Shown here: piece by piece, positions 1 to 64,000 of the stretch
How the letters are laid out: each line of letters opens with the position of its first letter
How positions within the stretch are numbered: position 1 is the stretch's first letter
Assembly (NCBI RefSeq): GCF_023008545.1
Contig: NZ_CP095397.1
Location: forward strand, 806,001-870,000
Length of the DNA: 64,000 nt
Direction of reading: 5' to 3'
Source: Natribaculum luteum
Lineage (GTDB): Archaea; Halobacteriota; Halobacteria; Halobacteriales; Natrialbaceae
Made by a program: the position numbers and the translations under genes
The notes under the pieces: generated by a model
The model's database searches: none
What the model saw: the letters and a program-made list of their open reading frames with translations, nothing else
Told to the model about the DNA's origin: nothing

Positions 1-1773
1 CCTAATCTTGAATGGCTCCGTGACTTCTGCGATCGGGCAGCAGAGCTCACGATCGGTGACGCGCTAACCGCTTACGAAAACCGCGCCGAGTGTACGCTCG
101 AGACATTTCGCGAGGAGCTCGACCATCTCGGACTCCTCACCGAACCAATCACCGCAGAGACCATAGACCGACTCACGTTCTACCTCGAGACGTATGAGGT
201 CCCGATCGACCGGGAGAACGACGGCGTCCTGCTGGCCGATGCGAAATCAGCGTCGTTTGTCGATCGGCCAGTCGTCTTCTACCTCGGCCTTGACGAGGGA
301 TGGACGCACACGTCGCCAGAGCGACCATGGGTCGATCATGACGAGGAATTCGAGCGGAATCTCGACCAGTTCCAGTCGCTGCTCCAGAGTGGTGTCGACC
401 AGTACTATCTCGTCCAGGACACCGCTGGTGGGACACCCGTAACGCCGTGTCTGTACTTCGAGGACCTCCTCGAAGCCGAGTTCGAGCGTTTCAGTGATTT
501 CGAATCGATTCACTACGCACGGCCGTTTCGATCGACGGGCGCAGGATTCGACAAAGAACCAATCAACGTCGAGACCGAGCCAGAGACGGCACTCAGCCAA
601 TCAAGCCTCAATTCATACGCAAACTGCCCTCGTGACTACTTCTTTGGACGGCTCGTCGATAACCCTGACAAGGATCACTTCGTCGAGGGGAACCTGTTCC
701 ACGATTTCGCAGAGTTCGCCGTCAACCATCCCGAGTTCGTCGATGACAGCGTCATCGAGGAAGCCGTCGACGTCATGATTGAGGAGACGAAGGCGTTCCA
801 CCGTGACGTCGATCTGGCTACCCGGCGAACAACGTATCGCGTCGGCCTCGAGACGATCGTCGACTATCTCGAGAGGAATGCGCCGTCGGATACCGACTTC
901 CTTACGCCCACGAGTAGCGGTGACAATGTCTTCGCGACCCGCTTCGACCGGCCGGTCGACTCCCCAGCGACCGAACGATGGTTCGAGGACGACGACCGTG
1001 GGATCAAGGGAAAGATCGACCTCGTACAGTCGCCAACACAGCTGGTCGACTTCAAAAGTGGCAGCAAGAAATCACCGTCACAGGTAATCAAACGCGCAGC
1101 GATTGATCCGCCCAGCGATCAGCCGGACTTCCAGGCGTTGCTCTACCTCACCTACTATCGAAGCCAGCAGCCAGGCGAGCAGCTCGAGTTCACTTTTTTC
1201 CACTTTCTCGAGACGCTCGACGACGTCGTCACAGGCGAGGGGACTCTCGACGACTGCCTGACGACGGTCACGTACCGTCCGATCCCGTTCGACGAATTCG
1301 TTCCGTCGCGAGCCGTCTTCGAAGCACTCCGCGAAGAGGCACCGAACGATTGCAACAAGACGTTCTCGAAGACGAGTTACGATGAGTACCGAGCAGCGTT
1401 CGACGCGCACCAACCGTCCAGAACACGGGATGCAGATGAGATGGCCAATTCACCGTTCGGGAACGCACTTCTCGAGCGGATGATCGAGGCCGTCGGCGAT
1501 TACAAGTACGTCACAAATGGCTGCATGCAGGCATTTAGACACCTGTGTGGCTATCGCAAAGAGGGCTATTTCGTCGAGGATCTCGACGAATTCGAGCGGT
1601 TCGTCGATGACCAACTCGCAGAACTGAACCGATATCGCCGCGGCGAGTCCCGGTTCCCCGTTGCGGGACGAGCAGGGGAGCCGAACTACCGCTATGTGGA
1701 CAACCGCGATATGATTCTGACGACAGAGCGTACGATCGATGAACCGGCCGACGAGACGGAGGTGACCCGATGA
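1..1773 (+). CDS. AddB-like PD-(D/E)XK nuclease, 5' end missing
   Basis: The frame is open from the first base, so the gene starts before the window; 590 residues are visible. Counting from the window edge, a PD-(D/E)XK nuclease core is seen: D340 in a GKIDLV strand, then D350-F-K352 in LVDFKSGS. Cysteines at 209 (in a SYANCPRDYFFGRL block) and at 508 and 516 near the C-terminus resemble the iron-sulfur cysteines that flank the nuclease fold in AddB and Cas4 proteins; I can place only three of the four. The stop overlaps the ATG of the helicase gene (ATGA), so the two are translationally coupled. Role inferred: nuclease subunit of a double-strand-break or foreign-DNA processing complex. The N-terminal helicase-like part typical of AddB cannot be assessed. 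Confidence 0.8.
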   Translation, partial: PNLEWLRDFCDRAAELTIGDALTAYENRAECTLETFREELDHLGLLTEPITAETIDRLTFYLETYEVPIDRENDGVLLADAKSASFVDRPVVFYLGLDEGWTHTSPERPWVDHDEEFERNLDQFQSLLQSGVDQYYLVQDTAGGTPVTPCLYFEDLLEAEFERFSDFESIHYARPFRSTGAGFDKEPINVETEPETALSQSSLNSYANCPRDYFFGRLVDNPDKDHFVEGNLFHDFAEFAVNHPEFVDDSVIEEAVDVMIEETKAFHRDVDLATRRTTYRVGLETIVDYLERNAPSDTDFLTPTSSGDNVFATRFDRPVDSPATERWFEDDDRGIKGKIDLVQSPTQLVDFKSGSKKSPSQVIKRAAIDPPSDQPDFQALLYLTYYRSQQPGEQLEFTFFHFLETLDDVVTGEGTLDDCLTTVTYRPIPFDEFVPSRAVFEALREEAPNDCNKTFSKTSYDEYRAAFDAHQPSRTRDADEMANSPFGNALLERMIEAVGDYKYVTNGCMQAFRHLCGYRKEGYFVEDLDEFERFVDDQLAELNRYRRGESRFPVAGRAGEPNYRYVDNRDMILTTERTIDEPADETEVTR

Positions 1774-4607
1774 CAGCCCCGAACCCAAAGCAGCGTGAAC
1801 TCATCGAGAGTACAGAGGGGTTGTATCTCGTTGACGCCGGTGCCGGGACCGGCAAGACGTTCACAGTCACCCGTCGCTACGCGAACATCGTCTCCCAGGG
1901 CGACGTCGAGCCGGATGACGTCCTGTTGATCGCCTTCACTCGCAACGCAGCGACGGAGATGAAAGACCGCATCGTCGCCAACTGCGACTATGACATGCGG
2001 GCGCTGACAGACGCACCGATCCAGACTTTTCACAGCCTCTGTAACGATATCCTCGAGCAACATGGCTTCCATGCGCCCACGCATTTAGGGATCGACGATG
2101 CGATCACTGGCTCAACGCAGGTCCTCGAGAACGAGACGATCGAACGTGAATACTTCGGGGAGTTCATCGACCAGTTCAGCGACGACCATTCGGAATACGA
2201 CGACCTGTTCCGGTGTCTCTCGGACCCGACAGAGCTGCTGGATCTCATCAACAACCTCGCAGCCAAAGGCGTCTTTCCGACTGCCGACGGCTGGTATCGT
2301 GACAGCAAGAGACATCTCGAGGGCGATTTCGACGCGTTCAAAGACGTATTCGACGAGCTGAATCAACCCCGGAATGGGGGCAGCAAACAGTCAAAACTGC
2401 GCTCGAAACTCGGTCGATACGGCAAGAACAAGTGTTACCTCCCGGGTGCTCCCGGTCGGTCAGAATTGCGTGGCCCACGTGGAACGAAGGCGGTTCCCGA
2501 CGAGGTCGCCGAGCGAGCCTTCACTGAAGACCGAGACCACCTCATCGAATTCATCCACGATATTTACATCGAGTACCTCGAGTTCGCACTCCGGCGAAAC
2601 TACCTGAACTTCTCGTTCCTCCAACTCTTCGCGTTCGTCCTTCTCTGTGAGGACGACAACCTCCGCGAATCGCTTGGGTTCGAGTACGTGATGATCGACG
2701 AGTTCCAGGACTCGAGTGAGATCCAGTTCAAACTCTCGCTCTTACTCGCTGGAACGGACAATATCTGCGTCGTTGGCGACTGGAAACAGAGTATCTATTC
2801 GTTCCAATACGCAGCGGTCGAGAACATCACTGAGTTCGAGTCACGTCTCGAGCGATTCGCGGCCGACCTGAACGATGACGCCGAACGCGTTTCGTTCCCA
2901 GTGGAGCCGATAACCAGAATCGAACTCGAGGAAAACTACCGATCGACCCAGGAGATCCTCGATTTCTCGGAGCACGCCCTCGTCACACCAGCCAGTAGCC
3001 GCGAGTCCATCGATCGAGAATCGGTCCTCGAACAGGTTGTCTCACTGTCGTCGAACACCGCGCACAACCACTCACGGATTGAAGCCTTCCAGCACGACGA
3101 TGAACACGAGGCGATTCTGACGAAGGTTCAGGAAATCGTCGGGAATGACGCCTACGCAGTCGAGGACGGTGGTGAGCTTCGCACTCCTGAGTATGGTGAT
3201 ATCGCAGTGTTGACTCGCACACGTGACTTTGGTCGAGATCTGCTCTCCGTCGCCGAGGAGTACGAACTTCCGATGGCGTACGAGGGTGGCATCGAGCTCT
3301 TCCGAACCGATCAGGCCAAACTCCTGCTTGCCTGGTTGCGTATCCTCGAGACTAATGCGGACAGAGGCTGGGCAGTCGTCCTCGAGCGTGCTGGCTACAC
3401 GCTCGACGAGATCGACCACATCCTCGAGAACGAGGCCTATCCGGAGAATATGGCAGTATTCCGTACAGAGCTCGCAGCACTCGAGACCACGAACGCCGTT
3501 GCACGACGGGTATTCGATCGCTATGGATACGACGGTGCGACAGCGGATGTCATTCTCACAACGATCCAGTCAGTCCACAGTGCGACAACGATGACGCTTG
3601 GCGATTTGATCCGCTTCATCGAACAGGGGATCGAATCAGGCCACACCGAGGAGGTCCACGCTGCGGCAGGGACCAACGCGATCACTGTCCAGACGATCCA
3701 CTCTGTCAAGGGACTCGAGCATCCGATCGTGATTCTCGGGAATATGAACCGCGGGAAATTCCCGCCTGCTGGTGGACGAGATGGGACGATCACGTACTCC
3801 GAACTCACAGGACTCCGCCAGCGCAAGTGCTATTCGGAGGCGCATGGCGATCCACACATCTACGATAACTGGCGGACCGACGTCCTGAGACGGTGTCAGC
3901 CAACGGAAGCCGACGAAGAACGCAGGTTGCTCTACGTCGCAATGACACGTGCAAAGGATCACCTGCTGTTTTCGGCTGGCGACGATCCCAACACGTTCCT
4001 CGAGGAGCTACCTGTCGACATCGACCCTCTCGAGCCAGCAGTTGATACGGATCGTGTCGGCGACACCGTCCAATCACAACTGACCGTGCCCATCCCGCAG
4101 CCAACCGGTCCTGATGGATACTCACCTCACTCACTAATGGGCGACGAGGTCTACGAGGACGTCAGTCAGGGAAGAGGACGGGAGTTTGGCTCGGCAGTCC
4201 ACGAGTTCGCAGAACGGTACGCTCTCGGAGAAGACGGTGATCCTCGCAACGAAGATGAGCGGAATATCACGGAGCTTCTCGATTCGCTCGAGGGGACCCT
4301 CAGAGTCGAAGAACAGGTGTACCTGCCGCTCGAGGTTGAGGGAGACCAGGTGACGATCTCCGGCGTTGTCGACCTCGTCCATGTGACGTCCGATCGGGTG
4401 GAGATCATCGATTACAAGACAGATCAGGGGTATCACGCAGAGTCAGCATATCGAACGCAGCTTAGCGTGTACTATCACGCGCTCGATGACTGGTTCGAGG
4501 GCCGAGACGTGAATGCCGCAATTTATTATTCAGCAATGGATGATCTGGTCGAGATCGAGCCGCTTTCACGGACAGCTCTAGCGGACCGTCTTAAAACTCG
4601 AGAGTAG
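1770..4607 (+). CDS. UvrD/Rep (AddA-like) helicase with C-terminal nuclease domain
   Basis: Superfamily 1A DNA helicase of 945 residues. Visible motifs: Walker A GAGTGKT (24-30), motif II MIDEFQD (about 308-314), motif III GDWKQSIYSFQYA (about 337), motif V VQTIHSVKGLEHP (about 640) and motif VI LLYVAMTRAKDHL (about 718). The last 110 residues hold a second PD-(D/E)XK nuclease: GSAVHEF, then SGVVDLV and EIIDYKTD. This helicase plus C-terminal nuclease order is that of AddA. With the overlapping upstream nuclease gene it likely forms an AddAB-type end-resection complex. It is shorter than bacterial AddA (about 1200 residues). A defence role is possible but not shown. The ATG is fixed by the 4-base overlap. 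Confidence 0.88.
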   Translation: MTAPNPKQRELIESTEGLYLVDAGAGTGKTFTVTRRYANIVSQGDVEPDDVLLIAFTRNAATEMKDRIVANCDYDMRALTDAPIQTFHSLCNDILEQHGFHAPTHLGIDDAITGSTQVLENETIEREYFGEFIDQFSDDHSEYDDLFRCLSDPTELLDLINNLAAKGVFPTADGWYRDSKRHLEGDFDAFKDVFDELNQPRNGGSKQSKLRSKLGRYGKNKCYLPGAPGRSELRGPRGTKAVPDEVAERAFTEDRDHLIEFIHDIYIEYLEFALRRNYLNFSFLQLFAFVLLCEDDNLRESLGFEYVMIDEFQDSSEIQFKLSLLLAGTDNICVVGDWKQSIYSFQYAAVENITEFESRLERFAADLNDDAERVSFPVEPITRIELEENYRSTQEILDFSEHALVTPASSRESIDRESVLEQVVSLSSNTAHNHSRIEAFQHDDEHEAILTKVQEIVGNDAYAVEDGGELRTPEYGDIAVLTRTRDFGRDLLSVAEEYELPMAYEGGIELFRTDQAKLLLAWLRILETNADRGWAVVLERAGYTLDEIDHILENEAYPENMAVFRTELAALETTNAVARRVFDRYGYDGATADVILTTIQSVHSATTMTLGDLIRFIEQGIESGHTEEVHAAAGTNAITVQTIHSVKGLEHPIVILGNMNRGKFPPAGGRDGTITYSELTGLRQRKCYSEAHGDPHIYDNWRTDVLRRCQPTEADEERRLLYVAMTRAKDHLLFSAGDDPNTFLEELPVDIDPLEPAVDTDRVGDTVQSQLTVPIPQPTGPDGYSPHSLMGDEVYEDVSQGRGREFGSAVHEFAERYALGEDGDPRNEDERNITELLDSLEGTLRVEEQVYLPLEVEGDQVTISGVVDLVHVTSDRVEIIDYKTDQGYHAESAYRTQLSVYYHALDDWFEGRDVNAAIYYSAMDDLVEIEPLSRTALADRLKTRE

Positions 4608-4707
4608 CAACGAGCGCCCCATCGAAAGCTAAGTCCAACTGATATACTTACGCAATGAGAGTTGGCGATTGTACCTACCCACTCTCCCCCACTATTTCCA
4701 GTGAACC

Positions 4708-4730
4708 GCCTCGGGGTCAAGTCCCGAGGC
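4708..4730. repeat. Right-end hairpin of the TnpB element
   Basis: Perfect 8-bp stem (GCCTCGGG / CCCGAGGC) around a 7-base loop. It contains the tnpB stop codon, which lies in the loop. IS200/IS605-type elements end in such a hairpin, which is also the 3' end of the guide (omega/re) RNA. The guide segment would be the bases just past the element, below position about 4700 on this orientation. Confidence 0.65.
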
Positions 4731-5966
4731 TTCCCGTTTCGATGACGCGACTTGCAGGAACCGATGAGGTTGAACCTCCGTCGGTTTCCACAGCGGTCGC
4801 AGTCTCCCCGGGCGTCGATTCGGCCTGTCCCAGACCTAGTTGGTGAATACCGCGAGAAAGAACGTTGTACGACGCATTAGCGTCCCTGTCCGCTTCGAAC
4901 CCACAACTCGGACAACTGTGTTTCCTGACCCACAACGGCTTGTCCGTCTCCACGCCACACTCCGCGCACTCTTTGGTTGTGCCACGCGGATTCACTTGAA
5001 CGACGCGTGTGCCGTACAGGTCGCCCTTGTACTCCAGCATCTCGATGAACCTACGCCACGCGGCGTCCTGTTTGTTGCGAGCGTTTCCGTCTTGCTGGAG
5101 CAGCCCTGAGACGTTCAGGTCTTCCACGAACACGGCGTCATACTCTTTGACTATCCACGTCGTCAACTTGTGTTGGAAGTCCTCGACCTTCCGCTTGATT
5201 CGACGCTTGACTTTGGCGACCGCTTGTCGTTGTTTTTCCCAGTTGTTACTGCCGTGTTCCTTGCGGGAGAGACTACGCTGTTCCCGTCGCAATCGTTCGT
5301 ATTCCTCGGAGAGATCGAGCCAGTCCACACTGTCGCCGTCTGACGTGTAGATGTAGCTGTTGATACCGAGGTCGATCCCCACGCAGTCTTCGGCGGTCAC
5401 GTCGTCCGCGTCGGGTTTCTCAGGGAGCGCATTATCTTCGATTTCGAGGCCGAACGTGACGTACCACTCACCCGTTGTCTCTTTCTTCAACGTGACTTCT
5501 TTGATAATGGCGTTTTCGGGGATGGAACGGTGGTATCGGATGGGGATGTCACCAATTTTGGAGAGCCAGAGCGTAGCAGTTCGACCACTCGTGTCTTTGA
5601 GTTCGAAACCAGACTGCGAATACGTCATACTCTGGTATTCTCGCGGTGACTTCCACTGCAGTTCACCGACCTTGTACCCCGCATCTTTCTTCTTGGAGAG
5701 GGTGCTGAGGTTGTTGTAGAAGCGTTCGACAGTCTTCTGCAACGCCTTCGAGTGAACCTCGGAAAATATGGGCCACTCGTCTTTCCACTCGGTGAGTCGC
5801 TTCTGGTGTTGGTATGCGAACCGATATTGTCCTCGTCGGTGTCGAGCGTGTTGTATTCGTATCGGGTGTGATTGTAGGCTTGGCGGTGGATGTCGATGTG
5901 GCGTTCGGCTTCCGCAGTCACACCTGTTCGGTCGGGATAGGCGCAGAAGCGGTAGTCGTACCACAT
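4717..5966 (-). pseudogene. tnpB: IS200/IS605-family TnpB (RNA-guided nuclease), frameshifted
   Basis: Two reading frames together give a haloarchaeal TnpB of about 416 residues. The first starts at ATG 5966 (MWYDYRFCAYPDRTG) and the second picks up at AYQHQKRLTEWKDEW. The switch is near 5818 and fits loss of one base. Downstream everything is intact: RuvC acidic residues in GIDLGIN, FVEDLNV and DRDANASYN, and a zinc ribbon CAEC...CPSC between the last two. TnpB cuts DNA guided by the RNA made from the element's end and helps the element persist. No TnpA transposase is present, so this is an IS1341-type solo element. The single clean lesion suggests recent loss or a sequencing error. Confidence 0.88.
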
Positions 5967-6033
5967 CGCTGTACCGTGATTATCGAAGTGTTGCTACTTA
6001 ATAGTTTGTTCCGATTCATGTCGGATTCATCCA

Positions 6034-6052
6034 CACGGGGTCAAGCCCCGTG
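6034..6052. repeat. Second hairpin of the same sequence type, upstream of tnpB
   Basis: Stem CACGGGG/CCCCGTG with loop TCAAG, about 68 bases before the tnpB start. It shares the core GGGGTCAAG-CCCG with the right-end hairpin at 4708-4730. It may be the left end of the element, or the right end of an older element into which this one inserted. Confidence 0.45.
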
Positions 6053-6149
6053 GCATTCGCCTCGACTGCCTGTAAACTTGAGCGGAAGACGTTTGCGCCG
6101 ACCTTAGCCGCTGTTTGTCGTCGCCTTGAGAGAGCGAAGGCAAACAGAA

Positions 6150-6371
6150 GTGAGCAGCTCGTCAGATCCATCCATCGAATCAGGTGGTCTCATACCGGAG
6201 CAGCGTCTCGAACCGCAAAACACTCGGCTCATCAATGCTGGTATCGCGACGATTCACAACACGGATACTCTGCGAGCATGCGTCGCCTACGAGAACGCAA
6301 ACCAGCAGCGCGTCCAGATTCCCTGCCGGCTCGAAAATCGGGCCAGCGAGATCCTCTCAGAGGGTGACTGA
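6150..6371 (+). CDS. Small acidic haloarchaeal protein, unknown function
   Basis: About 73 residues from GTG 6150 (an in-frame TTG at 6126 would add eight). The middle block, DTLRACVAYENANQQRVQIPCRLENRASEI, looks like a short helical hairpin of a kind seen in small haloarchaeal plasmid proteins. No catalytic or binding motif is recognised. It lies 54 bases before another small acidic gene and upstream of the partition repeats, in the same direction as parA. Confidence 0.5.
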   Translation: MSSSSDPSIESGGLIPEQRLEPQNTRLINAGIATIHNTDTLRACVAYENANQQRVQIPCRLENRASEILSEGD

Positions 6372-6425
6372 ACTGGTGATCTTGAGCTGTTTGTCGTCGC
6401 CGTCATGCGTGGAGGCTCAAATGGA

Positions 6426-6848
6426 ATGAGCGACCGACTCGAGAGCAAGATCCAGCGACAGACCGCGTTCGGAGAGGATGGCCAACTCGAAGTCACAGAG
6501 ACGAGCATCGAAACTTCGCTCGAGGACTTTGGCGCAGACATCGATCATTGCAACCGCGATTCACGGCTCGATCGCCCCGAAGCCAGTGGGTTCGGCGTCG
6601 ACGACCGACCCGAAGTAGCCCGCTCATCGGAGGATGATCAGTCCACGCTCTTCGCTGATATAGCCGAGGACCAGCAGACGCTCGACGGCGACGACGCGTC
6701 GAAACGCTGCCGCTTGACCACAAGCCCAGGAGGGCTCAGTGAGCTATCTCCCCTGCCCAAAGCGTCGAGTGAACTCGGCTGGTATTCACTATTCTACGCC
6801 ATCTCTTCTGTAAGGAACTTGTCTAACTATCTTAGGTATGGATCTTAG
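6426..6848 (+). CDS. Small acidic protein preceding the partition locus
   Basis: 140 residues from ATG 6426, with a GGAGG about 11 bases upstream; an in-frame ATG at 6405 precedes that GGAGG and is less likely. The sequence is rich in Asp and Glu, without a domain I recognise. Its last codons run into the first TCTTAG repeats, and the stop codon TAG is itself part of a repeat, so the gene end and the centromere-like array are fused. The low-complexity C-terminus (ELGWYSLFYAISSVRNLSNYL) differs in composition from the rest, which may mean truncation by array expansion. Confidence 0.5.
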   Translation: MSDRLESKIQRQTAFGEDGQLEVTETSIETSLEDFGADIDHCNRDSRLDRPEASGFGVDDRPEVARSSEDDQSTLFADIAEDQQTLDGDDASKRCRLTTSPGGLSELSPLPKASSELGWYSLFYAISSVRNLSNYLRYGS

Positions 6849-7212
6849 CTAAGAGTCTCAGACAACATTCTAAGATAGCTTACGTAGGTGTGTTTCTACC
6901 CCTTCACTCTAAGCGATCACAACTTATGCTTCAATCTTAGACTGTAGACTTAGGTCTATATCTTAGATAGAATCTCACCACACCGCTTTCACTGTTACAA
7001 TGCCTGTCGAAGTCATGAACGGGTCCTATGTACTGATCTTAGATATGAATCTAAGCTCGATCTCTTGGCTGTGAGTGCGTTTCCTGTCTCGAAGTCCTAT
7101 CACTTATGTACTTTTCATAGGGATATACCTTAGCTAAGAATCTTAGATGTGATTCTAAGATATCTTACTTAGGTATATTTCTAGGATGTTTTCCGTAGTT
7201 TCTTATCTTAGT
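6829..7212. repeat. TCTTAG/CTAAGA repeat array, candidate centromere (parS) and parA operator
   Basis: AT-rich stretch with at least a dozen copies of TCTTAG or its complement CTAAGA, often as palindromes. Examples: TCTTAGCTAAGA (perfect, 6843-6854), CTAAGAT at 6870, ATCTTAG at 6934, AGACTTAGGTCT at 6947, TCTTAGAT at 6961, ATCTTAGAT plus ATCTAAG at 7036-7055, CCTTAGCTAAG near 7129, TCTTAGAT/ATTCTAAGAT at 7141-7162, and ATCTTAG at 7205 just before the chosen parA start. Iterated short sites beside parA are the hallmark of plasmid centromeres that also repress the par operon. No replication gene is next to it, so an origin is not supported. Confidence 0.7.
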
Positions 7213-7230
7213 AACTCATACGGGACACTC

Positions 7231-8106
7231 ATGCTCTCATACACGGTGTACTCCGAAGCAGGTGGCGTTGGAAAATCGTCGCTGACGGCGAATCTGGCTG
7301 TCGCGCACGCTCGAGCAGGTCTCGACGTCCTGGTCGTCCCGCTGGATCCGCAGGACGGTGACCTCAGCCGACTGCTCGGTGTCGACGAGGACCGTGCCAG
7401 CAGCGATGCAGACAACCTCGTCCGCCACATGGTCAATGCACCGAAGGGTCCATTTGAGGACCTCATCCGAACGTCGGAGGGCGTCGACATCATTCCGGAG
7501 CACAACATGCTCTCGGACCTCGCAGATCACCTCGCCCGCGAACAGCAGAAAGCCGAGGACTTCGGCGACGCGTACAATATCTACGCCCAACTGCAGCGCG
7601 TCCTCGCCGATGCCGAAGTCGGCGATCGGTATGATGTCTTGATCTGCGATCCGCCGGCGACCGAGTCGGATCACCTCTACAACGCGATCTTCGCGACGCG
7701 AAATCTGGTGATTCCAGTCGAGCCCTCGGCCAAGGGACGAGCATCGGTCGAAGGCCTCGAGGAACTTGCGAGTAACTTCGCTGATCAGCTGAACATCGAG
7801 GTCGGTGTTCTTGCTGCAGTCCCGAACGGATTCAAGCGAACGAACGACCAGAAGGAGCTCATCGATGAAATCGAGTTCCCCACACCAGAGATAATCAGCG
7901 ATCGGACATCGATGATGGAAGGGTGTTGGAAGCAGCAGTGTTCGGCATTCAAGTATGTTCGCGAGCATCGGTCCCGTCAACGGGACTACGAACTCGAAAC
8001 CCTCGCCCAGTTCGATAACCTGGCTCGCTACCTCGAGACGGAGGCAGGGATTGAGGCACCAAACCCGCCGGAGCCAGGGGAACTTGAGCAAGCGGTGAAA
8101 GCATGA
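7231..8106 (+). CDS. parA: ParA-family partition ATPase
   Basis: 291-residue ParA/Soj/MinD-type ATPase that would move or pair plasmid copies on the nucleoid. N-terminal P-loop: SEAGGVGKSS. The deviant Walker A of ParA normally begins with lysine (KGGVGKT); here that lysine is absent (EA instead of K). The Walker B-type strand is VLICDPPAT. An upstream in-frame ATG at 7186 would add 15 residues, but it lies inside the TCTTAG repeats, and 7231 gives the usual MLSYTVYSEAGG start of haloarchaeal ParAs. It overlaps the next gene by four bases (ATGA). Likely autoregulated through the upstream repeats. Confidence 0.85.
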   Translation: MLSYTVYSEAGGVGKSSLTANLAVAHARAGLDVLVVPLDPQDGDLSRLLGVDEDRASSDADNLVRHMVNAPKGPFEDLIRTSEGVDIIPEHNMLSDLADHLAREQQKAEDFGDAYNIYAQLQRVLADAEVGDRYDVLICDPPATESDHLYNAIFATRNLVIPVEPSAKGRASVEGLEELASNFADQLNIEVGVLAAVPNGFKRTNDQKELIDEIEFPTPEIISDRTSMMEGCWKQQCSAFKYVREHRSRQRDYELETLAQFDNLARYLETEAGIEAPNPPEPGELEQAVKA

Positions 8107-8546
8107 CGGGGTTCAAGAGCGGAAGCGCCGGTGATCCGTTCAGTAGTAGCGACACAGACGACGATTCCGGGGGCGGTGAGGCAGGGAATGATGAATCGGC
8201 CACGATCGAGACATCGGCGTCGACATCGATGACTGAACCCGACGATGAATCTGGGTCCAGCACTGATCGTGACGATCGTGGCGAGACCACATCTAGTGCT
8301 TCGGGTACCGTACTTCCTTGGATCTACGAGCGCAACAGCATCACCGACGGACGTGCACAAACTGTCCAGTTACATCTCCAGCAGTCAACGCTGGATCGCC
8401 AACGCGAAGGAAAGAGGGAGACCGAGGCTATGTTGGGTGAGTCTGTCAAGAAAGCCGATCTTCGTGAGGCTGCGCTTTTAGTCGGCCTCGAGCATATCGA
8501 CGAGGTCGCTGAACAACTTCGGGAGTGGGGCTACGACTTCGAATGA
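8103..8546 (+). CDS. Small ParA-partner protein, candidate centromere-binding protein
   Basis: 147 residues, coupled to parA by an ATGA overlap. The first about 68 residues are a low-complexity acidic Ser/Asp/Glu tail. The C-terminal 75 residues are ordered, mixed-charge and helical (LPWIYERNSITDGRAQTVQL, then KKADLREAALLVGLEHIDEV). Size, position and layout match the small centromere-binding adaptors (ParB/ParG type) made with ParA in short par operons, but I see no sequence motif that proves DNA binding. Further TCTTAG repeats follow directly after the stop codon. Confidence 0.6.
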   Translation: MTGFKSGSAGDPFSSSDTDDDSGGGEAGNDESATIETSASTSMTEPDDESGSSTDRDDRGETTSSASGTVLPWIYERNSITDGRAQTVQLHLQQSTLDRQREGKRETEAMLGESVKKADLREAALLVGLEHIDEVAEQLREWGYDFE

Positions 8547-8557
8547 TCGGTCATAGA

Positions 8558-8592
8558 TTCTTAGCTTAGAGTCTTGGATTGGGGTCTTAGAT
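8558..8592. repeat. TCTTAG repeats after the par operon
   Basis: TTCTTAGCTTAGAG and GTCTTAGATAAC follow the stop of the ParA partner and match the array upstream of parA, so the par genes are bracketed by the same sites. Confidence 0.6.
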
Positions 8593-8683
8593 AACACTGT
8601 TAAACCGTGGCTGAAGGAGACGGGAGTTTTTCCCAATAAAGTGTCTATATTCGAAGAACTCCTGCTTGATCCTTTGGAGTCCG

Positions 8684-8960
8684 AGACATTGTTCAGATTA
8701 GCTGGTTCCAGCAGTATGCGTAGCTCTATAGCCATGTTTCTGCGATTGCTGGTTCAGTGTTTCTAAACTTAGAGGTATGTTTTCTAATCACTCATATGAT
8801 TGATCTGAGAGCGTTCAGATTTCCGTGTTTTCGCATCGAAATCGGTGCCCGAGATGGTGGAGTGAAACTTTGAGCCGCGGAGATGGAACGACGAGAAACA
8901 CGGAGTCTTAAACGTCGTGTCTCTCCCTCAGTTCGTGTAGAAACATCTCGGTAAGTGCGT
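8684..8960 (-). pseudogene. Decayed IS6-like transposase, C-terminal end
   Basis: On the minus strand a broken frame reads AETWL-stop-SYAYCWNQLI followed by a stop, the usual C-terminus of a haloarchaeal IS6-like DDE transposase. Further upstream on that strand is VFLVVPSPRLK..HHLGHRFRCE, matching the region before its last catalytic Glu. It has several stops and frameshifts. The better-preserved relative at 24751-25345 has the same ending. The terminal motif TGTTCAGATTAG at 8690-8701 probably marks the element end. Confidence 0.55.
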
Positions 8961-9598
8961 TGTACGTACTGAATAGAGCCTTATACGGAGATATCCGTTC
9001 GTGCCAAGATCGATAGCGGCGTACCGCCAGTAGCGCTAATCGTGGAGCTGGATCCCGTTTTGTTGAGCGCAATGTCATCTAGCTAGTTTCTAGATGTTGG
9101 CTGTAAATCGGCTTTTTGCATCGAATTATGAACTGTCGGTCTACCCGTTTTACCTCGAACACATCAAATATGGGAATAGTATCTAAAAATAATAGTTCGG
9201 TAAATAGAGCTGGATACGCACCTACATCAGCTCCTACGGTATCGCTTCTCTCTCTACGGCTTTGTTGAAACTATTCGATGTTGACATAGAGACGAGCTCT
9301 CCTTCCAACTGATGTGCGTGAATTCAGTCGAAAACTGGCCCCTTTGTAAATCGCAAGATAAATGGATTTTAACAGAATTCTCTCTACAAAACCTGACTGA
9401 ATCTCTGTGCCAGAGCCGCCGTGAACGGTAGATTCTGGTATTAATTCCATGAATCCCCGCCTCATTCGTTCAAACTCTAATCTGGCCAGAGCTAGGTCAA
9501 TTCTGCACTGGATTGAATATGGGAACAGACTTGCCGATACCGGCCAGTCTTAACAGGGTTGACCGGGGATTCGGCTCGTGATCGTTCTTGGCGACTGA
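8961..9598. other. No gene recognised
   Basis: About 640 AT-richer bases between the IS remnant and the symporter gene. Only short frames without recognisable protein features are present; probably further IS decay. Confidence 0.4.
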
Positions 9599-11146
9599 TT
9601 AGAGCTTCCTATTAATGAGTCCGTGGTACTGCTCCATCTTGTCGAGCGGTTGTGGCGACGTGAGGTAGCTCACGACCACGAAGAGACCGAAGTTGACGAC
9701 GGTCGCAACCAGAATGCCTGGAACGAGTGGAGTTACGTATGGGTTCGGAATCAGCTGCAGCTGGAACAGAGCGAGAAGTACCGTTCCAACTGCTGGCGAT
9801 ACAATGGCCGCTTCCGTGGACGCGCGTGGCCAGGAGACGGCGCCGAGCAACAGCGGCAGCAGTTGGATCGATACTGCCACGACGAACAGCGCAAGGGGGG
9901 TTATCAGGTTTGAGTACAAGAGCGCGCCGGCGACACCGGCGAGCATCGTGACGATGATCACGACTCTGTTCAGAAGCAGTTCCTCATCTTCGGAGATGTC
10001 CGGACTGATAAATGTTCTGATAAAGTCGCGCGAAACGGTCGCTGCCAACACGTGTGCGTACGAGTCCGTCGTGGAGACGATTGCAGCCAAGATGCCGACA
10101 AGGAACAAAGCGGCGAGACCGAACGGCATCACGTCGAACGCGAGAAGTGACGACACCGTATCCGGATTTGTTCCCTCTGGCAGCACGGTCCGACCATAGA
10201 TTCCGATGAAACTCGTACCGAAGACGTATATTAGCGTGAGAACACCGACGATCATCGCGGCGACTTTGGCGAAGTTCCGTTCAGTGTCGACAGAGTACAT
10301 ACGGATCCATCCCGCGGGTGAGAGTAAGGTATTGCCGACCGAGAACAGAGCACCGACGATCAGGATGACCTCTGGCGTGAACAGGCCGGTTACTCCGGGT
10401 GCCGTCGTGTATCCGGCGCGGGAATCGCCGAGGCTAGTGAAGATTTCGCCAACGCCGCCGGCGTGGCTGACGATGAATACGCCGAATGCGCCGAGAAGGA
10501 TCGAAATCAGCGCCCCGTTGAAGGTATCGAGGTACGCGATTCCACGCATCCCTGTACTGGCAAGGTGGATTGTGACTACGAAGGCAAGTGCGAGAACGCC
10601 CAACTCGAAGGAAACAACCCCGCCCGTAAGGATCGTCAAAATCAGCCCACCGGCGAGCAGTTGAGCGACGATATACGTCGTATTGAAAGCAACGCTCGCG
10701 AGCACTGTGTAAAGCCGGACCGTGTCGCTCTGATAGTAGTCACCCAGCAGGTCGCCTGGGGTCTGAAGATCATGCTCCTTCCCGACGACCCACATACGGC
10801 GGCCGAGGTACCAGACTGCCGGTGCAGTCACCGCGTAGCCGGCGAGAATCATCGCGATGAATGAAAAGCCGACTGAATATACCGTACCTGGGAATCCGGC
10901 CATGCCGACGCCGCTCAGCACCGTCGCAACGAGAGTGAGCGAGGCGACGACCCATCCCAGCCCTCGAGAGGCAACGATGTGGTCGGACAGACTGTCCGAG
11001 TACCCTCGTCTTGCGAAATGTGTGATGGCGAGGAACATGACGACGTAGCAAGCTAGAATACTGAGTGAAAGCGACAGGTTTGTCGAAATCGTCTCGGCGA
11101 GATCCGGAGGGAGCGCCTGTATCGGAACGAGTGATCCGCTACTCAT
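9599..11146 (-). CDS. Sodium:solute symporter (SSS family)
   Basis: 515 residues with about 13 hydrophobic segments. The SSS hallmarks are visible: an N-terminal helix followed by YSDSLSDHIVASRGLGW, GVGMAGFPGTVYSVGF in early helices, and GILAAIVSTTDSYAHVLAATVSRD in a middle helix, where the Ser/Thr/Asp residues help form the sodium site. It imports an organic solute, probably a carboxylate, with Na+. It is preceded by and overlaps (8 bases) the gene for a small two-helix membrane protein in the same operon. Location beside ring-dioxygenase genes suggests an aromatic acid or breakdown product as substrate; this is inference. Confidence 0.85.
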   Translation of the reverse strand: MSSGSLVPIQALPPDLAETISTNLSLSLSILACYVVMFLAITHFARRGYSDSLSDHIVASRGLGWVVASLTLVATVLSGVGMAGFPGTVYSVGFSFIAMILAGYAVTAPAVWYLGRRMWVVGKEHDLQTPGDLLGDYYQSDTVRLYTVLASVAFNTTYIVAQLLAGGLILTILTGGVVSFELGVLALAFVVTIHLASTGMRGIAYLDTFNGALISILLGAFGVFIVSHAGGVGEIFTSLGDSRAGYTTAPGVTGLFTPEVILIVGALFSVGNTLLSPAGWIRMYSVDTERNFAKVAAMIVGVLTLIYVFGTSFIGIYGRTVLPEGTNPDTVSSLLAFDVMPFGLAALFLVGILAAIVSTTDSYAHVLAATVSRDFIRTFISPDISEDEELLLNRVVIIVTMLAGVAGALLYSNLITPLALFVVAVSIQLLPLLLGAVSWPRASTEAAIVSPAVGTVLLALFQLQLIPNPYVTPLVPGILVATVVNFGLFVVVSYLTSPQPLDKMEQYHGLINRKL

Positions 11147-11453
11147 ACTTCGCCTCCGTTTCGTCGCCGAGGTCAGTCATGCGTTCTGACGGTTCACTCT
11201 TGGTGAGCACTACGTAGAGACCAAGAATTACTAGCGCCGAGACGAGCACGATCGTCCACATCATTACGGGAAGACCCGCGATCAACTGATCTCGGGTGCC
11301 GACAAATTTCATCCCGAGATACGCGAAGATCGTAGTGCCCGTAAAGTAGATGAGCATTATCTTCTCCGTCGAGCGCGCTGAGATGTTGTATCTGTCTGGA
11401 ATCTCACTTGGGTCTGGACGGTCTACTGACCGCCATTTTTCGCTCCAAGGCAT
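11139..11453 (-). CDS. Small membrane partner of the symporter
   Basis: 104 residues, with a soluble N-terminus (WSEKWRSVDRPDPSEIPDRY) followed by two transmembrane helices (about 33-52 and 60-82) and a charged tail. Small two-helix proteins are often encoded just before SSS transporters and act as accessory subunits. It starts the operon: a TATA-like box lies about 25-33 bases upstream. Confidence 0.65.
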   Translation of the reverse strand: MPWSEKWRSVDRPDPSEIPDRYNISARSTEKIMLIYFTGTTIFAYLGMKFVGTRDQLIAGLPVMMWTIVLVSALVILGLYVVLTKSEPSERMTDLGDETEAKYE

Positions 11454-11476
11454 GTTTCATCACACCAGACCGAATC

Positions 11477-11486
11477 CATATAAAAG
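11477..11486 (-). promoter_or_regulatory. TATA-like promoter of the symporter operon
   Basis: TTTATATGG on the minus strand, centred about 28 bases before the ATG at 11453, the spacing of a leaderless haloarchaeal promoter. Confidence 0.5.
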
Positions 11487-11700
11487 TATCGGCAAATAAT
11501 TGTATGGTGTCATATAAGATAAATTTCAAATATATACTTAGATATTGACCACAGTTTCAAACTATACTTATTAGTATTTATTTAACTTTTAGTAATTTAA
11601 TAATGATTAACGGAAATCGACGACGACTGTCGCACACTGGGGTAACTGCTTGGGAATATCCGTCGAGACGTTTCATATTAAAATATGTATATAGTTAAAT

Positions 11701-11898
11701 TCAAGAATCTAATTTCTCGGAAAGATCATCCATCGCTCGCGTTCTCACGTCCCGGAAGACTGGGCAGACGCCATGGTGATCCTCGGTAAGCTGTTTGACG
11801 ACTGCCTGACGGATCGCGTGTTCGCACGATCCAGTCACCGGCTTTCTGTGGGGACAATACTGACAACATTCAAACGGGGAAAGCTCCCGTGGGGGCAT
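11701..11898 (-). CDS. Small cysteine-rich (zinc-binding-like) protein
   Basis: 65 residues. Cysteines and histidines are clustered: ECCQYCPHRKPVTGSCEH, then GVC near residue 45. The CxxC/C/H pattern suggests one bound metal ion. No family name is recognised; similar tiny proteins are common in haloarchaea. It stands alone between the symporter operon and the dehydrogenase gene, with an AT-rich 250-base intergenic stretch on its 3' side. Confidence 0.55.
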   Translation of the reverse strand: MPPRELSPFECCQYCPHRKPVTGSCEHAIRQAVVKQLTEDHHGVCPVFRDVRTRAMDDLSEKLDS

Positions 11899-11979
11899 AA
11901 GATAGTGTATATCGAAGCTTTACTTGAAGGTATGCATACGGCGTCTATCGCGCGAGGGCCGTTACAGTGCCGCGAGGAG

Positions 11980-12807
11980 TTAGTCTGTCACGTCCTGCGT
12001 GATGTACTCGACTGCCGATCGACTAACTTCGGTAATGCCACGGACGGAGCGGCCGAGGTCGGCGCGGACGACCGATCCAGTTATTGGTCGGGAGTCTGTC
12101 TCGGATGCCAGAAGCACATAGGCGCCGGTATAGTCGGCGGCCGACGGCGTGATCTCGAGCGGATGGTTCGTAGGATCGAACTTATCGGCGGAAACGACGC
12201 CGCGGTGGCCGCCGAGTGATTCGGTACCTGATAGATCTGTTGGGACAAACCCCGGCGCGACGGCATTAACTCGAATCGTCGGTGCGAGCTCGAAGGCGAG
12301 CTGCCGAACTAGACCGAGGACAGCGTGCTTGGCCGGGACGTAGAGAATGCCTCCGCCGTCGGACCCGAAGCTCGCCTGCGAGGCGGTGAATACTATTCGT
12401 CCGTCTGTTTCGATTAGTTCGGGCAGCGCCGCCTTTGCACCCATCATGTATCCAAGGACGTTCACGCCGAACAGTTCGAAGAAGCTCTCTTCGAGGTCCT
12501 CACCTGACAGCTCAGGCAGGGACGTATTCTGATCAAATACACCCGCATTTCCGACGAACACATCAAGTTTGCCGAAGGCGTCAACTGTCTCCGAGACCGC
12601 CCGTTTGTTGTCCGCCAATGACGTTACGTCTCCCGCGACGGTGACGACATCGTCGCCAAAGTCCGACCCGACGTCCTCGAGTCGGTCCTCGTTGATGTCC
12701 AGTACGCCGACCGATGCGCCCTCGTCGATGAACCGTTCGGTCACCGCACGTCCAAGCCCGGATCCACCGCCAGTGACCAGTGCGACCTGATTGTCAAGCC
12801 AACCCAT
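11980..12807 (-). CDS. cis-Dihydrodiol dehydrogenase-like SDR (BphB/HcaB type)
   Basis: Short-chain dehydrogenase of 275 residues. The NAD-binding glycine motif is TGGGSGLG; NAG is present (GNAGVF); the catalytic set is Ser in TASQASF followed by Y-x-x-x-K (YVPAKH). The stretch GGGILYVPAKHAVLGLVRQLAFELAP and the final GVRGI region resemble biphenyl/phenylpropionate cis-dihydrodiol dehydrogenases, which rearomatise the ring after Rieske dioxygenation to give a catechol. The ATG at 12807 gives the normal N-terminus; an in-frame TTG at 12864 is unlikely. It is downstream of a VOC gene (53-base gap) and divergent from the dioxygenase genes it would serve. Confidence 0.8.
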   Translation of the reverse strand: MGWLDNQVALVTGGGSGLGRAVTERFIDEGASVGVLDINEDRLEDVGSDFGDDVVTVAGDVTSLADNKRAVSETVDAFGKLDVFVGNAGVFDQNTSLPELSGEDLEESFFELFGVNVLGYMMGAKAALPELIETDGRIVFTASQASFGSDGGGILYVPAKHAVLGLVRQLAFELAPTIRVNAVAPGFVPTDLSGTESLGGHRGVVSADKFDPTNHPLEITPSAADYTGAYVLLASETDSRPITGSVVRADLGRSVRGITEVSRSAVEYITQDVTD

Positions 12808-12860
12808 CGATTCCAAGGCTGGTCGGTCACCACTAATACTTACCGGTGACGTACCCCTGA

Positions 12861-13304
12861 TCAATCACTGATCGAGTTGTCGGCGGGTGGCTCGTACAGT
12901 TCGACGTAGTTTCCGTCAGGGTCTCGAGCGTAAGCGATATCCGCGCCGTTACCGACGGTTCGGGGAGAATTCACGAACTTGACTGCCGGCGTGAGTTCCT
13001 CGTAGAGGCCGACTACGTCGTCAACAGTGATGCAGATGTGGGCAATCCCGACGTCGTGACCTGCTGCTGTCTCGTGAACGACGTCGTTTTCGGGCGCATC
13101 GTAGTCGATGAGTTCAATCGCGAAGCCGCCGGCGTCGAGAAAGACAATCTCGCCCTCAACACCTTCGACACCGACGATGTCGCTCTGGACCTCACTGATC
13201 GGGAACCGTTTATCGACCTCGAATCCGAGCCGATCCCGGTAGAACTCGAGGGCACTCTCCATGTCCTGTACGTTCAGTCCGTAGTGTGTCGCCTGTCCTA
13301 TCAT
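12861..13304 (-). CDS. VOC-superfamily (glyoxalase/extradiol-type) protein
   Basis: 147 residues with the paired beta-alpha-beta-beta-beta modules of the vicinal oxygen chelate fold. Candidate metal ligands are H7 (ATHYGLNV), E in AIELIDY, H in AHICITV and E in YVELYEP. Single-domain members include glyoxalases, epimerases and ring-cleavage enzymes, so the exact reaction is open. It is first in a two-gene unit with the dihydrodiol dehydrogenase and divergent from the Rieske operon, suggesting a role in the same pathway. Confidence 0.75.
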   Translation of the reverse strand: MIGQATHYGLNVQDMESALEFYRDRLGFEVDKRFPISEVQSDIVGVEGVEGEIVFLDAGGFAIELIDYDAPENDVVHETAAGHDVGIAHICITVDDVVGLYEELTPAVKFVNSPRTVGNGADIAYARDPDGNYVELYEPPADNSISD

Positions 13305-13470
13305 TCGAACCGATCATCTTCGGATACAGAAAGCGGTCAGAAAAACATTCCGGTGAAGAGACTCCGATCTAGTCAATGGATCGAGGGTGGCTCCCCATTT
13401 TCACCCGTTCGCCCCGGGGCCCGTTGAACAATAACTAAGTAGTTGTAACCCTCTCCGTTTGTGTGTATAC

Positions 13471-14844
13471 ATGTCTCACGACATAGAGCAGTCACTGTCC
13501 GCAAGCGAGTCCGCGCAGGAACGGACTCGGCGGATACTCGACCGCATGGAGAAAACGCTTGAACGGGGTGAGGTTCCGATGAAGATTCTCAATGATGAGG
13601 ACATCTATCAGCGAGAGCTCAATCGGATATTCGCTCAGACGTGGGTGTACGTCGGCCACGAATCGGAGGTTCCTGAGCCGGGCGATTACCGCCAGCGGAC
13701 AATCGGAGAGGACCCGTTTGTCTTCGTCCGCGACGAAAATGGCACGCTCCGCGTATTGTTCAACAGCTGTCGTCACCGCGGCGCGAACGTCTGCCGGGCT
13801 GAGAAGGGGAACACGACCCATTTTCGCTGCCCCTATCACGGCTGGACCTACCAAAACACGGGTGACCTCGTCGGCGTCCCCCAGAAGGGAGATGGGTTCG
13901 ACCACCTCGACGCTGACGAGTACGGCCTCCGCGAGGCGGCGAACGTCGACACATATAACGGACTAGTCTTCGCCTGTATCGCACCAGACGCGCCGCAACT
14001 CGAAGAGTATCTCGGCGGTGCGACGTGGTACCTCGACATGTACTTCGACCTGATTGACATGGAAGTTATTGGCGACCCGCAGCGGTGGGTCGTCGACGCC
14101 GACTGGAAAACGCCGACGGAGAACTTCTACGGCGACAATTACCACGTGCCGATGGGCCACAAGTCGGCGATCGACGTGGGAATCGGCAGCGAAACAGCCA
14201 CTGGCGAGGAAGAGAGCGAACTGTATGGTATCGCCGACTGTGATGGACACGCTTTTAGTATCTACCAGATCGACTCTGAGAAGCCGATGTTCTGGGGCCA
14301 CCCCGAAGATGTCGTCGAGACGTTCAACCACGATGCTCTCGACGACGACCAGCACGAGGTCGCACGCAGGTCGGGCGTGACTCTCGGGACGATCTTCCCG
14401 AACCTCTCATTCATTTTCCTCGGCGGCCGCGACGATCCGAACAAGGATCCCGTCGGGACGTTCTGTCTGCGTCAGTGGCAGCCCCGTGGCCCCGGCAAGA
14501 TGGAGGCTTGGAACTGGATTCTAGCACCGAAAGACGCTCCGGCGGAATACAAAGAGCGAGTCTACGAAGTCGGAATGTCGACGTTCAGCGCCGCGGGTAA
14601 CTTCGAGGCCGACGATATCGGCATCTGGGACGGAATTGATGACGCGGCGGGCAGCGTGTTCGTTGAGCAGACCGAGGCTACGACGCTGTTCACGATGGGA
14701 CGCGGCGAGAACGCCGCGGCGACCATCGACGACGACTGGGCGGGGCCGGGAACGGCCTACGCGGATGGCGGGCTGACCGACGAGAACCAACTGGACTTCT
14801 ACCGAACGTGGTACGAGACGATAACGACCGAGGGGGCTGAATAA
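13471..14844 (+). CDS. Rieske aromatic ring-hydroxylating dioxygenase, alpha subunit
   Basis: 457 residues. The Rieske [2Fe-2S] site is C100-R-H102 and C120-P-Y-H123; the mononuclear iron site is D222-N-Y-H225 and H230 in the C-terminal catalytic domain. It adds both atoms of O2 to an aromatic ring to give a cis-dihydrodiol. The start is ATG 13471; an upstream in-frame GTG would add four residues. The beta subunit follows after one base. No ferredoxin or reductase gene is nearby, so electrons must come from proteins encoded elsewhere. The substrate cannot be read from the sequence; benzoate-, biphenyl- or heteroaromatic-type acids are all possible. Confidence 0.92.
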   Translation: MSHDIEQSLSASESAQERTRRILDRMEKTLERGEVPMKILNDEDIYQRELNRIFAQTWVYVGHESEVPEPGDYRQRTIGEDPFVFVRDENGTLRVLFNSCRHRGANVCRAEKGNTTHFRCPYHGWTYQNTGDLVGVPQKGDGFDHLDADEYGLREAANVDTYNGLVFACIAPDAPQLEEYLGGATWYLDMYFDLIDMEVIGDPQRWVVDADWKTPTENFYGDNYHVPMGHKSAIDVGIGSETATGEEESELYGIADCDGHAFSIYQIDSEKPMFWGHPEDVVETFNHDALDDDQHEVARRSGVTLGTIFPNLSFIFLGGRDDPNKDPVGTFCLRQWQPRGPGKMEAWNWILAPKDAPAEYKERVYEVGMSTFSAAGNFEADDIGIWDGIDDAAGSVFVEQTEATTLFTMGRGENAAATIDDDWAGPGTAYADGGLTDENQLDFYRTWYETITTEGAE

Positions 14845-14845
14845 T

Positions 14846-15391
14846 ATGCAGGACGAACAGGTTCAGCAAGCCACGCTTCGGCTCGAGTGCGAGGAGTTCC
14901 TCTATCACACGGCGGAGTTACTCGACGACCGCCGACTGAGCGAGTGGCACGATCTTGTCACAGATGACATCGAATACCGCATACCGATTCGAACGACGCG
15001 CGAACGGTCCAAACCCACGGAGTTCAGTAAGTCAGCTTTCCACATGAAGGAGGACTGGGGGACGCTCAAGGTACGAACCAACCGGATGGCAAGCGATTTC
15101 GCTTGGTCAGAGGATCCTCCATCCCGGACTCGTCGTCAGGTCGCAAACGTTCGTATAACTGACGTCAGCGACGACGAAATCGACCTCAAGAACAATCTGG
15201 TTGTCGTTCGGTCGCGGAAAGCAGAAACCGATCCCGACATCCTCTCAATGGAGCGTCACGATACGCTCCGACGTGACGAGGACGGATACGCGCCCGATTG
15301 GACGGAAAGGAAGGGGCTAAAACTCGCCCGACGAACCGTGTTGCTCGACCACACGGTCATCCCGACCGACTCGCTTTCAATCATCCTATGA
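14846..15391 (+). CDS. Ring-hydroxylating dioxygenase, beta subunit
   Basis: 181 residues of the SnoaL-like beta-subunit fold: an N-terminal helix (RLECEEFLYHTAELLDDRRLSEWHDLV), DDIEYRIPIR, then RTRRQVANVRI and a strand-rich C-terminus. The beta subunit stabilises the alpha3beta3 hexamer and can shape specificity. Immediately after alpha, and overlapping the next gene by ATGA. Confidence 0.88.
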   Translation: MQDEQVQQATLRLECEEFLYHTAELLDDRRLSEWHDLVTDDIEYRIPIRTTRERSKPTEFSKSAFHMKEDWGTLKVRTNRMASDFAWSEDPPSRTRRQVANVRITDVSDDEIDLKNNLVVVRSRKAETDPDILSMERHDTLRRDEDGYAPDWTERKGLKLARRTVLLDHTVIPTDSLSIIL

Positions 15392-15843
15392 CCCCGACAC
15401 CGACGTCAACGGATTTGATCGAAGTGACGGACGGCGATCGAACGATCGAACTCGAGATGCTACGGACGCCGACCGGGGAACGGCTGGTAGTCCGCAGCAC
15501 GAGCGACGAGACTCGCGTAGACGCACTAGCACTGGAGAGCCTCACATGGCAAAACGACGTCTTCTTCGAGGAGCTAACGGCAATTCCCCACGAGGACGGC
15601 GAGGACACGACCGAGGCATCGGATGAGATACAGATCAGTAACGAATATACGGTTGTCCGGCTTCAGACACTCGAGACGACGGCCGGACCACGAGTGGCGA
15701 TCGAGTCCCCGAAACTTGGCTACTCTTGCCGTCTTAGTCCAGCGGAACTTGACGCGATCGCGCACGAGCAGATCGAACTCTTCTCCGACCTGCTCGCGAC
15801 CCCGTTCGGTCCCGAAACGGACCACCACCACGGCATCCACTAA
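15388..15843 (+). CDS. Third protein of the dioxygenase operon, unknown function
   Basis: 151 residues from the ATG that overlaps the beta-subunit stop. It is strand-rich and acidic, with no cysteine pairs, so it is not a ferredoxin; the only clear feature is a His-rich end (ETDHHHGIH). No known family is recognised. The tight overlap implies co-translation with the dioxygenase, so an accessory or assembly role is plausible. Confidence 0.65.
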   Translation: MTPTPTSTDLIEVTDGDRTIELEMLRTPTGERLVVRSTSDETRVDALALESLTWQNDVFFEELTAIPHEDGEDTTEASDEIQISNEYTVVRLQTLETTAGPRVAIESPKLGYSCRLSPAELDAIAHEQIELFSDLLATPFGPETDHHHGIH

Positions 15844-15890
15844 TCGATGCCAGTTTGCCATTCAGTCGTATAACTGACCACACTCGCCGA

Positions 15891-16784
15891 CTACAAGTTA
15901 TCGACTCGACGGACGAACTCAGCAGTAGCATCTGCGACGGTATCCTCCGTGCCGGTGAAGAAGTGATCAGCTTCGATCGGGCGGATCTCGACCAGCGAAC
16001 TTCGCTCGGCAGTGTTGGCAATCTCCTGCGCTTCGTCGGGCGTAACGTTCCGGTCAGTCGCGTGCGGGACCAAGAGCAGCGGTTTCTCGATCTTTGGCGT
16101 CCAGTCGATCGTGGCACACTTGCTCTCTGGGGAGCGGTAGGAAAGGAACGACTCGGCCGTCATCGGGATGTACTCTATCCCACCATCGACGGGGCGCGGC
16201 AGGGCAACGAGTTCGGTACCCCGTCCCTCCTCGACGAGGTCGCGAGCCTCTTGCACGAACTCTTTGTAGGCGGTATCGGGATCGTCGGACACCGCCTCGA
16301 AGTAGCTTCGCGTAGAACGCTCGCGGATGTCCGCGAACGGCGCGGCCAGTACGACCGCGTCGACAGCGGGATCATTGTGTTTACCCTGATAGTATGCAGC
16401 TTCGGTCGCGCCCAGGCTGCGCCCCCAGACGACGATCCGCTCGGCACCGCGGTCGGTCGCCCACTCGACGGCGCCGGCGATGTCTCGATCAATCTCGGCG
16501 AAGTCGGAGGTCTCGTATCCCTTCCCGCTGTTTCGCTTATTGATCGACACACAACGCATCCCCCGTCTCGCAAGCGGGTAGGCGATGGGCGTAATACCGG
16601 CTCCTAGAGCGAACCCGCGAAGCCCGTGCAGGAAAATGACGCAGGTCTCGTCCCCGCCGAACGTCGTCGATTCGCCGGTAATTTCGAACCCGTCCATCCG
16701 TTTGCCGTCCTCGCTCTTGTAGTTGATCGCTCGAAGCGTTACGTCGTCTGGCGTCGGCTCCATCACTGGCATATCAGAGCACAT
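15891..16784 (-). CDS. Alpha/beta hydrolase
   Basis: 297 residues. Nucleophile elbow WGRSLGA (GxSxG), oxyanion-type FLHGLRGFA, and a likely catalytic His in EADHFFTG at the C-terminus. The fold matches dienelactone-hydrolase or prolyl-oligopeptidase-like esterases. In this operon, after a ring-cleaving dioxygenase, it could hydrolyse a ring-opening product (a C-C or amide/formyl bond), but the substrate is not readable. It follows the ThDP enzyme gene with a 43-base gap. Confidence 0.8.
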   Translation of the reverse strand: MCSDMPVMEPTPDDVTLRAINYKSEDGKRMDGFEITGESTTFGGDETCVIFLHGLRGFALGAGITPIAYPLARRGMRCVSINKRNSGKGYETSDFAEIDRDIAGAVEWATDRGAERIVVWGRSLGATEAAYYQGKHNDPAVDAVVLAAPFADIRERSTRSYFEAVSDDPDTAYKEFVQEARDLVEEGRGTELVALPRPVDGGIEYIPMTAESFLSYRSPESKCATIDWTPKIEKPLLLVPHATDRNVTPDEAQEIANTAERSSLVEIRPIEADHFFTGTEDTVADATAEFVRRVDNL

Positions 16785-16827
16785 TCGGACGAACCATAAG
16801 ATAGTTTTCCTCTCTCGGAACCGGACG

Positions 16828-18489
16828 CTACCAGATGGTTCGAGAGACGTACTCGGCGGTCGGATCGACTACGATGTCGAGGACGACGTGTTCGTCTGCG
16901 GCGAGGGCCTCCTCAAGTGCCGGTCGCACATTAGTCGGATCCTCAACGCGGACGCCTCGAGCGCCCATCGAGTCAGCCATCGTCGCGAAGTCGACCTGCG
17001 GGATATCGGTGGCGATTTCGGCGTGGCCATCCCGCTGCTGGTAGTTCCAGATCATTCCATACTTGGCATCGTTCATCACGATCGTGACGGCGTCGGTGCC
17101 GGTGGCGACCGCCGTGACTAGCTCCATGTTACACATGAGCATGCCACCGTCTCCGATCAGATTGACCACCTGCCGATCCGGATCGACTAGTTTCGCGGCG
17201 TTCCCTGCGGGGACGGGAAACCCCATCGAGTCGTACAGTCGGGAGTGCTGGAAGCTGTTCGGCGTGCGGTACTCAAACGCGTCGTTCGGCCAAGCACCGC
17301 CAGCGGCGCCCGCGTCCCCGGTGAGAATTACATCGTCATCGGCCACGTCGCGAAGCGCCGTCATAATCACTAGCGGGTGGATCGGCGTCTGGTCAGCAAC
17401 TGCAGCCGCATACTCCTCGATCTCCTCGTCGACCTGCTGGGCTTCAGCGCGGACCGACTCGCGGTAGTCGGCGTCGGTCGAACCGGCGTCGGCAAGCACA
17501 TCGGCCGCCGCAGGCAGGATCGTCGTCAGGTCGCCACCGACGACGGCCGTGGCGTCGGTCTGAGGAAATTCCGACTGACCAGCGTGCAGATACGCGATGT
17601 CGACGTCGTCACTCGTTCGATCGCCGAGAACCACCGCTTCGTGAGAGCTCGGTCGAACGCCCAGCGAGAGGATGGCATCGGCATCGGCCAGCGCTGCAAC
17701 GGCTGCCGGATGGTCAGCCATCCCGACAGTCCCCGCGAACAGCTCGTGGTCGTTAGGAAACGCGTCCGGGTAGTGTCGCGGGCAGACGACTGGACAGTCG
17801 AGCGCCTCCGCAATTGCGACCGCGTCGCTGCTCGCGAAAGCGCGGAGAACACCCTTACCGACGTAGAGGGCACGGCGATCAGCCCGTTCAAGCACCTTGA
17901 GCGCGTCCGCTGCCGCGTCGGGCGACGGCGGCGTGTTCGTGACGTGGCTCCACTCGAACGCCGACTCAGGAATCGCGACCGACTCCATGAGGATCTCTTC
18001 GTCAATGCCGACGAACACTGGGCCAGGTCGCCCGCTTGTCGCCACGTCGAACGCGCGGTTGAGCGTTTCGGGGACGCGTTCGGGATCGTGTACCTGTGTG
18101 CTCCACTTGGTTGCGGGTTCGAACGCCGTCTCGAGGAAGTGCTGGTCGTCGACGCCATGAAGCGACTCTGTGGGTGCGTCTTCGGGGAGAACAGCGCTCA
18201 CGAGGATCATTGGCGACGCAGCCGTGTACGCTTGGGCGACGCCGGTAAGAGCGTTCGTTCCGCCGGGTCCGGCGACAGTAAGTGCAACGCCCGGCTCACC
18301 GGTGAGTCGTCCTCTGGTATCGGCCATCACTGCTGCGTTGTACTCGTGGCGGGCCGTGATCACATCGGCACCACGGCTGTTAAGACCATCGGCGACATCG
18401 ACCGTCTGGTTGCCGAGCAGTACGTACGCTTCGGTAACCCCGTTTTCGACTAGAACACGGGCTACTGCATCTCCGCCTGGTTTGTCCAT
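16828..18489 (-). CDS. ThDP-dependent enzyme, acetolactate synthase/benzoylformate decarboxylase-like
   Basis: 553 residues in the three-domain order of the family. The N-terminal ThDP-activating Glu is in ARHEYNAAVMAD; the ThDP/Mg motif is GDGGMLMCNME...MNDAKYG near residue 440. The group covers decarboxylation or ligation of 2-keto acids. No regulatory subunit gene is present, so true acetolactate synthase is less likely. Set between the NicX-like dioxygenase and the hydrolase, it may process a 2-oxo acid formed during ring breakdown. Start chosen at MDKPGGDAV; two further residues upstream are possible. Confidence 0.82.
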   Translation of the reverse strand: MDKPGGDAVARVLVENGVTEAYVLLGNQTVDVADGLNSRGADVITARHEYNAAVMADTRGRLTGEPGVALTVAGPGGTNALTGVAQAYTAASPMILVSAVLPEDAPTESLHGVDDQHFLETAFEPATKWSTQVHDPERVPETLNRAFDVATSGRPGPVFVGIDEEILMESVAIPESAFEWSHVTNTPPSPDAAADALKVLERADRRALYVGKGVLRAFASSDAVAIAEALDCPVVCPRHYPDAFPNDHELFAGTVGMADHPAAVAALADADAILSLGVRPSSHEAVVLGDRTSDDVDIAYLHAGQSEFPQTDATAVVGGDLTTILPAAADVLADAGSTDADYRESVRAEAQQVDEEIEEYAAAVADQTPIHPLVIMTALRDVADDDVILTGDAGAAGGAWPNDAFEYRTPNSFQHSRLYDSMGFPVPAGNAAKLVDPDRQVVNLIGDGGMLMCNMELVTAVATGTDAVTIVMNDAKYGMIWNYQQRDGHAEIATDIPQVDFATMADSMGARGVRVEDPTNVRPALEEALAADEHVVLDIVVDPTAEYVSRTIW

Positions 18490-18620
18490 ACACACTCCTC
18501 ACACTGAATCAGATTAAAATTTCCTGTAGAAGAATGCGTCGTCGATATCGGCGACTTCACAGATGCAGCTGTTGATGCCAAGCTGCCAGTGTCTATGGCA
18601 CGTCCATATTGCGAAACCGT

Positions 18621-19676
18621 TCAGTCGACGACGACCTCACCCTCTTCAACGACCGGCTCGCCATCGAGGTACACGCTACAGTTCTTCTGTGCGATATCGT
18701 AGTGACACGGTGCGTATCGGTCTTCGTGTACGTTCGGGCCGGTACTCCAGAGCATGTTACCTTCCCAGACACGGCCCTCGCTAGCACTGACACCTGTTTG
18801 ATCGGGCGCTCGGTCATGCAGCGCCATGTTGTAGAACGTTCCATTGGGGTTGAGCCCCCAGCCGAAGTGGCTCGTCGCCCAGACGTCCGGGTCATCGTAG
18901 CTCTCGAGGTGGCCTCGCATCAACTCGGCGTCGCCGCCATCGCCGTTGATCTCAACGATGTAGTTGTCCTCGACGATGCATTCAATGGCGGATCCGACGT
19001 AGTCTGCGAATGGAACGACATTGTAGTCGCTTGGTGCGATGACGATCGTCCCCTCGACGTTCGACGGATAGTTTGAGACCATATTCTGGCCCCAGACGTC
19101 CCACTTACCGGGCTCGTCGACGAACCCGTAAGAGTCGAAGGCTGTGTCGGGTTCGACCTCCATCGTTACGTCCGTACCGTACTCGGAAGTGATATGCATC
19201 TCGTCAGCCTCGGCCAAGAGATCACGGTGACGCTGGACACGCTCTTTGACGCGCTGAGCTTCCTCAGGTTCCCAGGGCATCAGCCGACGGAGATAGTGCG
19301 GTTCGCGGGCGCCGACGCGAAGGATTCGGGTACCGGCATCGCGGATCTCGCCGCGCTCGGGCACATGGATGAATCCTTCGAGCGTGAAGTCGAACACCAT
19401 ATCGGCGTGCTTACACGCTGCAACTGGCCCGTCTGGTAGGCGCAGCGTTCCGCCCTGCCCCTCGGATATCTCGGGACTGACGGAGTTGCGCCCATACTCC
19501 GGTACCTGTACCTCGAATACGTCCGCATCGTGGTCCTTGGCCGCAGCGAAACAGGCGCCAATGAACTCGCGCGGGCTCTTCGCGTCGGTTACCAAAGCGA
19601 TGGTCTCATCAGACGATACTTGACAGTGTTCCATCTGTCGACGGAACAACGGCACTAATAGCCCAGCTTCTTCCAT
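18621..19676 (-). CDS. NicX-like 2,5-dihydroxypyridine 5,6-dioxygenase family protein
   Basis: 351 residues, nearly the length of Pseudomonas NicX (350), in the fold shared with M29 aminopeptidases. Key blocks align by eye: SHFGWGL with H270, MALHDRAPD, MLWSTGPN and PCHYDIAQ with H325 and D327. From what is known of NicX, the iron ligands are two His and one Asp with a final His-x-Asp, and the same arrangement and spacing is kept. NicX opens 2,5-dihydroxypyridine to N-formylmaleamate. The start is ATG 19676; an open frame upstream to 19811 has no promoter support. First gene of a leftward operon with a ThDP enzyme and a hydrolase. Family assignment is good; the actual substrate is unproven. 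Confidence 0.72.
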   Translation of the reverse strand: MEEAGLLVPLFRRQMEHCQVSSDETIALVTDAKSPREFIGACFAAAKDHDADVFEVQVPEYGRNSVSPEISEGQGGTLRLPDGPVAACKHADMVFDFTLEGFIHVPERGEIRDAGTRILRVGAREPHYLRRLMPWEPEEAQRVKERVQRHRDLLAEADEMHITSEYGTDVTMEVEPDTAFDSYGFVDEPGKWDVWGQNMVSNYPSNVEGTIVIAPSDYNVVPFADYVGSAIECIVEDNYIVEINGDGGDAELMRGHLESYDDPDVWATSHFGWGLNPNGTFYNMALHDRAPDQTGVSASEGRVWEGNMLWSTGPNVHEDRYAPCHYDIAQKNCSVYLDGEPVVEEGEVVVD

Positions 19677-19705
19677 GGGTACGGCTGATTGTTCTCTTGC
19701 TACCC

Positions 19706-19713
19706 TATATATT
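19706..19713 (-). promoter_or_regulatory. TATA box of the NicX-like operon
   Basis: TATATATT, about 30 bases before the ATG at 19676. The divergent aspartate dehydrogenase gene has its own TTTTAAT about 27 bases before its ATG (near 19834), plus GAGGT just upstream. Confidence 0.5.
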
Positions 19714-19862
19714 TTTTGTGCTACCGAATGACATTGCAATGACTGTCGGTTGTATCGATCTCTTCGTTCGCGATATCGGCGCGCTGATGGCAGCGGTACT
19801 CGGCCGCTCACCCACGGCCCGCTTGCGCCATTGTTTTAATCCCACCCGAATGACTGAGGTAT

Positions 19863-20687
19863 ATGGTTCGTTCAATCGCTATCGTTGGCTGTGGAACGAT
19901 TGGAACTGAAATCGCACGCGCAATCGCAAACGGGACGATCTCGGTCGATCACACCGTCGTTTACGGTCACCATCCGGATCGTATTGATGTGCTCCGCGAT
20001 CAGTTCGATCCCGCGGACCGACCGCAAATCGCGGACGTACTTGCTGAGGTGTTCGAGACGGATCTCGTCATCGAGGCCGCCGGTCAAGCGGCAGTCGACG
20101 ATATCGCTGTCGACGCGCTCAACGCAGGGTGTGACTGCATGCTAATGAGCGTCGGCGCGCTCGCGGACGAACGATTACACTCGGCGGTTCTCAAGGCGGC
20201 CGAGAACGGCGACGGACAACTCTATCTCCCATCCGGCGCGATCGCCGGGCTCGATGCGATCAAGGCTGCCGCGCTTACCGGAGAGTTGGAAACGGTATCG
20301 CTACGGACAACGAAACCACCGGCAGGTCTTGAGGGAGCGCCGTACATCGAGGAGAACGATGTCTCTCTCAACACGATCGAGGAACCGTCTGTCGTCTTCG
20401 AAGGGTCAGCAAGCGAAGCTGCGACAGCGTTTCCATCCAACATCAACGTCGCGATGGCTCTCAGCCTTGCGGGGACCGGTCCCGAAGAGACGACCGTCGA
20501 AATCGTCGCCGACCCGTCCGAGGGGAACAACGTCCACCAAATCACGGCCGAGGGCGGAATGGGACGAATAGAGACGACAGTTCAGAACGTACCGTCTCCG
20601 ACAAACCCGAAGACGAGCTATCTCGCTGCGATTTCCGCCATCGAAAAGCTACGGGGACTCGACTCGTCGGTCAATGTCGGAACATGA
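19863..20687 (+). CDS. L-aspartate dehydrogenase family protein (NadX-like)
   Basis: 274 residues. N-terminal Rossmann motif GCGTIG with an R later in the nucleotide site; conserved central blocks DLVIEAAGQAAV, LPSGAIAGLDA and FPSNINVAMALSLAG, diagnostic of the DUF108 aspartate dehydrogenase domain; C-terminal NPKTSYLAAISAI. It oxidises aspartate to iminoaspartate with NAD(P), or the reverse. In NAD synthesis it feeds quinolinate synthase, but no nadA or nadC is present, so a catabolic role (handling an amino or imino acid from a nitrogen compound) is plausible. Divergent from the NicX-like operon. Confidence 0.85.
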   Translation: MVRSIAIVGCGTIGTEIARAIANGTISVDHTVVYGHHPDRIDVLRDQFDPADRPQIADVLAEVFETDLVIEAAGQAAVDDIAVDALNAGCDCMLMSVGALADERLHSAVLKAAENGDGQLYLPSGAIAGLDAIKAAALTGELETVSLRTTKPPAGLEGAPYIEENDVSLNTIEEPSVVFEGSASEAATAFPSNINVAMALSLAGTGPEETTVEIVADPSEGNNVHQITAEGGMGRIETTVQNVPSPTNPKTSYLAAISAIEKLRGLDSSVNVGT

Positions 20688-20779
20688 GGGCCTGGTCGGC
20701 GACCGTCGACAGCGGATACGGGTCCAAGCGAACGCAATTCGACCGTGCCGATGTTCCGATCTAGAGAGGTAAGGGATAC

Positions 20780-21664
20780 GTGATCGAGATCCCGTTCCAG
20801 ATATTGCTCGCGCTCGGAACGGCATTTGCGTTCGCGACTTCGTCGGTACTCGTACGTTTCGGCGTCGAACGGTCAGAACCGATAGCGGCGTTGTTCGTGA
20901 CTGTCACCGTTAATGTCGTCGTGCTTTGGGCGGTCAGTCTCGTCCTGTACGATGTGACGATCGATATCTGGGCGTGGCGCTACTTCATCCTCGCGGGCAT
21001 GTTCGCTCCGGTCCTCGGTAGGCTCTGTAACTACGTCGGACTCAGGAGAGTCGGCGTGAACCTGACGGTTCCGATCAGCAACTCCAATCCGCTGGTATCA
21101 GTTGTTCTCGCTGTACTGTTGTTCGGAGAAACGCTTTCGCCGCGGGGCCAAGCTGGTGCCTTCGCTGCCATCGCCGGCGGGATTCTGCTCACATCGGCAA
21201 ACCGCGACGAGGCTGACGGGATCGGCGTTCGATACCGTGACTTGTTGTTTCCGGTTACCGGCGCACTCATCTATGGAAGCGTTCAACTCTTGCGGAAGGC
21301 CGGAATGGACCTCGTTCCGGCGCCAGCGGTTGGTGCAGCTGTAAATCTCACGACGTCGTGGATCGTAGTTATCGTCTTCCTTGTGGCTGTTCCGAGTCAG
21401 CGCGACCGACTGTTGATTCCCCGTGACGACCTCCGGTACTTCGCTCTAGCAGGGTTCGCCTCAAGCGTTGGGCTCATATGCCTGTATGCCGCGTTGCTCT
21501 CCGGGACAGTGGTCGTTGTAACGCCAATCCTCAATGCGTCACCGCTGTTCGCTCTGGTACTAACGTATGCGTTCTTACGCGATCGAGAGCCGTTCTCGAC
21601 ACAGGTACTCGCCGGGACGACTCTGGTCGTCGCCGGCGTCGGACTGCTGACGACAGTGCCGTGA
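20780..21664 (+). CDS. DMT-superfamily (EamA) transporter
   Basis: 294 residues, ten hydrophobic segments in two EamA halves; each half ends with the usual pattern (VPISNSNPLVSVVLAVLLFGE and VVVTPILNASPLFALVLTYAF). It probably exports or imports a small metabolite. GTG start with GAGGT nine bases upstream. 92 bases after the aspartate dehydrogenase gene, so likely co-transcribed. Confidence 0.82.
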   Translation: MIEIPFQILLALGTAFAFATSSVLVRFGVERSEPIAALFVTVTVNVVVLWAVSLVLYDVTIDIWAWRYFILAGMFAPVLGRLCNYVGLRRVGVNLTVPISNSNPLVSVVLAVLLFGETLSPRGQAGAFAAIAGGILLTSANRDEADGIGVRYRDLLFPVTGALIYGSVQLLRKAGMDLVPAPAVGAAVNLTTSWIVVIVFLVAVPSQRDRLLIPRDDLRYFALAGFASSVGLICLYAALLSGTVVVVTPILNASPLFALVLTYAFLRDREPFSTQVLAGTTLVVAGVGLLTTVP

Positions 21665-21726
21665 AAACTGGCCAGGAATTCTGCGTAACCAGAACACTCA
21701 ATACAGTCCAGTATCTCCACTGGGGT

Positions 21727-22302
21727 ATGGTCGTAGAGAACATGGGTTTAGACCACGTTGCGATCAAAGTACGCGATCTCGAACAGACGGTCGACTTCTA
21801 TACAGACGTGCTGAATATGGCCGTCTCCGACCGGATCGGCGATGCGGTAGCGTTCTTGCGGACGCCGGCAGTTGCCGAACAGTCCCAGCATCACGAAATG
21901 AACGTCACCCAGTACTCAGACGAGGAACTCGCGACACTCGAAGAGCGCGGTGAACTTGAGCTCAATCTACATGAGTTCGAGGAAAACCTCCCCGAGGATG
22001 GACCACCGATGTTGCCGACGACCGGCCCAATTTATCACATCGCATTCGAAGTCCCCGATTACGAAGCGATCACCGACGCAGCCGAGGCCTTGGAGGAGCG
22101 AAATCATCCGATCTATCGAGGGCCAGGTCGTCACGGTCCCGGTAACAACATCTTCCTCTATTTCCCCGATCCTGACGGATATCCAATCGAGTTGACTGCG
22201 AAGATGGAGGAAACACCGGAGGTCGGCGGGCGTCCACCGAAGCGATGGCCGCAGACACCGGAAACGTGGAATGTCTGGCGGAAGACCAAGGACCTCGAGT
22301 AA
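21727..22302 (+). CDS. VOC-family protein, extradiol ring-cleavage dioxygenase-like
   Basis: About 191 residues from ATG 21727 (MGLDHVAIKV at 21742 is an alternative start). Two VOC modules: H in GLDHVAIKVRDLEQTVDFYTD, H in IYHIAFEV, and E in GYPIELTAKME, a typical 2-His-1-Glu metal set. The extended C-terminus (PPKRWPQTPETWNVW) is like catechol 2,3-dioxygenase-type proteins. In this cluster it is the best candidate to cleave a catechol produced by the Rieske enzyme and the dihydrodiol dehydrogenase, but a glyoxalase role is not excluded. Confidence 0.72.
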   Translation: MVVENMGLDHVAIKVRDLEQTVDFYTDVLNMAVSDRIGDAVAFLRTPAVAEQSQHHEMNVTQYSDEELATLEERGELELNLHEFEENLPEDGPPMLPTTGPIYHIAFEVPDYEAITDAAEALEERNHPIYRGPGRHGPGNNIFLYFPDPDGYPIELTAKMEETPEVGGRPPKRWPQTPETWNVWRKTKDLE

Positions 22303-22417
22303 CTTGGTTATCGCTCGATCGAGATACCGAACAGAAATTCCGTCTTTTCGAAACAGAACCGGAGTAAACGCGCAACTGAGTTACTTAGTGCTGATCTATT
22401 AGATTTATATTAGTTTA

Positions 22418-23200
22418 TTATTGATTCGAAGCCATTTGCATGTTGATCTCGGTGACGTTTGCCTTATCACGAACGAGTTCCGGAAGTTCCTCTCTGAACC
22501 GATCATCAGACATGCGACTCGTCGGACCGCACACTCCGATTGCGGCTACAACCTCGCCGCTCGGCGCGTGGATCGGCGCGGCGACACATCGCAGTCCGCG
22601 GGTCCGTTCGCTTTGGCTGAACGCGATTCCGCGTTCGCGAATCTCTGCCAATTCCTCAAACAACGTGTCCGGGTTTGTGATCGTGTTCTCCGTTCGTTCG
22701 GGTAATCCGTGTTTGTCGATAATTTTTTGGACCGTAGATTCAGGCATGTGAGCGAGGATTGCCTTACCCTGGGACGTATAGTGGAGGTATTCTCGTTGGC
22801 CAGGTCGGATTGGCGTCTCGATTGCGTTCTCACCTTCTGATTTGGCAAGATACACGCCGTGTCCCTGCTCTCGTACGATAAGACGGGCCAGTTCACCGGT
22901 CTCGTTGGCAATTTCATCGAGCGAATCCTGCGCGAAGTGGTACACCTGATTTTGGTGTTTGACGTATTCACCGACTTCAAGTAAGAAGAGGCTGAGTTGA
23001 TAATGACCATTGGTTTCCGTCACGATGTCGTTTCTCTTCAACGTATTTAGATAGGTGTGCGCCGAGCCTTTAGTCATGTCCACGTGATCCGCGATCTCGG
23101 TTACGCCCCCACCATCAAGTTCCCGTAACGCCCTGACGATTCGACACGCCTTCTCGACTGATTGTATAGTACGTCCAGCCTCATTCGGTTTCTCGGTCAT
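22418..23200 (-). CDS. IclR-family transcriptional regulator
   Basis: 260 residues: N-terminal winged helix (IQSVEKACRIVRALRELDGGGVTEIADHVDMTKGSAHTYLNTL) and a C-terminal effector domain (GLRCVAAPIHAPSGEVVAAIGVCGPTSRM). Likely controls the neighbouring aromatic catabolic genes and itself: a palindrome abuts its TATA box (23231-23247). Convergent with the VOC gene. Confidence 0.9.
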   Translation of the reverse strand: MTEKPNEAGRTIQSVEKACRIVRALRELDGGGVTEIADHVDMTKGSAHTYLNTLKRNDIVTETNGHYQLSLFLLEVGEYVKHQNQVYHFAQDSLDEIANETGELARLIVREQGHGVYLAKSEGENAIETPIRPGQREYLHYTSQGKAILAHMPESTVQKIIDKHGLPERTENTITNPDTLFEELAEIRERGIAFSQSERTRGLRCVAAPIHAPSGEVVAAIGVCGPTSRMSDDRFREELPELVRDKANVTEINMQMASNQ

Positions 23201-23230
23201 ATAGGTTACTCAACGGTCCACCACTTATAC

Positions 23231-23247
23231 GTTTGGCATTGGCAAAC
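23231..23247. promoter_or_regulatory. Imperfect palindrome at the IclR promoter, candidate operator
   Basis: GTTTGGCATTGGCAAAC, 14 of 17 positions symmetric, directly upstream of the TATA-like GTATAAG (minus strand, 23224-23230) that lies about 25 bases before the ATG. Position over the BRE fits autorepression by the IclR protein. Confidence 0.5.
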
Positions 23248-23959
23248 ATTTGTAATCATTGGCCAGCTCCCGTTCGCCTGTAACCGTCGCAAATCGGGTG
23301 AAAATATGGAATAAGTTAACAACTTACTTATCCTCATACATAGTCCGATTTGAATACGAGCCCAATCGGTGTGAGTCCACGTTTTCTATTAAGAGAACTG
23401 ATATTGGGGCAGTTTAAATAAGATATTGTATTCAGAATATATTTCCGAGGTTTGTCTTTTCCGAACGCATAAGAATATCTGACGAGACAAAGTATCTTTC
23501 ACGGAATATCGAGGACGATTGTTCCACAGTAGCAAACCCTGTTTCCGTCGCATTCGATCGTCATCGCTTGAGATACAGTCACACGAAATCCATTTTCCTA
23601 CGAGGAGGGATCGGTATCAGTTCCCGGGAGCTGAAGTGCATTGAGGAGAATATTTCTCCAGTTAAACAATAAAATTAGCCGACCAATCGAGTTCGCCACA
23701 GGGTTTGTCAATTCCGAACGGATCCACGAAAGGGATTGGATCAAGGCTGGTCGTACTCGCTTGCCTAACAAGCCAACTGATTCAGCGAATACTGCGATTC
23801 TGGCCGGCAATAACAATAGATCTGTTGTTATTGATTGAGTGGGTTCGTTACAATACCATTCAGTCGCAGGTGACAAGAAGAGTCCAGGCACGATCTGGTT
23901 TAGCGCCTCAACTAGAGTTTATCTGGAGAGTGACTGACGCGGCCACTGTGCCTGTCTAG
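23248..23959. other. No gene recognised
   Basis: AT-rich. A 97-residue open frame on the minus strand (23598-23891) has no features I recognise and is not called. Confidence 0.4.
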
Positions 23960-24335
23960 TTGAGCACATCCTTGACCGGCGTTCGCCATTGAGTGCTTGA
24001 TTCGGTCGGTAGTGGTTGTAGTAGCGCCTGAACCGTCTGAGCTGGTCGCGTGCGCTGCCTGGACTGTCCCGTCAGTGAAAGTGGTCAATTTCCATTGAGA
24101 CCGTCTGAAACCGCTTTTCGATGTGGTTTCAATTGCTATTGTTGAGGCGCTCGTTCAATTCGTGGTAAGCGAGGGCAGTCAGATAGCCGCTAGTATCGAC
24201 GAGAAGCTCTGTCTTGTCGAGATCGAGTTTCTCGTTGAGACGGTGCAAGAATGCCGCCATGAGATTGACCCCGCGGCGGCTGCTAGTAGGAGTTTCGACT
24301 CGGCGTCGTTCACGGTGTACAACCATTCTCACCCT
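23960..24335 (-). pseudogene. IS6-family transposase fragment
   Basis: Minus-strand translation in more than one frame gives FLHRLNEKLDLDKTELLVDTSGYLTALAYHELNERLNN, then NHIEKRFQTVSMEIDHFH-stop, then DQLRRFRRYYNHYRPNQALNGE. The order (second Asp, then IEKRFQ with the catalytic Glu, then a final YYN..RPNQAL) is that of an IS6-family DDE transposase. Frameshifts, a stop and a missing N-terminus make it dead. A different lineage from the remnant at 24751-25345. Confidence 0.7.
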
Positions 24336-24750
24336 CTATCCCGATCTGTTTTTCCGTCAATCCCCAGAGTCAATTCCATCAAACATTACAAACGTATGGT
24401 TGTGATTTACCGCCGACGAGCGGCCCAACGTCCACGACTGTATCACGATAGGAAATAACGGTAGCGGCGCACATCCCTGGTCTCACAGGTATGATTCCGC
24501 TGTTCTGATCGTCTTCCTCCGCTCTTCTCACGGAGGTGCCAGTTCATGCAAAAACACGACATCGACGACGAGAAAGTGACCGGTCGATTTTAGGGCTGGT
24601 GGCGCTCAGAGCTATTCTCGGCGAATCTTGATGTCAGCGATGTATCGCACTGGCTCTTCCTTTTGTATAGCAAGATATAATTCATAGATTCGTGAAGTGA
24701 TTCCCTGTCTTCAGAACGGTATTCACACATATTCTATCGATCTGTGAGGG
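24336..24750. other. No gene recognised
   Basis: About 415 bases between two IS remnants with no plausible frame; likely IS debris. Confidence 0.4.
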
Positions 24751-25345
24751 GCATTGTTCAGATTAGTTGATTCCAGCAGTATCCATACTCTGGAGCCACG
24801 TATCGGCGGTTGCTGGTTTGGCTGTTCTAAATAATTTCCAAATTGGTGGGTACGTCGTTTTATTTCTTGGAAGAGTCGTTTAACGGCATTCGATTACCAT
24901 GTGTCTCGTGCCGAGATCGGAAGCCACATCCGTGGAGTGCAGCTGTGAGCGACAGTAGTGTAGCTATGAGCCGCGCACTAGACCCTACGTCACCGACATC
25001 ACGTTTCTCCGAAAGTTCGGAGAAAGTAATCGAGATGACATCCCCCTTTGCGTTGGAAAGAGCCTGATGGAGAAATTCGTTTGTCGCTGGATCGACAACA
25101 GCGTACAGCAGTGGTGTTGATCATCGAGTTGAATCACGGTTTTGTCAAGTGCGATGTGTTCCGGTTGTTTGCCATTTATGGGCTGGAGATCGGCTTTGTG
25201 AACCTAGTTGTGAACAGTCAAGCGAGCCCGTTCAACACCGAACCTATCTAAGACAGAAATAGTTATCCGAAAATGATCACTAAGGCATTTCCCCTTGCCT
25301 GTAGTGCTTGAACGTCTTGCCAAGCGGCGTTGAAACGCCCATTCA
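24751..25345 (-). pseudogene. Decayed IS6-like transposase (second lineage)
   Basis: Minus-strand pieces in several frames: RFGVERARLTVHNWVHKADLQ, KTVIQLDDQHHWLYAVVDPATNEFLHQAL (first Asp region), then VKRLFQEIKRRTHQFGNY and ADTWLQSMDTAGIN followed by a stop. They follow the order of a haloarchaeal IS6-like DDE transposase. The motif TGTTCAGATTAG at 24755-24766 probably marks the element end and matches 8690-8701. The catalytic middle and the start are lost. Confidence 0.7.
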
Positions 25346-25586
25346 GACATCGACTGGCCACTTCTCCCCCTAACCTGATCTCAGCGGTTCTATCCTAGGA
25401 AACAGCGTCGTAAGGCGGTTTCAGCCTTCGTGCTTACCCGACGACGTCGAGGTACATCAAAGTGATCGTGATTATTGGGGTAATCAGAACCACCCTTCGA
25501 AATCGGTGTATCATGCGAATTCGGCTGTTACAGGCGCTATCGCTGAACAACATCCTGTTGTAAATGGTATAATGATATATAAAATT

Positions 25587-25594
25587 GGTCGTGT
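25587..25594. repeat. 8-bp direct repeat, likely target-site duplication (left)
   Basis: GGTCGTGT here, GGTCGTGT at 27643-27650 between the two IS copies, and GGTCGTGG at 29699-29706 after the second copy. Perfect for copy 1 and 7 of 8 for copy 2. Confidence 0.6.
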
Positions 25595-27642
25595 GTGCTG
25601 CTGCGAATACCCCGAAATCCGTGCACGAGATTCGCGTCTGTCGGTTGGAATCGGTCCAGAATACAGGCCGACCAAGGAATCACGACCGCCACTCACCACC
25701 CGTGAGTGGCGGTCTGGTGGGCGAGAACGGTATAATCAGTCGATTTAGACAGTGATACCTCTTGGGAAGGGCAAGCACAGAGCGGGATCTACAGCAATGC
25801 GCTCACCTCCCTCCGGAGGAACGCACGAAACCGCGGGGCGGTCACCCGCGGTTTCGTGCGAAACTCGATGACATCAATCAACGTCTGGACGAGGAAGTCC
25901 ACGAGCAGCCACAGATCGTACAACAGGACTGCAAAGCCGAAGTGGAACAACCGGACAGAGAAGTTAGTCGACGTCGTCCACGGTGCGAACTCCTTGATCT
26001 TGCTATAAGCTGTTTCAATCCCGCCTCGGCGTCTGTAGCGATTGATCTGCTTTTTCGTCAAGCGCCGGTCAAGACCAATCTCGTCGTTTACGTCGAGATT
26101 GGTCGCAAATACCTGCACCTCGTCGCGGTCCTCGTCTGGCGGGAGTCCGACCAGCGTTGTCTCGGCTCTGGTGTTGGGGACACAGTGTTTTACCGGCCCG
26201 TACACCGCGTGCTCGGATTTGACTGTCACTTGCTTTTGTCCCTCCACATCTTCGTCCATGCGCGCGATGAACCGCTTGACGCGGTCATCGCGCGGTGCCG
26301 GGATCACGTAGAAAAGGTCTCGCTGTTCGAGCACCGAAAATACGTCCGTGGCGTAGAATTCCCGATCAGCGTAGAGGCGCCGCGTATGAACCCGACAGAC
26401 GTCGCTGACGTGGTCGACGAGTCGGCGAACAACGTCGCCGACTCGGTAACTCTTGTCCTCGCCAGGATAGCTCTCTGGATCGTGATAATCGGCGTGCCCA
26501 ACTGGAAGCATCGCAGCTGCGAAGTGAACGTTGTCTCCAACAACGTTCGCGGTTGCGAACTTGTAGCACCAGTCGTAGGACTTGTCCTTTGGCGCACCCT
26601 GGACACGTACGAGTTCCTCACGCTCCCCGTAGAAAGCGACGTAGGTTATGTCGATCGACAGCATGACAGGCGTCTCGAACTCCAAGCGAGGCTTGGCCCG
26701 CGTCAAGACGCGGGCCGCGCCCCGGTTGACCATCTCCGCGATTTGTGTCGGTGAAAGGTCCTTGATCGCTTCCAGAAGCGTCTCTCCACTCGGTCCATCC
26801 TCGTAGAAGGGATCGTCGAGATCCGGGTCAGGATTGACGAAATCGCCGTAGGTTTCGGCACCGCCGTTAGCGGCGGTGCCTGTCACCCCGAGACAGGCCT
26901 CAAGCATCAGGAGTTCCTCGTCGTCGTAAACCGGGTCATCAGGCCGATCAAACTCGAAGGCGGGCAACACGACTGTCTGGAGTTCGTCGAGGAGGTCACG
27001 TGTTTTTCCCCGAATGAGACGGTTGACTGTGCGCTTCGAGGAGCCTATCGGCTCCTCCGAAGCGCTGTCTTCGTACGGTGTCCCGATGGGACTGCCGCGT
27101 TCAGCGGCCAACGCTTGGATCTGACGAGTAGCGGTCTCGATCGTCGATTGGAGGTCCGCAAACCGGTTAGTCTGTGCCCGAGAGATCGTGCTTCGTGAAG
27201 GTGTGTCATCGGGATTGAAGCCAAGAGCGTCAGCAAGTTGAGGGTCACTGTCGAGCGTCCGATGGAGCCAGCCATCGGACGCGTCTTCGAGTTCCTTCAG
27301 GAGGATCGCCCGGAGCATCGGTTCGAACGGTTTAGAGTCGTGCCAATGGGGAATGGGATCAGCACGGCAGTATTGGCTGACGTCGAGGTGAGTGACCAAC
27401 TCGGCCGCAGAGGTCGTCTTGTCGACGACCTCGGCGGCTTGCTTGGTTAGAGGCAGCCACCCGCCTGAGAGTGGACCGATATCTTGTAGGCGCTCGTCAA
27501 CTGATCGTTGAGTGCGGCTGTCATCAGCAGCCGCAACATGATCTGACCAGTTGTTTGTCACAGTGGGGGACGAATCGTCCCCCACCGGTCAGTTAATCGA
27601 TGTTGAGATTCCGTGCACGGGTTCTGTCATTCGTAGCTACAG
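25595..27642 (-). mobile_element. IS4-type insertion sequence, copy 1
   Basis: About 2.05 kb, with imperfect terminal inverted repeats (left GTGCTGCTGCGAATACCCC; right, complemented, CTGTAGCTACGAATGACAG, both followed by CCGTGCACG). One transposase gene on the minus strand. A 12-bp-stem hairpin (25685-25696/25702-25713) follows the transposase stop. An almost identical element sits directly beside it. Confidence 0.75.
25789..27585 (-). CDS. IS4-type DDE transposase, copy 1
   Basis: 598 residues from GTG 27585; in copy 2 codon 9 is ATG, so translation may start at 27561. DDE residues: Asp in MLSIDITYVAFYG (about 312), Asp in RLYADREFY (about 413), and the IS4 signature Y-(2)-R-(3)-E-(6)-K in RYRRRGGIETAYSKIK near 534. 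Intact, so possibly active. The gene is unusual: it carries at least a dozen perfect or nearly perfect inverted repeats along its length, with arms of 8-16 bp and loops of 1-10 bases. Examples: 25822-25837/25845-25860, 26073-26083/26094-26104, 26418-26428/26435-26445, 26695-26704/26707-26716, 26857-26866/26871-26880, 27255-27265/27272-27282, 27563-27573/27575-27585. The last covers the start. Confidence 0.88.
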   Translation of the reverse strand: MGDDSSPTVTNNWSDHVAAADDSRTQRSVDERLQDIGPLSGGWLPLTKQAAEVVDKTTSAAELVTHLDVSQYCRADPIPHWHDSKPFEPMLRAILLKELEDASDGWLHRTLDSDPQLADALGFNPDDTPSRSTISRAQTNRFADLQSTIETATRQIQALAAERGSPIGTPYEDSASEEPIGSSKRTVNRLIRGKTRDLLDELQTVVLPAFEFDRPDDPVYDDEELLMLEACLGVTGTAANGGAETYGDFVNPDPDLDDPFYEDGPSGETLLEAIKDLSPTQIAEMVNRGAARVLTRAKPRLEFETPVMLSIDITYVAFYGEREELVRVQGAPKDKSYDWCYKFATANVVGDNVHFAAAMLPVGHADYHDPESYPGEDKSYRVGDVVRRLVDHVSDVCRVHTRRLYADREFYATDVFSVLEQRDLFYVIPAPRDDRVKRFIARMDEDVEGQKQVTVKSEHAVYGPVKHCVPNTRAETTLVGLPPDEDRDEVQVFATNLDVNDEIGLDRRLTKKQINRYRRRGGIETAYSKIKEFAPWTTSTNFSVRLFHFGFAVLLYDLWLLVDFLVQTLIDVIEFRTKPRVTAPRFRAFLRREVSALL

Positions 27643-27650
27643 GGTCGTGT
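27643..27650. repeat. Shared direct repeat between the two IS copies
   Basis: GGTCGTGT, the only sequence separating copy 1 from copy 2, also present at the outer edges. Confidence 0.6.
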
Positions 27651-29698
27651 GGGTGCTGCGAATACCCCAAAATCCGTGCACGAGATTCGCGTCTGTCGGT
27701 AGGAATCGATCCCGAATACAGGGCCGATCAAGGAATCACGACCGCCACTCACCACCCGTGAGTGGCGGTCGGGTGGACGAAAACGGTATAATCAGTCGAT
27801 TTAGACAGTGATACCTCTCAGGAAGGGCAAGCACGGGGCGGGATCTACAGCAATGCGCTCACCTCCCTCCGGAGGAACGCACGAAACCGCGGGGCAGTCA
27901 CCCGCGGTTTCGTGCGAAACTCGATGATGTCGATCAACGTCTGGACGAGAAAGTCCACAAGCAACCATAGATCGTACAGTAGAACTGCGAAGCCGAAGTG
28001 GAATAACCGGATAGAGAAGTTTGTCGACGTCGTCCACGGTGCGAACTCCTTGATCTTACTATAGGCCGTTTCGATCCCGCCTCGGCGTCTGTAGCGAGTG
28101 ATTTGCTTTTTCGTCAAGCGACGGTCAAGACCAATCTCGTCGTTTACGTCGAGATTGGTCGAAAATACCTGCATCTCGTCGCAGTCCTCGTCTGGCGGGA
28201 GTCCAACCAGCGTCGTCTCAGCTCTGGTGTTGGAGACACCATGTTTTACCGGCCCGTACACCGCGTGCTCGGATTTGACTGTTACTTGCTTTTGTCCCTC
28301 TACATCCGTGTCCATGCGCGCGATGAACCGCTTGACGCGGTCATCGCGCGGTGCCGGAATCACGTAGAAAAGGTCTCGCTGTTCGAGTACCGAAAATACG
28401 TCCGTGGCGTAGAACTCCCGATCAGCGTAGAGTCGCCGCGTATGAACGCGACAGACGTCGTTGACGTGGTCGACGAGTCGGCGAACGATATCGCCGACTC
28501 GGTAACTCCTGTTTTTGCCAGGATAGCTCTCTGGGTCGTGGTAATCAGCGTGCCCGACTGGAAGCATCGCAGCTGCGAAGTGAACGTTGTCTCCAACAAC
28601 GTTCGCGGTTGCAAACTTGTAGCACCAGTTGTAGGACTTGTCCTTCGGCGCACCCTGGACACGTACGAGTTCCTCACGCTCCCCGTAGAAAGCGACGTAG
28701 GTCATGTCGATCGACAGCATGACTGGTGTCTCGAACTCCAAGCGAGGCTTGGCCCGCGTCAAGACGCGGGCCGCGCTTTGGTTGACCATCTCCGCGATTT
28801 GTGTCGGTGAAAGGTCCTTGATCGCCTCCAGAAGCGTCTCTCCACTCGGTCCGTCCTCGTAGAAGGGATCGTCGAGATCTGGGTCAGGATTGACGAAATC
28901 GCCGTAGGTTTCGGCACCGCCGTTAGCGGCGGTGCCTGTCAGCCCGAGACAGGCCTCCAGCATCAGGAGTTCCTCGTCGTCGTAAACCGGGTCATCAGGC
29001 CGGTCAAACTCGAAGGCAGGCAATACGACAGTTTGGAGTTCGTCGAGGAGATCACGTGTTTTCCTCCGAATGAGACGGTTGACTGTGCGCTTCGAGGAGC
29101 CTGTTGGCTCCTCCGAAGCGCTGTCTTCGTACGGTGTCCCGATCGGACTACCGCGTTCGGCGGCCAACGCTTGGATCTGACGAGTAGCAGTCTCGATCGT
29201 GGATTGGAGGTCCGCAAACCGATTAGTCTGTGCCCGAGAGATCGTGCTTCGTGAAGGTGTGTCGTCGGGATTAAAGCCAAGAGCATCCGCAAGTTGAGGG
29301 TCACTGTCGAGCGTCCGATGGAGCCAGCCATCGGACGCGTCTTCGAGTTTCTTCAGGAGAATCGCCCGGAGCATCGGTTCGAACGGTTTAGAGTCGTGCC
29401 AATGGGGAATGGAATCAGCACGGCAGTATTGGCTGACGTCGAGGTGAGTGACCAACTCGGCCGCAGAGGTCGTCTTGTCGACGACCTCGGCGGCTTGCTT
29501 GGTTAGGGGCAGCCACCCGCCGGAGAGTGGACCGATATCTTGTAGGCGCTCGTCAACTGATCGTTGAGTGCGGCTGTCATCAGCAGCCGCAACACGATCT
29601 GACCAGTTATTTGTCATAGTGGGGGACGAATCGTCCCCCACCGGTCAGTTAATCGATGTTGAGATTCCGTGCACGGGTTCTGTCATTCGTAGCTACAG
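27651..29698 (-). mobile_element. IS4-type insertion sequence, copy 2
   Basis: Same length, orientation and end sequences as copy 1 and directly adjacent to it. The two copies differ at scattered positions by a few percent, so this is not a fresh tandem duplication. Confidence 0.75.
27845..29641 (-). CDS. IS4-type DDE transposase, copy 2
   Basis: 598 residues, or 590 from ATG 29617. Same catalytic residues and the same RYRRRGGIETAYSKIK signature as copy 1. Amino-acid changes are scattered (for example VNRGAAR to VNQSAAR). The internal inverted repeats are all retained. In the ones I compared, differences between copies fall in loops (ACAACG versus ACGATA at 28485-28490; TATC versus TGTT in the 15-bp hairpin near 29100), not in arms. 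The 11-bp hairpin around 29619-29641 directly abuts the ATG at 29617. Confidence 0.88.
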   Translation of the reverse strand: MGDDSSPTMTNNWSDRVAAADDSRTQRSVDERLQDIGPLSGGWLPLTKQAAEVVDKTTSAAELVTHLDVSQYCRADSIPHWHDSKPFEPMLRAILLKKLEDASDGWLHRTLDSDPQLADALGFNPDDTPSRSTISRAQTNRFADLQSTIETATRQIQALAAERGSPIGTPYEDSASEEPTGSSKRTVNRLIRRKTRDLLDELQTVVLPAFEFDRPDDPVYDDEELLMLEACLGLTGTAANGGAETYGDFVNPDPDLDDPFYEDGPSGETLLEAIKDLSPTQIAEMVNQSAARVLTRAKPRLEFETPVMLSIDMTYVAFYGEREELVRVQGAPKDKSYNWCYKFATANVVGDNVHFAAAMLPVGHADYHDPESYPGKNRSYRVGDIVRRLVDHVNDVCRVHTRRLYADREFYATDVFSVLEQRDLFYVIPAPRDDRVKRFIARMDTDVEGQKQVTVKSEHAVYGPVKHGVSNTRAETTLVGLPPDEDCDEMQVFSTNLDVNDEIGLDRRLTKKQITRYRRRGGIETAYSKIKEFAPWTTSTNFSIRLFHFGFAVLLYDLWLLVDFLVQTLIDIIEFRTKPRVTAPRFRAFLRREVSALL

Positions 29699-29706
29699 GG
29701 TCGTGG

Positions 29707-30821
29707 GAAGTCTACCAGTTCTGGGTTCTGGTAAATCACGAGACGGCGACGACTTACCGTGAGAGATCACGCCGCTTGAGGTGGCCGTCTGGAACGGTCG
29801 TGACTGCAGTCCCAAGGAGCCCACCGATGACGAACCGATTAGCCGGTCTCAGGAAGCCTGCAAGACACTACAACCAAACGCAGTGTAGCGATTTACCAGA
29901 GCCAAGTTCTGTATTCGGATACCTATAAACCACTAGACTTCTAACGATGGGCTGTAGATCCCATTCATCTAGCCATTTAGCAGAACGTTCTACGAGCGCT
30001 CGAACCATGGAATTTTTCTAACTACACTATTCTGTAACCAATATTATTATATCGTACTACCAAGACCTGTCGCAACTAATATTAATATTTTTGTTATAAA
30101 CGACCCGCGATGGCTCCGTCGGCGGCGGGTCTGAGACGCTGTCAGCCAGCCGATATACTATTGCCAGATTACTTGATGAGGCGTTCCATATCGAGCAAGC
30201 GAAGAATTGCCTGAATCTCTCGAAGTGTCTCCTCCCTGCGTCCGATGAGAAACGACAAACTCGAGAGGGTATGCATTACATTCGTACGACTGTAATTTCT
30301 ACTGCACTTCGCCCACTCTCGTTGCGCTATGCCTCTCAGAAGGTGGTCCCCCTGGAACGAACAACTCGTAAATTCGTCCGAGTTATGCAAACAGCCAGGC
30401 CAGGATGAGAGGAATCGGTAGACTAGTCCAGACCCTCAGAGCGCGTAGTCGAGGCGATGACTACGTGGGGAAACAAGCTGTCCGGTGTGTACGAGAGGCA
30501 GTTGCGTCAGCAACTGCGCACAGACACGGATGCGAGGGCAGCTTAAACGTTTCACGTGCGCTGTGTTCTGTCGTCTTTCGCGCGTGCTCGGCGGCGGCTC
30601 GCGAGATGCAAGCCCCCGTCGTATCCGGTGCTGCTCATTCTGAGACGTGAATATTGGTTTTGCAGGGGTCATACGTCTCGGCGAGCGTGACAGGCGGCGA
30701 GTACACAATAACTGGCAATTTACCCCGATATTCGATCTTGAATTTTAGCGTTTGCCGGGTTAAGTGAGCAGACATCAAGTTATATGTGGAATTCAGTTAC
30801 ATCGACTGCGTTTTGCGAGCT
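29707..30821. other. No gene recognised
   Basis: About 1.1 kb after the tandem IS pair. Short frames only. A perfect hairpin with 8-bp arms and a 4-base loop lies at 30498-30517 (GCAGTTGC-GTCA-GCAACTGC). Probably IS or element debris. Confidence 0.4.
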
Positions 30822-31610
30822 TCAATCGTCCCGGTTTTCGATGCTGATCTTCAGTTCGATGCTGTTCGCCGCGCCGACGACGGCGTGGCGAACCCGTTCC
30901 ATAAATTCGTCGTCGTCCATCATGTTGACGGGGAAAGCGACAGACAGCGCCCCGATGACGGTCCCGTCCTCGGCAGTGATTGCGGCCCCGACTGCAGACA
31001 GACCCGCCATGTGTTCCTCGTCGTTTATCGCGTACCCTTGTTCGGAGACCTCCGATAATTCCTCGTAGAGCGCCGCTTCGTCGACGATAGTGTTCTCGGT
31101 GTCCGCCGGTAGGCCGTGTTGTTCGACGATGGCCTCGACCCGGTCGTCGGAGAACTCCGCGAGCATGGCCTTGCCGGCGGCGATGACGTGGAGGTGGACC
31201 TGATCACCCACGTCATCGACCGGGAGGATGCTGTTTGAGCTGCCTCTATGGTCGACACATGTCGCCATGCCGAACTCTTCGACGTAGATCTGCGCCCGGG
31301 TGTCCGTGGCTTCGGCGAGGTTCTCGACATCGTCCGCAGCGTGTCTATAGAGGGTATTCTCCCGCCGGCGGGTTTCACCGACTCGCAAAAACTTGAACCC
31401 GGGATAGTAGACGTCGTCCTTTTTGACCACAAGTTGGTTCTCAGTGAGCGTAATCAGGTGCGGGTGGACTGTTCCAGGGGTCAACCCCAGGTGGTCGGCG
31501 AGTTCTGACAGCGTCGCACTACGAAGCTCGTGTAACCCGTCCAGGATTGCACAACTCTTCTCGACCGCGGCAATCGTCCGCGAATCACTCGAATTTGTGT
31601 GGCTTGCCAT
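30822..31610 (-). CDS. IclR-family transcriptional regulator
   Basis: 262 residues: winged helix (IAAVEKSCAILDGLHELRSATLSELADHLGLTPGTVHPHLITL) and effector domain (GLSAVGAAITAEDGTVIGALSVAFPVNMM). It lies 152 bases downstream of an acyl-CoA synthetase gene in the same direction and has its own upstream palindrome (31643-31659). Likely local regulator of the acyl-CoA synthetase or thiolase block. Confidence 0.9.
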   Translation of the reverse strand: MASHTNSSDSRTIAAVEKSCAILDGLHELRSATLSELADHLGLTPGTVHPHLITLTENQLVVKKDDVYYPGFKFLRVGETRRRENTLYRHAADDVENLAEATDTRAQIYVEEFGMATCVDHRGSSNSILPVDDVGDQVHLHVIAAGKAMLAEFSDDRVEAIVEQHGLPADTENTIVDEAALYEELSEVSEQGYAINDEEHMAGLSAVGAAITAEDGTVIGALSVAFPVNMMDDDEFMERVRHAVVGAANSIELKISIENRDD

Positions 31611-31642
31611 GACTTACCATGTGTAATTATCCTACTTAGTCC

Positions 31643-31659
31643 TTTTGCGTGCTGCAAAA
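31643..31659. promoter_or_regulatory. Palindrome upstream of IclR gene 2, candidate operator
   Basis: TTTTGC-GTGCT-GCAAAA, perfect 6-bp arms, 33 bases before the start codon; same placement as the palindrome before the first IclR gene. Confidence 0.45.
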
Positions 31660-31762
31660 TCGAGCTGGCGGGCGCTTGGGGAACAAATGTGGGGATCCAG
31701 GCCGGCGGACCAGGGAAGAGTTCAGTCGATGGCTGACGACGAAGGGACCGGAACGGACGGAG

Positions 31763-33331
31763 TTACCCGACGGGGTCGTCGTGGGCTTCCCGCAGCTCGA
31801 CCTTGCGGATCTTGCCCGTGGAGGTCTCGGGGAGGTCGTCGACGAACTCGACGACGGTCGGGCACTTGTAGTGCGCGAGGTTGTCGCGGGCAAACTCGAT
31901 GACCCCTTCCTCGGTGAGGTCGGCACCACTCGCGGATACGACGATTGCTTTGGGCGTCTCGCCCCACTTCTCGTGGGGGACGCCGATCACGGCGACGCGC
32001 TCGATGTCGCGGTGGTTGTAGAGGGCGTCCTCGACCTCGACACTGGAGATGTTCTCGCCGCCGCTGATGATGATGTCCTTCTTGCGATCCTTGATCGAAA
32101 TCATTCTACGTTCGTCGATACTGGCGAAGTCGCCAGTGTGGAACCACCCGTCGACACGGTCGTTGAACGCCTCGTGGGTCCGCTCGGGCTTGTTCCAGTA
32201 GCGGTCCATGACCTGGTTGCCGCGGACGACGATCTCGCCCATCGTCTCGTCATCGGCAGGGACGTCCTCGCCGTCCTCGTCGACGACGCGCAGTTCGGTC
32301 CCGAGCATGGCGTGGCCCTGGCGGGTCTTGATCGCGAAGCGACCCTGGCTCTCGATCCGGCGCGGCGAGTTGCTCGTCGTGATCAGCGGACCGGTCTCGG
32401 TCAGCCCGTAGACGTGCAAAATGTTCCAGCCGAGTTCGTCCTCAACTGTCCGGATCGTCGCCTCGGGCGGTGGGCTGGCGGCGGTAGCGATCCTGACCGG
32501 CTTCTCGCCCGTGGCGGCGACGCCGGTGTTCTGGTAGTGGTCGATGAGGCTGTCCAGCACCGTCGGCGCGCCACAGAGGTAGGTCACGTCGTGGGCGTGG
32601 ATGCGCTCGAAGGCGCCGGCAGCGTCGAAGTGGCGCTGACAGACGTGCTTCCCGCCGACGCCCGTGATGACGTAGGGGTAGCCCCAGCCGTTGACGTGGA
32701 ACATCGGGAGCGTCCAGAGGTAGGCGTCGTCGTCGGTGATCTCGGTGTGGTGGGCGGTGATCAGCGCGTGATAGTGTTCGGTGCGGTGGGTCCGGACCAC
32801 GCCCTTTGGATCGCCGGTCGTCCCGCTCGTGTAGTTGATCGTCGCGGGGTCGTCTTCGTCGATGTCGGAGCGCTCGACCTCGCCGGGGTCGGCCCCCGCC
32901 AGGAGTGACTCGTAATCGCGCCAGTCGCCATCGACGCGGTCGGCCGGGTTGGCGACGAACGCCGTGGCGGGGACCTGGTCGCGGATCGCCTCGACCTTCT
33001 CGGCGTACTCGCGGTCGGCGATGACCGCCTGGGCCCCGCAGTCGTCGAGGATGTACTCGTAGTCCTCGGGGATGAGCCGGTAGTTGAGCGGGACCGAGAT
33101 GGCCCCGAGGACGTTGATTGCGAACAGCGTTTCCAGAAACCAGTGTGTGTTCGGCGAGAGCAGTGCCACGCGGTCGCCCTCCTTGATGCCGAGATCCGAG
33201 AACGCCGCCGCCGCGCGGTCGACCCGCTCGCCGAACTCGGCGTAGGTGTACTCGGTGCCGTCGTGGGCGACCACGCCGACGGTGTCGCCGTAGACGTCGA
33301 CTCCCCTGTCTAGGAAGTCGAGCGTCGTCAT
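31763..33331 (-). CDS. AMP-forming acyl-CoA synthetase
   Basis: 522 residues of the ANL superfamily. AMP-binding P-loop TINYTSGTTGDPKGV; motif YGLTET; GDFASID and the hinge region KDRKKDIIISGGENIS; C-terminal catalytic Lys in ETSTGKIRKVEL. It activates a carboxylic acid as CoA thioester. The fatty-acid/aryl-acid branch is suggested but not resolved. Start at MTTLDFLDRG (33331); ATG 33343 is an alternative, and the longer open frame upstream is not protein-like. Upstream of, and in line with, the IclR gene. Confidence 0.9.
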   Translation of the reverse strand: MTTLDFLDRGVDVYGDTVGVVAHDGTEYTYAEFGERVDRAAAAFSDLGIKEGDRVALLSPNTHWFLETLFAINVLGAISVPLNYRLIPEDYEYILDDCGAQAVIADREYAEKVEAIRDQVPATAFVANPADRVDGDWRDYESLLAGADPGEVERSDIDEDDPATINYTSGTTGDPKGVVRTHRTEHYHALITAHHTEITDDDAYLWTLPMFHVNGWGYPYVITGVGGKHVCQRHFDAAGAFERIHAHDVTYLCGAPTVLDSLIDHYQNTGVAATGEKPVRIATAASPPPEATIRTVEDELGWNILHVYGLTETGPLITTSNSPRRIESQGRFAIKTRQGHAMLGTELRVVDEDGEDVPADDETMGEIVVRGNQVMDRYWNKPERTHEAFNDRVDGWFHTGDFASIDERRMISIKDRKKDIIISGGENISSVEVEDALYNHRDIERVAVIGVPHEKWGETPKAIVVSASGADLTEEGVIEFARDNLAHYKCPTVVEFVDDLPETSTGKIRKVELREAHDDPVG

Positions 33332-33343
33332 CTGTCGATGCAT

Positions 33344-33839
33344 AGCATGCCAAGGTGTACCTGTAAAACGTAAAGTTCTTTCTCCTGGTGGAGTCGAACA
33401 CGGTAGCCCGGTGGGAGCGAACGGAACCGGGACTCGACTGGTCCGCGGGTGCGGGCGGTTCCCGGCGCCGGCAGAATCGGTGTGCGAGCGGTACCCGGTA
33501 AGAACGGTCCCGGTACTCGACGTGAGGCGACGAGTCAAGAAACTGCACCCGCTTTCGCCACGGATCCACGGGCACCTCATAAACGTCGGAGTAGACCTCG
33601 CACCAGTCGTCGTAGATGCGCTCTCGAAGTAGGGTCCCGGGGTCGGCGGCATAGTCCTTCGACCGATCCAGATGTCGTGGAGTCCCCTCGTCACGGAGCG
33701 CGTTCGCCGAGCACAGTAGCCAGAGGGACGCGCCTTTGTCGTCGGCGAGCAGGTTCGTGTTCACCTCGACGTAGGTGTCTGTACGACCGCGCGACCCGAA
33801 CCCAGCGTCCGAGTTCGTCGTGTACAGTCGGATTTTCAC
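33344..33839 (-). CDS. Hypothetical protein fragment
   Basis: A frame starting at 33839 (MKIRLYTTNSDAGFGSRGRTDTYVEV) looks protein-like for about 100-150 residues (LLRERIYDDWCEVYSDVYEVPVDPW). It then continues open into the acyl-CoA synthetase gene in another frame, where it is Arg/Pro-rich and not credible. This suggests the front of a gene whose rear is lost. No family recognised. Confidence 0.35.
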
Positions 33840-33948
33840 TGGGTTCGAACCCGGATTGGATGGATACTGTTCGTTTCGCTAACACTGTACGAGTTGACTG
33901 GTAACAACAACCATAATAATTAAGACGGTAAGGAGAAAACACAAAACC

Positions 33949-34380
33949 ATGCATACCGTCCTTCTACCGGTTGACGAGAGTATAGACCGTGCAAAACGAG
34001 TTGTCGACGTCGTCAAATCCCTCCCCGGGAATGAAAGCGAGGTACAGGCCATCGTACTCAACGTCTCCGAATCGGTGAAACAACCGTGGTTACAGGAGTT
34101 CAAGACACTCGAACGGAGCGAACTCGACGACGCGGAGGTCCCCGAGAGTGTGATTAGCGCTATCAAACTGCTCACCGAGTACGGCATCGACACCGAGATG
34201 CGACTCGAAGAGGGTGACGTGACGGATCAGATCATCAACGTCGCTGACGACGTTGGCGCTGATCACATCGTCATGTGTGGTCGAAAAAAGAGTGCCACCG
34301 GAAAGCTTCTCTTCGGAAGTATTGCACAGTCGGTGCTGCTCAACGCACAGCGACCGGTGACGATTTTGATGAGCGATTAG
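33949..34380 (+). CDS. Universal stress protein (UspA family)
   Basis: 143 residues, single Usp domain: HTVLLPVDESIDRAKRVVDVVKSL at the N-terminus and the nucleotide-binding GRKKSATGKLLFGSIAQSVLLNA with PVTILMS at the end. Probably ATP-binding. Haloarchaeal Usp genes often accompany symporters. AAGGAG lies 13 bases before ATG and a TATA-like ATAATTAAG about 30 bases before. A C-terminal fragment of a related gene lies at 37400-37525 on the other side of the symporter operon. Confidence 0.85.
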   Translation: MHTVLLPVDESIDRAKRVVDVVKSLPGNESEVQAIVLNVSESVKQPWLQEFKTLERSELDDAEVPESVISAIKLLTEYGIDTEMRLEEGDVTDQIINVADDVGADHIVMCGRKKSATGKLLFGSIAQSVLLNAQRPVTILMSD

Positions 34381-34449
34381 CACTGATCACAGTATCGAGA
34401 GAGCAACGGGTGAGCTGTTTTTTGCCGATCCGAGACGACAGTTGTACAC

Positions 34450-34905
34450 GGTAGACGTATAGGACGGTGGTGCAGAAGTCCGTGAATCTTGTTGGCATAC
34501 TTGGTACGGTCTTCAACCAGTCTATCGCCCGCGCACGCGTGAGCGACCTTCCCTGACCTTGTCGGGCGGAATGTAGCTTTCGGGAACCGAGTTCAACCGC
34601 ACCACCCGAGTTAGTTCTTTGGCGTCAACACGATCGGTTTTTGTCGGAATAAGCGATCTTATTCAGTTCTTTCGGGTGGGTAACAGCCACAACCAAATTT
34701 CCGACAGCGTATCCTGGACGTGGTAGTAATTGCTGACCGCCTCGATTGCAGCTTGTGCGCCAGCGTACCGCTAGGCCAGTTGGTCGAGGTTCGCGTTCTC
34801 GACACCAACCTCTTCGACGATCTCTCCAGCCTCATCCGTTACTACCACCTGTGCGTGCCGTTTATCGACATCAATTCCGAGGTACAGGATTTGTTCATCC
34901 GGGAC
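34450..34905 (-). pseudogene. IS110-family transposase remnant
   Basis: Minus-strand frames give LYLGIDVDKRHAQVVVTDEAGEIVEEV, NLDQLA-stop-RYAGAQAAIEAVSNYYHVQDTLSE, then TDRVDAKELTRVVRLNSVPESYI and LVEDRTKYANKIHGLL. This is the N-terminal DEDD (RuvC-like) half of an IS110 transposase: first Asp in GIDVDK and DxxDA in TDRVDAKEL. It has a stop and frameshifts, and the C-terminal half is missing. Confidence 0.75.
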
Positions 34906-35243
34906 GCCAGTGCGTGAAGCAAAAATTCACCTATTCAGGCCGCCACGCCCATGACTCGGCTTCTTTCGTACACGGACCAGTCAGCACGACGCGCTCTTGA
35001 TGGCACGGAACTCACGTCGATCTCTTGTGCCCCACGCTTACTTCACGCTCCTATCGAGTAGCAGCGTTTCCATCGAGTTAGGACGGCAAAATCGTGGAGA
35101 AGCATCGCCTTCAGGGGTACCTCAACTTCCTGTCGCTGTTGCTGAACGGTCGTACCGACTGGTTCAGCAAAATCCTAAGTTACGAGTCATCGAAATGGTC
35201 TCAAACCAATAATTATTAGTATTTGGAAATGGCTGGGTTTGCT

Positions 35244-35555
35244 ATGCGGACCCATGTGAAAGAAGCACTCGCAACATTAGGTGCTGTAATGGTGATCGTA
35301 TCGCTGATACACGCCGGTATATGGTTCACACTGTTCGGAACACCCGATTTTAGTGTGCTTGGGTTTCCGTTCCATTATTTCTGGTTCGTGGCAGGAGCAC
35401 CGTTCGCGATGTTCGTCGTCTACTGGGTGTATTTCAAGTACATCACGCTACGGGTACAGCCGGAAAAAGACGGAACGAAAGCTACTGCCGAGAAAGAGTC
35501 TGGCGCTGGGGAACCGGCCGTAACCACCGAAATTGGAGGTGATGTAGATGATTGA
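35244..35555 (+). CDS. Small symporter subunit (DUF4212-like)
   Basis: 103 residues from ATG 35244; an ATG at 35229 and a TTG at 35223 are alternatives, but an AT-rich TATA-like stretch near 35205-35216 favours 35244. Two transmembrane helices (ATLGAVMVIVSLIHAGIWF and FWFVAGAPFAMFVVYWVYF) with FGFPxxFW-type text between them, and a charged tail. Such proteins pair with VC_2705-type sodium:solute symporters. It overlaps the symporter gene by 8 bases. Confidence 0.7.
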   Translation: MRTHVKEALATLGAVMVIVSLIHAGIWFTLFGTPDFSVLGFPFHYFWFVAGAPFAMFVVYWVYFKYITLRVQPEKDGTKATAEKESGAGEPAVTTEIGGDVDD

Positions 35556-37230
35556 AGCGGACCCGCTGTCCACTGCTGGGGTATTGCAGACTGGTTACGA
35601 GTTCCAGGAGGTTTTCCAAGAGTTGTTGATCCCGGTAATCCTGATCGGCTTAACCTTCGTCGCGTACTACGGGATCAGCTTGTATATGAAACGTAACATC
35701 CAGGATACGGACGACTACATGGTCGCCGGGCGGACGATCGGTCCCTTCATCAACGGAGGGGCAATCGCTGCATCCTGGGAGAGTCTGGCGACGTTCATGG
35801 GAGTTACCGCTCTCATACTCACGGTCCAGATGCCATTCGTCGCGATGTGGACGAACTTCATGTTGTCGGTTCCGTTGGTCGTGATCCTCTACGGTCAGAC
35901 GCTCCGACGACTTGGCTCGTATACGCCAGCGACGTTCTGTAAGGATCGGTACGGAGATATGATGTCCGTCGTAATGGCGTTGCTCATCGTGTTCGTAATG
36001 CTGATGTACGCGCTCGGCCAGTTCATCGGGCTCGCACAGATTGTCGAAATCCTGTTCGGGTGGGATTACACCCTCTCTCTCATTGCCATCGCAATAGTGG
36101 TCGCCGGTTACGTCGTCATCGCTGGGATGTGGGGTGTTTCATACAACGCTGCTTTGCAGTTCTGGCTTATGTTCGCAGCCGCATTCTTCCCGATGATGCT
36201 CATTCTGAACGACCTGGGGGCGACTGGCTGGTATTTCCCACCTCTGGGGTACGGGAACCTGACCGGCGAGATGACGAATTTCGCGCCCGGATTTTTCGAT
36301 ATGACCTTCGATACCCGCTGGTACTTCGCGATGTTCCTGGCAATGGCACTCGGTCCGATCGGGATGCCCCATCTCGCCCAGCGTATTCTCACGAGTCGGA
36401 ACGTCAAATCCGCTCAACGGACTGGCTTCTGGTTTATTATCTTGAATGGGCTCCTGTTCGCGACCATTTATTCTGTTGCATTTGCCGGTGTTATGTGGAT
36501 CGAGACACAGGGTATTGCAATAGAGGAGGCTGACTACGACAAGATGATCTTCTATCTCAACTTCGCATTCAACAACGACGCGATAACGGGATTCGTCGTC
36601 GCCGGCGCTATCGCAGGCGGCCTCTCGACCGTGAGCGGACACATGCTCGCGATCAGTGCTGCCGTCGCGAACGATGTCACCGAAGCCTTCGAACTCGACA
36701 TCACTGAAGACCGCAAGACACAGTTCGGCTACGTCTCCGTGCTCGCAGCCGCGCTCATAATCGCTCTGATCGCTTTGAATCCACCTGCATTCCTCGTCGT
36801 CAGTATTCTGTGGGCGTTCGCCATCAGTGCGGCTGCGATTACTCCAGTCATCGTTCTCGGTGTCTGGTCGGCCCGCGTCAATCGGTACGGAGCGATCGCA
36901 TCGAGCGTCGTCGGATTCTTTGTGATCCTTATCCTCTCACCTCACGCCTTTTCGGGTATCGACGCGGGAGGTGAGGGCCTGACCGCTGCCCTCGGTATGG
37001 ACGCGGTCATGATTGGTTTCCCGGTAGCGATCATCACGCTTGTCGTCGTTTCACTCCTCACGGAGAATATCCACGCCCTCAAAGTCGACCCTAACGACAA
37101 CAGAGCACTCATCAACGAGATGCACGGCTATCCGGAGGACGGTACGGAGCGGTTCACCAGTGCAGTACCGCTCATCATCCTCGCCTTGCTTATGCTCCCA
37201 ATCCTATACTGGGGAATCCAGCCCTGGTAA
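35548..37230 (+). CDS. Sodium:solute symporter (SSS family), second system
   Basis: 560 residues, about 13 membrane segments. Hallmarks: DTDDYMVAGRTIGPFINGGAIAAS near residues 53-75 and GAIAGGLSTVSGHMLAISAAVANDV in the middle (sodium-site helix), followed by ITEDRKTQ. It is closest in layout to acetate/carboxylate symporters with a separate small subunit. Distinct from the SSS protein at 9599-11146 in sequence and partner. Neighbours (Usp, flavoprotein, thiolase, acyl-CoA ligase) suggest import of an organic acid. Confidence 0.87.
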   Translation: MIEADPLSTAGVLQTGYEFQEVFQELLIPVILIGLTFVAYYGISLYMKRNIQDTDDYMVAGRTIGPFINGGAIAASWESLATFMGVTALILTVQMPFVAMWTNFMLSVPLVVILYGQTLRRLGSYTPATFCKDRYGDMMSVVMALLIVFVMLMYALGQFIGLAQIVEILFGWDYTLSLIAIAIVVAGYVVIAGMWGVSYNAALQFWLMFAAAFFPMMLILNDLGATGWYFPPLGYGNLTGEMTNFAPGFFDMTFDTRWYFAMFLAMALGPIGMPHLAQRILTSRNVKSAQRTGFWFIILNGLLFATIYSVAFAGVMWIETQGIAIEEADYDKMIFYLNFAFNNDAITGFVVAGAIAGGLSTVSGHMLAISAAVANDVTEAFELDITEDRKTQFGYVSVLAAALIIALIALNPPAFLVVSILWAFAISAAAITPVIVLGVWSARVNRYGAIASSVVGFFVILILSPHAFSGIDAGGEGLTAALGMDAVMIGFPVAIITLVVVSLLTENIHALKVDPNDNRALINEMHGYPEDGTERFTSAVPLIILALLMLPILYWGIQPW

Positions 37231-37248
37231 TCCGTGCATCTCTCAATT

Positions 37249-37422
37249 ATGCAAGTATACGGCACCCTTCCCGGCACGCTTATGTGGCTACTCCTCGGTC
37301 TGGGAACCGCAGCCATCGCTGCCTCACAGCAAAACCAGGTCACGGGCTTCATCGCTGTCGGCTGGATCATGCTCGCTGTGTTCAGCTATCTCGAATTTAG
37401 GAAGGGTTCGGGACGCGGCTGA
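37249..37422 (+). CDS. Small membrane protein
   Basis: About 57 residues, two hydrophobic helices (TLMWLLLGLGTAAIAASQQ and VTGFIAVGWIMLAVFSYLEF). It starts 18 bases after the symporter stop (ATG 37249; GTG 37234 possible). Unknown function, probably associated with the transporter. Confidence 0.45.
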   Translation: MQVYGTLPGTLMWLLLGLGTAAIAASQQNQVTGFIAVGWIMLAVFSYLEFRKGSGRG

Positions 37423-37525
37423 AGAGATTGTCAATGTTACCCAGTACAACGACATCGATCACATCATCAGTGGCCGAAAGAAATCACCAAGCAAGAGGAT
37501 GATCGAAAATACGAGCAGTTCTTGA
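37400..37525 (+). pseudogene. UspA C-terminal fragment
   Basis: About 40 residues, RVRDAAEEIVNVTQYNDIDH and IISGRKKSPSK, match the corresponding part of the UspA at 33949-34380 (DQIINVADDVGADHIVMCGRKKSATGK). It has no start and lacks the Usp ending, and partly overlaps the small membrane gene in another frame. Confidence 0.55.
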
Positions 37526-37715
37526 AAGAACGAGAAGGTAGCGAAAGCGAACACGAAGACGGCCAAAACGCAGCAGCAACCCGTTTACTCATATTCCGTA
37601 CCGATTCCACGAATGCCATACTCGAGACAGTATAACACTGAGACATTACACTTTACCCTGTGTTTCGAATATATGAATTCATTCACCGGCCACTACATCA
37701 GGACCGGCCAGTAGG

Positions 37716-37723
37716 TATAAATA
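37716..37723 (+). promoter_or_regulatory. TATA box of the flavoprotein gene
   Basis: TATAAATA, 28 bases before the GTG start at 37751. Two ACCGGCC copies (from about 37685 and 37703) lie just upstream and could bind a regulator. Confidence 0.5.
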
Positions 37724-37750
37724 TTTGTAGACTCCCATATACACGTTGGA

Positions 37751-39139
37751 GTGAACAACTTGAATTCGACCATCATTCTTGGCGGTGATGCAGCAGGATT
37801 GAGTGCAGCAAGTAAACTCAAGCGTGAGGATCCGGATCACGAAGTGATCGTCCTCGAACGCGGCGAGTGGGTTTCCTACGGGGCCTGCGGACTCCCGTAC
37901 TATGTGAAAGGTGATATCAACAATCTGGAGGATCTGGTCGTCATGGAAGCGGAGGAGTTCAGAAAAGAACGCGACATCGACCTGCGGACCGGTACCGAAG
38001 CGACCGCGATCGACACCGACGACCGAACCGTTACTGCCGAATCGAACGGTAAAACGTTCGAACTTCGCTACGATAACCTCTTGATCGCGACGGGCGCTGG
38101 TGCACTCACGCCCCCGATTGAGGGGATCGATCTCAACGGCGTGTTCACGTTACAGTCGATGAACGCCGGACGGCAGGTCAAAGAGGTCCTCGAGGATGGA
38201 CTCGAACACGACGGGGAGCGAATTGAACCGGAATCTGTCGGGATCGTCGGCGGGGGATACATCGGCATCGAGATGGCAGAAGCGTTCCACGCACGAGGGC
38301 TCGACGTCCACCTCTTTGAGATGCTGTCTCACGTGTTGAATCCGTTCGGAGAACCGACTGCGCGCGTCGTCGAAGACCACCTGCGCGAGAAGGGTGTCGC
38401 CGTGCATACTGAGACGCCCGTAGAAGCGTTCCAGGGACAGAACGGACAGGTCGTCGGCGTGGACACGCCTGAAAATACCGTCATGGTCGATCTCGTCCTC
38501 ATGGGAGCAGGAGTCGATCCGCGGACTGACCTCGCGGAAGAGGCTGGCGTCGATCTCGGGCAGTCCGGAGCGATCGCCACCGATAGCTACGGAAAGACGA
38601 ACGTGGACGATGTCTATGCAGCGGGCGACTGCGCGGAGGCGACACACGTCGTCACCGGCGAGCCGGACCACATTCCGCTCGCGCTTACCGCCAACAGACA
38701 CGGACGGGCGATCGGAGCGACGCTTGCCGGGAACCAAACGCGAACCGGCCCGATCGCGGGGACGGCCACCCTGAAAGCGTTCGATCTCGAGGTGGCTCGA
38801 ACCGGAATCGTCGATCCGGAACGTGCGGCCGAAGCCGGATTCGATCCGGTGCGGAAAACGCTGGAGTTGCCCTCGCGAGCACACTACTATCCGGGCGGCA
38901 CGGAACTCACCGTAACTCTCGTCGCCGACGAAAATAGCGGCCGTCTGCTCGGCGCGAGCATGGTCGGCGAGGAAGGCGTGGCCCAGCGGATCAACTCCGT
39001 TGCCGCGGCGCTCCACTCCGACGTTACCGTCGGGGAACTGGAACAGTTCGACTTCGCGTACGCACCGGCGTTCAGTCCGACCTGGGATCCAGTGTTGACC
39101 GCTGCGAAGGTACTCAGCGGCACGATCAGATCCAGTTGA
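37751..39139 (+). CDS. CoA-disulfide reductase/NADH oxidase-like flavoprotein
   Basis: 462 residues, class III pyridine nucleotide-disulfide oxidoreductase. FAD motif GGDAAGLSAASKL; a single redox Cys46 in SYGACGLPYYVKGD, as in CoA-disulfide reductases; NAD motif VGIVGGGYIGIEMAEAF; second FAD motif DDVYAAGDCAE; C-terminal dimerisation domain. It likely reduces CoA disulfides or a related low-mass disulfide with NAD(P)H. GTG start with a well-placed TATA box. It stands alone between the symporter and thiolase genes. Confidence 0.88.
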   Translation: MNNLNSTIILGGDAAGLSAASKLKREDPDHEVIVLERGEWVSYGACGLPYYVKGDINNLEDLVVMEAEEFRKERDIDLRTGTEATAIDTDDRTVTAESNGKTFELRYDNLLIATGAGALTPPIEGIDLNGVFTLQSMNAGRQVKEVLEDGLEHDGERIEPESVGIVGGGYIGIEMAEAFHARGLDVHLFEMLSHVLNPFGEPTARVVEDHLREKGVAVHTETPVEAFQGQNGQVVGVDTPENTVMVDLVLMGAGVDPRTDLAEEAGVDLGQSGAIATDSYGKTNVDDVYAAGDCAEATHVVTGEPDHIPLALTANRHGRAIGATLAGNQTRTGPIAGTATLKAFDLEVARTGIVDPERAAEAGFDPVRKTLELPSRAHYYPGGTELTVTLVADENSGRLLGASMVGEEGVAQRINSVAAALHSDVTVGELEQFDFAYAPAFSPTWDPVLTAAKVLSGTIRSS

Positions 39140-39340
39140 GATCCCGGATGAAAGCCAATAGCCGGAAGAATTATACGCCGTATTAGATCCCGAAAACTTT
39201 CGCGTTCTGAGTTAATACGCTGATCCAGTGTCCCGGTCTTTCCTCAACGAGCTGCTCCAGCGATCGACCAACCGGCGATGCGCAGTGACCGCTCGGTCGC
39301 GACGACCAGAGCCACAGTCCGACGGCCCCACGACCAAACC

Positions 39341-39347
39341 TTTAATA
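39341..39347 (+). promoter_or_regulatory. TATA-like box of the thiolase operon
   Basis: TTTAATA about 28 bases before the thiolase ATG at 39372. Confidence 0.45.
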
Positions 39348-39371
39348 ACAATGATTGACAATTTGTAGAGG

Positions 39372-40538
39372 ATGTCCACAGCTAATATCGTCGCAGTCGG
39401 TGCCTCCCCGCTGGGTAGGACAGACCTGCCCGGCCGCGACCTGTTCTCGAAGGCACTGGCCGAGGCGTTCGAGGAATTGCCTGATCCGGCCGACGTCGTT
39501 GACGGGCTGTACGTCGGCGCCCAGTCCGAACGGTACGAGAATCAGATCATGCAGGGAACGCTCATGGCCGAATGGGCCGGCCTGCGGAACGTCCCCGCAG
39601 AGCGTGTCGAGGCGTGTGCGGCCGCCGGTGCGCTCGCGCTCAAGAACGCAGTCCGAGACGTCCGGGCGGGCGTCCACGACGCAGTGCTGGCCTGTGGCGT
39701 CGAGAAGATGACCGCCGGCGGGACCGAAGGTGCCACGAACGCGCTCGGTGCCGCCTTCGAGCGGGCCTTAGAACAGCGGTCCGGGATCACCGCGCCCGCC
39801 ACGTACGCCCTGCTCGCGCAGCGATACCTCCACGAAACCGACGCGACAGAACGAGACCTAGCCAAGATCGCGGTGAAGAACCACCGGAACGCGGCGTCTA
39901 ATCCCCGGGCGATGTTCCAGGAGGCGGTCGACCTCGAGACTGTCATGGACGCGGTCGACGTCGCCCCGCCGTTGAAGCTGTACGACTGTGCGCCGGTTAC
40001 CGACGGTGCCGCAGCCGTCGTCGTCGCGAACGACGAGGTCGCGAGCGATCTGCTGGATCGCGAGGATGCGGTCCGGGTGGCGGGCGTCGGCTCGGCGGCC
40101 AACAACCTCGCCGTCGCCGAGCGCAACCTGACGTACGTCGAGGGGGCGAACGTCGCTGCCTCGACCGCCTACGAGGACGCCGGCGTGGACCCCGCCGATA
40201 TCGACGTCGCGGAAGTCCACGACGCCTTCACCGTCTGCGAGGCACTGCTGGCCGAGGCCGCCGAGTTCGCCCCCGAGGGTCGCGGAATCGAGACCGTTGA
40301 AGATCCCGGGGACCGGTCGGCGGGCTGGACCGACGTCCGGATCAACACCAGCGGCGGATTGAAGGCCCGTGGCCACCCGATCGGGGCGACCGGGCTGTTG
40401 CAGGCGGTCGAAGCCTACGAACAGCTCACCGGACGGGCCGGAGAACGGCAAGTGACCGACGCCGATACCGCGCTGCTCATCAACGAAGGTGGCGTCGCGG
40501 ACGCCCACACCGTCGCGACCGTCCTCGAAGCACAATGA
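39372..40538 (+). CDS. Thiolase (SCP2-type/archaeal acetyl-CoA acyltransferase)
   Basis: 388 residues. Nucleophile Cys82 in RVEACAAAGALAL; second-half catalytic residues in VAEVHDAFTVCE and SGGLKARGHPIGATG. Archaeal thiolases of this type work as a complex with a DUF35 protein, and that gene follows with an ATGA overlap. Role: cleavage or condensation of acyl-CoAs, here probably the final thiolytic step of an acid degraded by the block that includes the acyl-CoA synthetase. Confidence 0.9.
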   Translation: MSTANIVAVGASPLGRTDLPGRDLFSKALAEAFEELPDPADVVDGLYVGAQSERYENQIMQGTLMAEWAGLRNVPAERVEACAAAGALALKNAVRDVRAGVHDAVLACGVEKMTAGGTEGATNALGAAFERALEQRSGITAPATYALLAQRYLHETDATERDLAKIAVKNHRNAASNPRAMFQEAVDLETVMDAVDVAPPLKLYDCAPVTDGAAAVVVANDEVASDLLDREDAVRVAGVGSAANNLAVAERNLTYVEGANVAASTAYEDAGVDPADIDVAEVHDAFTVCEALLAEAAEFAPEGRGIETVEDPGDRSAGWTDVRINTSGGLKARGHPIGATGLLQAVEAYEQLTGRAGERQVTDADTALLINEGGVADAHTVATVLEAQ

Positions 40539-41029
40539 CCGAAGAGAGTAATCCACCGATGACAGACACCGATTCCACGACGACGGGACCGCTCGCACCG
40601 GACGACATCACCGCCGACTCGCCGTTCACCCTGCCCGGCTTCTTCGACGCGTTAGCGGAGGGCCGGTTGGTAGCCGCCCGGTGTACGGAGTGTGACGAAC
40701 ACATGCTCCCGCCCCGGCCGGCCTGTTACGGCTGTGGCAGCCGGGCGGTCACGATCGAGGAACAGCCCCGGACCGGCGAGGTGATCTCGTACACGTCGGT
40801 CAACCGCCCCCCGTCCGCGTTCGACCACCTGGCGCCGATCACCGTCGCAGTGGTCGAACTCGACTCCTCGGCTCGGCTTACGGGTCGCGTCGACGCCTCG
40901 CTCGAGGACGTCACCATCGGGGACCGCGTCGAACTCCAAGTCCGTGATCCCGAATCAGTCGATATCGATCTGGACTTCGACCTGTCCTACGAGGAGGACT
41001 GGCCGATCCACGTCTTCGAACTGGTGTGA
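40535..41029 (+). CDS. DUF35 OB-fold/zinc-ribbon partner of thiolase
   Basis: 164 residues (an internal ATG at 40559 is possible). Rubredoxin-like zinc ribbon CTECDEHMLPPRPACYGC, then an OB-fold (GEVISYTSVNRPPSAFDHLAP). In archaea this protein bridges acetoacetyl-CoA thiolase and HMG-CoA synthase; here only thiolase is present. Confidence 0.88.
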   Translation: MTEESNPPMTDTDSTTTGPLAPDDITADSPFTLPGFFDALAEGRLVAARCTECDEHMLPPRPACYGCGSRAVTIEEQPRTGEVISYTSVNRPPSAFDHLAPITVAVVELDSSARLTGRVDASLEDVTIGDRVELQVRDPESVDIDLDFDLSYEEDWPIHVFELV

Positions 41030-42189
41030 ACGGACGGAACACTGACGATGTTCTTTTGCAATGAACACGTGACGTGACCGACGGGAGCCTCGACTTCTCG
41101 AGGTGGTCCGGAAGTCGTCCCTGGACGGTGACGCACTCGAGGCGCTCGGTGTGGCGGCTGACATCTGGTAGCGTCAACCTCTCGTCGATCGATCGTAACC
41201 GAGACGGTGCGAGATGCGGTCCGTGTGCGGGCTCGCTATCGTTTTTCCTCGAGCACCATTATGTGAAAGAATGGTGTAGATCTACGATTGCAGTCATTTT
41301 GGTGACGTCGAACTTGAAGCCGCGAATAAATTCTAATAGTGATATTTTCTGAGGGGGAGCAACTGCGTTAAACGGGGGTACCGAACCACACGTGGTGACT
41401 CAAGCCACCGTTTGCGAGCAGCGGTCATCGCCAGGCGCGACGGTCCCTTCCCATCGTCTGTGGCGCTGGTCATATCATTACTCATCCCCGAGCCGGGATC
41501 AACTTCGCACATGACGGGGCGCACACCACAGCGTAGGGTCATTACAGAGAGGGAATGGGAATCCCAGCGCCGATTCCGCACAAAGCAGACCAGTAACGGC
41601 CCGCGTGGCGCAGCGACGGTGTGTACATCGTGGCCGCGGAAGTGGCTGTGACTTTGTGCTGGACGAGGGCATCAAGTCCCGTGCCCACCATCCTCTCGCT
41701 CGCCTCGTGCTCGGACCTCGTGATTTGGTTTGGCAGGAGGTGATTCGGCCCACGGATGGCGAGGAGCCCGTGCTGGCGCAGATGCGAGGCTGTCGTGACT
41801 CCGACGGGGAGCATGGAAGTCTCTCAGCCCGGTGCGGGTCCTCCAGACACACCGGTTCCTACCATCACCTCTGGGGTTCGTAGGTGCTCACGCGGTGGCG
41901 CTACTCGCACCACCGAGACGGTCGACTGTGATGGCCAGTGCTCGATCGCAAACCTCCAACAGCGGAAGGAGGCGGGGCGTCTTCTGCCCACATCCGAGCG
42001 TTACCAGACCGCGCTAGAGGGCCTCAGCGTCGGATTCACGCCTTCCGTCATGTCGATAACGCTTCCACATGGCTACCTGTACGGTGATTGATCGCCCAGA
42101 TGAAGACGGAGGGACGCCGCGGTCGATCCGGCTCCCGTCACAGCAGGCTTCCCGTGTCGGTTGCGCGGATGATCGAGTTCCGCAGACTC
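41030..42189. other. About 1.2 kb without a recognised gene
   Basis: Open frames exist on both strands between 41400 and 42100 but none reads like a haloarchaeal protein (Arg/Ser/Cys-rich, not acidic). GC-rich codon-like composition suggests a decayed gene rather than intergenic DNA; I cannot identify it. Confidence 0.4.
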
Positions 42190-42450
42190 AGCAATTTACG
42201 CCAATACGCGTGTAAAGGACCTTGTGCGTTCGGCCGATCGGGAAGTGACCGGCCTGATATTCGCCCTCTCGGGGTATTTCGCCCACGACGTGTACGAGAC
42301 GGTCCCATTCATGCTGCCGGACTCCGTCGAGGCGATCAACGCGGACCGGATCGCGACGCTCGTCGAGTACCTCGACGGGTACGGCGAGTACCTCGTCGTC
42401 GCGTTGCTGCCAGAGGACGCTACCGCACTCGACGAGTATCCCCATCTTAC
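42190..42450 (+). pseudogene. C-terminal fragment of an archaea-specific SMC-related (Rad50-like) protein
   Basis: The text LVRSADREVTGLIFALSGYFAHDVYETVPFMLPDSVEAINADRIATLVEYLDGYGEYLVVALLPEDATAL is broken up over the frame from about 42224. It resembles the ABC ATPase signature and Walker B/D-loop end of haloarchaeal SMC-related proteins (REVTGL..LAGY, VPFMLLDSLEAID). No Walker A part is present nearby, and the upstream part is in another frame. A dead fragment left by rearrangement. Confidence 0.6.
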
Positions 42451-42546
42451 CCCTGCCGACGGGCAGTGCCTGGCAGAGCCACCTGGTCGCAATGAGGATG
42501 TGACCGCGCCGCCGGGAGATCGGTATCCTATCCCGAGGAGTCGCGA

Positions 42547-43341
42547 TCACCGCTGGTCACTTTCGAACAGGGGACCCTTGTCGGGGTGTGCGCGAATGTT
42601 GATCTCGAGTTCGTTCGCCGCTCCGAGGACCTTCTGTTTCAGCTCCGTCTGGAGGCGTTCTTCGGAAAGCCGGTGTGCCGGCCCGGAGACGCTGATCGCC
42701 CCGTGTATCCTGTTCTCACCCTGAACGGACGCACCGATGGCGTGCAGACCCTCGACTGACTCCTCCAGGTTGAATGCGACGCCGCGCTCCCGCACCTCCT
42801 CGAGTTCCGCTTTGAGGTCGGCCGGGTCGGTGATCGTGTACTGTGTGTACTGGGGAAGCCTCTCGGAGTCGATGATCTCCTCAACCCGATCGGCTGGCAA
42901 CTGTGAAAGGATCGCCTTGCCTGCAGCGAGATGATGGAGATGTGTCTGGTGACCGATGCTCGTGTAGGTTTTGATCGATCGGTCCCCCTGGGCGCCGTAC
43001 ACGTACACTGCCTGTCCGTTCTCTTCGACGACGCCCCACGTTTTTTCGCCCGTCTCAGTCGCTAACTCGTTAATCACATCTCTCCCGAAAGCGTACAGTT
43101 CCTGCTGTCGCTGTGCCTCCGTCCCGTACTCGAGGAACTTCAATCCGAGGTGATATCCATCGTGCGTCTTGCGCACGTACCCGGCCTGTTCTAGCGTGAG
43201 CAGGTGCGAGTGGACCGAACTGTTGGCGAGGTCAACCTCGTTCGCAATTTCGGTGATGCGAATACCGTCGTGCTCACGGACCGCCGTCAAGATCTCGAAC
43301 AGCCTTTCGTCCGATTTTACCGTTCGTCGTTCGTTTGGCAT
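42547..43341 (-). CDS. IclR-family transcriptional regulator
   Basis: 264 residues: winged helix (VKSDERLFEILTAVREHDGIRITEIANEVDLANSSVHSHLLTL) and effector domain (GLHAIGASVQGENRIHGAISVSGPAHRL). The third IclR in the window; it sits at the head of the cupin/ABC-transporter block and is the likely regulator of it. A perfect palindrome lies upstream (43379-43393). Confidence 0.9.
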   Translation of the reverse strand: MPNERRTVKSDERLFEILTAVREHDGIRITEIANEVDLANSSVHSHLLTLEQAGYVRKTHDGYHLGLKFLEYGTEAQRQQELYAFGRDVINELATETGEKTWGVVEENGQAVYVYGAQGDRSIKTYTSIGHQTHLHHLAAGKAILSQLPADRVEEIIDSERLPQYTQYTITDPADLKAELEEVRERGVAFNLEESVEGLHAIGASVQGENRIHGAISVSGPAHRLSEERLQTELKQKVLGAANELEINIRAHPDKGPLFESDQR

Positions 43342-43378
43342 CCTTGCTTAGTCCATTGTGAATAACCATGTATGACTA

Positions 43379-43393
43379 TTTCGGTGTGACCGA
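43379..43393. promoter_or_regulatory. Palindrome upstream of IclR gene 3, candidate operator
   Basis: TTCGGT-GTG-ACCGAA, perfect 6-bp arms, 38 bases before the start codon of the regulator. Confidence 0.45.
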
Positions 43394-43952
43394 ACGGTGA
43401 CGAGACAATTCTCGGAGAATAATCGTTGAACGCACTTATTTACCCTAAATATTGGTGTATAAAAGCCGCGAGTAGCACTCTCGGAGTCTCTGTCTGGAAA
43501 TTTCGGGAGTACGAGATGGTTGTTCGGTAACAAAGGACATTGACAAAATCCATCGAGCTGCGGAAAAGGTGTGAAAACACGCAAAGTTTCCGGGACTACC
43601 CCAGTTTGTGGTCGACGACGGATCAATAAGTGGGATAATCACACAATCTAGTATCAAATAGTTGGCCAAACTTGTCCGTCATTGCCTAAGAATTATATCA
43701 ATTGACCCGTGGTATCAGGGTGCTTTTTATGATTGTTTGCACGGAGGGAGTGGCTATACGAACAACCACTCGCGTATGTACCCGGAAACATCCGATCGAC
43801 AGAACACTGGAACAGCAGGCGAGGCAGAGTCACGAGAGCGACAGACAATAACGTAACGGATGACGGAAAGCTACCTGAGAAAAGTTTCGTGAACGGGTTA
43901 CATACTGAGTTACAGAAACCCTTTTAAAGTGGGAGAATGATTGACAAACTGC
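43394..43952. other. No gene recognised
   Basis: About 560 AT-rich bases between the IclR gene and the first cupin gene. A TTTTAAAG about 25-30 bases before the cupin start is a plausible TATA box. Confidence 0.4.
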
Positions 43953-44495
43953 ATGGTCAGCGAGAAAGACTATAGCGTCCTCCCGGAGCAGCAGGCTTAC
44001 AAGGTAAAAGCGGAGGACTGCCCGGTGATCGGCGAGCCGGGATCGATCTCGGAGGAGGAGAACAGCCAGGAGATACGGGAAACCGTCATCACGAACGATT
44101 TCCACGTCACCTTTACGACCGGTGAGCCGGGAGACATCATTCCGTGGCATACGCACATGCCGAGCCTCTATCAGGTGCTGGTCACGCTCGAAGGGGAGTG
44201 TATCTGGCATTACAAGGACAACGAGGGCGACGAGCAGTCGATCAGAGCGGGGCCGGGTGACGTCGTGTACCTTCCAGGCGGCGCGGAGAATAAGGTCGAA
44301 GTCGTCGGTGACGAATCCCACACGCACATGGGCGTCTATCCGAAAGTGCCGATCCCACGCGTGGAACAGCTCGTGGGGGACGCCGAGAACACGTACGATC
44401 CCTGGGAACTATCCGACTCCCACGTCGGACTGCGGATCGATACAGACAACGACGAGGTCCGTCACATGGACGAGGATGCCGTCTCAACCGAGTGA
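43953..44495 (+). CDS. Cupin-domain protein 1
   Basis: 180 residues from MVSEKDYSVLP. Cupin motif 1 is PGDIIPWHTHMPSLYQVLVT (HxH, then Gln/Glu region) and motif 2 is GPGDVVYLPGGAENKVEV, with His in DESHTHMGVY. The metal site looks intact. Cupins range from dioxygenases to isomerases and sensors, so the reaction is open. A paralogue follows 210 bases downstream in the same direction (blocks IPWHTH, HYKDNEG and AENKVEVVGD are shared). Confidence 0.8.
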   Translation: MVSEKDYSVLPEQQAYKVKAEDCPVIGEPGSISEEENSQEIRETVITNDFHVTFTTGEPGDIIPWHTHMPSLYQVLVTLEGECIWHYKDNEGDEQSIRAGPGDVVYLPGGAENKVEVVGDESHTHMGVYPKVPIPRVEQLVGDAENTYDPWELSDSHVGLRIDTDNDEVRHMDEDAVSTE

Positions 44496-44705
44496 TTCCC
44501 ACGGCGAGTCGAGATCCGCCAGCCGCACGCGTCCCTCCCTGCAAGGAGTGACGATCTGACTGAAACCGCTGTCACACTCACAGAACGCGTAACTGCCGGC
44601 ACTGTCCGCACCGCCGCAGGCGCCCCGGTCAGAGCTGCGCCAACCCATCAAATTTTTGACAATATCAAAATGTATATATACCCAGAGGTGATACGATGTA
44701 GTGGA

Positions 44706-45236
44706 ATGGTCGAGATAGACTACTCTGCGCTGCCGAAACAGAAGGCGTACCGTATCAACGTCGACGAAGCACCGATAATCGACGAGTCGGGCGACATGGA
44801 CGAGGAGGACGAAGGTGCAGCCGCGATCCGGACACCGGTCCTCACGAACGACAACATCATCACGTGGACGACCGGTCAACCCGGCGACGTCATCCCGTGG
44901 CACACGCACAGCCCGGAGATGTACCAGATCCTGATCAACACCGAAGGGCGCTGCGTCTGGCACTACAAGGACAACGAAGGGAACAAACAGTCCATCGAGG
45001 GTGGACCCGGCGACCTCATCTATCTTCCTGCGGGCGCCGAGAACAAGGTCGAAGTGGTCGGTGACGGGCCACACACCCATATCGGCGTGCTCCGCCGGCC
45101 GCGGGTGCCGCGGATCGAGCAACTCGTCGGGCAGACCGAAGGGGTATACGACCACCGCGAGTTCCCCGCGGCGTTCGTCTACGACGACATGAACGACAAG
45201 GTCGTCCGCATGGACGAAAACGCCGTCTCCGAGTAA
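44706..45236 (+). CDS. Cupin-domain protein 2 (paralogue)
   Basis: 176 residues from ATG 44706, with its own TATATATA about 28 bases upstream. Motif 1 is PGDVIPWHTHSPEMYQILIN, motif 2 is GPGDLIYLPAGAENKVEV, then GPHTHIGVL. Clearly related to cupin 1 over the whole length. Separate promoters suggest differential use rather than an obligate heteromer. Convergent with the ThDP gene. Confidence 0.8.
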   Translation: MVEIDYSALPKQKAYRINVDEAPIIDESGDMDEEDEGAAAIRTPVLTNDNIITWTTGQPGDVIPWHTHSPEMYQILINTEGRCVWHYKDNEGNKQSIEGGPGDLIYLPAGAENKVEVVGDGPHTHIGVLRRPRVPRIEQLVGQTEGVYDHREFPAAFVYDDMNDKVVRMDENAVSE

Positions 45237-45407
45237 CCCGAAACAGACGCTGTCCACTGTCAACCTGTTCTGACTGACGCCGGTGGCGGGACCGCACAGA
45301 TGTTCCCGCCGCCGTCTCACATCCACACTCTGTGGTATGTTGCGACACCGGGTCGAGCGTGAGCGCGGGCACTGAGCGCTCAGTGCCCCGAAAGTGAGCC
45401 CGGATGA

Positions 45408-47108
45408 TCACTCGTGGAGGCCGCCACTCATCGTCCGGTAGAAGGAGGACTGCAGTCCGTCGTCGCCGAAGACGTCGTGCTCGCCCTCGATGCGGACGTC
45501 CAGCACGGTCGCAACGTCGCTAGCCAGGGCGTCTTCCAGCGCCGGTTCGAGAGCGGACGGCTCCGTGATCGAGACGCCGTTCGCGCCGAAGGACTCGACA
45601 GTCTCGGCGTACTCGATCCGGTCGAACCGGACGCCGTGAATGCTGCCCCGGTGGGTCTCGAAGTCACGAACCGAGCCTAGCGACGCGTCGTTGAGCACGA
45701 GGAACGTCGGCGCGACGTCCAGTTCGACAGCGGTCTCGACGGCGGTCATCGTCATCGCGAACCCGCCGTCACCGGAAACGCTCACGACGTCGTTTTCAGT
45801 GGTCAACGCCAGCGCAACCGCCGCCGGCGAGGACCAGCCCATGACGCCGAGTCCACCCGGGCCGAAGAAGGTCCGCGGCGACGTCGACGCGAAGTAGTTG
45901 AACAGCCACATCCGGTTGTTACCGGCGTCGGAGCAGACGTACGTTTCCTCGCCGACGACCGATTCGAGGGCTTTGATTGCGGTCGTCGGGACGAGTTCTT
46001 CCGCGTTGTCAGCGTCCGGTTCGAACGACGCCTTTGCCTCCGTCGCACGCTTGCTGGCGCCGTCATCTGTCCGTTCTCCCCGGGCAACGAGCTCGCGAAG
46101 GGACTCGGCAGCGTCCCCGATCAGCCCGACGTCGGCAGGGTAGACCCACCCCGCATTCCGGGAGTCGATGTCCGCGTGGATGATCGTCTGCTCCTCCGGG
46201 CGGATGAACGAAGGCGCACCCCAGTTGACGTCGTTGGGGTTCAGGCGACAACCGACGACCAAGAGTACGTCCGCATCGCTGACGAGCTGGTTCGCCCCCT
46301 CCTGGCCGAATGCACCAATGACGCCGCCGGCAAGGTCGTGCGTCTCCGCGATGGTCGACTTCCCGAGAAACGACGTCGTCACGACGCAGTCGTAAGCCTC
46401 TGCGACGGCCGCAAGCTCCTCATGTGCACCGCTCGCGTGCACGCCGTTGCCCGCGATAATGACTGGTCGATCGGCGGTTTCGAGCGCCGACACGGCGGCG
46501 TCGAGGTCTTCCTCGAGCGGGCGCGACCGCCAGTTCCGCGTTTGACTTGCCGGGTCCCACAGCTGCGGAATCGAATCCTCCGGCAGATCGGCGCTCACGG
46601 CGGAGCCGTCGAGTATCACCGCCGTTGGCCCCGGGCGCCCGGCGGTCGCGTGTTTGTACGCGAGCTGGGTACACCGGATCGCGTCGGGCCCGGAGTTCGC
46701 GTACCACCACTCCTTTGTGAACGAATCGAAGATCTTTGGCAGGGACATCCCGCCGTAGTCACCCCGCGACTGCTGGTAGGGGGACAGCGGCGCGTAGTCA
46801 CCGCGCTCCGACGCATCCGTGATTATCAGGAGTGGCGAGGAGCCGAAGTGCGCCTCCATCGCTCCCTGGGCACCGGTCGAACCGATCCACGGCCCCTGGC
46901 CAGTCAGGACAGCCGGCTTTCCGTGGACGCGTCCGTACGCCTCCGCCATGAAACTCGCCTCGCGCTCGTCTCGCGCCCGAATGAATGTGATCTCGGAGGA
47001 GGAAAGCTCCTCGATGAACTCGATGACTCGCCCGCCGGGGAATCCGAACGCGTACTCGATCCCCATTTTCTCGAGGTCCGATACGAGCTGCTCGATAACG
47101 TCGCTCAT
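45408..47108 (-). CDS. ThDP-dependent enzyme, acetolactate synthase-like
   Basis: 566 residues. The activating Glu is in ARDEREASFMAEAYGR; central FAD/nucleotide-type domain; ThDP motif GDGGFAMTMTAVETAV followed by LNDASLGSV. Not closely similar to the other ThDP enzyme in the window (16828-18489). No small regulatory subunit is nearby, so it is more likely a catabolic 2-keto acid decarboxylase, sulfo- or hydroxyacyl-type lyase than a biosynthetic enzyme. It is downstream of, and in line with, a TatD-like hydrolase gene. Confidence 0.82.
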   Translation of the reverse strand: MSDVIEQLVSDLEKMGIEYAFGFPGGRVIEFIEELSSSEITFIRARDEREASFMAEAYGRVHGKPAVLTGQGPWIGSTGAQGAMEAHFGSSPLLIITDASERGDYAPLSPYQQSRGDYGGMSLPKIFDSFTKEWWYANSGPDAIRCTQLAYKHATAGRPGPTAVILDGSAVSADLPEDSIPQLWDPASQTRNWRSRPLEEDLDAAVSALETADRPVIIAGNGVHASGAHEELAAVAEAYDCVVTTSFLGKSTIAETHDLAGGVIGAFGQEGANQLVSDADVLLVVGCRLNPNDVNWGAPSFIRPEEQTIIHADIDSRNAGWVYPADVGLIGDAAESLRELVARGERTDDGASKRATEAKASFEPDADNAEELVPTTAIKALESVVGEETYVCSDAGNNRMWLFNYFASTSPRTFFGPGGLGVMGWSSPAAVALALTTENDVVSVSGDGGFAMTMTAVETAVELDVAPTFLVLNDASLGSVRDFETHRGSIHGVRFDRIEYAETVESFGANGVSITEPSALEPALEDALASDVATVLDVRIEGEHDVFGDDGLQSSFYRTMSGGLHE

Positions 47109-47315
47109 CGTTCATTCCCCCCGGTCTGGTCCCATGAACGGGCGGAATGTTCGCGGCGTACAGGCGGTGCTACCGTCGGCTGCTTGTCGAAACTCGGAGT
47201 CGTCATTTACCGTGTGTTCACATGACAAAGGGGGTAGAAAACTGTTTCGGCAATGGCCTCGACGGCGCGAGATCGTAGACGCGCTCGAAGGCACGTTCGC
47301 AACCGGGACGCCGCG

Positions 47316-48251
47316 TCAGAGATCGAGCAGGTCCCGGGGATTCTCGTAGACGACGTTCCGGATGTCGGCACGAGAGACTCCAAGCCGCCGAAGGTCCAGA
47401 ATGAGGCGCTTCATCGTGTAGGGGTCGTGTTTCATCGCCCCGAGCATGTCGGTGTCGACGAGAATCCGCTCGGAGCCGTACTCCTCGATGACGGTGGCGA
47501 CGAGGTCGGCGTTGACACCTCTGAACCAGGGGGAGCCGATGCTGAATCCGAGATAACAGTCGGTCGTTTCGAGGACGTCCGCAACGATCGTCTCGTCGGC
47601 GTGGTCGATGAGCACGCGCTCTTCGGGGATGCCGACATCGTCGACGAGTTCGAGGTCGATCCCGAGCGCCGCGCGCTTTGCGGTCTCGGGCTCGAAGTGC
47701 GCCGCCGGGAAGTCCGCGTCGAGTTCCTCGTAGTAGTCTGTGTACTGATCGCTAACGGTGTCTTTCCCACCCGGCGTGTGAACGATGACGGGGAGTCCGG
47801 CCTCGTCGGCGATGCTGAACTGCTCTCTGACGACCGCGCGCTGTTCGTCCAGGTCCCACTGGTGGGTGTGCTGGGAGGAGTCGATCCCGATCTCGCCGAC
47901 GGCGACGACGGCGTCGAGATCACAGTAATCAGGGAGGTGAGCGAGCGCCGACTCCGGGTCGGTGACTCTCGACCAGGTGTGGATACCGATCGCGACGTAC
48001 TGCTCGTAGAAGTGCGCGTCGTCGAACCGGGCCGCCCGGCGGATCGCGTCGTCCCAGAGGAATCGGACGTCCTCGGCAGAGACGGGACGGTACGGCGACC
48101 AATAGTAACTTGCGCCGATCATCACCGTCGCACGACACCCACTGATGTCGAACGCCTCTCGCTCGTTCCAGGTGAGTGACTGCGTGTGCTGGTGGACGTC
48201 GATCCAGGGCATTGTCGTACTCAAGGACTCCGAGTCAGTCGGTTCAGACAT
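47316..48251 (-). CDS. TatD-like metal-dependent hydrolase
   Basis: About 311 residues from MSEPTDSES (an ATG at 48296 would add 15). Amidohydrolase-fold metal residues in order: HxH in WIDVHQHTQ, Glu in VAVGEIGID, His in PVIVHTPGG, His in RVLIDHAD, and Asp in ILVDTDML. The TatD family includes nucleases and hydrolases; with catabolic neighbours a hydrolase or lactonase role is as likely. Divergent from the ABC transporter binding protein. Confidence 0.8.
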   Translation of the reverse strand: MSEPTDSESLSTTMPWIDVHQHTQSLTWNEREAFDISGCRATVMIGASYYWSPYRPVSAEDVRFLWDDAIRRAARFDDAHFYEQYVAIGIHTWSRVTDPESALAHLPDYCDLDAVVAVGEIGIDSSQHTHQWDLDEQRAVVREQFSIADEAGLPVIVHTPGGKDTVSDQYTDYYEELDADFPAAHFEPETAKRAALGIDLELVDDVGIPEERVLIDHADETIVADVLETTDCYLGFSIGSPWFRGVNADLVATVIEEYGSERILVDTDMLGAMKHDPYTMKRLILDLRRLGVSRADIRNVVYENPRDLLDL

Positions 48252-48437
48252 CGGATAAACGCCGATAGGCTCCTTCGTCGGCAGGTGGTCGTCCATGTGG
48301 AATAGAACTCGACACTCGCATTTAATGTTACCCCGGACTGGCAGGGCACCGGAATTCAACGGCGACGCGAGCCGCGATTGGTCTGGGCGCATCGGATACC
48401 CAGTTGTATTACTGACTTTGTCGAAATGACCAAAAGA

Positions 48438-48447
48438 AATTTATAAT
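48438..48447 (+). promoter_or_regulatory. TATA box of the binding-protein gene
   Basis: AAATTTATAA about 21-30 bases before ATG 48468, preceded by an A-rich BRE-like stretch. Confidence 0.55.
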
Positions 48448-48467
48448 ATGGTAGTAATTGTCACGCT

Positions 48468-50084
48468 ATGGTACAACAGGCAACGGATCGGCGGTCGCTG
48501 CTCAAGTACGGTGGACTTGTCGGATCAGTCATGATTGCCGGCTGTCTCGGTGGCGACGACGACGACACCGGAGGCGGTCAAGAGACGTTCTACTACACCT
48601 CCGAGGCGACGCTCGAGACGCTCGATCCCCGAGATATCACCCAGACGACGGGACACGCCTGGAAGTTCCTGGCGTACAATTCACTCCTGAAAGTCGCGTG
48701 GGACGCCGAGGAAGAGCAGGAGTTCATCACGGGCGACCTCGCGGAGGACTGGGAGTGGCTCGAAGAGGACGATGAGACGCTCGTCCAGTTCCAGATCCGC
48801 GACGGGATCGAGTTCCAGAATGGGGACACCGTGAATGCGCAACTCCTCGCAGACGAGGTCAACTACTGGCTTGACCCCGACACCGAGTCAGCTCAGGGTC
48901 AGCAGACGTTCATCGCCGGCGGCCTGGAGCGCGCGTCGGTCGACAACGACATGACGTTGAACTTCCATCTCGAGGACACCTGGGCGCCGCTCGAGGAGTA
49001 TGTCGCGTACTACATGCCGCTCGCGAACCCCAACGTGCGGGAGGAAGTCGGCCCCGACAGCTTCGGAACGGAGGGGCACCCCGGCGGCAGTGGACCGTAC
49101 GAGATCGTCGAATGGAGCGAAGGCGACCAGCTGGTCCTCGAACGGTACGACAACTACCACGAGGAGGGGCTTCCCAACTTCGAGCGCGTCGAGGTTGATA
49201 TCCTCCCCGAGGCGAGTACGCGGTCGGCCCGCCTCGAGACCGGTGAGCTTCACCTCGACCCGTTCATCAACGCGGCGACGCTGGTCGACTTCGAGAACAA
49301 CGACGATGTCGTGACCGACACCCGCGCGTCGCCGATGTTCCTGTTCTCGGCGCTGAACCACACCGTCGAGCCGCTGGGCGACAGCCGCGTGCGGCGTGCC
49401 CTCCGGAAGGCCGTCGACGCAGAAGCGCTCATTCAGACGGCATACGAAGGATTCGGGACGCCGACGTCGACCGTCGGGCGACCGGGTTCGTGGTATTACT
49501 ACGAGGATATCGACCAGAGGAACCGCTACGACCCGGAGGACGCCCAGCAGCTCCTCGAAGAGGCCGGCTACGGCGACGGGTTCGAGCTCACGATGCACGC
49601 CGCGACGCTCGAAACCTACGAGACGATGGCCCAGGTCGTTCAAACGATGTGGAGCGAAATCGGCGTCGATCTCTCGCTGCAGAGCAGCGAGTACTCCGCC
49701 ATGTACGGTGACATCGCGGAGGGGAACTTCACCTCGAACATCGGCGAGTACCGCAACGACGACGACCCGGACAACATGGCCTGGCAGTCGATTCACGAGA
49801 ACGGTCGGTGGGCCAACTTCAGCATGGCCTGGGAGGAACAGGATCCAGAGTCGTACAACGCCTACATCGAGAGCATGATCGAGGGCCGGTCCGTCGCCGA
49901 CCCCGAGCAACGCCGCGAGAACTACCGCGAGGCGTACGAAATCTTCGCCGAGGAGATGCCGATGCTGGTGTTCGGCGTCGTCGACAGCATGATGGCCTAC
50001 CGCGCGGAACTCGACAACGTCTGGCATCACCCGCGCGCCCAGAACCCCGGCGAGGCCCTCCGGGAAATCAGCTGGCAGGGATAG
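48468..50084 (+). CDS. ABC transporter substrate-binding protein, family 5 (peptide/opine/nickel type)
   Basis: 538 residues. Twin-arginine signal R8-R9-S-L-L-K, hydrophobic stretch and lipobox ending in C26 (IAGCLGG), so it is an exported, membrane-anchored lipoprotein. It has an Asp/Gly linker, then the family-5 fold (ETLDPRDITQTTGHAWKFLAYNSLL, later FEFQNGDTVNA-type strand and SRVRRALRKAVDAEALI). It binds a peptide- or opine-like ligand for the DppDFBC-like importer at 55231-59239. Divergent from the TatD-like gene. Confidence 0.88.
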   Translation: MVQQATDRRSLLKYGGLVGSVMIAGCLGGDDDDTGGGQETFYYTSEATLETLDPRDITQTTGHAWKFLAYNSLLKVAWDAEEEQEFITGDLAEDWEWLEEDDETLVQFQIRDGIEFQNGDTVNAQLLADEVNYWLDPDTESAQGQQTFIAGGLERASVDNDMTLNFHLEDTWAPLEEYVAYYMPLANPNVREEVGPDSFGTEGHPGGSGPYEIVEWSEGDQLVLERYDNYHEEGLPNFERVEVDILPEASTRSARLETGELHLDPFINAATLVDFENNDDVVTDTRASPMFLFSALNHTVEPLGDSRVRRALRKAVDAEALIQTAYEGFGTPTSTVGRPGSWYYYEDIDQRNRYDPEDAQQLLEEAGYGDGFELTMHAATLETYETMAQVVQTMWSEIGVDLSLQSSEYSAMYGDIAEGNFTSNIGEYRNDDDPDNMAWQSIHENGRWANFSMAWEEQDPESYNAYIESMIEGRSVADPEQRRENYREAYEIFAEEMPMLVFGVVDSMMAYRAELDNVWHHPRAQNPGEALREISWQG

Positions 50085-50119
50085 ACGACCGGACGAGCCG
50101 TCGCCGTCTGTCGGTGGAA

Positions 50120-50127
50120 TTTTTATA
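50120..50127 (+). promoter_or_regulatory. TATA box of the ornithine cyclodeaminase-like gene
   Basis: TTTTTATA, about 23-30 bases before ATG 50150. Confidence 0.5.
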
Positions 50128-50149
50128 GTTCCGGCATGTCTGCCGTGGT

Positions 50150-51145
50150 ATGGCTCCAACTGAAGCGACGCCACTGTTTCTCGCGGGAGACGACATCGCC
50201 GAGTTTCTCGACCCCGAACGCTGCATCGAGGCCACGACCGACGCGTTTGAGGACAGGGGTAGGGGCGGCGACGCGGCACCCCGGCTCTCGCTCCGGCGGG
50301 ACGACCCCGTCGGGAAGCTGGATAGCTACTTCGCGCTCCTCCCGCGGGAGGGCGTGATGGGGGGGTACGTGTACGCCGCTGGGTTCACCTCTGGCGGTCC
50401 CTGGTTTCTCACCCCGCTGTTCGACGCCGAGAGCGGAAAGCCACTCGCGCTGATCGACGGCGCGGCGATGAATCCGCCCAAGACTGCCGCTGCCGGCGCG
50501 GTCGGCATCGACGCGCTCGCCCGCGAAGACGCGGCCACGCTCGCGCTGTTCGGCTCCGGCGGGCAGGCGGCCGCACAGCTGAGGGCTGCCGCGCACGTCC
50601 GGGAACTCGACGCGGTAAACGTGTACTCGCCGACGCCCGAGAACCGCACTGCGTTCGCGTCGGAGTTCGACGAGGCGCTGGACGCCGCTGTCGAGGCCGT
50701 CGACTCGCCCGCGGCGGCGCTGGACGCGGCCGACATCGTCATCACCGCGACGCATTCGCCCGAGCCCGTCTTCGACGGGGAGCTGCTGGAACCGGGGACC
50801 CATGTTACCGCGATGGGCCAGTACTCGCCGTACAGTCGGGAACTCGACGCCGAGACCATCGCTCGCGCACGGTACGTGCCCGACCTACGCGCCCGGGCGT
50901 TCCAAGACGCCGGCTCGTTTCTCGCCGCAAAGGACGCAGGCATCGTCACCGACGCGCACGTCCACGCAGAACTGGGCGAGGTCGTCGCCGGGAAGGTCCC
51001 AGGCAGGACAGACTCCGAGCAGATCACCGTCTTCGACAGCGGCGGAACGGGTATCGAGACTGTCGCCGTCGCGAACATGTTGTACCAGCACGCTGAGGAG
51101 GCCGGAGCGGGTCAGCAGCTCTCGTTCGACCCGCTCACCTACTGA
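50150..51145 (+). CDS. Ornithine cyclodeaminase/mu-crystallin family protein
   Basis: 331 residues. NAD(P)-binding GSGGQAAAQLRA near 133, preceded by the family block NPPKTAAAGAVGIDALAR, then DIVITATHSPEPVF and HVTAMGQYSPYSRELD. The family includes ornithine cyclodeaminase, ketimine reductases and alanine dehydrogenase. Next to a peptide/opine transporter, a role in amino-acid or N-alkylated amino-acid metabolism is plausible. Confidence 0.85.
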   Translation: MAPTEATPLFLAGDDIAEFLDPERCIEATTDAFEDRGRGGDAAPRLSLRRDDPVGKLDSYFALLPREGVMGGYVYAAGFTSGGPWFLTPLFDAESGKPLALIDGAAMNPPKTAAAGAVGIDALAREDAATLALFGSGGQAAAQLRAAAHVRELDAVNVYSPTPENRTAFASEFDEALDAAVEAVDSPAAALDAADIVITATHSPEPVFDGELLEPGTHVTAMGQYSPYSRELDAETIARARYVPDLRARAFQDAGSFLAAKDAGIVTDAHVHAELGEVVAGKVPGRTDSEQITVFDSGGTGIETVAVANMLYQHAEEAGAGQQLSFDPLTY

Positions 51146-51191
51146 CGACCACGCCAACACTGCTCGAAGCAGGGTTGGGCCCCCGTCGCTG

Positions 51192-52397
51192 TCACCACGC
51201 CGCTTCGAGAATCTCGACGAAGTCGGCAGCCGTCGGCTGAAACCCGGCCGGACCGTTCTGCAGCCCGACGTCCTGCGTGATCGCGTTCGCGACTTCGGGG
51301 ATGGCGTCCCGTTCGAGCCCTTCGATAGGTTCGAGGCTAACGGGCAGATTAAGCGCATCGCGGATAGCCTCGACGCGCTCGACGACGGCAGCGGCCGGAT
51401 CTGTAGCGCCGGTAGCGCCGAACGCTCTAGCGATTGGTCGCACATCGATGACGTCGCGCGAAAGAAGGTGCCGGAGGACGTGAGGGGCGACGACCGCGTG
51501 GACGGCGCCCTGCTGGATCGGGTACTGTCGCGAGATGATGTGACCGAATGCGTGGATGACATTATACTTGTTGGCGTTTGCGACCGGGTCGATCAGTCCG
51601 TAGGATGCCAGGTACACGCCGACGGCGGCCGCTCCCAGGGTTTCGTGGTTGGCGTCGACGAGTTGCGGCAGTGCGTCGTCGAGAATGCGCAGCCCGTGAA
51701 TCGCGACGGCATCAGTGAGCGGGTTCGCGTGCCTGGAGTACAGCATCTCGATCCCGTGGTCCATCCCATTCATTGCCGAGGCGGTGCGGATGCGAGCCGG
51801 GGTCGTCGCGAGCAGCTCTGGATCGTAAAACAGCGCCTGGGGAACGACCTTCGGGTCGTAGATCGGTCCCTCCCGGACGGATCCGTCGGTCCCGGGATAA
51901 TTTACGCCCGCGGCGCTGGTCAGTTCGGCACCTGAGTACGTCGTCGGGACCGCGAACACCGGGGGTTTCGGTTCGTCGAGTGCGGGAAACTTGACCGCCC
52001 CGTCCGCACCGACGCGCGCGTGAAAGGACTGTGGCTCGCCATCTTCGGCAGCGACGACGCTCATCGCCCGTGCCACGTCCATGCTGCTGCCGCCGCCTAT
52101 TGCGACGAGCCCGTCGGCATCCAGTTCCGTCATTTGCTCGACCCCCGCTAACACGGTGTCGATCGACTTCTCCGGCGTCGTCTCCGCGAAGATGCCCGCG
52201 AGACGGTCGCCGGCGCCTTTGACGACGGGATCGATCACCGCGGGCGTCTTCCCGACCGTCGTCCCAGTGACGACTAGCGCCTGCTCGACGCCCGCCCGAG
52301 CGAGAACGTCCGCGATAGTATCGACGCAACCGGCGCCGTACCGAACGGTGCTCGGGCCGTACGCGTACTCGAACTCTTTGGGAACAAGCATCCTCAT
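51192..52397 (-). CDS. Iron-containing alcohol dehydrogenase, maleylacetate reductase-like
   Basis: 401 residues. Nucleotide site VAIGGGSSMDVARAMS; VPTTYSGAELTSAAGV is typical of maleylacetate reductases; metal His residues lie in MDHGIEMLYSRHANP and NVIHAFGHIISRQ. It would reduce maleylacetate or a related keto acid, or oxidise an alcohol. Transcribed alone, opposite to its neighbours. TATA-like TATTTATAT at 52419-52427 is 22 bases before the start. Confidence 0.85.
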   Translation of the reverse strand: MRMLVPKEFEYAYGPSTVRYGAGCVDTIADVLARAGVEQALVVTGTTVGKTPAVIDPVVKGAGDRLAGIFAETTPEKSIDTVLAGVEQMTELDADGLVAIGGGSSMDVARAMSVVAAEDGEPQSFHARVGADGAVKFPALDEPKPPVFAVPTTYSGAELTSAAGVNYPGTDGSVREGPIYDPKVVPQALFYDPELLATTPARIRTASAMNGMDHGIEMLYSRHANPLTDAVAIHGLRILDDALPQLVDANHETLGAAAVGVYLASYGLIDPVANANKYNVIHAFGHIISRQYPIQQGAVHAVVAPHVLRHLLSRDVIDVRPIARAFGATGATDPAAAVVERVEAIRDALNLPVSLEPIEGLERDAIPEVANAITQDVGLQNGPAGFQPTAADFVEILEAAW

Positions 52398-52513
52398 GTA
52401 CCAAAGACGAGCAGGAAGTATTTATATTCTGTCGGGGAGAGGTGACATCGAAGAGCTCGGGTACGGGTTCGTGTGCCCCCGTCGAGTCCCACGGTGGAAA
52501 CACTCAGTGTGAA

Positions 52514-52521
52514 TTTTTTTA
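52514..52521 (+). promoter_or_regulatory. TATA-like box of the quinone-reductase-like gene
   Basis: TTTTTTTA, about 24-31 bases before ATG 52545. Confidence 0.4.
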
Positions 52522-52544
52522 TCCCCCCTTGACGAACGGTATCT

Positions 52545-53519
52545 ATGGACGCGGTCAGGTACTACGAGTTCGGAGACGAATCGGAGATGACGCTCGAAAC
52601 CGTCGAGCGGCCGGAACCCGGCGATGGCGAGGTGCTGGTCGAGATCGAAGCGATCGGGGTGAACCCGGTCGACGCGAAACTCCGCGAGGGGGCGTTACCG
52701 CAGAAACAGTCCTTGCCACAGACGATGGGGACCGACCTGGCTGGGCGCGTCGTCCGCGTCGACCAGGACGTCGACGCGTTCGATCCCGACGACAGGGTGT
52801 ACGGCACGGGGTTCGGCTGGAACGACCCCGGGACGTACGCCGAATTCGCGGCCGTCCCAGCTGACCGGTTGGCGGAGATTCCGGATGGAGTCACGTTTGC
52901 CGACGCGGCGGCGGCATCACTCGTCGGTGCGACTGCTTGGCAGGCGCTCGTCGACCAGGGCGACATCACCGTCGGGGACACCTGTCTGATTCACGGAGGG
53001 ACCGGCGGCGTCGGACACATCGCCGTCCAGCTCGCGGTTGCCGCAGGCTGTCGCGTGGTCGCGACGGCCAGAGCCGGGGAGCCGATCGACACCGTCGAGC
53101 GACTTGGTGCCGTCGGCGTCGACTACCGATCCGACAACCTGGCCGAAGACCTTCAGGACGCGCTCGACGGACAGATCGCCGACGTCATTCTGGAGACGCA
53201 CGCACACGCAAACCTGGCTGCAGACGTCCACGTCGCCGGACGCGGAAGCACGGTCGCCATCATCGGAACTGGTGACCCCGTCGTGCTGTCGCCAACGGAG
53301 GCGCTCGACGCGATGCTCAACCGCGTCGATCTTCGCTTCTCGTCGATCATGTCCTCACCCGAGATCCACCAGCAGGCGCTTTCCCGCCTCGCGAAGCTTC
53401 TGAACACTGGCGACGTGAATCCGATCATCGCGGAAACGTACCCGCTCGAGGATGCGGGGGCCGCGCTCGTTCACGCACAGACCGCAAACAACGTCGGAAA
53501 AGTCGTCATCGATGTATAG
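52545..53519 (+). CDS. Medium-chain dehydrogenase/NADPH:quinone reductase-like
   Basis: 324 residues of the MDR superfamily. Catalytic-domain text GVNPVDAKLREG and GTDLAGRVVRV; Rossmann motif HGGTGGVGHIAVQLA near 150; no zinc cysteines, which places it with quinone oxidoreductases (QOR) rather than zinc alcohol dehydrogenases. C-terminal KVVIDV ending is standard. Reduces a quinone or enone; here possibly a ring-derived intermediate. Confidence 0.86.
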   Translation: MDAVRYYEFGDESEMTLETVERPEPGDGEVLVEIEAIGVNPVDAKLREGALPQKQSLPQTMGTDLAGRVVRVDQDVDAFDPDDRVYGTGFGWNDPGTYAEFAAVPADRLAEIPDGVTFADAAAASLVGATAWQALVDQGDITVGDTCLIHGGTGGVGHIAVQLAVAAGCRVVATARAGEPIDTVERLGAVGVDYRSDNLAEDLQDALDGQIADVILETHAHANLAADVHVAGRGSTVAIIGTGDPVVLSPTEALDAMLNRVDLRFSSIMSSPEIHQQALSRLAKLLNTGDVNPIIAETYPLEDAGAALVHAQTANNVGKVVIDV

Positions 53520-53574
53520 CCGGCACCGCCGTCCCGCCGAGCTGAGGCGACGGACATCGCTACCCCTGGGGGCG

Positions 53575-53585
53575 AAATATATAAG
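53575..53585 (+). promoter_or_regulatory. TATA box of the second AMP ligase gene
   Basis: AAATATATAAG, about 25-35 bases before ATG 53610. Confidence 0.5.
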
Positions 53586-53609
53586 TTCTCTGAGAACCCC
53601 GGTGGAAAT

Positions 53610-55148
53610 ATGCGGATCGAGACACTACTGGAGCGGCGAATAGACAAAACACCGGGCGCGACATTTCTCACTTTCCCCGAGTCGGCGTACACCTACCGCG
53701 AAGTCGGGGTTCGAGCGCAGAGGTACGCCAGCGCGCTCTCGTCGTACGGCGTCGAGGCCGGCGACAGGATTGGCCTGTTTCTGCCCAACAGCCCGCCGTT
53801 TCTGTTCGCCTTTTTTGGGGCATGTTACCTCGATGCAGTAGTCGCACCGTCCAACCCGGAGTACACGGCGCGGGAACTCGAACATTCGCTCGACCTGTCG
53901 AACCCGCGGGTGCTGGTGACGACGAGCGGCCTGCTCAACGTGGCCGAGCAGGCGGCAAGCGATTCTAGCGTCGAGCGCATTCTCGTTGTCGACAACGGGG
54001 GCGAGTACGACTCCCTCCCCGACCGGGCGTCAGCCTGCGAACCGGTCGAGTACGAACCTGGCGTCGGCGCGTCGTCCGATGTCGCAGTCCACGTATACAC
54101 ATCCGGCACGACCGGCCCCCCAAAGGCGGTCGAGGGCACACACAACGGGTGGACGACGAGTGCGATCGACTTCCAGAAGCGGATGGGCCTCACGCACCAG
54201 GACACGTTGCTGACGGCGCTGCCGCTGTTCCACGCGAACGCTCAGATCTACACGACACTGGGCGCGGCCGCTGCCGGCGCCAAAGTAGTCCTTTATGAGA
54301 AGTTCTCCTCATCGCGCTGGTGGGAGTGGTGCAGGGAACACGGCACGACGGAGTTCAACGCGATGGGGAGTATGCTGAAAATGCTCGACAACCTGCCCGA
54401 AACGGACGACGACGCCGACAACCCGGTTGAACTAGTGTTTTCAGCTGGCACCCCGCCGGAATTGATCGAGCCGTTCGAAGACCGCTTCGATCTGCGCGTC
54501 GTCGAGGGATACTCCCTGAGCGAGGATCCGCTGTTAATGTTGAACCCGACCGACCCGGCGAAGCGTAGTGTCGGGAGCGTCGGTCTGCCGCCGGCGGAGA
54601 AAGCAATCCGCGTCGTCGACGAGAATGGCGACGAGTGTCCGACCGGGGAGAAAGGGGAGATCATCATGCGCTCGCCGGGGTTGATGAACGGCTACCACAA
54701 CCAGCCCAAACAGACGGCCGAGGCGATCCGCGACGGCTGGCTCTACACTGGCGACTACGGCCGGATCGACGAGGATGGGTTCGTCTACTTCGTCGACAGG
54801 AAGAAAGACATCGTTCGCCGCGGCGGTGAGAACATCTCCTCTCACGAGGTGGAAGGAGTGATCAAATCGCTCGACGGGGTCGACGAAGTGGCGATCATTC
54901 CGACGCCAGACGAGTTCTACGGAGAAGTGGTGAAAGCGCTCGTGCGAAAGAAATCGGATGCCAACCTCGAACCAGCAGACGTCCTGGCCGCCGTCGAAGG
55001 CGAACTCTCCTCGTTCAAAATCCCCGAATACGTGGAGTTTGTCGAGGATTTCCCATACACGCCGACGGGGAAAGTACAGAAACAGAAGCTCCGCGAGCGC
55101 GAGCGTACCGAAGACGTCTCGCACTGGGAACGGCCCGATTCCACTTAG
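53610..55148 (+). CDS. AMP-forming acyl/aryl-CoA synthetase 2
   Basis: 512 residues, ANL superfamily: P-loop VHVYTSGTTGPPKAV, VEGYSLSEDP in the A5 position, GDYGRIDEDGFVYF, DRKKDIVRRGGENISSHEVEG, and terminal Lys in TPTGKVQKQKL. Unlike the canonical YG(M/L)TE motif, A5 here is GYSLSED, so substrate or activity may differ. Own promoter; 82 bases before the ABC operon. Confidence 0.88.
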   Translation: MRIETLLERRIDKTPGATFLTFPESAYTYREVGVRAQRYASALSSYGVEAGDRIGLFLPNSPPFLFAFFGACYLDAVVAPSNPEYTARELEHSLDLSNPRVLVTTSGLLNVAEQAASDSSVERILVVDNGGEYDSLPDRASACEPVEYEPGVGASSDVAVHVYTSGTTGPPKAVEGTHNGWTTSAIDFQKRMGLTHQDTLLTALPLFHANAQIYTTLGAAAAGAKVVLYEKFSSSRWWEWCREHGTTEFNAMGSMLKMLDNLPETDDDADNPVELVFSAGTPPELIEPFEDRFDLRVVEGYSLSEDPLLMLNPTDPAKRSVGSVGLPPAEKAIRVVDENGDECPTGEKGEIIMRSPGLMNGYHNQPKQTAEAIRDGWLYTGDYGRIDEDGFVYFVDRKKDIVRRGGENISSHEVEGVIKSLDGVDEVAIIPTPDEFYGEVVKALVRKKSDANLEPADVLAAVEGELSSFKIPEYVEFVEDFPYTPTGKVQKQKLRERERTEDVSHWERPDST

Positions 55149-55198
55149 TCGCGCACTGGCGGAGGCCTCCGAGGACCGACTCCCATTCTCACCAATGC

Positions 55199-55207
55199 TT
55201 TTATATT
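55199..55207 (+). promoter_or_regulatory. TATA box of the ABC transporter operon
   Basis: TTTTATATT, about 24-32 bases before ATG 55231. Confidence 0.5.
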
Positions 55208-55230
55208 GGCATGCATCCAGTGTCGTAGTA

Positions 55231-56232
55231 ATGCGATCGTTGAATGTCCAGAATCTCTCAGTGAGATACGCAACCGAACGGGGCTCGCTACTCGCCGTCG
55301 ACGACGTGTCCTTCGACATTGAGGCGGGAGACATGTACGGCCTCGTTGGCGAATCGGGTGCTGGAAAGAGCACCGTCGGGCGCGCGATCATGCGCATGAT
55401 CGAGGATCCGGGTTCGATCACAGGCGGTCAGGTCGTCTACGGTGACCGTGACATCCTCTCTGTCCCTGAATCTGAGATGCAGACGATCCGCGGGAACGGA
55501 ATTTCGATGATCTTTCAGGACCCGCAGGCCGCGCTGAACCCAGTATTGACCGTTGGACAACAACTCCGCCGCGTCCTGCGGAGTCACGCGGACGAGACTT
55601 ACTCCAAAGCAGAGGAGACCGAGCAGATCATCGACGCCCTGGAACGGGTGGACATTCCGGACCCAGAGTCCCGGCTCGAAAGCTACCCAGTCGAATTTAG
55701 CGGCGGGATGAGCCAGCGAGTGATGATCGCTATGGCGCTGATCAGCGACCCATCGATTCTGATCGCCGATGAGCCGACGTCGAATCTGGACGTTACGATC
55801 GAGGCGAACATCCTCGATCTACTCGAGGACTTACAAAAGCGCAAGGACCTGACGATTCTACTGATTACTCACAACATGGGGGTTGTCGCCCACCACTGCG
55901 ACAGGATCGGTGTCATGTACGCCGGGAAGCTAGTCGAAGAAGGGGACGTAACCGACGTGTTCGAGCGGCCAGGACACCCGTACACGCGGGATCTCGTGGG
56001 CTGTGTTCCGCGACCTAACGAGACGAGGCGCGGCCAGCTTCCGACGATCGAGGGGACCATGCCGACGCCGATCGATCTTCCGGATGCGTGTTACTTCGCA
56101 CCCCGGTGTTCGTTCGCCGACGAGCAGTGCTGGAAGGAAGCTCCCGGAACGGAGACCGTCCTGAACGACCAAACGCACCGGACTGCATGCCATTTCCGCG
56201 AGGAGGTGACCAATGTCGAAGACAACGCTTGA
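55231..56232 (+). CDS. dppD: Peptide/opine ABC transporter ATPase (DppD-like)
   Basis: 333 residues: Walker A GESGAGKST, Q-loop MIFQDPQAALNP, signature FSGGMSQRVMIAMAL, Walker B ILIADEPTSNLD, H-loop LITHNMG. C-terminal oligopeptide-transporter extension with a Cys cluster (CYFAPRCSFADEQCW), typical of DppD/OppD. Starts the four-gene operon; overlaps dppF by 20 bases. The longer open frame upstream reads into the AMP ligase gene and is rejected. Confidence 0.9.
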   Translation: MRSLNVQNLSVRYATERGSLLAVDDVSFDIEAGDMYGLVGESGAGKSTVGRAIMRMIEDPGSITGGQVVYGDRDILSVPESEMQTIRGNGISMIFQDPQAALNPVLTVGQQLRRVLRSHADETYSKAEETEQIIDALERVDIPDPESRLESYPVEFSGGMSQRVMIAMALISDPSILIADEPTSNLDVTIEANILDLLEDLQKRKDLTILLITHNMGVVAHHCDRIGVMYAGKLVEEGDVTDVFERPGHPYTRDLVGCVPRPNETRRGQLPTIEGTMPTPIDLPDACYFAPRCSFADEQCWKEAPGTETVLNDQTHRTACHFREEVTNVEDNA

Positions 56233-57232
56233 CATGGACGACGCCGGGGAAGACACCGCTGTGCTAGAGGTTGAGCACCTCCAGAAGTACTTCACGAGCG
56301 GCGGTCGCATCGATCGCCTTTTCGGCGAGCAGAAGACAATCCAGGCCGTTGAGGACGTGTCATTTCACCTCGCGGAGAACGAGACACTGGCGCTTATCGG
56401 CGAGAGCGGCTGTGGCAAGAGCACCGTCGCGAAGACGCTGATCGGCATCCACGAGCCGACTGACGGGACAATCAGGTTTAACGGGGAACCGATGACCCCC
56501 GAGAAAGTCAGGACGAGCCCGATCCAGCTGATCTTCCAAGACTCTTCGGAGTCGCTGAATCAGAAGAAGACGGTCGGAAGCATTCTAGCGACGCCGCTGA
56601 AACTGAACGGCGACAACGACCCGGACGAGCGGATCGACGAACTGCTGACGAAGGTCGGGCTCGATCCGAGCGTGAAGAACCGCCATCCTGGAACGTTCAG
56701 CGGGGGGCAGAAACAGCGCATCGCTATCGCGCGGGCACTTGCGAGCGATCCAGAGCTGCTAATCGCCGATGAACCGGTCAGCGGCCTAGACGTGAGCGTC
56801 CAGGCAAAGATCATCAATCTGCTCGACGAGTTGACCAGCGAGATGGGCGTCTCGCTGCTGGTCATCTCTCACAACCTGGGCGTCGTCCGCACCATCTCCG
56901 ACCGGGTTCACATCATGTACATGGGCGAAATTGTCGAAAAAGGGGACACCGAAGACGTGTTCGAGCACCCGGCACACCCGTACACGAGGGCATTGCTGTC
57001 ATCGATCCACGTACCTGATCCGAGCGTCACCATGGACCGAGTCGAACTCTCGGGAGAACTCCCCGACCCGAGCGACCCGCCAACCGGCTGTCGCTTCAGC
57101 ACCCGGTGTCCGCAGTACATCGGAAGCGTCTGTGAGGACGTTAATCCAGAACTCACCGAGGAAAGTTCGAACCCGGAGTGGCCGATCCGGGGAGACAACC
57201 ACTGCTCTGCGTGTCACAAGCATGATGAGTAA
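56213..57232 (+). CDS. dppF: Peptide/opine ABC transporter ATPase (DppF-like)
   Basis: 339 residues (an ATG at 56234 is possible). Walker A GESGCGKST, Q-loop LIFQDSSESLNQ, signature FSGGQKQRIAIARAL, Walker B LLIADEPVSGLD, H-loop VISHNLG; C-terminal GCRFSTRCPQYIGSVCEDV. The Q-loop and D-loop differ slightly from DppD, as expected for the partner ATPase. Confidence 0.9.
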   Translation: MSKTTLDMDDAGEDTAVLEVEHLQKYFTSGGRIDRLFGEQKTIQAVEDVSFHLAENETLALIGESGCGKSTVAKTLIGIHEPTDGTIRFNGEPMTPEKVRTSPIQLIFQDSSESLNQKKTVGSILATPLKLNGDNDPDERIDELLTKVGLDPSVKNRHPGTFSGGQKQRIAIARALASDPELLIADEPVSGLDVSVQAKIINLLDELTSEMGVSLLVISHNLGVVRTISDRVHIMYMGEIVEKGDTEDVFEHPAHPYTRALLSSIHVPDPSVTMDRVELSGELPDPSDPPTGCRFSTRCPQYIGSVCEDVNPELTEESSNPEWPIRGDNHCSACHKHDE

Positions 57233-57312
57233 CGAGACCGAAAGCTACATACCGGTAGCTGTCAATGGTGGTAACTATCCCGATATAGCGGACAGTTTTC
57301 CGAGGTAAAAAC

Positions 57313-58272
57313 ATGGCACGAAATCTCAAAGCGCTCCTGGTTCGGCGACTATTGCTTACGATCCCCATACTATTCGGGGTGTCAGTGCTGGCTTTCATAT
57401 TCGTCGCGTTTGCACCGCAGTCACCGGCAATCGCCAGGCTCCAGACGACGAACCCAGAGGCGATCGCACAGTTGGAGGAGTCAATGGGGCTGAACCGCCC
57501 GCTGTACGTGCAGTACGTCGACTGGCTGACGAGCGCACTCACCGGCGACCTGGGCCAGTCACTCGTCAAGGACCAACAGGTGAGCACCCTGTTGTACGAC
57601 CGGATACTGATCTCGGGGCAGTTCGCCATCTTCGGCGTCGTGTGGATGGTTATTTTGGCCAGCTCGCTGGGATTCATCTCCGCGTTCAACCGAAACAAGA
57701 TCCAGGACCACATCGCCCGCGTGTACGCGGTACTGGGGATCTCGATCCCCGACTTCGTCGTCGGCATCTTCCTGCTTTTGATCTTTGCCGTCCACCTCGA
57801 GTGGCTGCCGGCCGGCGGGTTCGTTCCGCTGCGTGAAGGCGTCGGAACGTACCTCAAACACATCCTATTGCCGTCGTATACAGTCGGGTTCCTGTTTACT
57901 GCGATCGTCATGCGGATGTTCCGGGGTGACCTCCTTGAGATGATGAACAAAGAGCACGTGAAAGCCGCGAAGGCGATGGGAGTTCCTAAGTACAAGATTG
58001 TGCTCCAAGACATCACGAAGCCCGCGGTGATCCCAACCCTGACGACGATCGGGATGTCCATCTCGATTCTGATTTCGGGCGTCGTCATCACCGAGATTGT
58101 GTTCGCGATCCCCGGACTGGGGCGCCTCCTCGTAAATGCCGTATTCGATGGCGACTTCACCATCATTCAGGGGGCAGTGCTGATCATCGCAATCATCTTC
58201 GTCACCGCGAACCTCGTCGTGGACGTCCTGTACTACTATCTTGATCCGCGGATCCGGGTGAGGGGTGACTGA
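57313..58272 (+). CDS. dppB: Peptide/opine ABC transporter permease (DppB-like)
   Basis: 319 residues, six membrane segments. N-terminal LLVRRLLLTIPILFGVSVLAF and the EAA loop AKAMGVPKYKIVLQDITKPAVIP, which docks on the ATPase. The stop overlaps the next start region. Confidence 0.9.
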   Translation: MARNLKALLVRRLLLTIPILFGVSVLAFIFVAFAPQSPAIARLQTTNPEAIAQLEESMGLNRPLYVQYVDWLTSALTGDLGQSLVKDQQVSTLLYDRILISGQFAIFGVVWMVILASSLGFISAFNRNKIQDHIARVYAVLGISIPDFVVGIFLLLIFAVHLEWLPAGGFVPLREGVGTYLKHILLPSYTVGFLFTAIVMRMFRGDLLEMMNKEHVKAAKAMGVPKYKIVLQDITKPAVIPTLTTIGMSISILISGVVITEIVFAIPGLGRLLVNAVFDGDFTIIQGAVLIIAIIFVTANLVVDVLYYYLDPRIRVRGD

Positions 58273-59239
58273 TATGAGGACCGAACGCAATACAGAGCCG
58301 GATGTCGTCCAAGAGCGGAGTGCACAGTTCGAATCCGAAACCGAAGAGTACAGGACCGAGCTCCAGACGCTCCTGCACCACTTTCGGCACGACCTGCTTG
58401 GAGTGGTCGCGCTCGCGTTGCTAGGGTTCGTCCTGCTTATGACGGTAGCCGGGCCGATGCTGCTCTCCCGTGGGCCGATCGAGCAGAACTACGCGTCGAT
58501 CCGCGCGCCGCCAGGGTCGGAGTTCCTGCTCGGGGCCGACCAGCTCGGCCGATCCGTGCTGTCACGGATGGTCGTCGGCGGCCGTTACTCGATCGCCATC
58601 GGCGTCTTGTCCGTGTTGTTCGCGGGGACGCTCGGGACAGTGATCGGAAGCGCTGCCGCCTACACCGACCGCGAGTGGCTGGACGAGATGTTCATGCGGA
58701 GCATGGACGTCATTATGTCGTTCCCCGCCATCGTGATGGGGATCGCCGTGATGGGGATCTTTGGGAGCGACCCGATCTCAGTCGGCCCCGTCGAAATGAC
58801 GAACTTTTGGAAGCTGGTCATGATCATCGGTGTGATCTACACACCCAGGTTCGCCCGCATTACGCGTGGGGCGGTACTCCAGGAGAAGGGGAAAAGCTAC
58901 GTGTTGCTCTCCCGGATTGAAGGAGCGTCCCACGCCCACGTGTTCCTCCGCGAAATCCTGCCGAACGTCCTCTCCCCGCTTTTAGTAATGTTCACCTACC
59001 GGATCGGGTCGGCGATGATCCTCGCGGCCGCGCTGAGCTTCCTCGGGATCGGCATACAGCCCCCAACGCCGAGCTGGGGGAACATGCTCGCTGACAGCCG
59101 CGACCTCATCTTTATCGACGTCTGGTGGGTGACGGTCTTCCCCGCGCTCGCCCTCGCGACGACAATTGTCTGTCTCAATATCCTCGGCGACTCGATCCGC
59201 GACGCGCTTGACCCCGACGTGGACATCCTCGAAGACTAA
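58265..59239 (+). CDS. dppC: Peptide/opine ABC transporter permease (DppC-like)
   Basis: 324 residues from GTG 58265, or 321 from ATG 58274. Extra N-terminal soluble helix, then GADQLGRSVLSRMVVGGRYS, EAA loop EGASHAHVFLREILPNVLSP, and GIGIQPPTPSWGNML, all diagnostic of DppC. Last gene of the importer operon. Confidence 0.9.
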   Translation: MTDMRTERNTEPDVVQERSAQFESETEEYRTELQTLLHHFRHDLLGVVALALLGFVLLMTVAGPMLLSRGPIEQNYASIRAPPGSEFLLGADQLGRSVLSRMVVGGRYSIAIGVLSVLFAGTLGTVIGSAAAYTDREWLDEMFMRSMDVIMSFPAIVMGIAVMGIFGSDPISVGPVEMTNFWKLVMIIGVIYTPRFARITRGAVLQEKGKSYVLLSRIEGASHAHVFLREILPNVLSPLLVMFTYRIGSAMILAAALSFLGIGIQPPTPSWGNMLADSRDLIFIDVWWVTVFPALALATTIVCLNILGDSIRDALDPDVDILED

Positions 59240-59311
59240 GCCTGTCGGGCACGATCTACCCAGGTCCTCATCAGTCCGATTCCACGCCAGAATACACGCG
59301 CTCCGAGGCCG

Positions 59312-59475
59312 TACAGCCGATACGTGAAGGTGCGCGCCGATAGGGTCTGCGAGGGCTGCGGAGAGCCCGCGCCGTTCACGAGCAAAAACCGGACGAACGT
59401 ACCTCCATGCGCATCATATTCGCGAACTGAGCGACGGGAAGCCGGATCGGCCTGATATGGTCGTCGCGTTGGGCG
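59312..59475 (+). pseudogene. HNH endonuclease fragment
   Basis: YVKVRADRVCEGCGEPAPFTSKN, then after a frame change HAHHIRELSDGKPDRPDMVVALG. This is the core of a haloarchaeal HNH nuclease: CxxC, then HAHHI and later N replaced. It has no start, is broken near 59403, and is cut at about 59476 where an IS end motif begins. Confidence 0.6.
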
Positions 59476-59484
59476 CTGTTCAGA

Positions 59485-60068
59485 TTAGAGTTTGAACGTC
59501 ACGTGTAGATCAACGATTGCGTTCGTATCGACCAGCAGTGTTACTTTGAGTTGCTGAATCGTGAGTTTGGATCGTTTCGTGTAGTGTGTTGAGGCGTGAC
59601 TTCGGTTAAATCGGGTGCGTCAATCCCAACGACGCCTCTTCTGACAAGCGGCATCGCTGAGAGGTTCAATAAGACACGCCATACGGTCATATCAAGCCGG
59701 TTGAACGCCTTATAGAGCGTGGATGGCGTAGGTAGTTCGGTTAATCCAAGGACGCGACGAATGCGTGGCATCTCAATCAGTTCGTCAAGCAGTCCACGGT
59801 AGGTCGTATTCTTCCGAATCATCTAGACGGCCGCGTCGGTAACCTCGTTGATGACCGGGTTGTCTAATAGGTACACGTCCGTCGGTCGATATCCTCCGCG
59901 GCAGGCCGCGTTCAACGGGTTGACGATCGGCGCGATAAATCGTACTCCCGTTCGTGATCCACACGCACTCCATAGATACCTACGAGTCCAATAAGTGTGA
60001 GCCACCCAACTCACGAGGGTAGCTAGCTTGGTTATTTTGCGGTATTCCGCTTCAGAAGCACTTGTCAT
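59485..60068 (-). pseudogene. IS5-family transposase remnant
   Basis: Minus-strand pieces RGLLDELIEMPRIRRVLGLTELPTPSTLYKAFNRLDM, VVGIDAPDLTEVTPQHTT, then in another frame LTIQQLKVTLLVDTNAIVDLHVT. These follow the first half of IS5-group transposases (first Asp in GIDA). The rest is missing. A stop and frameshifts break it. The frame before it (59823-60068) is of doubtful origin. It ends at the motif TGTTCAGATTAG (59477-59488). Confidence 0.6.
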
Positions 60069-60230
60069 GAGTCAATTCACCACCCCTCTCTAATGAGAGG
60101 GTGTCGGACGAATCCATTGCTGACACTTCCTGACGGTACTACTGACCGAACGTTACTGACGTAATTCGACCGTTACGGACTCTTCTTTACGACCCTAACA
60201 CCAATATGTGAATCCTTACCATTTGTTACT

Positions 60231-60656
60231 ATGACTACAATTGGCCTGGACTGCCGGGATATCATACATGCGATTGAACGGCACGATGGCAGTGCCTCGA
60301 CCACGGAAATACGACGCGAGACTGGACTCGACAATTCCAGCGTCCGATACCGGTTCCGAAAATTGGAGGAACTTGGACTCATCGCAACCGAACGAGACCC
60401 AACAGCCACACCCGAAGGCGTAGCACCAATCACGATAGCCAAACTCACGGATGACGCTCGCGAGGAAATTCAGAAAGGACTAATCGTTGAATCCAAGCGT
60501 CAGCGGGCCAAAATCGAACCTGCAGACAATGCAGAGAGTATAAAAGAATTGAAAGAGGAACTCGCACAACTCCGCGACCGTGTGCACCTCCTCCAGAGTA
60601 ACCAAAATTGGATAGGCCCGCGGGTTGAGGAATTAGTAGAAGACCACCACGAGTAA
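60231..60656 (+). CDS. Winged-helix DNA-binding protein with coiled coil
   Basis: 141 residues. N-terminal winged helix-turn-helix (DIIHAIERHDGSASTTEIRRETGLDNSSVRYRFRKLEELGLI, residues about 9-50). Then a linker and a coiled coil (SIKELKEELAQLRDRVHLLQ, residues about 100-125) for dimerisation. Haloarchaeal mobile elements often encode such a regulator near their integrase. Its promoter region carries repeated GACCG..TTAC motifs (60144-60180) that may be its own sites. Confidence 0.7.
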   Translation: MTTIGLDCRDIIHAIERHDGSASTTEIRRETGLDNSSVRYRFRKLEELGLIATERDPTATPEGVAPITIAKLTDDAREEIQKGLIVESKRQRAKIEPADNAESIKELKEELAQLRDRVHLLQSNQNWIGPRVEELVEDHHE

Positions 60657-60783
60657 CTCGTACAGAAACGGTACTACGTCGTCGACCAATTCTCAATATA
60701 AAGGCTGGATTCTCTATCTGGAGTGTGGCTATTATGATATTTCAACGATTCCGCGAGAATCAGTTAACTGAATATCGTGCTCT

Positions 60784-61752
60784 GTAGGATCGCTAGACGG
60801 CACCGCCTCAATCACGTTATCTCCGTAGAAAGCGAAGAGGCAGATTGGTTTGACATCCGAAATCCGCCTCTTCACCCGAGAATGCGTCACGAAAGCTAAA
60901 GACGTTGTCGAGAACCCAGACGAACCCGCCGACCCCGAAGGGGGTGGCGGGTTCGCCGACTGGGCGATGCTTACGCTGCAAGCCTTGCGAATCGAACTCG
61001 GGAAGTCTTACCGCCAGACAATCGATCTCCTGAGCGAAATGCCCGGCATTCTCGACGAAATCGGCCTGACGCGGCTTCCTCACTTCACTGTGCTTCGAGA
61101 CTGGTTGGAGACGATCCCAATGGAGACGTACCGTGCGTTTCTCGGCGAATCAGCCGAGAAACGCACTGGTCACGCCGCAATTGACTCAACCGGCTTCGAC
61201 CGTGACCAGCCCTCACGATACTATGCTCAGCGAGCGCACTACCGCGTTCGCTCGCTCAAAGTAACTGCTCTCGTCGACGTGAGAACGCTGTACGTCTACG
61301 ACGTTCACTGCACGACCACGAAGAAACACGACGCGAAGATTGGTCCGCAGGTCGCTCGGCGAAACGCCGAGGACCTGCGGTCACTCGCTGCTGATCGTGC
61401 GTATGACGGAAAGCCGTTCCGAGACGATCTCCGTGCAGACCGCATCCGACCGCTGATCAAACATCGGATCTACTCCTCGCTTGATCGAGCGCACAACGCC
61501 CGAATGAGTAGCCGCTGGTATAACCGTCGCTGGATGGTTGAAACCGTCTTCTCGTCGATCAAGCGCACGCTCGGCTCCGCCGTGCGTGCGCGCAGCTGGC
61601 ACCTCGAATTCCGCGAGATGGTGCTCAAATGTGCCGTCTACAATCTTCGTCGGTCGGTTAGATATCCGTAGAATCGGCCGCAGGCTATCGGTTTCCACCG
61701 AACGGAGAAGTAAGTGAAAACACTGGAATCAAGCCTCGTCTAGCGATCCTAC
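60784..61752 (+). mobile_element. IS5-type insertion sequence with 16-bp perfect ends
   Basis: Terminal inverted repeats GTAGGATCGCTAGACG at 60784-60799 and its complement at 61737-61752, enclosing one transposase gene; total 969 bp. No clear target duplication. Insertion falls at the 3' end of a small zinc-finger gene. Confidence 0.85.
60850..61671 (+). CDS. IS5-family DDE transposase
   Basis: 273 residues from TTG 60850. DDE: Asp in AIDSTGFDR (about 118), Asp in AADRAYDG (about 178), Glu in RRWMVETVFSSIKR (about 232). Intact. The N-terminal PEGGGGFADWAMLTLQALRIEL and DLLSEMPGILDEIGL are typical. Three long internal inverted repeats are present (60921-60930/60946-60955; 61133-61146/61153-61166; 61345-61361/61365-61380). 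A fourth (60834-60846/60861-60873, one mismatch) places the start codon in its loop, which should limit translation. Confidence 0.88.
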   Translation: MTSEIRLFTRECVTKAKDVVENPDEPADPEGGGGFADWAMLTLQALRIELGKSYRQTIDLLSEMPGILDEIGLTRLPHFTVLRDWLETIPMETYRAFLGESAEKRTGHAAIDSTGFDRDQPSRYYAQRAHYRVRSLKVTALVDVRTLYVYDVHCTTTKKHDAKIGPQVARRNAEDLRSLAADRAYDGKPFRDDLRADRIRPLIKHRIYSSLDRAHNARMSSRWYNRRWMVETVFSSIKRTLGSAVRARSWHLEFREMVLKCAVYNLRRSVRYP

Positions 61753-61931
61753 GAAGCAGAATATCGGGCCTTATCCTTGTACCGGTCCCGTTCGCAGTCA
61801 TAGTGCTGTAGCATGAATTTTCTCGTCGTTTCGAAGTCACACCAGGCGCAAAAGTAAACAACACGCTCACGGTGTTCTGCATATACCATCTCGTGTGGTC
61901 CAATCCGTCCGATTTCTTTTGGCTCTTGCAT
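61749..61931 (-). CDS. Small C2HC zinc-finger-like protein, 3' end changed by the IS
   Basis: 60 residues: RVVYFCAWCDFETTRKFMLQHYDCERDR gives C-x2-C-x12-H-x2-C, a likely zinc site. It is not recognised by name. The stop codon TAG lies inside the terminal repeat of the IS5 element. If the bases on the other side of the IS are joined on, the frame continues about 15 more codons (roughly SEHDIQLTDSRGIVEIS) to a natural stop near 60735, so the gene was probably interrupted close to its end. Confidence 0.55.
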   Translation of the reverse strand: MQEPKEIGRIGPHEMVYAEHRERVVYFCAWCDFETTRKFMLQHYDCERDRYKDKARYSAS

Positions 61932-62091
61932 ATATAATATTATATATGTTGTATTGCTAAGGTGTTTGGGAGAAGGAGGGATTGTGTTGACGGCGAGATG
62001 AGATATTAAGAATTAGCTGACGGGAAGAGAATCTGTAGGCCTGAAATTTAGCTAATTATCACAATACGGGTTCAATAGCCTCGAATACCAG

Positions 62092-63213
62092 CTAGATACT
62101 CTCGAGGCCCTCCTGCCGATACTCTACGGGAGTGTGCGTGTACCGTCTCGTCGTTTGGAGGTTTTTGTGCCGCAGCTGATTGGCGGTCGCGGAAAGTCCC
62201 ATCTCTGTTTCGAGATAGGTGCCGGTCGAATGGCGAAGGGCGTACCACTTGAGGTCCCGGTTCTCGTCGTCGAGTTCTATTTCGTCGAGGAGCTTCCCCA
62301 GGAAGTAGTTGAGGGTCTTGGAGTTGTACGGATTGCCCTTACGGTTTAGCCAGATCGATTCCGTGTCGTCGTATTTGGCGATGTTCTCCCGCTGGCGCTT
62401 CCACTCCCGTAGAGCGTCGACCGTTTCGCTCCGTAAGGCAATCTCCCAGTGGTCTCGGTTTTTCGACGCTTCCTCCTTAGGGATGAACAGCGCACCCTTG
62501 GAGAGCCGGAGCCAAGACATCCTGGCCCGTTTGACTTCACAGGGTCGAAGTCCGGCATCGAGCGCGGTCCACAGCAAGGAGACCCACTTGTAGTTGGTGT
62601 TGAGGTACTCCCAGTCGTCCGGGCTGACGTCCGATTTGGGTTTGCCCAACTTCTGGGCGATGTGGGCCTTCCAGCGGTCACGTTCGTCCGGCGTGAGGTC
62701 ATTGTACGCGGGAACGGACCCGTAATCGAGAACGGCATCCCGGAGTTGTTGCCGTTCAGCTATCGAGAAGTAGTCGGGAATGTTGTAGGTTTTCTCGTCG
62801 AAGTTGACCTCACATTCCCAGAGCTTCTCCCCACGTTCGTCGTAGAGCCAGTAGAAGTACTTAGAGAGACTGTCCATCTCTCTTCGCTTCGTCGCCTCCG
62901 CGTACGGCTCACCGCTCCTTTTCCGGATTTCGTCGTTCTTCAGCATTGTCGCAACTGCGTCCGCGTGCTCGTGTTCCAGATACGAGACGTACCCGACTTC
63001 GTTCCAGGTGAGTCGATAGTACTTGTCGACACGGCTGAGGTAGTTGTCAACCGTATCGGCTGCGAGTGGCTTCTCTTCCTTTGGCTTCTGACCGCACTCG
63101 CGAAGCCAGGATTCGAAGTCGTCCATTATGGACTCGTAGGTGGTTTCCTGCCGTGGCGTGAGTTCGTATTCATACCGTTGATTGTTATTCGATTGTTGAT
63201 TAGACGTACCCAT
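62092..63213 (-). CDS. Tyrosine recombinase (integrase) 1
   Basis: 373 residues. N-terminal SAM-like core-binding domain (about 25-150) and C-terminal catalytic domain. Catalytic set: Arg in DAGLRPCEVKRARMSWL, Lys in the beta-hairpin region, H-x-x-R in LKWYALRHSTGTYLE, His in QLRHKNLQTT and the nucleophile Tyr in RRYTH. It would integrate or resolve the element carrying it. A paralogue lies upstream on the same strand (63417-64000). No att site identified. Confidence 0.88.
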   Translation of the reverse strand: MGTSNQQSNNNQRYEYELTPRQETTYESIMDDFESWLRECGQKPKEEKPLAADTVDNYLSRVDKYYRLTWNEVGYVSYLEHEHADAVATMLKNDEIRKRSGEPYAEATKRREMDSLSKYFYWLYDERGEKLWECEVNFDEKTYNIPDYFSIAERQQLRDAVLDYGSVPAYNDLTPDERDRWKAHIAQKLGKPKSDVSPDDWEYLNTNYKWVSLLWTALDAGLRPCEVKRARMSWLRLSKGALFIPKEEASKNRDHWEIALRSETVDALREWKRQRENIAKYDDTESIWLNRKGNPYNSKTLNYFLGKLLDEIELDDENRDLKWYALRHSTGTYLETEMGLSATANQLRHKNLQTTRRYTHTPVEYRQEGLESI

Positions 63214-63416
63214 GTAGTCATCGGGAGAATGTCATATCATTCTCCCGACACCGGAATCACCTTCATGTCTGGTCGTCTGAGATACACATATTAAAACCCA
63301 TCGCGCGAAAATTCTGAAGATAATCGGGGTGCAGGCTGGATATCGGTAGGAATGTTTCGTTCTTCCTCCCGTGTTTCACGATAAATTGCTGACCAATTGC
63401 TAGTCATATACCCAAT

Positions 63417-64000
63417 TTATCCCATCCTATCGAGCGCGTCGCGACGTTCCTCGACGGGGGTCTGATCGTACTTCATCGTCGTCTGCTCGCTCTTGTGGCG
63501 TAGTTGTGCCTGCGCTGCCGCGAGGTCCTCTTCACGGGTCATGTACGTTCCTACAGAATGGCGAATCGTGTACCACGACACCCGGCGGTTCTCGGTGGGA
63601 ATTCCCGCCTCCTCAAAGAGTCGATGGAGAAGATAGCGAAGCGACTGCGACGAGTACGGGTTTCCGTGATTCGTCAGCCAGATGGTCTCCGTTTCATCGT
63701 ACCGGGCGTACGTGTCTCGCTGGTCTAACCACCGTTCGAGATACTCGACCGTCTGACTCCTGAGGCCGACGAGCCAGTTATCCCGGTTTTTCGATGACTG
63801 TTCCTTCGGAATTCGCAGGAGTTGATTGTCGAGGTCGACCCACGATGTTATCGCGCGCTCAACCTCAATGGGACGGAGTCCGGCATCCATCGAAACCCAG
63901 ACGAGCGAGGGGATTTTCCAGCCGTTCGCGCGATCCCAATCGGCAGGGGTGACGTCAGACTTCGGTTTTCCGAACCGCTGGGCCAGGTGAATCCGCCACC
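63417..64000 (-). CDS. Tyrosine recombinase (integrase) 2, N-terminus beyond the window
   Basis: At least 194 residues, open through the window edge. Catalytic domain: Arg in MDAGLRPIEVERAITSWV, SSKNRDNWLVGLRSQT, HxxR in WYTIRHSVGTYM, His in AQLRHKSEQTTMKYDQ with Tyr nucleophile in MKYDQ. The upstream text RFGKPKSDVTPADWDRANGWKIPSLVW matches the same region of integrase 1 (KLGKPKSDVSPDDWE). Tandem duplicate with clear divergence. Confidence 0.85.
   Translation of the reverse strand, partial: WRIHLAQRFGKPKSDVTPADWDRANGWKIPSLVWVSMDAGLRPIEVERAITSWVDLDNQLLRIPKEQSSKNRDNWLVGLRSQTVEYLERWLDQRDTYARYDETETIWLTNHGNPYSSQSLRYLLHRLFEEAGIPTENRRVSWYTIRHSVGTYMTREEDLAAAQAQLRHKSEQTTMKYDQTPVEERRDALDRMG

Follow-up and report, generated by a model that had tools for sequence, protein, structure and literature searches.

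The 2,5-dihydroxypyridine (2,5-DHP) 5,6-dioxygenase NicX of Pseudomonas putida KT2440 (EC 1.13.11.9; PDB 7cn3, 7cnt, 7cup), which opens the ring of a product of vitamin B3 breakdown, holds its iron through His265, Ser302, His318 and Asp320, each of which is essential, with Arg293 orienting Asp320 (PMC7910607). Glu177 bonds N1 and O1 of the substrate and His189 bonds O1; alanine variants at these positions have 2.7% and 6.9% activity, respectively, and the E177A/H189A double variant has none (PMC7910607). Our sequence search matched a single solved structure for this kind of iron dioxygenase, that of NicX (7cn3). The 2,5-DHP dioxygenases of the NdpE, PicD and HpdF type, from nicotine, picolinate and 2-hydroxypyridine clusters, belong to the same superfamily and have the same iron site, as checked here for NdpE. 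The M29 aminopeptidases (AmpT, PepS, AmpS) have overall fold ancestry and a His-x-Asp motif in common with the protein described here.

The window, a 64,000-nucleotide stretch of the genome of the salt-loving archaeon Natribaculum luteum, contains an ORF at positions 18621 to 19676 on the minus strand that is open over 351 aa, with a start Met conserved in close orthologues, and encodes a predicted Fe(II) ring-opening dioxygenase of the NicX superfamily. Differences from three orthologues (83-92% identity) are mostly at third codon positions with dN/dS values of ~0.03-0.08, and this is therefore a working gene under purifying selection. The single significant PDB sequence match is nearly full length to 7cn3 (E 3.6e-50), and none of the Pfam-A and NCBIfam models, including those for M29, matches the protein at E 0.001. 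An AlphaFold (AF2) model, with a pLDDT of 82.8, is matched by Foldseek to NicX with a TM of 0.83-0.84 versus ~0.55 for PepS and AmpT, with values for the M29 aminopeptidases within ~0.5-0.57. The alignment used as input had 32 rows, and most of the distant ones were M29 proteins, yet the match to NicX is better; an earlier model from 12 close orthologues had a pLDDT of 52.9 and was discarded. In a 39-row tree, whose long joining branches call for caution in reading branch lengths, the M29 set is split off with 100/100 support. The window protein lies in a clade of its own (98/96), which falls outside the bacterial clade of 14 rows (98/98) to which NicX belongs. Sequence, fold, tree and metal ligands together place the window protein in the NicX superfamily and not among the M29 peptidases, an assignment considered and rejected based on metal residues, tree and fold. 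The preference of the initial annotation for a NicX-like enzyme over a generic M29 peptidase is borne out, the phylogeny with NicX and M29 proteins placing it outside M29.

All four iron ligands of NicX are kept in the alignment, as H270, S311, H325 and D327, with R302 corresponding to Arg293, and His105, which is essential in NicX, is retained as His104. The His and His-x-Asp metal set noted in the initial annotation is therefore intact, no ligand being lost on proper alignment, and is joined by the equivalent of Ser302, the fourth ligand. In M29 homologues from related haloarchaea, the positions of His265 and Ser302 are occupied by Glu and by Ala (in one case Gly). The window protein resembles NicX in fold (TM 0.83), iron ligands, Arg293, His105 and length, and differs from it by an L104 to I103 replacement, by small insertions near window protein residues 100-101, 122, 135-139, 219 and 295-296, by belonging to a separate clade and by having no nic genes around it.

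The substrate pocket is different. Glu177, His189 and Glu308 of NicX are replaced by S182, V194 and H317, respectively, and these replacements are invariant across the clade, for which we compared the window protein, nine haloarchaeal orthologues and the protein from Metallosphaera javensis (49% identity). S182 and V194 are located within the motif YGF-x-D-x-PG-K/R-WDVWGQNM, which aligns unambiguously, and as judged from this alignment they occupy the places of Glu177 and His189. Both NicX residues are kept in Pseudomonas BYT-5, Sphingobium (NdpE), Sagittula, Azospirillum, Aminobacter, Mesorhizobium, Pantoea, Rhizobium brockwellii and Peribacillus, as in NicX itself, and the annotated neighbors of these relatives include Asp/Glu-racemase-type (NicE-like), isochorismatase-type (NicF-like) and alpha/beta-hydrolase genes. 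NdpE, 33% identical to the window protein, differs from it in having Glu177 and His189 and in being encoded with a deformylase, a maleamate amidase and a maleate isomerase. The Variovorax WDL1 relative has Asn at position 189, and relatives from Rhizobium daejeonense, Ochrobactrum and Thioclava, which have Gln at position 177, are encoded in clusters of other composition or without annotation. The Ser/Val pair is found in no bacterial enzyme from a 2,5-DHP cluster that was compared. NicX-type 2,5-DHP chemistry, as anticipated in the initial annotation, does not fit these invariant replacements; with both substrate-binding residues replaced and a tree position outside the bacterial 2,5-DHP enzymes, 2,5-DHP is an unlikely substrate. 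In its simplest reading, the sequence predicts an iron dioxygenase that would act on a ring without the 2-oxo group held by Glu177 and His189. KpiC, a 3,4-dihydroxypyridine dioxygenase, was considered as a clue to the substrate but is an amidohydrolase and provides no help.

The gene content also differs from that of the bacterial nic pathway. A homologue of the maleate isomerase NicE was not detected at E 0.001 in the N. luteum genome or in those of six other haloarchaeal carriers of the NicX-like gene, and a weak match (28%, E 1.9e-5) was found only in Metallosphaera. These results are from a direct homologue search, used after the Pfam Amdase model matched no control genome and the null result obtained with it was dropped. 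With a NicF homologue as query, the matches in the N. luteum genome were generic isochorismatase-family proteins, 26-27% identical and encoded away from the cassette described below, and neither the MoCo nicotinate hydroxylase NicAB nor the FAD monooxygenase NicC is present among the window cassette genes or in the annotated haloarchaeal cassettes. The absence of a maleate isomerase, first noted from the window, extends to the whole genome, and the proposal of a route other than the bacterial nic pathway holds, with no NicE homologue in the genome and no NicAB or NicC in the cassette; the pathway is not the bacterial nic route. Searches of open-access papers, which leave most subscription journals outside, revealed no description of this cassette, of a haloarchaeal nicotinate or pyridine route, of a pathway combining a Rieske enzyme with a dihydroxypyridine, or of a NadX-ThDP-Rieske cluster.

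The NicX-like gene is part of a cassette of ~14 kb. At its left are genes on the minus strand for a sodium:solute symporter (9599..11146), a small membrane protein (11139..11453) that overlaps the symporter gene, an SDR resembling the HcaB/BphB-like cis-dihydrodiol dehydrogenases (11980..12864; 331 bits on NCBIfam PRK06200 versus a cut-off of 330, and 277 bits on BphB_TodD), and a glyoxalase-fold protein, VOC1 (12861..13304; Pfam and NCBIfam). On the plus strand are genes for a Rieske ring-hydroxylating dioxygenase alpha subunit (13471..14844), recognized by Pfam, NCBIfam, PDB matches and the motifs CxH...CPYHGW and D-x2-H-x4-H, for its beta subunit (14846..15391; Pfam and NCBIfam), and for a conserved protein with no assigned function (15388..15843) that overlaps the beta subunit gene. 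The PDB entry nearest to the alpha subunit is a naphthalene dioxygenase, with biphenyl dioxygenases also scoring high, and both subunits score far under the NCBIfam equivalog cut-offs. The minus strand then encodes an alpha/beta hydrolase (DUF1749/Abhydrolase; 15891..16784) with a GRSLG nucleophile elbow and no sequence similarity to the N-formylmaleamate deformylase NdpF, and a ThDP-dependent enzyme (16828..18495) of the AlsS/benzoylformate-decarboxylase-like type, with Pfam TPP N, M and C domains and conserved motifs, whose best PDB matches are catabolic acetolactate synthases (E ~1e-60). As first described, the NicX-like gene heads this same-strand run, the gaps to and between the two genes being 125 and 43 bases. 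An aspartate dehydrogenase gene is indeed adjacent, 186 bases away, but does not face the NicX-like gene; this NadX-like L-aspartate dehydrogenase (19863..20687, plus strand) is divergently transcribed, and exceeds the cut-offs of PRK13304 (286.5 versus 267 bits) and TIGR03855 (223.8 versus 206.55 bits). It is followed by plus-strand genes for an EamA transporter (20780..21664) and an extradiol-dioxygenase-like protein, VOC2 (21703..22302), with a His-His-Glu triad, and by a minus-strand gene for an IclR-family regulator (22418..23200; Pfam).

A gene pair for a PD-(D/E)XK nuclease and a UvrD-like helicase is located near the cassette (775-4607), and on a Salinigranum rubrum plasmid (L030, 1076-6510) the same cassette has a similar pair immediately upstream. 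To the right are two near-identical transposase-like genes of 598 aa in tandem (25789-27585 and 27845-29641), and further transposase-like and integrase-like genes are present at 4717-5964, 60850-61671 and 62092-63213; the transposase- and integrase-like genes around the cassette suggest an island. The window also contains a second catabolic block (31763-59239) with two AMP-ligase-like genes, a thiolase, another ThDP enzyme, a symporter, alcohol-dehydrogenase-like genes, an OCD-like gene and a dipeptide-type ABC transporter.

The NicX-like gene is present in 10 of the 391 haloarchaeal genomes sampled, which represent nine genera from several families. All haloarchaeal loci inspected that carry an orthologue, including three on plasmids, have most of the cassette genes around it in reshuffled order, and this patchy distribution together with plasmid carriage suggests that the cassette has moved horizontally. 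Full-length NadX (E < 1e-30) occurs in 11 of the 391 genomes, namely in all 10 carriers, always on the contig with the NicX-like gene, and in one of the 381 others; the probability of this overlap is 5e-19 if genomes are treated as independent, which related genomes are not. The Rieske alpha subunit and the alpha/beta hydrolase are likewise encoded in all 10 carriers on that same contig, the hydrolase by a single gene per genome that is always on the cassette contig, and a genome from the window's own genus that lacks the NicX-like gene also lacks NadX, the Rieske alpha subunit and the hydrolase. There is variation, as in one carrier (G057) with no close VOC2 near the NicX-like gene and a Rieske alpha subunit only 49% identical, and in at least one carrier an ABC transporter with an NMT1/THI5-type binding protein takes the place of the adjacent EamA gene. 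Among 300 Thermoproteota genomes sampled, Metallosphaera is the one carrier. Near its NicX-like gene are genes for Rieske alpha and beta subunits, a two-domain VOC protein, a ThDP enzyme (36%), a creatininase and amidohydrolases, and NadX and the alpha/beta hydrolase were not found in this genome, so NadX is not obligatory for the clade. With a conserved cassette and relatives in two archaeal phyla, the aromatic-catabolism setting initially proposed is upheld. A plasmid search revealed no bacterial copy of the whole cassette and, beyond the three haloarchaeal plasmids, only NicX-like matches of up to ~36% identity. The designation archaeal clade holds for the collections searched, in which bacterial chromosomes were covered by one pattern-based scan with the window protein that detects close relatives only.

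Related gene clusters are found elsewhere. A second archaeal NicX-like type with Gln177 and His189 is encoded in Natrarchaeobius (L062; G327:C9) and on a Natribaculum longum plasmid (L033), in both cases with Rieske and SDR genes. In Natrarchaeobius the gene is beside those for MoCo hydroxylase subunits, CoxG, Rieske alpha and beta subunits, an SDR and a CN-hydrolase, and this cluster looks like a haloarchaeal N-heteroaromatic pathway. A Rhodococcus pyridinivorans plasmid (L059, 9349-15368) similarly combines NicX-like, Rieske, SDR, MoCo hydroxylase and CN-hydrolase genes, and on a Variovorax WDL1 plasmid (L084, 798-6984) Rieske-type oxygenases are encoded near a NicX-like gene and a MoCo hydroxylase; in these two bacterial clusters Rieske-type oxygenases apparently replace NicC. 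The Natrarchaeobius, N. longum and Rhodococcus clusters support the idea that Rieske-NicX systems generally degrade N-heteroaromatics. A deep branch of the NicX superfamily, with Thr at position 177, is encoded on an Ensifer adhaerens plasmid (L077, 5980-7029) beside acyl-CoA-dehydrogenase-like, glutamine-synthetase-like and flavin reductase genes. A Caballeronia cluster (L058; Rieske-SDR-cupin-hydrolase-IclR-ThDP-NadX-ALDH-VOC) has Rieske, SDR, alpha/beta hydrolase, ThDP, NadX, VOC and IclR genes in common with the cassette, but identities are low, cupin and ALDH genes are present and there is no NicX-like gene. As NadX is also encoded close to other catabolic genes where a NicX-like gene is lacking, it is not alone a marker of a pyridine pathway. 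The BphAB and HcaEF/HcaB modules, of the biphenyl/3-phenylpropionate type, likewise have Rieske alpha and beta subunits and an SDR, whereas in the cassette the Rieske proteins score far below the equivalog cut-offs and are coupled to NicX-like, ThDP and NadX genes.

We consider the window protein to be, with a probability of about 0.6, an Fe(II)-dependent ring-opening dioxygenase of the NicX superfamily that belongs to a separate archaeal clade and has a substrate other than 2,5-DHP. A true 2,5-DHP 5,6-dioxygenase with a compensating pocket, supplied with 2,5-DHP from a pyridine carboxylate by the Rieske and SDR enzymes, would have the same iron site and His105 and would account for NicX being the best structural match, and the Variovorax WDL1 and R. 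pyridinivorans clusters document that Rieske and NicX genes do occur together. This is nevertheless improbable given that E177A/H189A NicX is inactive (PMC7910607), that the clade-invariant Ser/Val pair is absent from the bacterial enzymes of 2,5-DHP clusters, that the clade falls outside that of bacterial NicX, and that the haloarchaeal carriers tested have no maleate isomerase and the annotated haloarchaeal cassettes no MoCo hydroxylase. Less probable still is an M29-type peptidase or amidase that acts on a pathway intermediate; the superfamily fold is common to both (TM ~0.55 to PepS and AmpT) and bacterial relatives are often annotated as leucyl aminopeptidases, but His and Ser replace the M29 Glu and Ala, the tree separates the two groups with 100/100 support and no M29 Pfam model is matched.

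Alternatively, a biphenyl-type upper pathway resembling BphABCD might come first, and the enzyme would then open a dihydroxylated carbocyclic ring free of nitrogen or, in a bicyclic compound, the second ring, with NadX catalyzing a side reaction. The cassette does encode counterparts in function to BphA (Rieske alpha), BphB (SDR), BphC (VOC2) and BphD (alpha/beta hydrolase), the Glu177/His189 pair, which recognizes the pyridine lactam, is no longer present, and an Agrobacterium plasmid cluster joins a related Rieske gene to VOC and gentisate-type lower-pathway genes. We regard this as unlikely, although less so than the 2,5-DHP alternative, as the NicX-superfamily members with substrate-indicating gene neighbors act on pyridines, NadX is present in all haloarchaeal carriers, and the alpha/beta hydrolase is not closely linked to C-C hydrolases. 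The occurrence of NadX in every haloarchaeal carrier and the MoCo hydroxylase genes in the sister clusters argue for, but do not prove, a ring that contains nitrogen.

Returning to a NicX-superfamily dioxygenase with a substrate other than 2,5-DHP, the window enzyme most likely opens a different hydroxylated ring, one that probably bears nitrogen. We infer dioxygenase activity in the clade, nitrogen in the ring and the following order of steps. Uptake of the substrate would be via the symporter or EamA, or by the ABC transporter found in other carriers, and the Rieske alpha/beta enzyme and SDR would convert the ring to a diol, the usual product of such a pair. The NicX-like enzyme would bind the hydroxylated ring at iron held by H270, S311, H325 and D327, with R302 orienting D327 and H104 in the role of NicX His105, and would insert O2 and break a C-C bond beside the hydroxylated carbon. 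VOC2, with its His-His-Glu triad, is a second ring-cleavage candidate in the cassette and may share, or own, ring opening. The alpha/beta hydrolase would then hydrolyze the ring-opened product, the ThDP enzyme would cleave or decarboxylate a 2-oxo acid and NadX would handle an imino or amino dicarboxylate. If the substrate is a pyridine without a 2-oxo group, deformylation would give an imine or enamine rather than maleamate, which would suit an aspartate-dehydrogenase-type enzyme and require neither an amidase nor a maleate isomerase. Such a substrate would fit the loss of Glu177 and His189, the presence of NadX, and a cassette with no MoCo hydroxylase, maleamate amidase or maleate isomerase. 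More tentatively, an archaeal pathway may exist in haloarchaea and a member of the Sulfolobales in which a Rieske/cis-diol-dehydrogenase system feeds a NicX-type dioxygenase of new specificity, a pyridine-type ring is opened without prior 2-hydroxylation and, in haloarchaea, the nitrogen passes via an imino acid to NadX.

The type of iron enzyme is already known; what is new is the pocket and the gene partnership. Caution is needed when similarity is used to label such proteins as 2,5-DHP dioxygenases or leucyl aminopeptidases. A clade present in two archaeal phyla that has kept its iron site, exchanged both substrate contacts and is co-inherited with a cassette provides a clean handle on substrate change within the superfamily. 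The prediction is directly testable as the near relative Natrialba chahannaoensis, with a NicX-like protein 92% identical to that of the window, is in culture, and the cassette suggests an uncharacterized archaeal pathway for aromatic compounds.

Follow-up and report, generated by a model that had tools for sequence, protein, structure and literature searches.

Structures in the 5' leader of transposase mRNA are known from the insertion sequences (IS) IS10 and IS50, and some RNA viruses carry genome-scale ordered RNA structure with many stem-loops across coding sequence; the IS elements of Halobacterium have themselves been studied for long. A 5'-leader structure is also described for the transposase mRNA of the bacterial element ISPpu9 (PMC8450116), and near-terminal palindromes occur at the ends of Haloquadratum PATEs and IS605-type elements (PMC3119063). 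The two tandem elements considered here, from a 64,000-nt stretch of the Natribaculum luteum genome (“the window”), resemble the three leader systems in that folded mRNA is predicted to hold transposase low, but differ in that an even array of hairpins through the whole coding sequence, recurring in many families, replaces one structure at the ribosome-binding site. The RNA viruses likewise have numerous stem-loops across coding sequence, but in RNA genomes and with imperfect stems, whereas here the stems are perfect, position-conserved and carried by DNA elements. PATEs and IS605-type elements share with the window the presence of palindromes in haloarchaeal mobile DNA, but these sit near the ends, none being described as gene-wide in the available portion of PMC3119063, whereas the window transposase is DDE-like and its stems lie throughout the gene. 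Such stems are shared with the named haloarchaeal elements ISH3B, ISH8, ISH10, ISH11, ISH27-2 and ISH28 of Halobacterium NRC-1 (4–11 stems per transposase gene), but not with ISH7 (NRC-1) and its hairpin-free winged-helix relatives, in which a related transposase gene has 0–2 stems and adjoins a helix-turn-helix (HTH) regulator gene. The open-access library searched yielded no account of such arrays within transposase genes, subscription journals lying mostly outside the search.

Coordinates are collected in Table 1. Two additional genomic copies, 100% identical to copy 1, match it up to 27642 and place its other end at 25593 or 25595. The heptamer GGTCGTG flanks copy 1 and is found again at 29699–29705 beyond copy 2, making three junctions; these and the terminal repeats (GTGCACG) were read by eye. 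An earlier note, made from the sequence of this stretch, had called the transposase IS4-type, a label that did not hold, with DDE_Tnp_1 (PF01609) scoring 19.9 and 20.5 bits against a cut-off of 23. The nearest model was that of the ISH3 family (NF033541, 97.9 bits, E 5.5e-28); since this is below the curated cut-off of 225 bits, the gene was not filed as ISH3, and the element is best described, from sequence, as an ISH3-like, longer relative. An Rfam 15 scan of positions 25000–30500 gave 0 matches at the gathering score.

Table 1. Elements, genes and hairpins of the two tandem copies (window positions).
Feature	Position	Strand	Remarks
Insertion sequence copy 1	25594..27642	(-)	~2.05 kb, single gene; the terminal repeats, around GTGCACG, are imperfect
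Transposase ORF copy 1	25789..27585	(-)	598 aa, ISH3/IS1380-like DDE transposase
Copy 1 stem 1	27563..27585	(-)	arm 11, loop 1; probably leader
Copy 1 stem 2	27513..27535	(-)	arm 8, loop 7
Copy 1 stem 3	27410..27432	(-)	arm 9, loop 5
Copy 1 stem 4	27255..27282	(-)	arm 11, loop 6
Copy 1 stem 5	27038..27057	(-)	arm 8, loop 4; longer if bulge allowed
Copy 1 stem 6	26857..26880	(-)	arm 10, loop 4
Copy 1 stem 7	26695..26716	(-)	arm 10, loop 2
Copy 1 stem 8	26526..26548	(-)	arm 9, loop 5; absent from the earlier note's examples
Copy 1 stem 9	26418..26445	(-)	arm 11, loop 6
Copy 1 stem 10	26261..26294	(-)	arm 10, loop 14; encloses a further stem with a bulge
Copy 1 stem 11	26073..26104	(-)	arm 11, loop 10
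Copy 1 stem 12	25822..25860	(-)	arm 16, loop 7
Copy 1 3' non-coding hairpin	25684..25714	(-)	arm 13, loop 5
Insertion sequence copy 2	27650..29698	(-)	95% identical, tandem with copy 1; ends placed from GGTCGTG
Transposase ORF copy 2	27845..29641	(-)	598 aa
Copy 2 stem 1	29619..29641	(-)	
Copy 2 stem 2	29569..29591	(-)	
Copy 2 stem 3	29466..29488	(-)	
Copy 2 stem 4	29311..29338	(-)	
Copy 2 stem 5	29094..29113	(-)	
Copy 2 stem 6	28913..28936	(-)	
Copy 2 stem 7	28751..28772	(-)	
Copy 2 stem 8	28582..28604	(-)	
Copy 2 stem 9	28474..28501	(-)	
Copy 2 stem 10	28317..28350	(-)	
Copy 2 stem 11	28129..28160	(-)	
Copy 2 stem 12	27878..27916	(-)	
Copy 2 3' non-coding hairpin	27739..27771	(-)	arm 14, loop 5

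Each 598-codon ORF holds 12 non-overlapping perfect stems (arm 8–16, loop 1–14), or about one per 150 nt, which bears out the earlier claim of at least twelve inverted repeats along the gene; its eleven examples were all recovered, the two bulged ones by eye. Stem 1 is probably leader rather than coding, since it spans the called GTG start and the ORF of most relatives starts after it. Codon-preserving shuffling, proposed there as a check, fails to produce such hairpins: 100 shuffles keeping protein and codon usage averaged 0.67 and 0.61 stems for the two copies (maximum 3), and for arms of at least 10 the means were 0.07 and 0.11 against 8 observed. This null is somewhat low because dinucleotides are not kept and single-copy ORFs also surpass it 1.6-fold (646 stems vs. 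396 in shuffles, over 1003 ORFs from 1.264 Mb of the same genome). As for neighbouring genes, none of the 39 other non-overlapping window ORFs of at least 150 codons has more than 3 stems, and the sole one with 3 is a transposase gene. In full-length minimum-energy folds of either strand all 12 stems form, each with at least 7 of 9 pairs. Between copies, 95 of 1797 bases differ, distributed as 0/248 in arms, 6/71 in loops and 89/1478 elsewhere, so that the arms are indeed unchanged while loops vary; at synonymous sites, 0/105 changed in arms and 64/588 outside (Fisher p = 2.7e-5). The hairpins can hardly be put down to chance, to biased codon use or base composition, or to an antisense gene: the slight surplus of single-copy ORFs does leave the null a little low, but transposases at the same GC show a 10–20 fold excess, arms are conserved while loops change, and IS66 and IS110 genes of bacteria, the majority with a higher GC, stay near shuffle level (5 stems vs. 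3.9). An antisense gene was rejected as a candidate in its own right, as conservation tracks arms, not loops.

Relatives as distant as 68% protein identity still have the majority of the stems at matching alignment columns, and their arms show few synonymous changes (the alignment kept a degenerate copy, L075, the 5'-broken L077, the 5'-truncated L076 and the 3'-truncated L057). In an 82% relative, synonymous changes affected 3/95 arm sites vs. 184/503 outside, so that arms vary far less than the remainder of the gene. Together with the shuffle excess, this low arm variation supports purifying selection on the folded nucleic acid on top of the protein code, as the earlier note had proposed, and neither of the two outcomes that it had named as refuting was observed. 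The array is thereby a clear case of dual coding, and synonymous changes in hairpin-bearing transposase genes cannot be assumed neutral.

Covariation was found as well, though not for every change. Within kept stems, 139/146 changed cells at 2nd–3rd position pairs were compensated (from 98 gene pairs that are not independent; the 60 listed appear to belong to the window's own clade). Counted per distinct state over 14 families, however, 41 states were compensated vs. 132 uncompensated (63 of the latter at stem ends), and among close intact copies 22/23 changed pairs were uncompensated. Compensation is far from complete. These counts also bear on a mutational origin, in which template-switch (quasipalindrome) events, perhaps during transposition, would create and mend hairpins without selection. 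Strand symmetry and short loops match template switching, but third–third position pairs, free to co-change, did so in 8/545 cells vs. 44% for unpaired third positions, spacing is even, and host genes and TnpB genes in the same DNA show little. In relics with at least 4 lesions (10 copies), 72/364 pairs changed and 63 of these were left unmended; in 21 copies with 1–3 lesions, 26/1125 changed (23 uncompensated). The 16 intact copies did no better (23/1198 changed, 22 uncompensated), and the lesion argument would not touch a mechanism linked to transposition. Arm-to-rest ratios were 0.65 (two copies at 80–90% identity) and 0.08 (eleven at 98–99.8%) in intact copies and scattered from 0.14 to 0.89 between identity bands in damaged ones, because they combine divergence from before and after the death of an element and some apparent lesions may stem from misalignment; between selection and mending, the relic test is weak evidence. 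Overall, we consider a mutational origin very improbable.

The spacing of stems was more even than chance in 10/11 protein clusters having at least 5 stems (combined p = 9e-5), each represented by its most-stemmed member, which somewhat favours regular-looking arrays; genes for this test, and for those of phase and wobble, were picked by hairpin number. Loop lengths peak at 4–7 nt and the hairpin excess vanishes above 30 nt, with no preference for GNRA or UUCG loops seen by eye. Counted per gene tenth in 37 family representatives, stems (arm at least 9) numbered 19, 26, 24, 13, 21, 18, 23, 17, 19 and 12, i.e., all tenths are occupied with no 5'-end concentration.

The earlier note treated the hairpins as a feature of one gene, which proved incomplete, as arrays recur across many unrelated haloarchaeal IS families (types IS66, IS110, IS630, IS1595, IS5 and ISH3). 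The family survey covered all 9 haloarchaeal loci from other genomes, 10 of 30 own-genome loci and 19/20 non-haloarchaeal loci (L277, with two stops, was omitted and L281 yielded no ORF); it took the ORF over the locus middle, so that some ORFs probably belong to an adjacent gene or an incorrect frame. Sampled bacterial and non-haloarchaeal archaeal transposases had few or no hairpins, as did ISH7A and ISH7B of NRC-1 (no stems), and TnpB genes of the same genome showed no excess (6 stems vs. 4.2 across 16 different ORFs read at 28 TnpB loci; 30 IS200 loci gave 25, and the sample includes some unintended genes). Among the sequences sampled, arrays are thus near-restricted to haloarchaeal DDE/DEDD transposase genes. 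Within 1.264 Mb of the own genome, 34 ORFs with 3–4 copies there carried 139 stems vs. 9.9 in shuffles, and 36 ORFs with at least 5 copies, a set that contains many closely similar members, 179 vs. 14.1. The link with copy number is an association only, copies being counted inside this 1.264 Mb. In a set of 40 stretches, 20 were chosen near known relatives, so the proportion of transposases in that set does not represent a random sample. Several single-copy transposase genes there are hairpin-rich. Since arrays sit at different gene positions in unrelated families, they were probably built independently, and the genes of Halobacterium IS elements, across many unrelated families, seem to carry a further message, a structural one, that is under selection.

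What the hairpins do is suggested by relatives that lack them. The hairpin-free relatives of the window transposase are 42–49% identical to it (ISH7A, 24%). In a first contrast, 0 of 15 rows of the hairpin clade had a winged-helix gene, vs. 14 of 15 rows of its hairpin-free sister clade, where this gene is divergent (joint clade support 100/100, hairpin-free side 91/81). A second contrast, with joining support 91/91, set 5 hairpin rows without regulator (one viewed with 500-nt flanks only) against 2 hairpin-free rows that carry a TrmB-like HTH gene. Units with hairpins span 1.7–2.05 kb and those with a regulator 2.2–2.7 kb. Hairpins and encoded regulators thus seem to replace each other in a natural experiment. 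Hairpin-or-regulator is not a rule, however, because in the wider family twelve rows without hairpins (ten genes of 511–541 aa, L036 and L038) matched neither of the two regulator models searched.

The best explanation is that the array is an intrinsic brake on transposase production, written into the element and acting in the folded mRNA, a reading to which we give a probability of roughly 0.45. The transposase mRNA would fold in near-saturating salt, its hairpins would stall or slow ribosomes all along the message and lay it open to decay, and much mRNA would yield little transposase, which would keep the element from overrunning its host; melting the hairpins may require an Lsm/Sm-type RNA chaperone. 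We infer the effect on protein production, its site in mRNA and the ribosome or decay step alike. Against such a brake, elongating ribosomes usually melt stems of this kind, and translational control usually acts at the 5' end, so that the lack of 5' concentration counts against it, as do incomplete compensation, the lack of a GNRA/UUCG preference by eye and the twelve rows above. It is favoured because two hairpin-free sister groups encode an HTH regulator instead, and because Halobacterium salinarum has abundant transposase mRNA and little protein (PMC10134880); stem excess, low arm variation, compensation, even spacing, short loops, unit sizes and the lack of arrays in TnpB genes also count for it. 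In that study, mobilome mRNA is abundant with only 4 of 33 mobilome proteins detected, 3 of them TnpB, ribosomes pile up at the 5' of an ISH3-family mRNA, and IS4/ISH3 transposition is reduced without SmAP1; these SmAP1 data come from other elements, hairpins lie outside the study, and its authors consider SmAP1 both repressor and helper. A brake would offer a testable cause for plentiful mobilome mRNA that yields hardly any protein, and for the SmAP1 need in ISH3/IS4 transposition (PMC10134880). Among the roles suggested earlier, limitation of the transposase is therefore favoured, and sites for a single protein are unlikely: stems within the gene and between families have no common sequence by eye, and loop lengths vary, for which a single DNA-binding protein was rejected. 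More broadly, we raise as a plausible possibility that haloarchaeal DDE and DEDD IS convergently made their transposase coding sequence an evenly spaced hairpin array, a built-in regulator evolutionarily exchangeable for an encoded repressor and a general form of transposon self-control across an archaeal class.

As to which molecule folds, RNA or DNA, both strands fold alike (z −6.3 sense, −5.9 antisense; paired p = 0.24), and an mRNA is only the most likely reading. Hairpins might instead matter in mRNA and antisense RNA alike, any mismatch hurting one strand, either by preventing sense–antisense annealing along the gene or as loop–loop contact points. Equal folding, the small GU/AC asymmetry and an even spacing that leaves no long bare stretch agree with this, as does H. 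salinarum, where 58/846 antisense RNAs overlap transposase genes and transposases are over-represented among those that show a ribosome signal (PMC6523106); these data come from other elements, however, and such a role alone does not explain the regulator swap, making it unlikely. A DNA-level role, in which single-stranded hairpins or cruciforms break recombinase filaments and lessen ectopic recombination among identical IS copies in polyploid, recombination-prone haloarchaea, would likewise suit Watson–Crick pairing, near strand symmetry, even spacing, the strong tie to copy number, the little excess in TnpB genes and the hairpins in non-coding flanks (arm at least 10: 9 in 50 flanks for hairpin-rich genes vs. 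9 in 289 for single-copy genes). We nevertheless think it rather unlikely, as it leaves the regulator swap unaccounted for, would lead one to expect stems in the hairpin-free ISH7A and ISH7B of NRC-1, sits poorly with hairpin-rich genes that are single-copy, and would presumably confer a tiny benefit per base pair. A function in mRNA should clearly favour GU tolerance, so near-equality of G-U and A-C counts against a pure mRNA role. G-U is tolerated over A-C at most slightly and strand preference is weak: counts conflict between cells (GU/AC 28/38, 51/59 and, for one-mismatch stems inside genes, 15/19, with 7/16 for the longer stems) and distinct states (44/28), and with correction for supply third-position pairs over all states gave GU 34 and AC 19 (p = 0.21). 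Inner synonymous mismatches, at GU 21 and AC 7 vs. a supply of 0.55 (p = 0.037), count in favour of the mRNA.

The window contains an insertion sequence of 2.05 kb in two tandem copies (copies 1 and 2, see table), each with one 598-codon minus-strand gene; two more identical copies of copy 1 occur elsewhere in its own genome, and copy 2 is 95% identical. Read from the sequence, GGTCGTG stands to the left of, between and to the right of the copies (25587-25593, 27643-27649 and 29699-29705), as though one element had inserted beside the other and produced an identical target duplication. The gene product is a DDE-type transposase, matching DUF772 (31 bits), DDE_Tnp_1 (19.9 and 20.5 bits, below the cut-off of 23) and, as top NCBIfam model, ISH3 (97.9 bits, below the cut-off of 225).

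An earlier note had described at least twelve inverted repeats in the copy 1 gene, with arms unchanged in copy 2, and both claims were borne out. Each gene has 12 perfect stems (inverted repeats with arms of at least 8 bp), a number that 100 shuffles keeping protein and codon usage do not reproduce (means 0.67 and 0.61, maximum 3). Of the 95 positions at which the two genes differ, none falls among the 248 arm bases, 6 among the 71 loop bases and 89 among the 1478 others. All 12 stems form in full-length predicted folds of either strand, and none of the 39 other non-overlapping window ORFs of at least 150 codons has more than three. Across the genes analyzed, loop lengths peak at 4-7, with no excess left beyond 30, and stems are evenly spaced: tenths of the gene are alike in stem content, and of 11 protein clusters having at least five stems, 10 show spacing more regular than the random-placement median (Fisher p = 8.6e-5), as do 24 of 27 in a less independent set. 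Non-coding flanks hold nine stems with arms of at least 10 in 50 for hairpin-rich genes vs. nine in 289 for single-copy genes. Elsewhere in the window, a perfect 11-bp hairpin (63221-63248) lies directly upstream of an ORF named by eye as integrase-like (62092-63213), and 10-bp hairpins occur at 25004 and 45367.

In relatives at 82, 73 and 68-70% identity, 8-10 stems persist (a truncated copy has 7), for the most part in the same columns. Numbered along the gene, stem 3 and stem 8 are weak or missing in the group at 69%, and stem 1 precedes the reading frame in most relatives. When a single sequence is used to define the arms, synonymous differences amount to 3/95 in arms vs. 184/503 elsewhere for the 82% relative, 3/89 vs. 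173/434 for the 73% relative and 7/79 vs. 161/409 for the 68% relative, so that arms vary far less than the rest of the gene. For the damaged copy L075 the figures are 2/87 in arms vs. 37/574 elsewhere (p = 0.15). A separate test on damaged copies is weak. The window itself holds a transposase remnant at 34480-34930 (73% alignment, seven lesions), its hairpin arms partly broken. Related genes were also compared in 98 non-independent pairs, most of them from the window clade as far as listed, a stem counting as kept at up to two failing pairs. In this comparison 44% of unpaired third positions differ, 36 of 545 third-third cells changed (8 of these compensated), and 139 of 146 changed second-third cells were compensated: arms are near-fixed, and after a protein-driven change on one side the other side often followed. 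When each distinct state was tallied once across 14 families, 132 were uncompensated (63 at stem ends) and 41 compensated. We read this conservation as selection on pairing, for which the strongest evidence is the shuffle excess and the low synonymous change rather than compensation.

We surveyed 613 ORFs from the window and 40 haloarchaeal stretches, 20 of these stretches picked around relatives. At least five stems occurred in 32 ORFs, 28 transposase-like and four long and G+C-rich (5-8 stems, shuffles 1.4-2.8). Of nine representatives, six matched IS66, IS110, IS1595, IS630 (two) and ISH3 (one) above cut-off, the other three being ISH3-like below the ISH3 cut-off. When 1110 ORFs from 1.264 Mb of the window's own genome were grouped by copy number within those 1.264 Mb, stems numbered 646 vs. 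396 in shuffles for single-copy ORFs (n = 1003), 36 vs. 9.9 for two copies (n = 37), 139 vs. 9.9 for three or four (n = 34) and 179 vs. 14.1 for at least five (n = 36). On the Halobacterium NRC-1 plasmids, stems were found in ISH3B (11), ISH27-2 (10), ISH10 (7), ISH8 (6), ISH8A, ISH8E and ISH11 (5 each), and ISH8B and ISH28 (4 each); remaining genes tested had 0-2. Of the named haloarchaeal elements tested, ISH7A (L151 1905-3719) and ISH7B (L254 36883-38697), with none, depart most clearly from the pattern. Haloarchaeal DDE_Tnp_1 loci (n = 19) held 72 stems vs. 7.0 in shuffles (52 vs. 5.2 for 13 distinct ORFs), and 18 such loci from other, G+C-poorer archaea of the same phylum held 4 vs. 3.4. 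A further transposase ORF in the window (60850-61671), with a DDE_Tnp_1 domain, carries three stems, a perfect one of 14 bp at 61133 and two of 8 bp. Seven bacterial IS66 and IS110 relatives (two ORFs found by scan) were near shuffle level (5 vs. 3.9), the three haloarchaeal relatives compared with them having 6, 7 and 7, and E. coli IS1, IS5 and IS30 had zero stems. A rhizobial IS21 istB (L285 11748-12644) has 3 vs. 0.2 by shuffle, possibly chance or a bacterial hint of the same architecture. TnpB ORFs of the own genome (n = 16) had 6 stems vs. 4.2, and ORFs covering 25 IS200 loci from the family had 7 vs. 2.6; the window's TnpB-type gene (IS200/605 kind, 4717-5964) has none despite hairpin-rich elements in the same genome.

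The nearest hairpin-free relatives (42-49% identity, 0-2 stems) carry a divergent gene of a single winged-helix family ~60-370 nt upstream of the transposase. Against Pfam, eight members gave four weak matches (HxlR, MarR or HVO_A0261), of which only the L058 protein was, marginally, above cut-off (HxlR), and four gave none. In a tree of 53 rows, this gene accompanies 0/15 rows of the window's hairpin-rich clade vs. 14/15 of the sister hairpin-free clade (13 initially, L089 by further check; the exception, L068, is truncated), with support of 100/100 for the joint clade and 91/81 for the hairpin-free side. A second sister pair (joining support 91/91) has the same pattern with a different regulator: five hairpin-rich rows carry neither regulator (one viewed with 500-nt flanks only), and two rows free of hairpins carry an HTH gene that scores as TrmB-like above the Pfam cut-off. 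ISH7A, a stemless distant relative, has a Cro-type HTH gene nearby. Both regulators lie within conserved units, and hairpin units span 1.7-2.05 kb with the transposase as sole gene; L054 and L055 are alike over 2.9 kb because of a common 3' neighbor, L054 and L031 matching over 2.0 kb only. Neither regulator model matched twelve rows that lack hairpins (L036, L038 and ten genes of 511-541 aa), which argues against a simple hairpin-or-regulator rule.

Coordinates of the tandem elements and of regulator genes in hairpin-free relatives (L-numbers, retrieved loci)
Feature	Location	Remark
Copy 1	window 25594..27642 (-)	ORF 25789..27585
Copy 2	window 27650..29698 (-)	ORF 27845..29641
Winged-helix regulator family gene	L032 691-1197; L139 15545-16078	divergent, inside hairpin-free relatives of the element
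Unit including winged-helix gene	L032 688-3420	conserved vs. L034, 2.7 kb
TrmB-like small HTH gene	L069 3412-3648; L070 916-1182	same position, other hairpin-free branch
Unit including TrmB-like gene	L069 1464-3642	conserved vs. L070, 2.2 kb

Searches of an open-access library turned up no description of such a hairpin architecture, and the bacterial precedents known to us are single leader structures. The bacterial leader described in PMC8450116 is one structure, whereas the window genes carry an array through the coding sequence; the haloarchaeal PATE palindromes, as given in PMC3119063, are near-terminal, whereas the window stems are spread through the gene. Our preferred explanation is an intrinsic brake: the hairpins would limit how much transposase is made, most likely via folded mRNA, a reading we put slightly below even odds (roughly 0.45). 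The regulator swap favors a role in expression control. The hairpins may thereby keep transposase protein low. In H. salinarum, according to the available portion of PMC10134880, mobilome mRNAs are abundant, SmAP1 bound 24 of 33 mobilome transcripts, proteins were detected for 4 of 33 (three TnpB and one ISH2-encoded), ribosomes pile up at the 5' end of one ISH3-family mRNA, and SmAP1 loss lowers IS4 and ISH3 transposition. Its authors attribute the low protein to SmAP1 and antisense RNA and raise melting of hairpins by SmAP1 as a possible aid to translation; that portion describes no hairpins in these transposase genes. The hairpin-rich ISH3B and ISH8 (IS4) are consistent with these ISH3/IS4 SmAP1 data.

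If the hairpins function in sense RNA, G-U pairs should be tolerated, and here the tallies differ in direction. Within genes, mismatches numbered 15 G-U and 19 A-C, and an initial alignment gave 28 G-U cells and 38 A-C cells. Inner third-position pairs showed 21 G-U and 7 A-C states vs. a G-U supply of 55% (p = 0.037); with every third-position pair included, the states were 34 G-U and 19 A-C (p = 0.21). In 37 genes, folding energy exceeded that of codon shuffles to a similar degree on the two strands (z -6.3 on the sense and -5.9 on the antisense strand, p = 0.24), vs. z -1.2 and -0.9 for 15 host genes.
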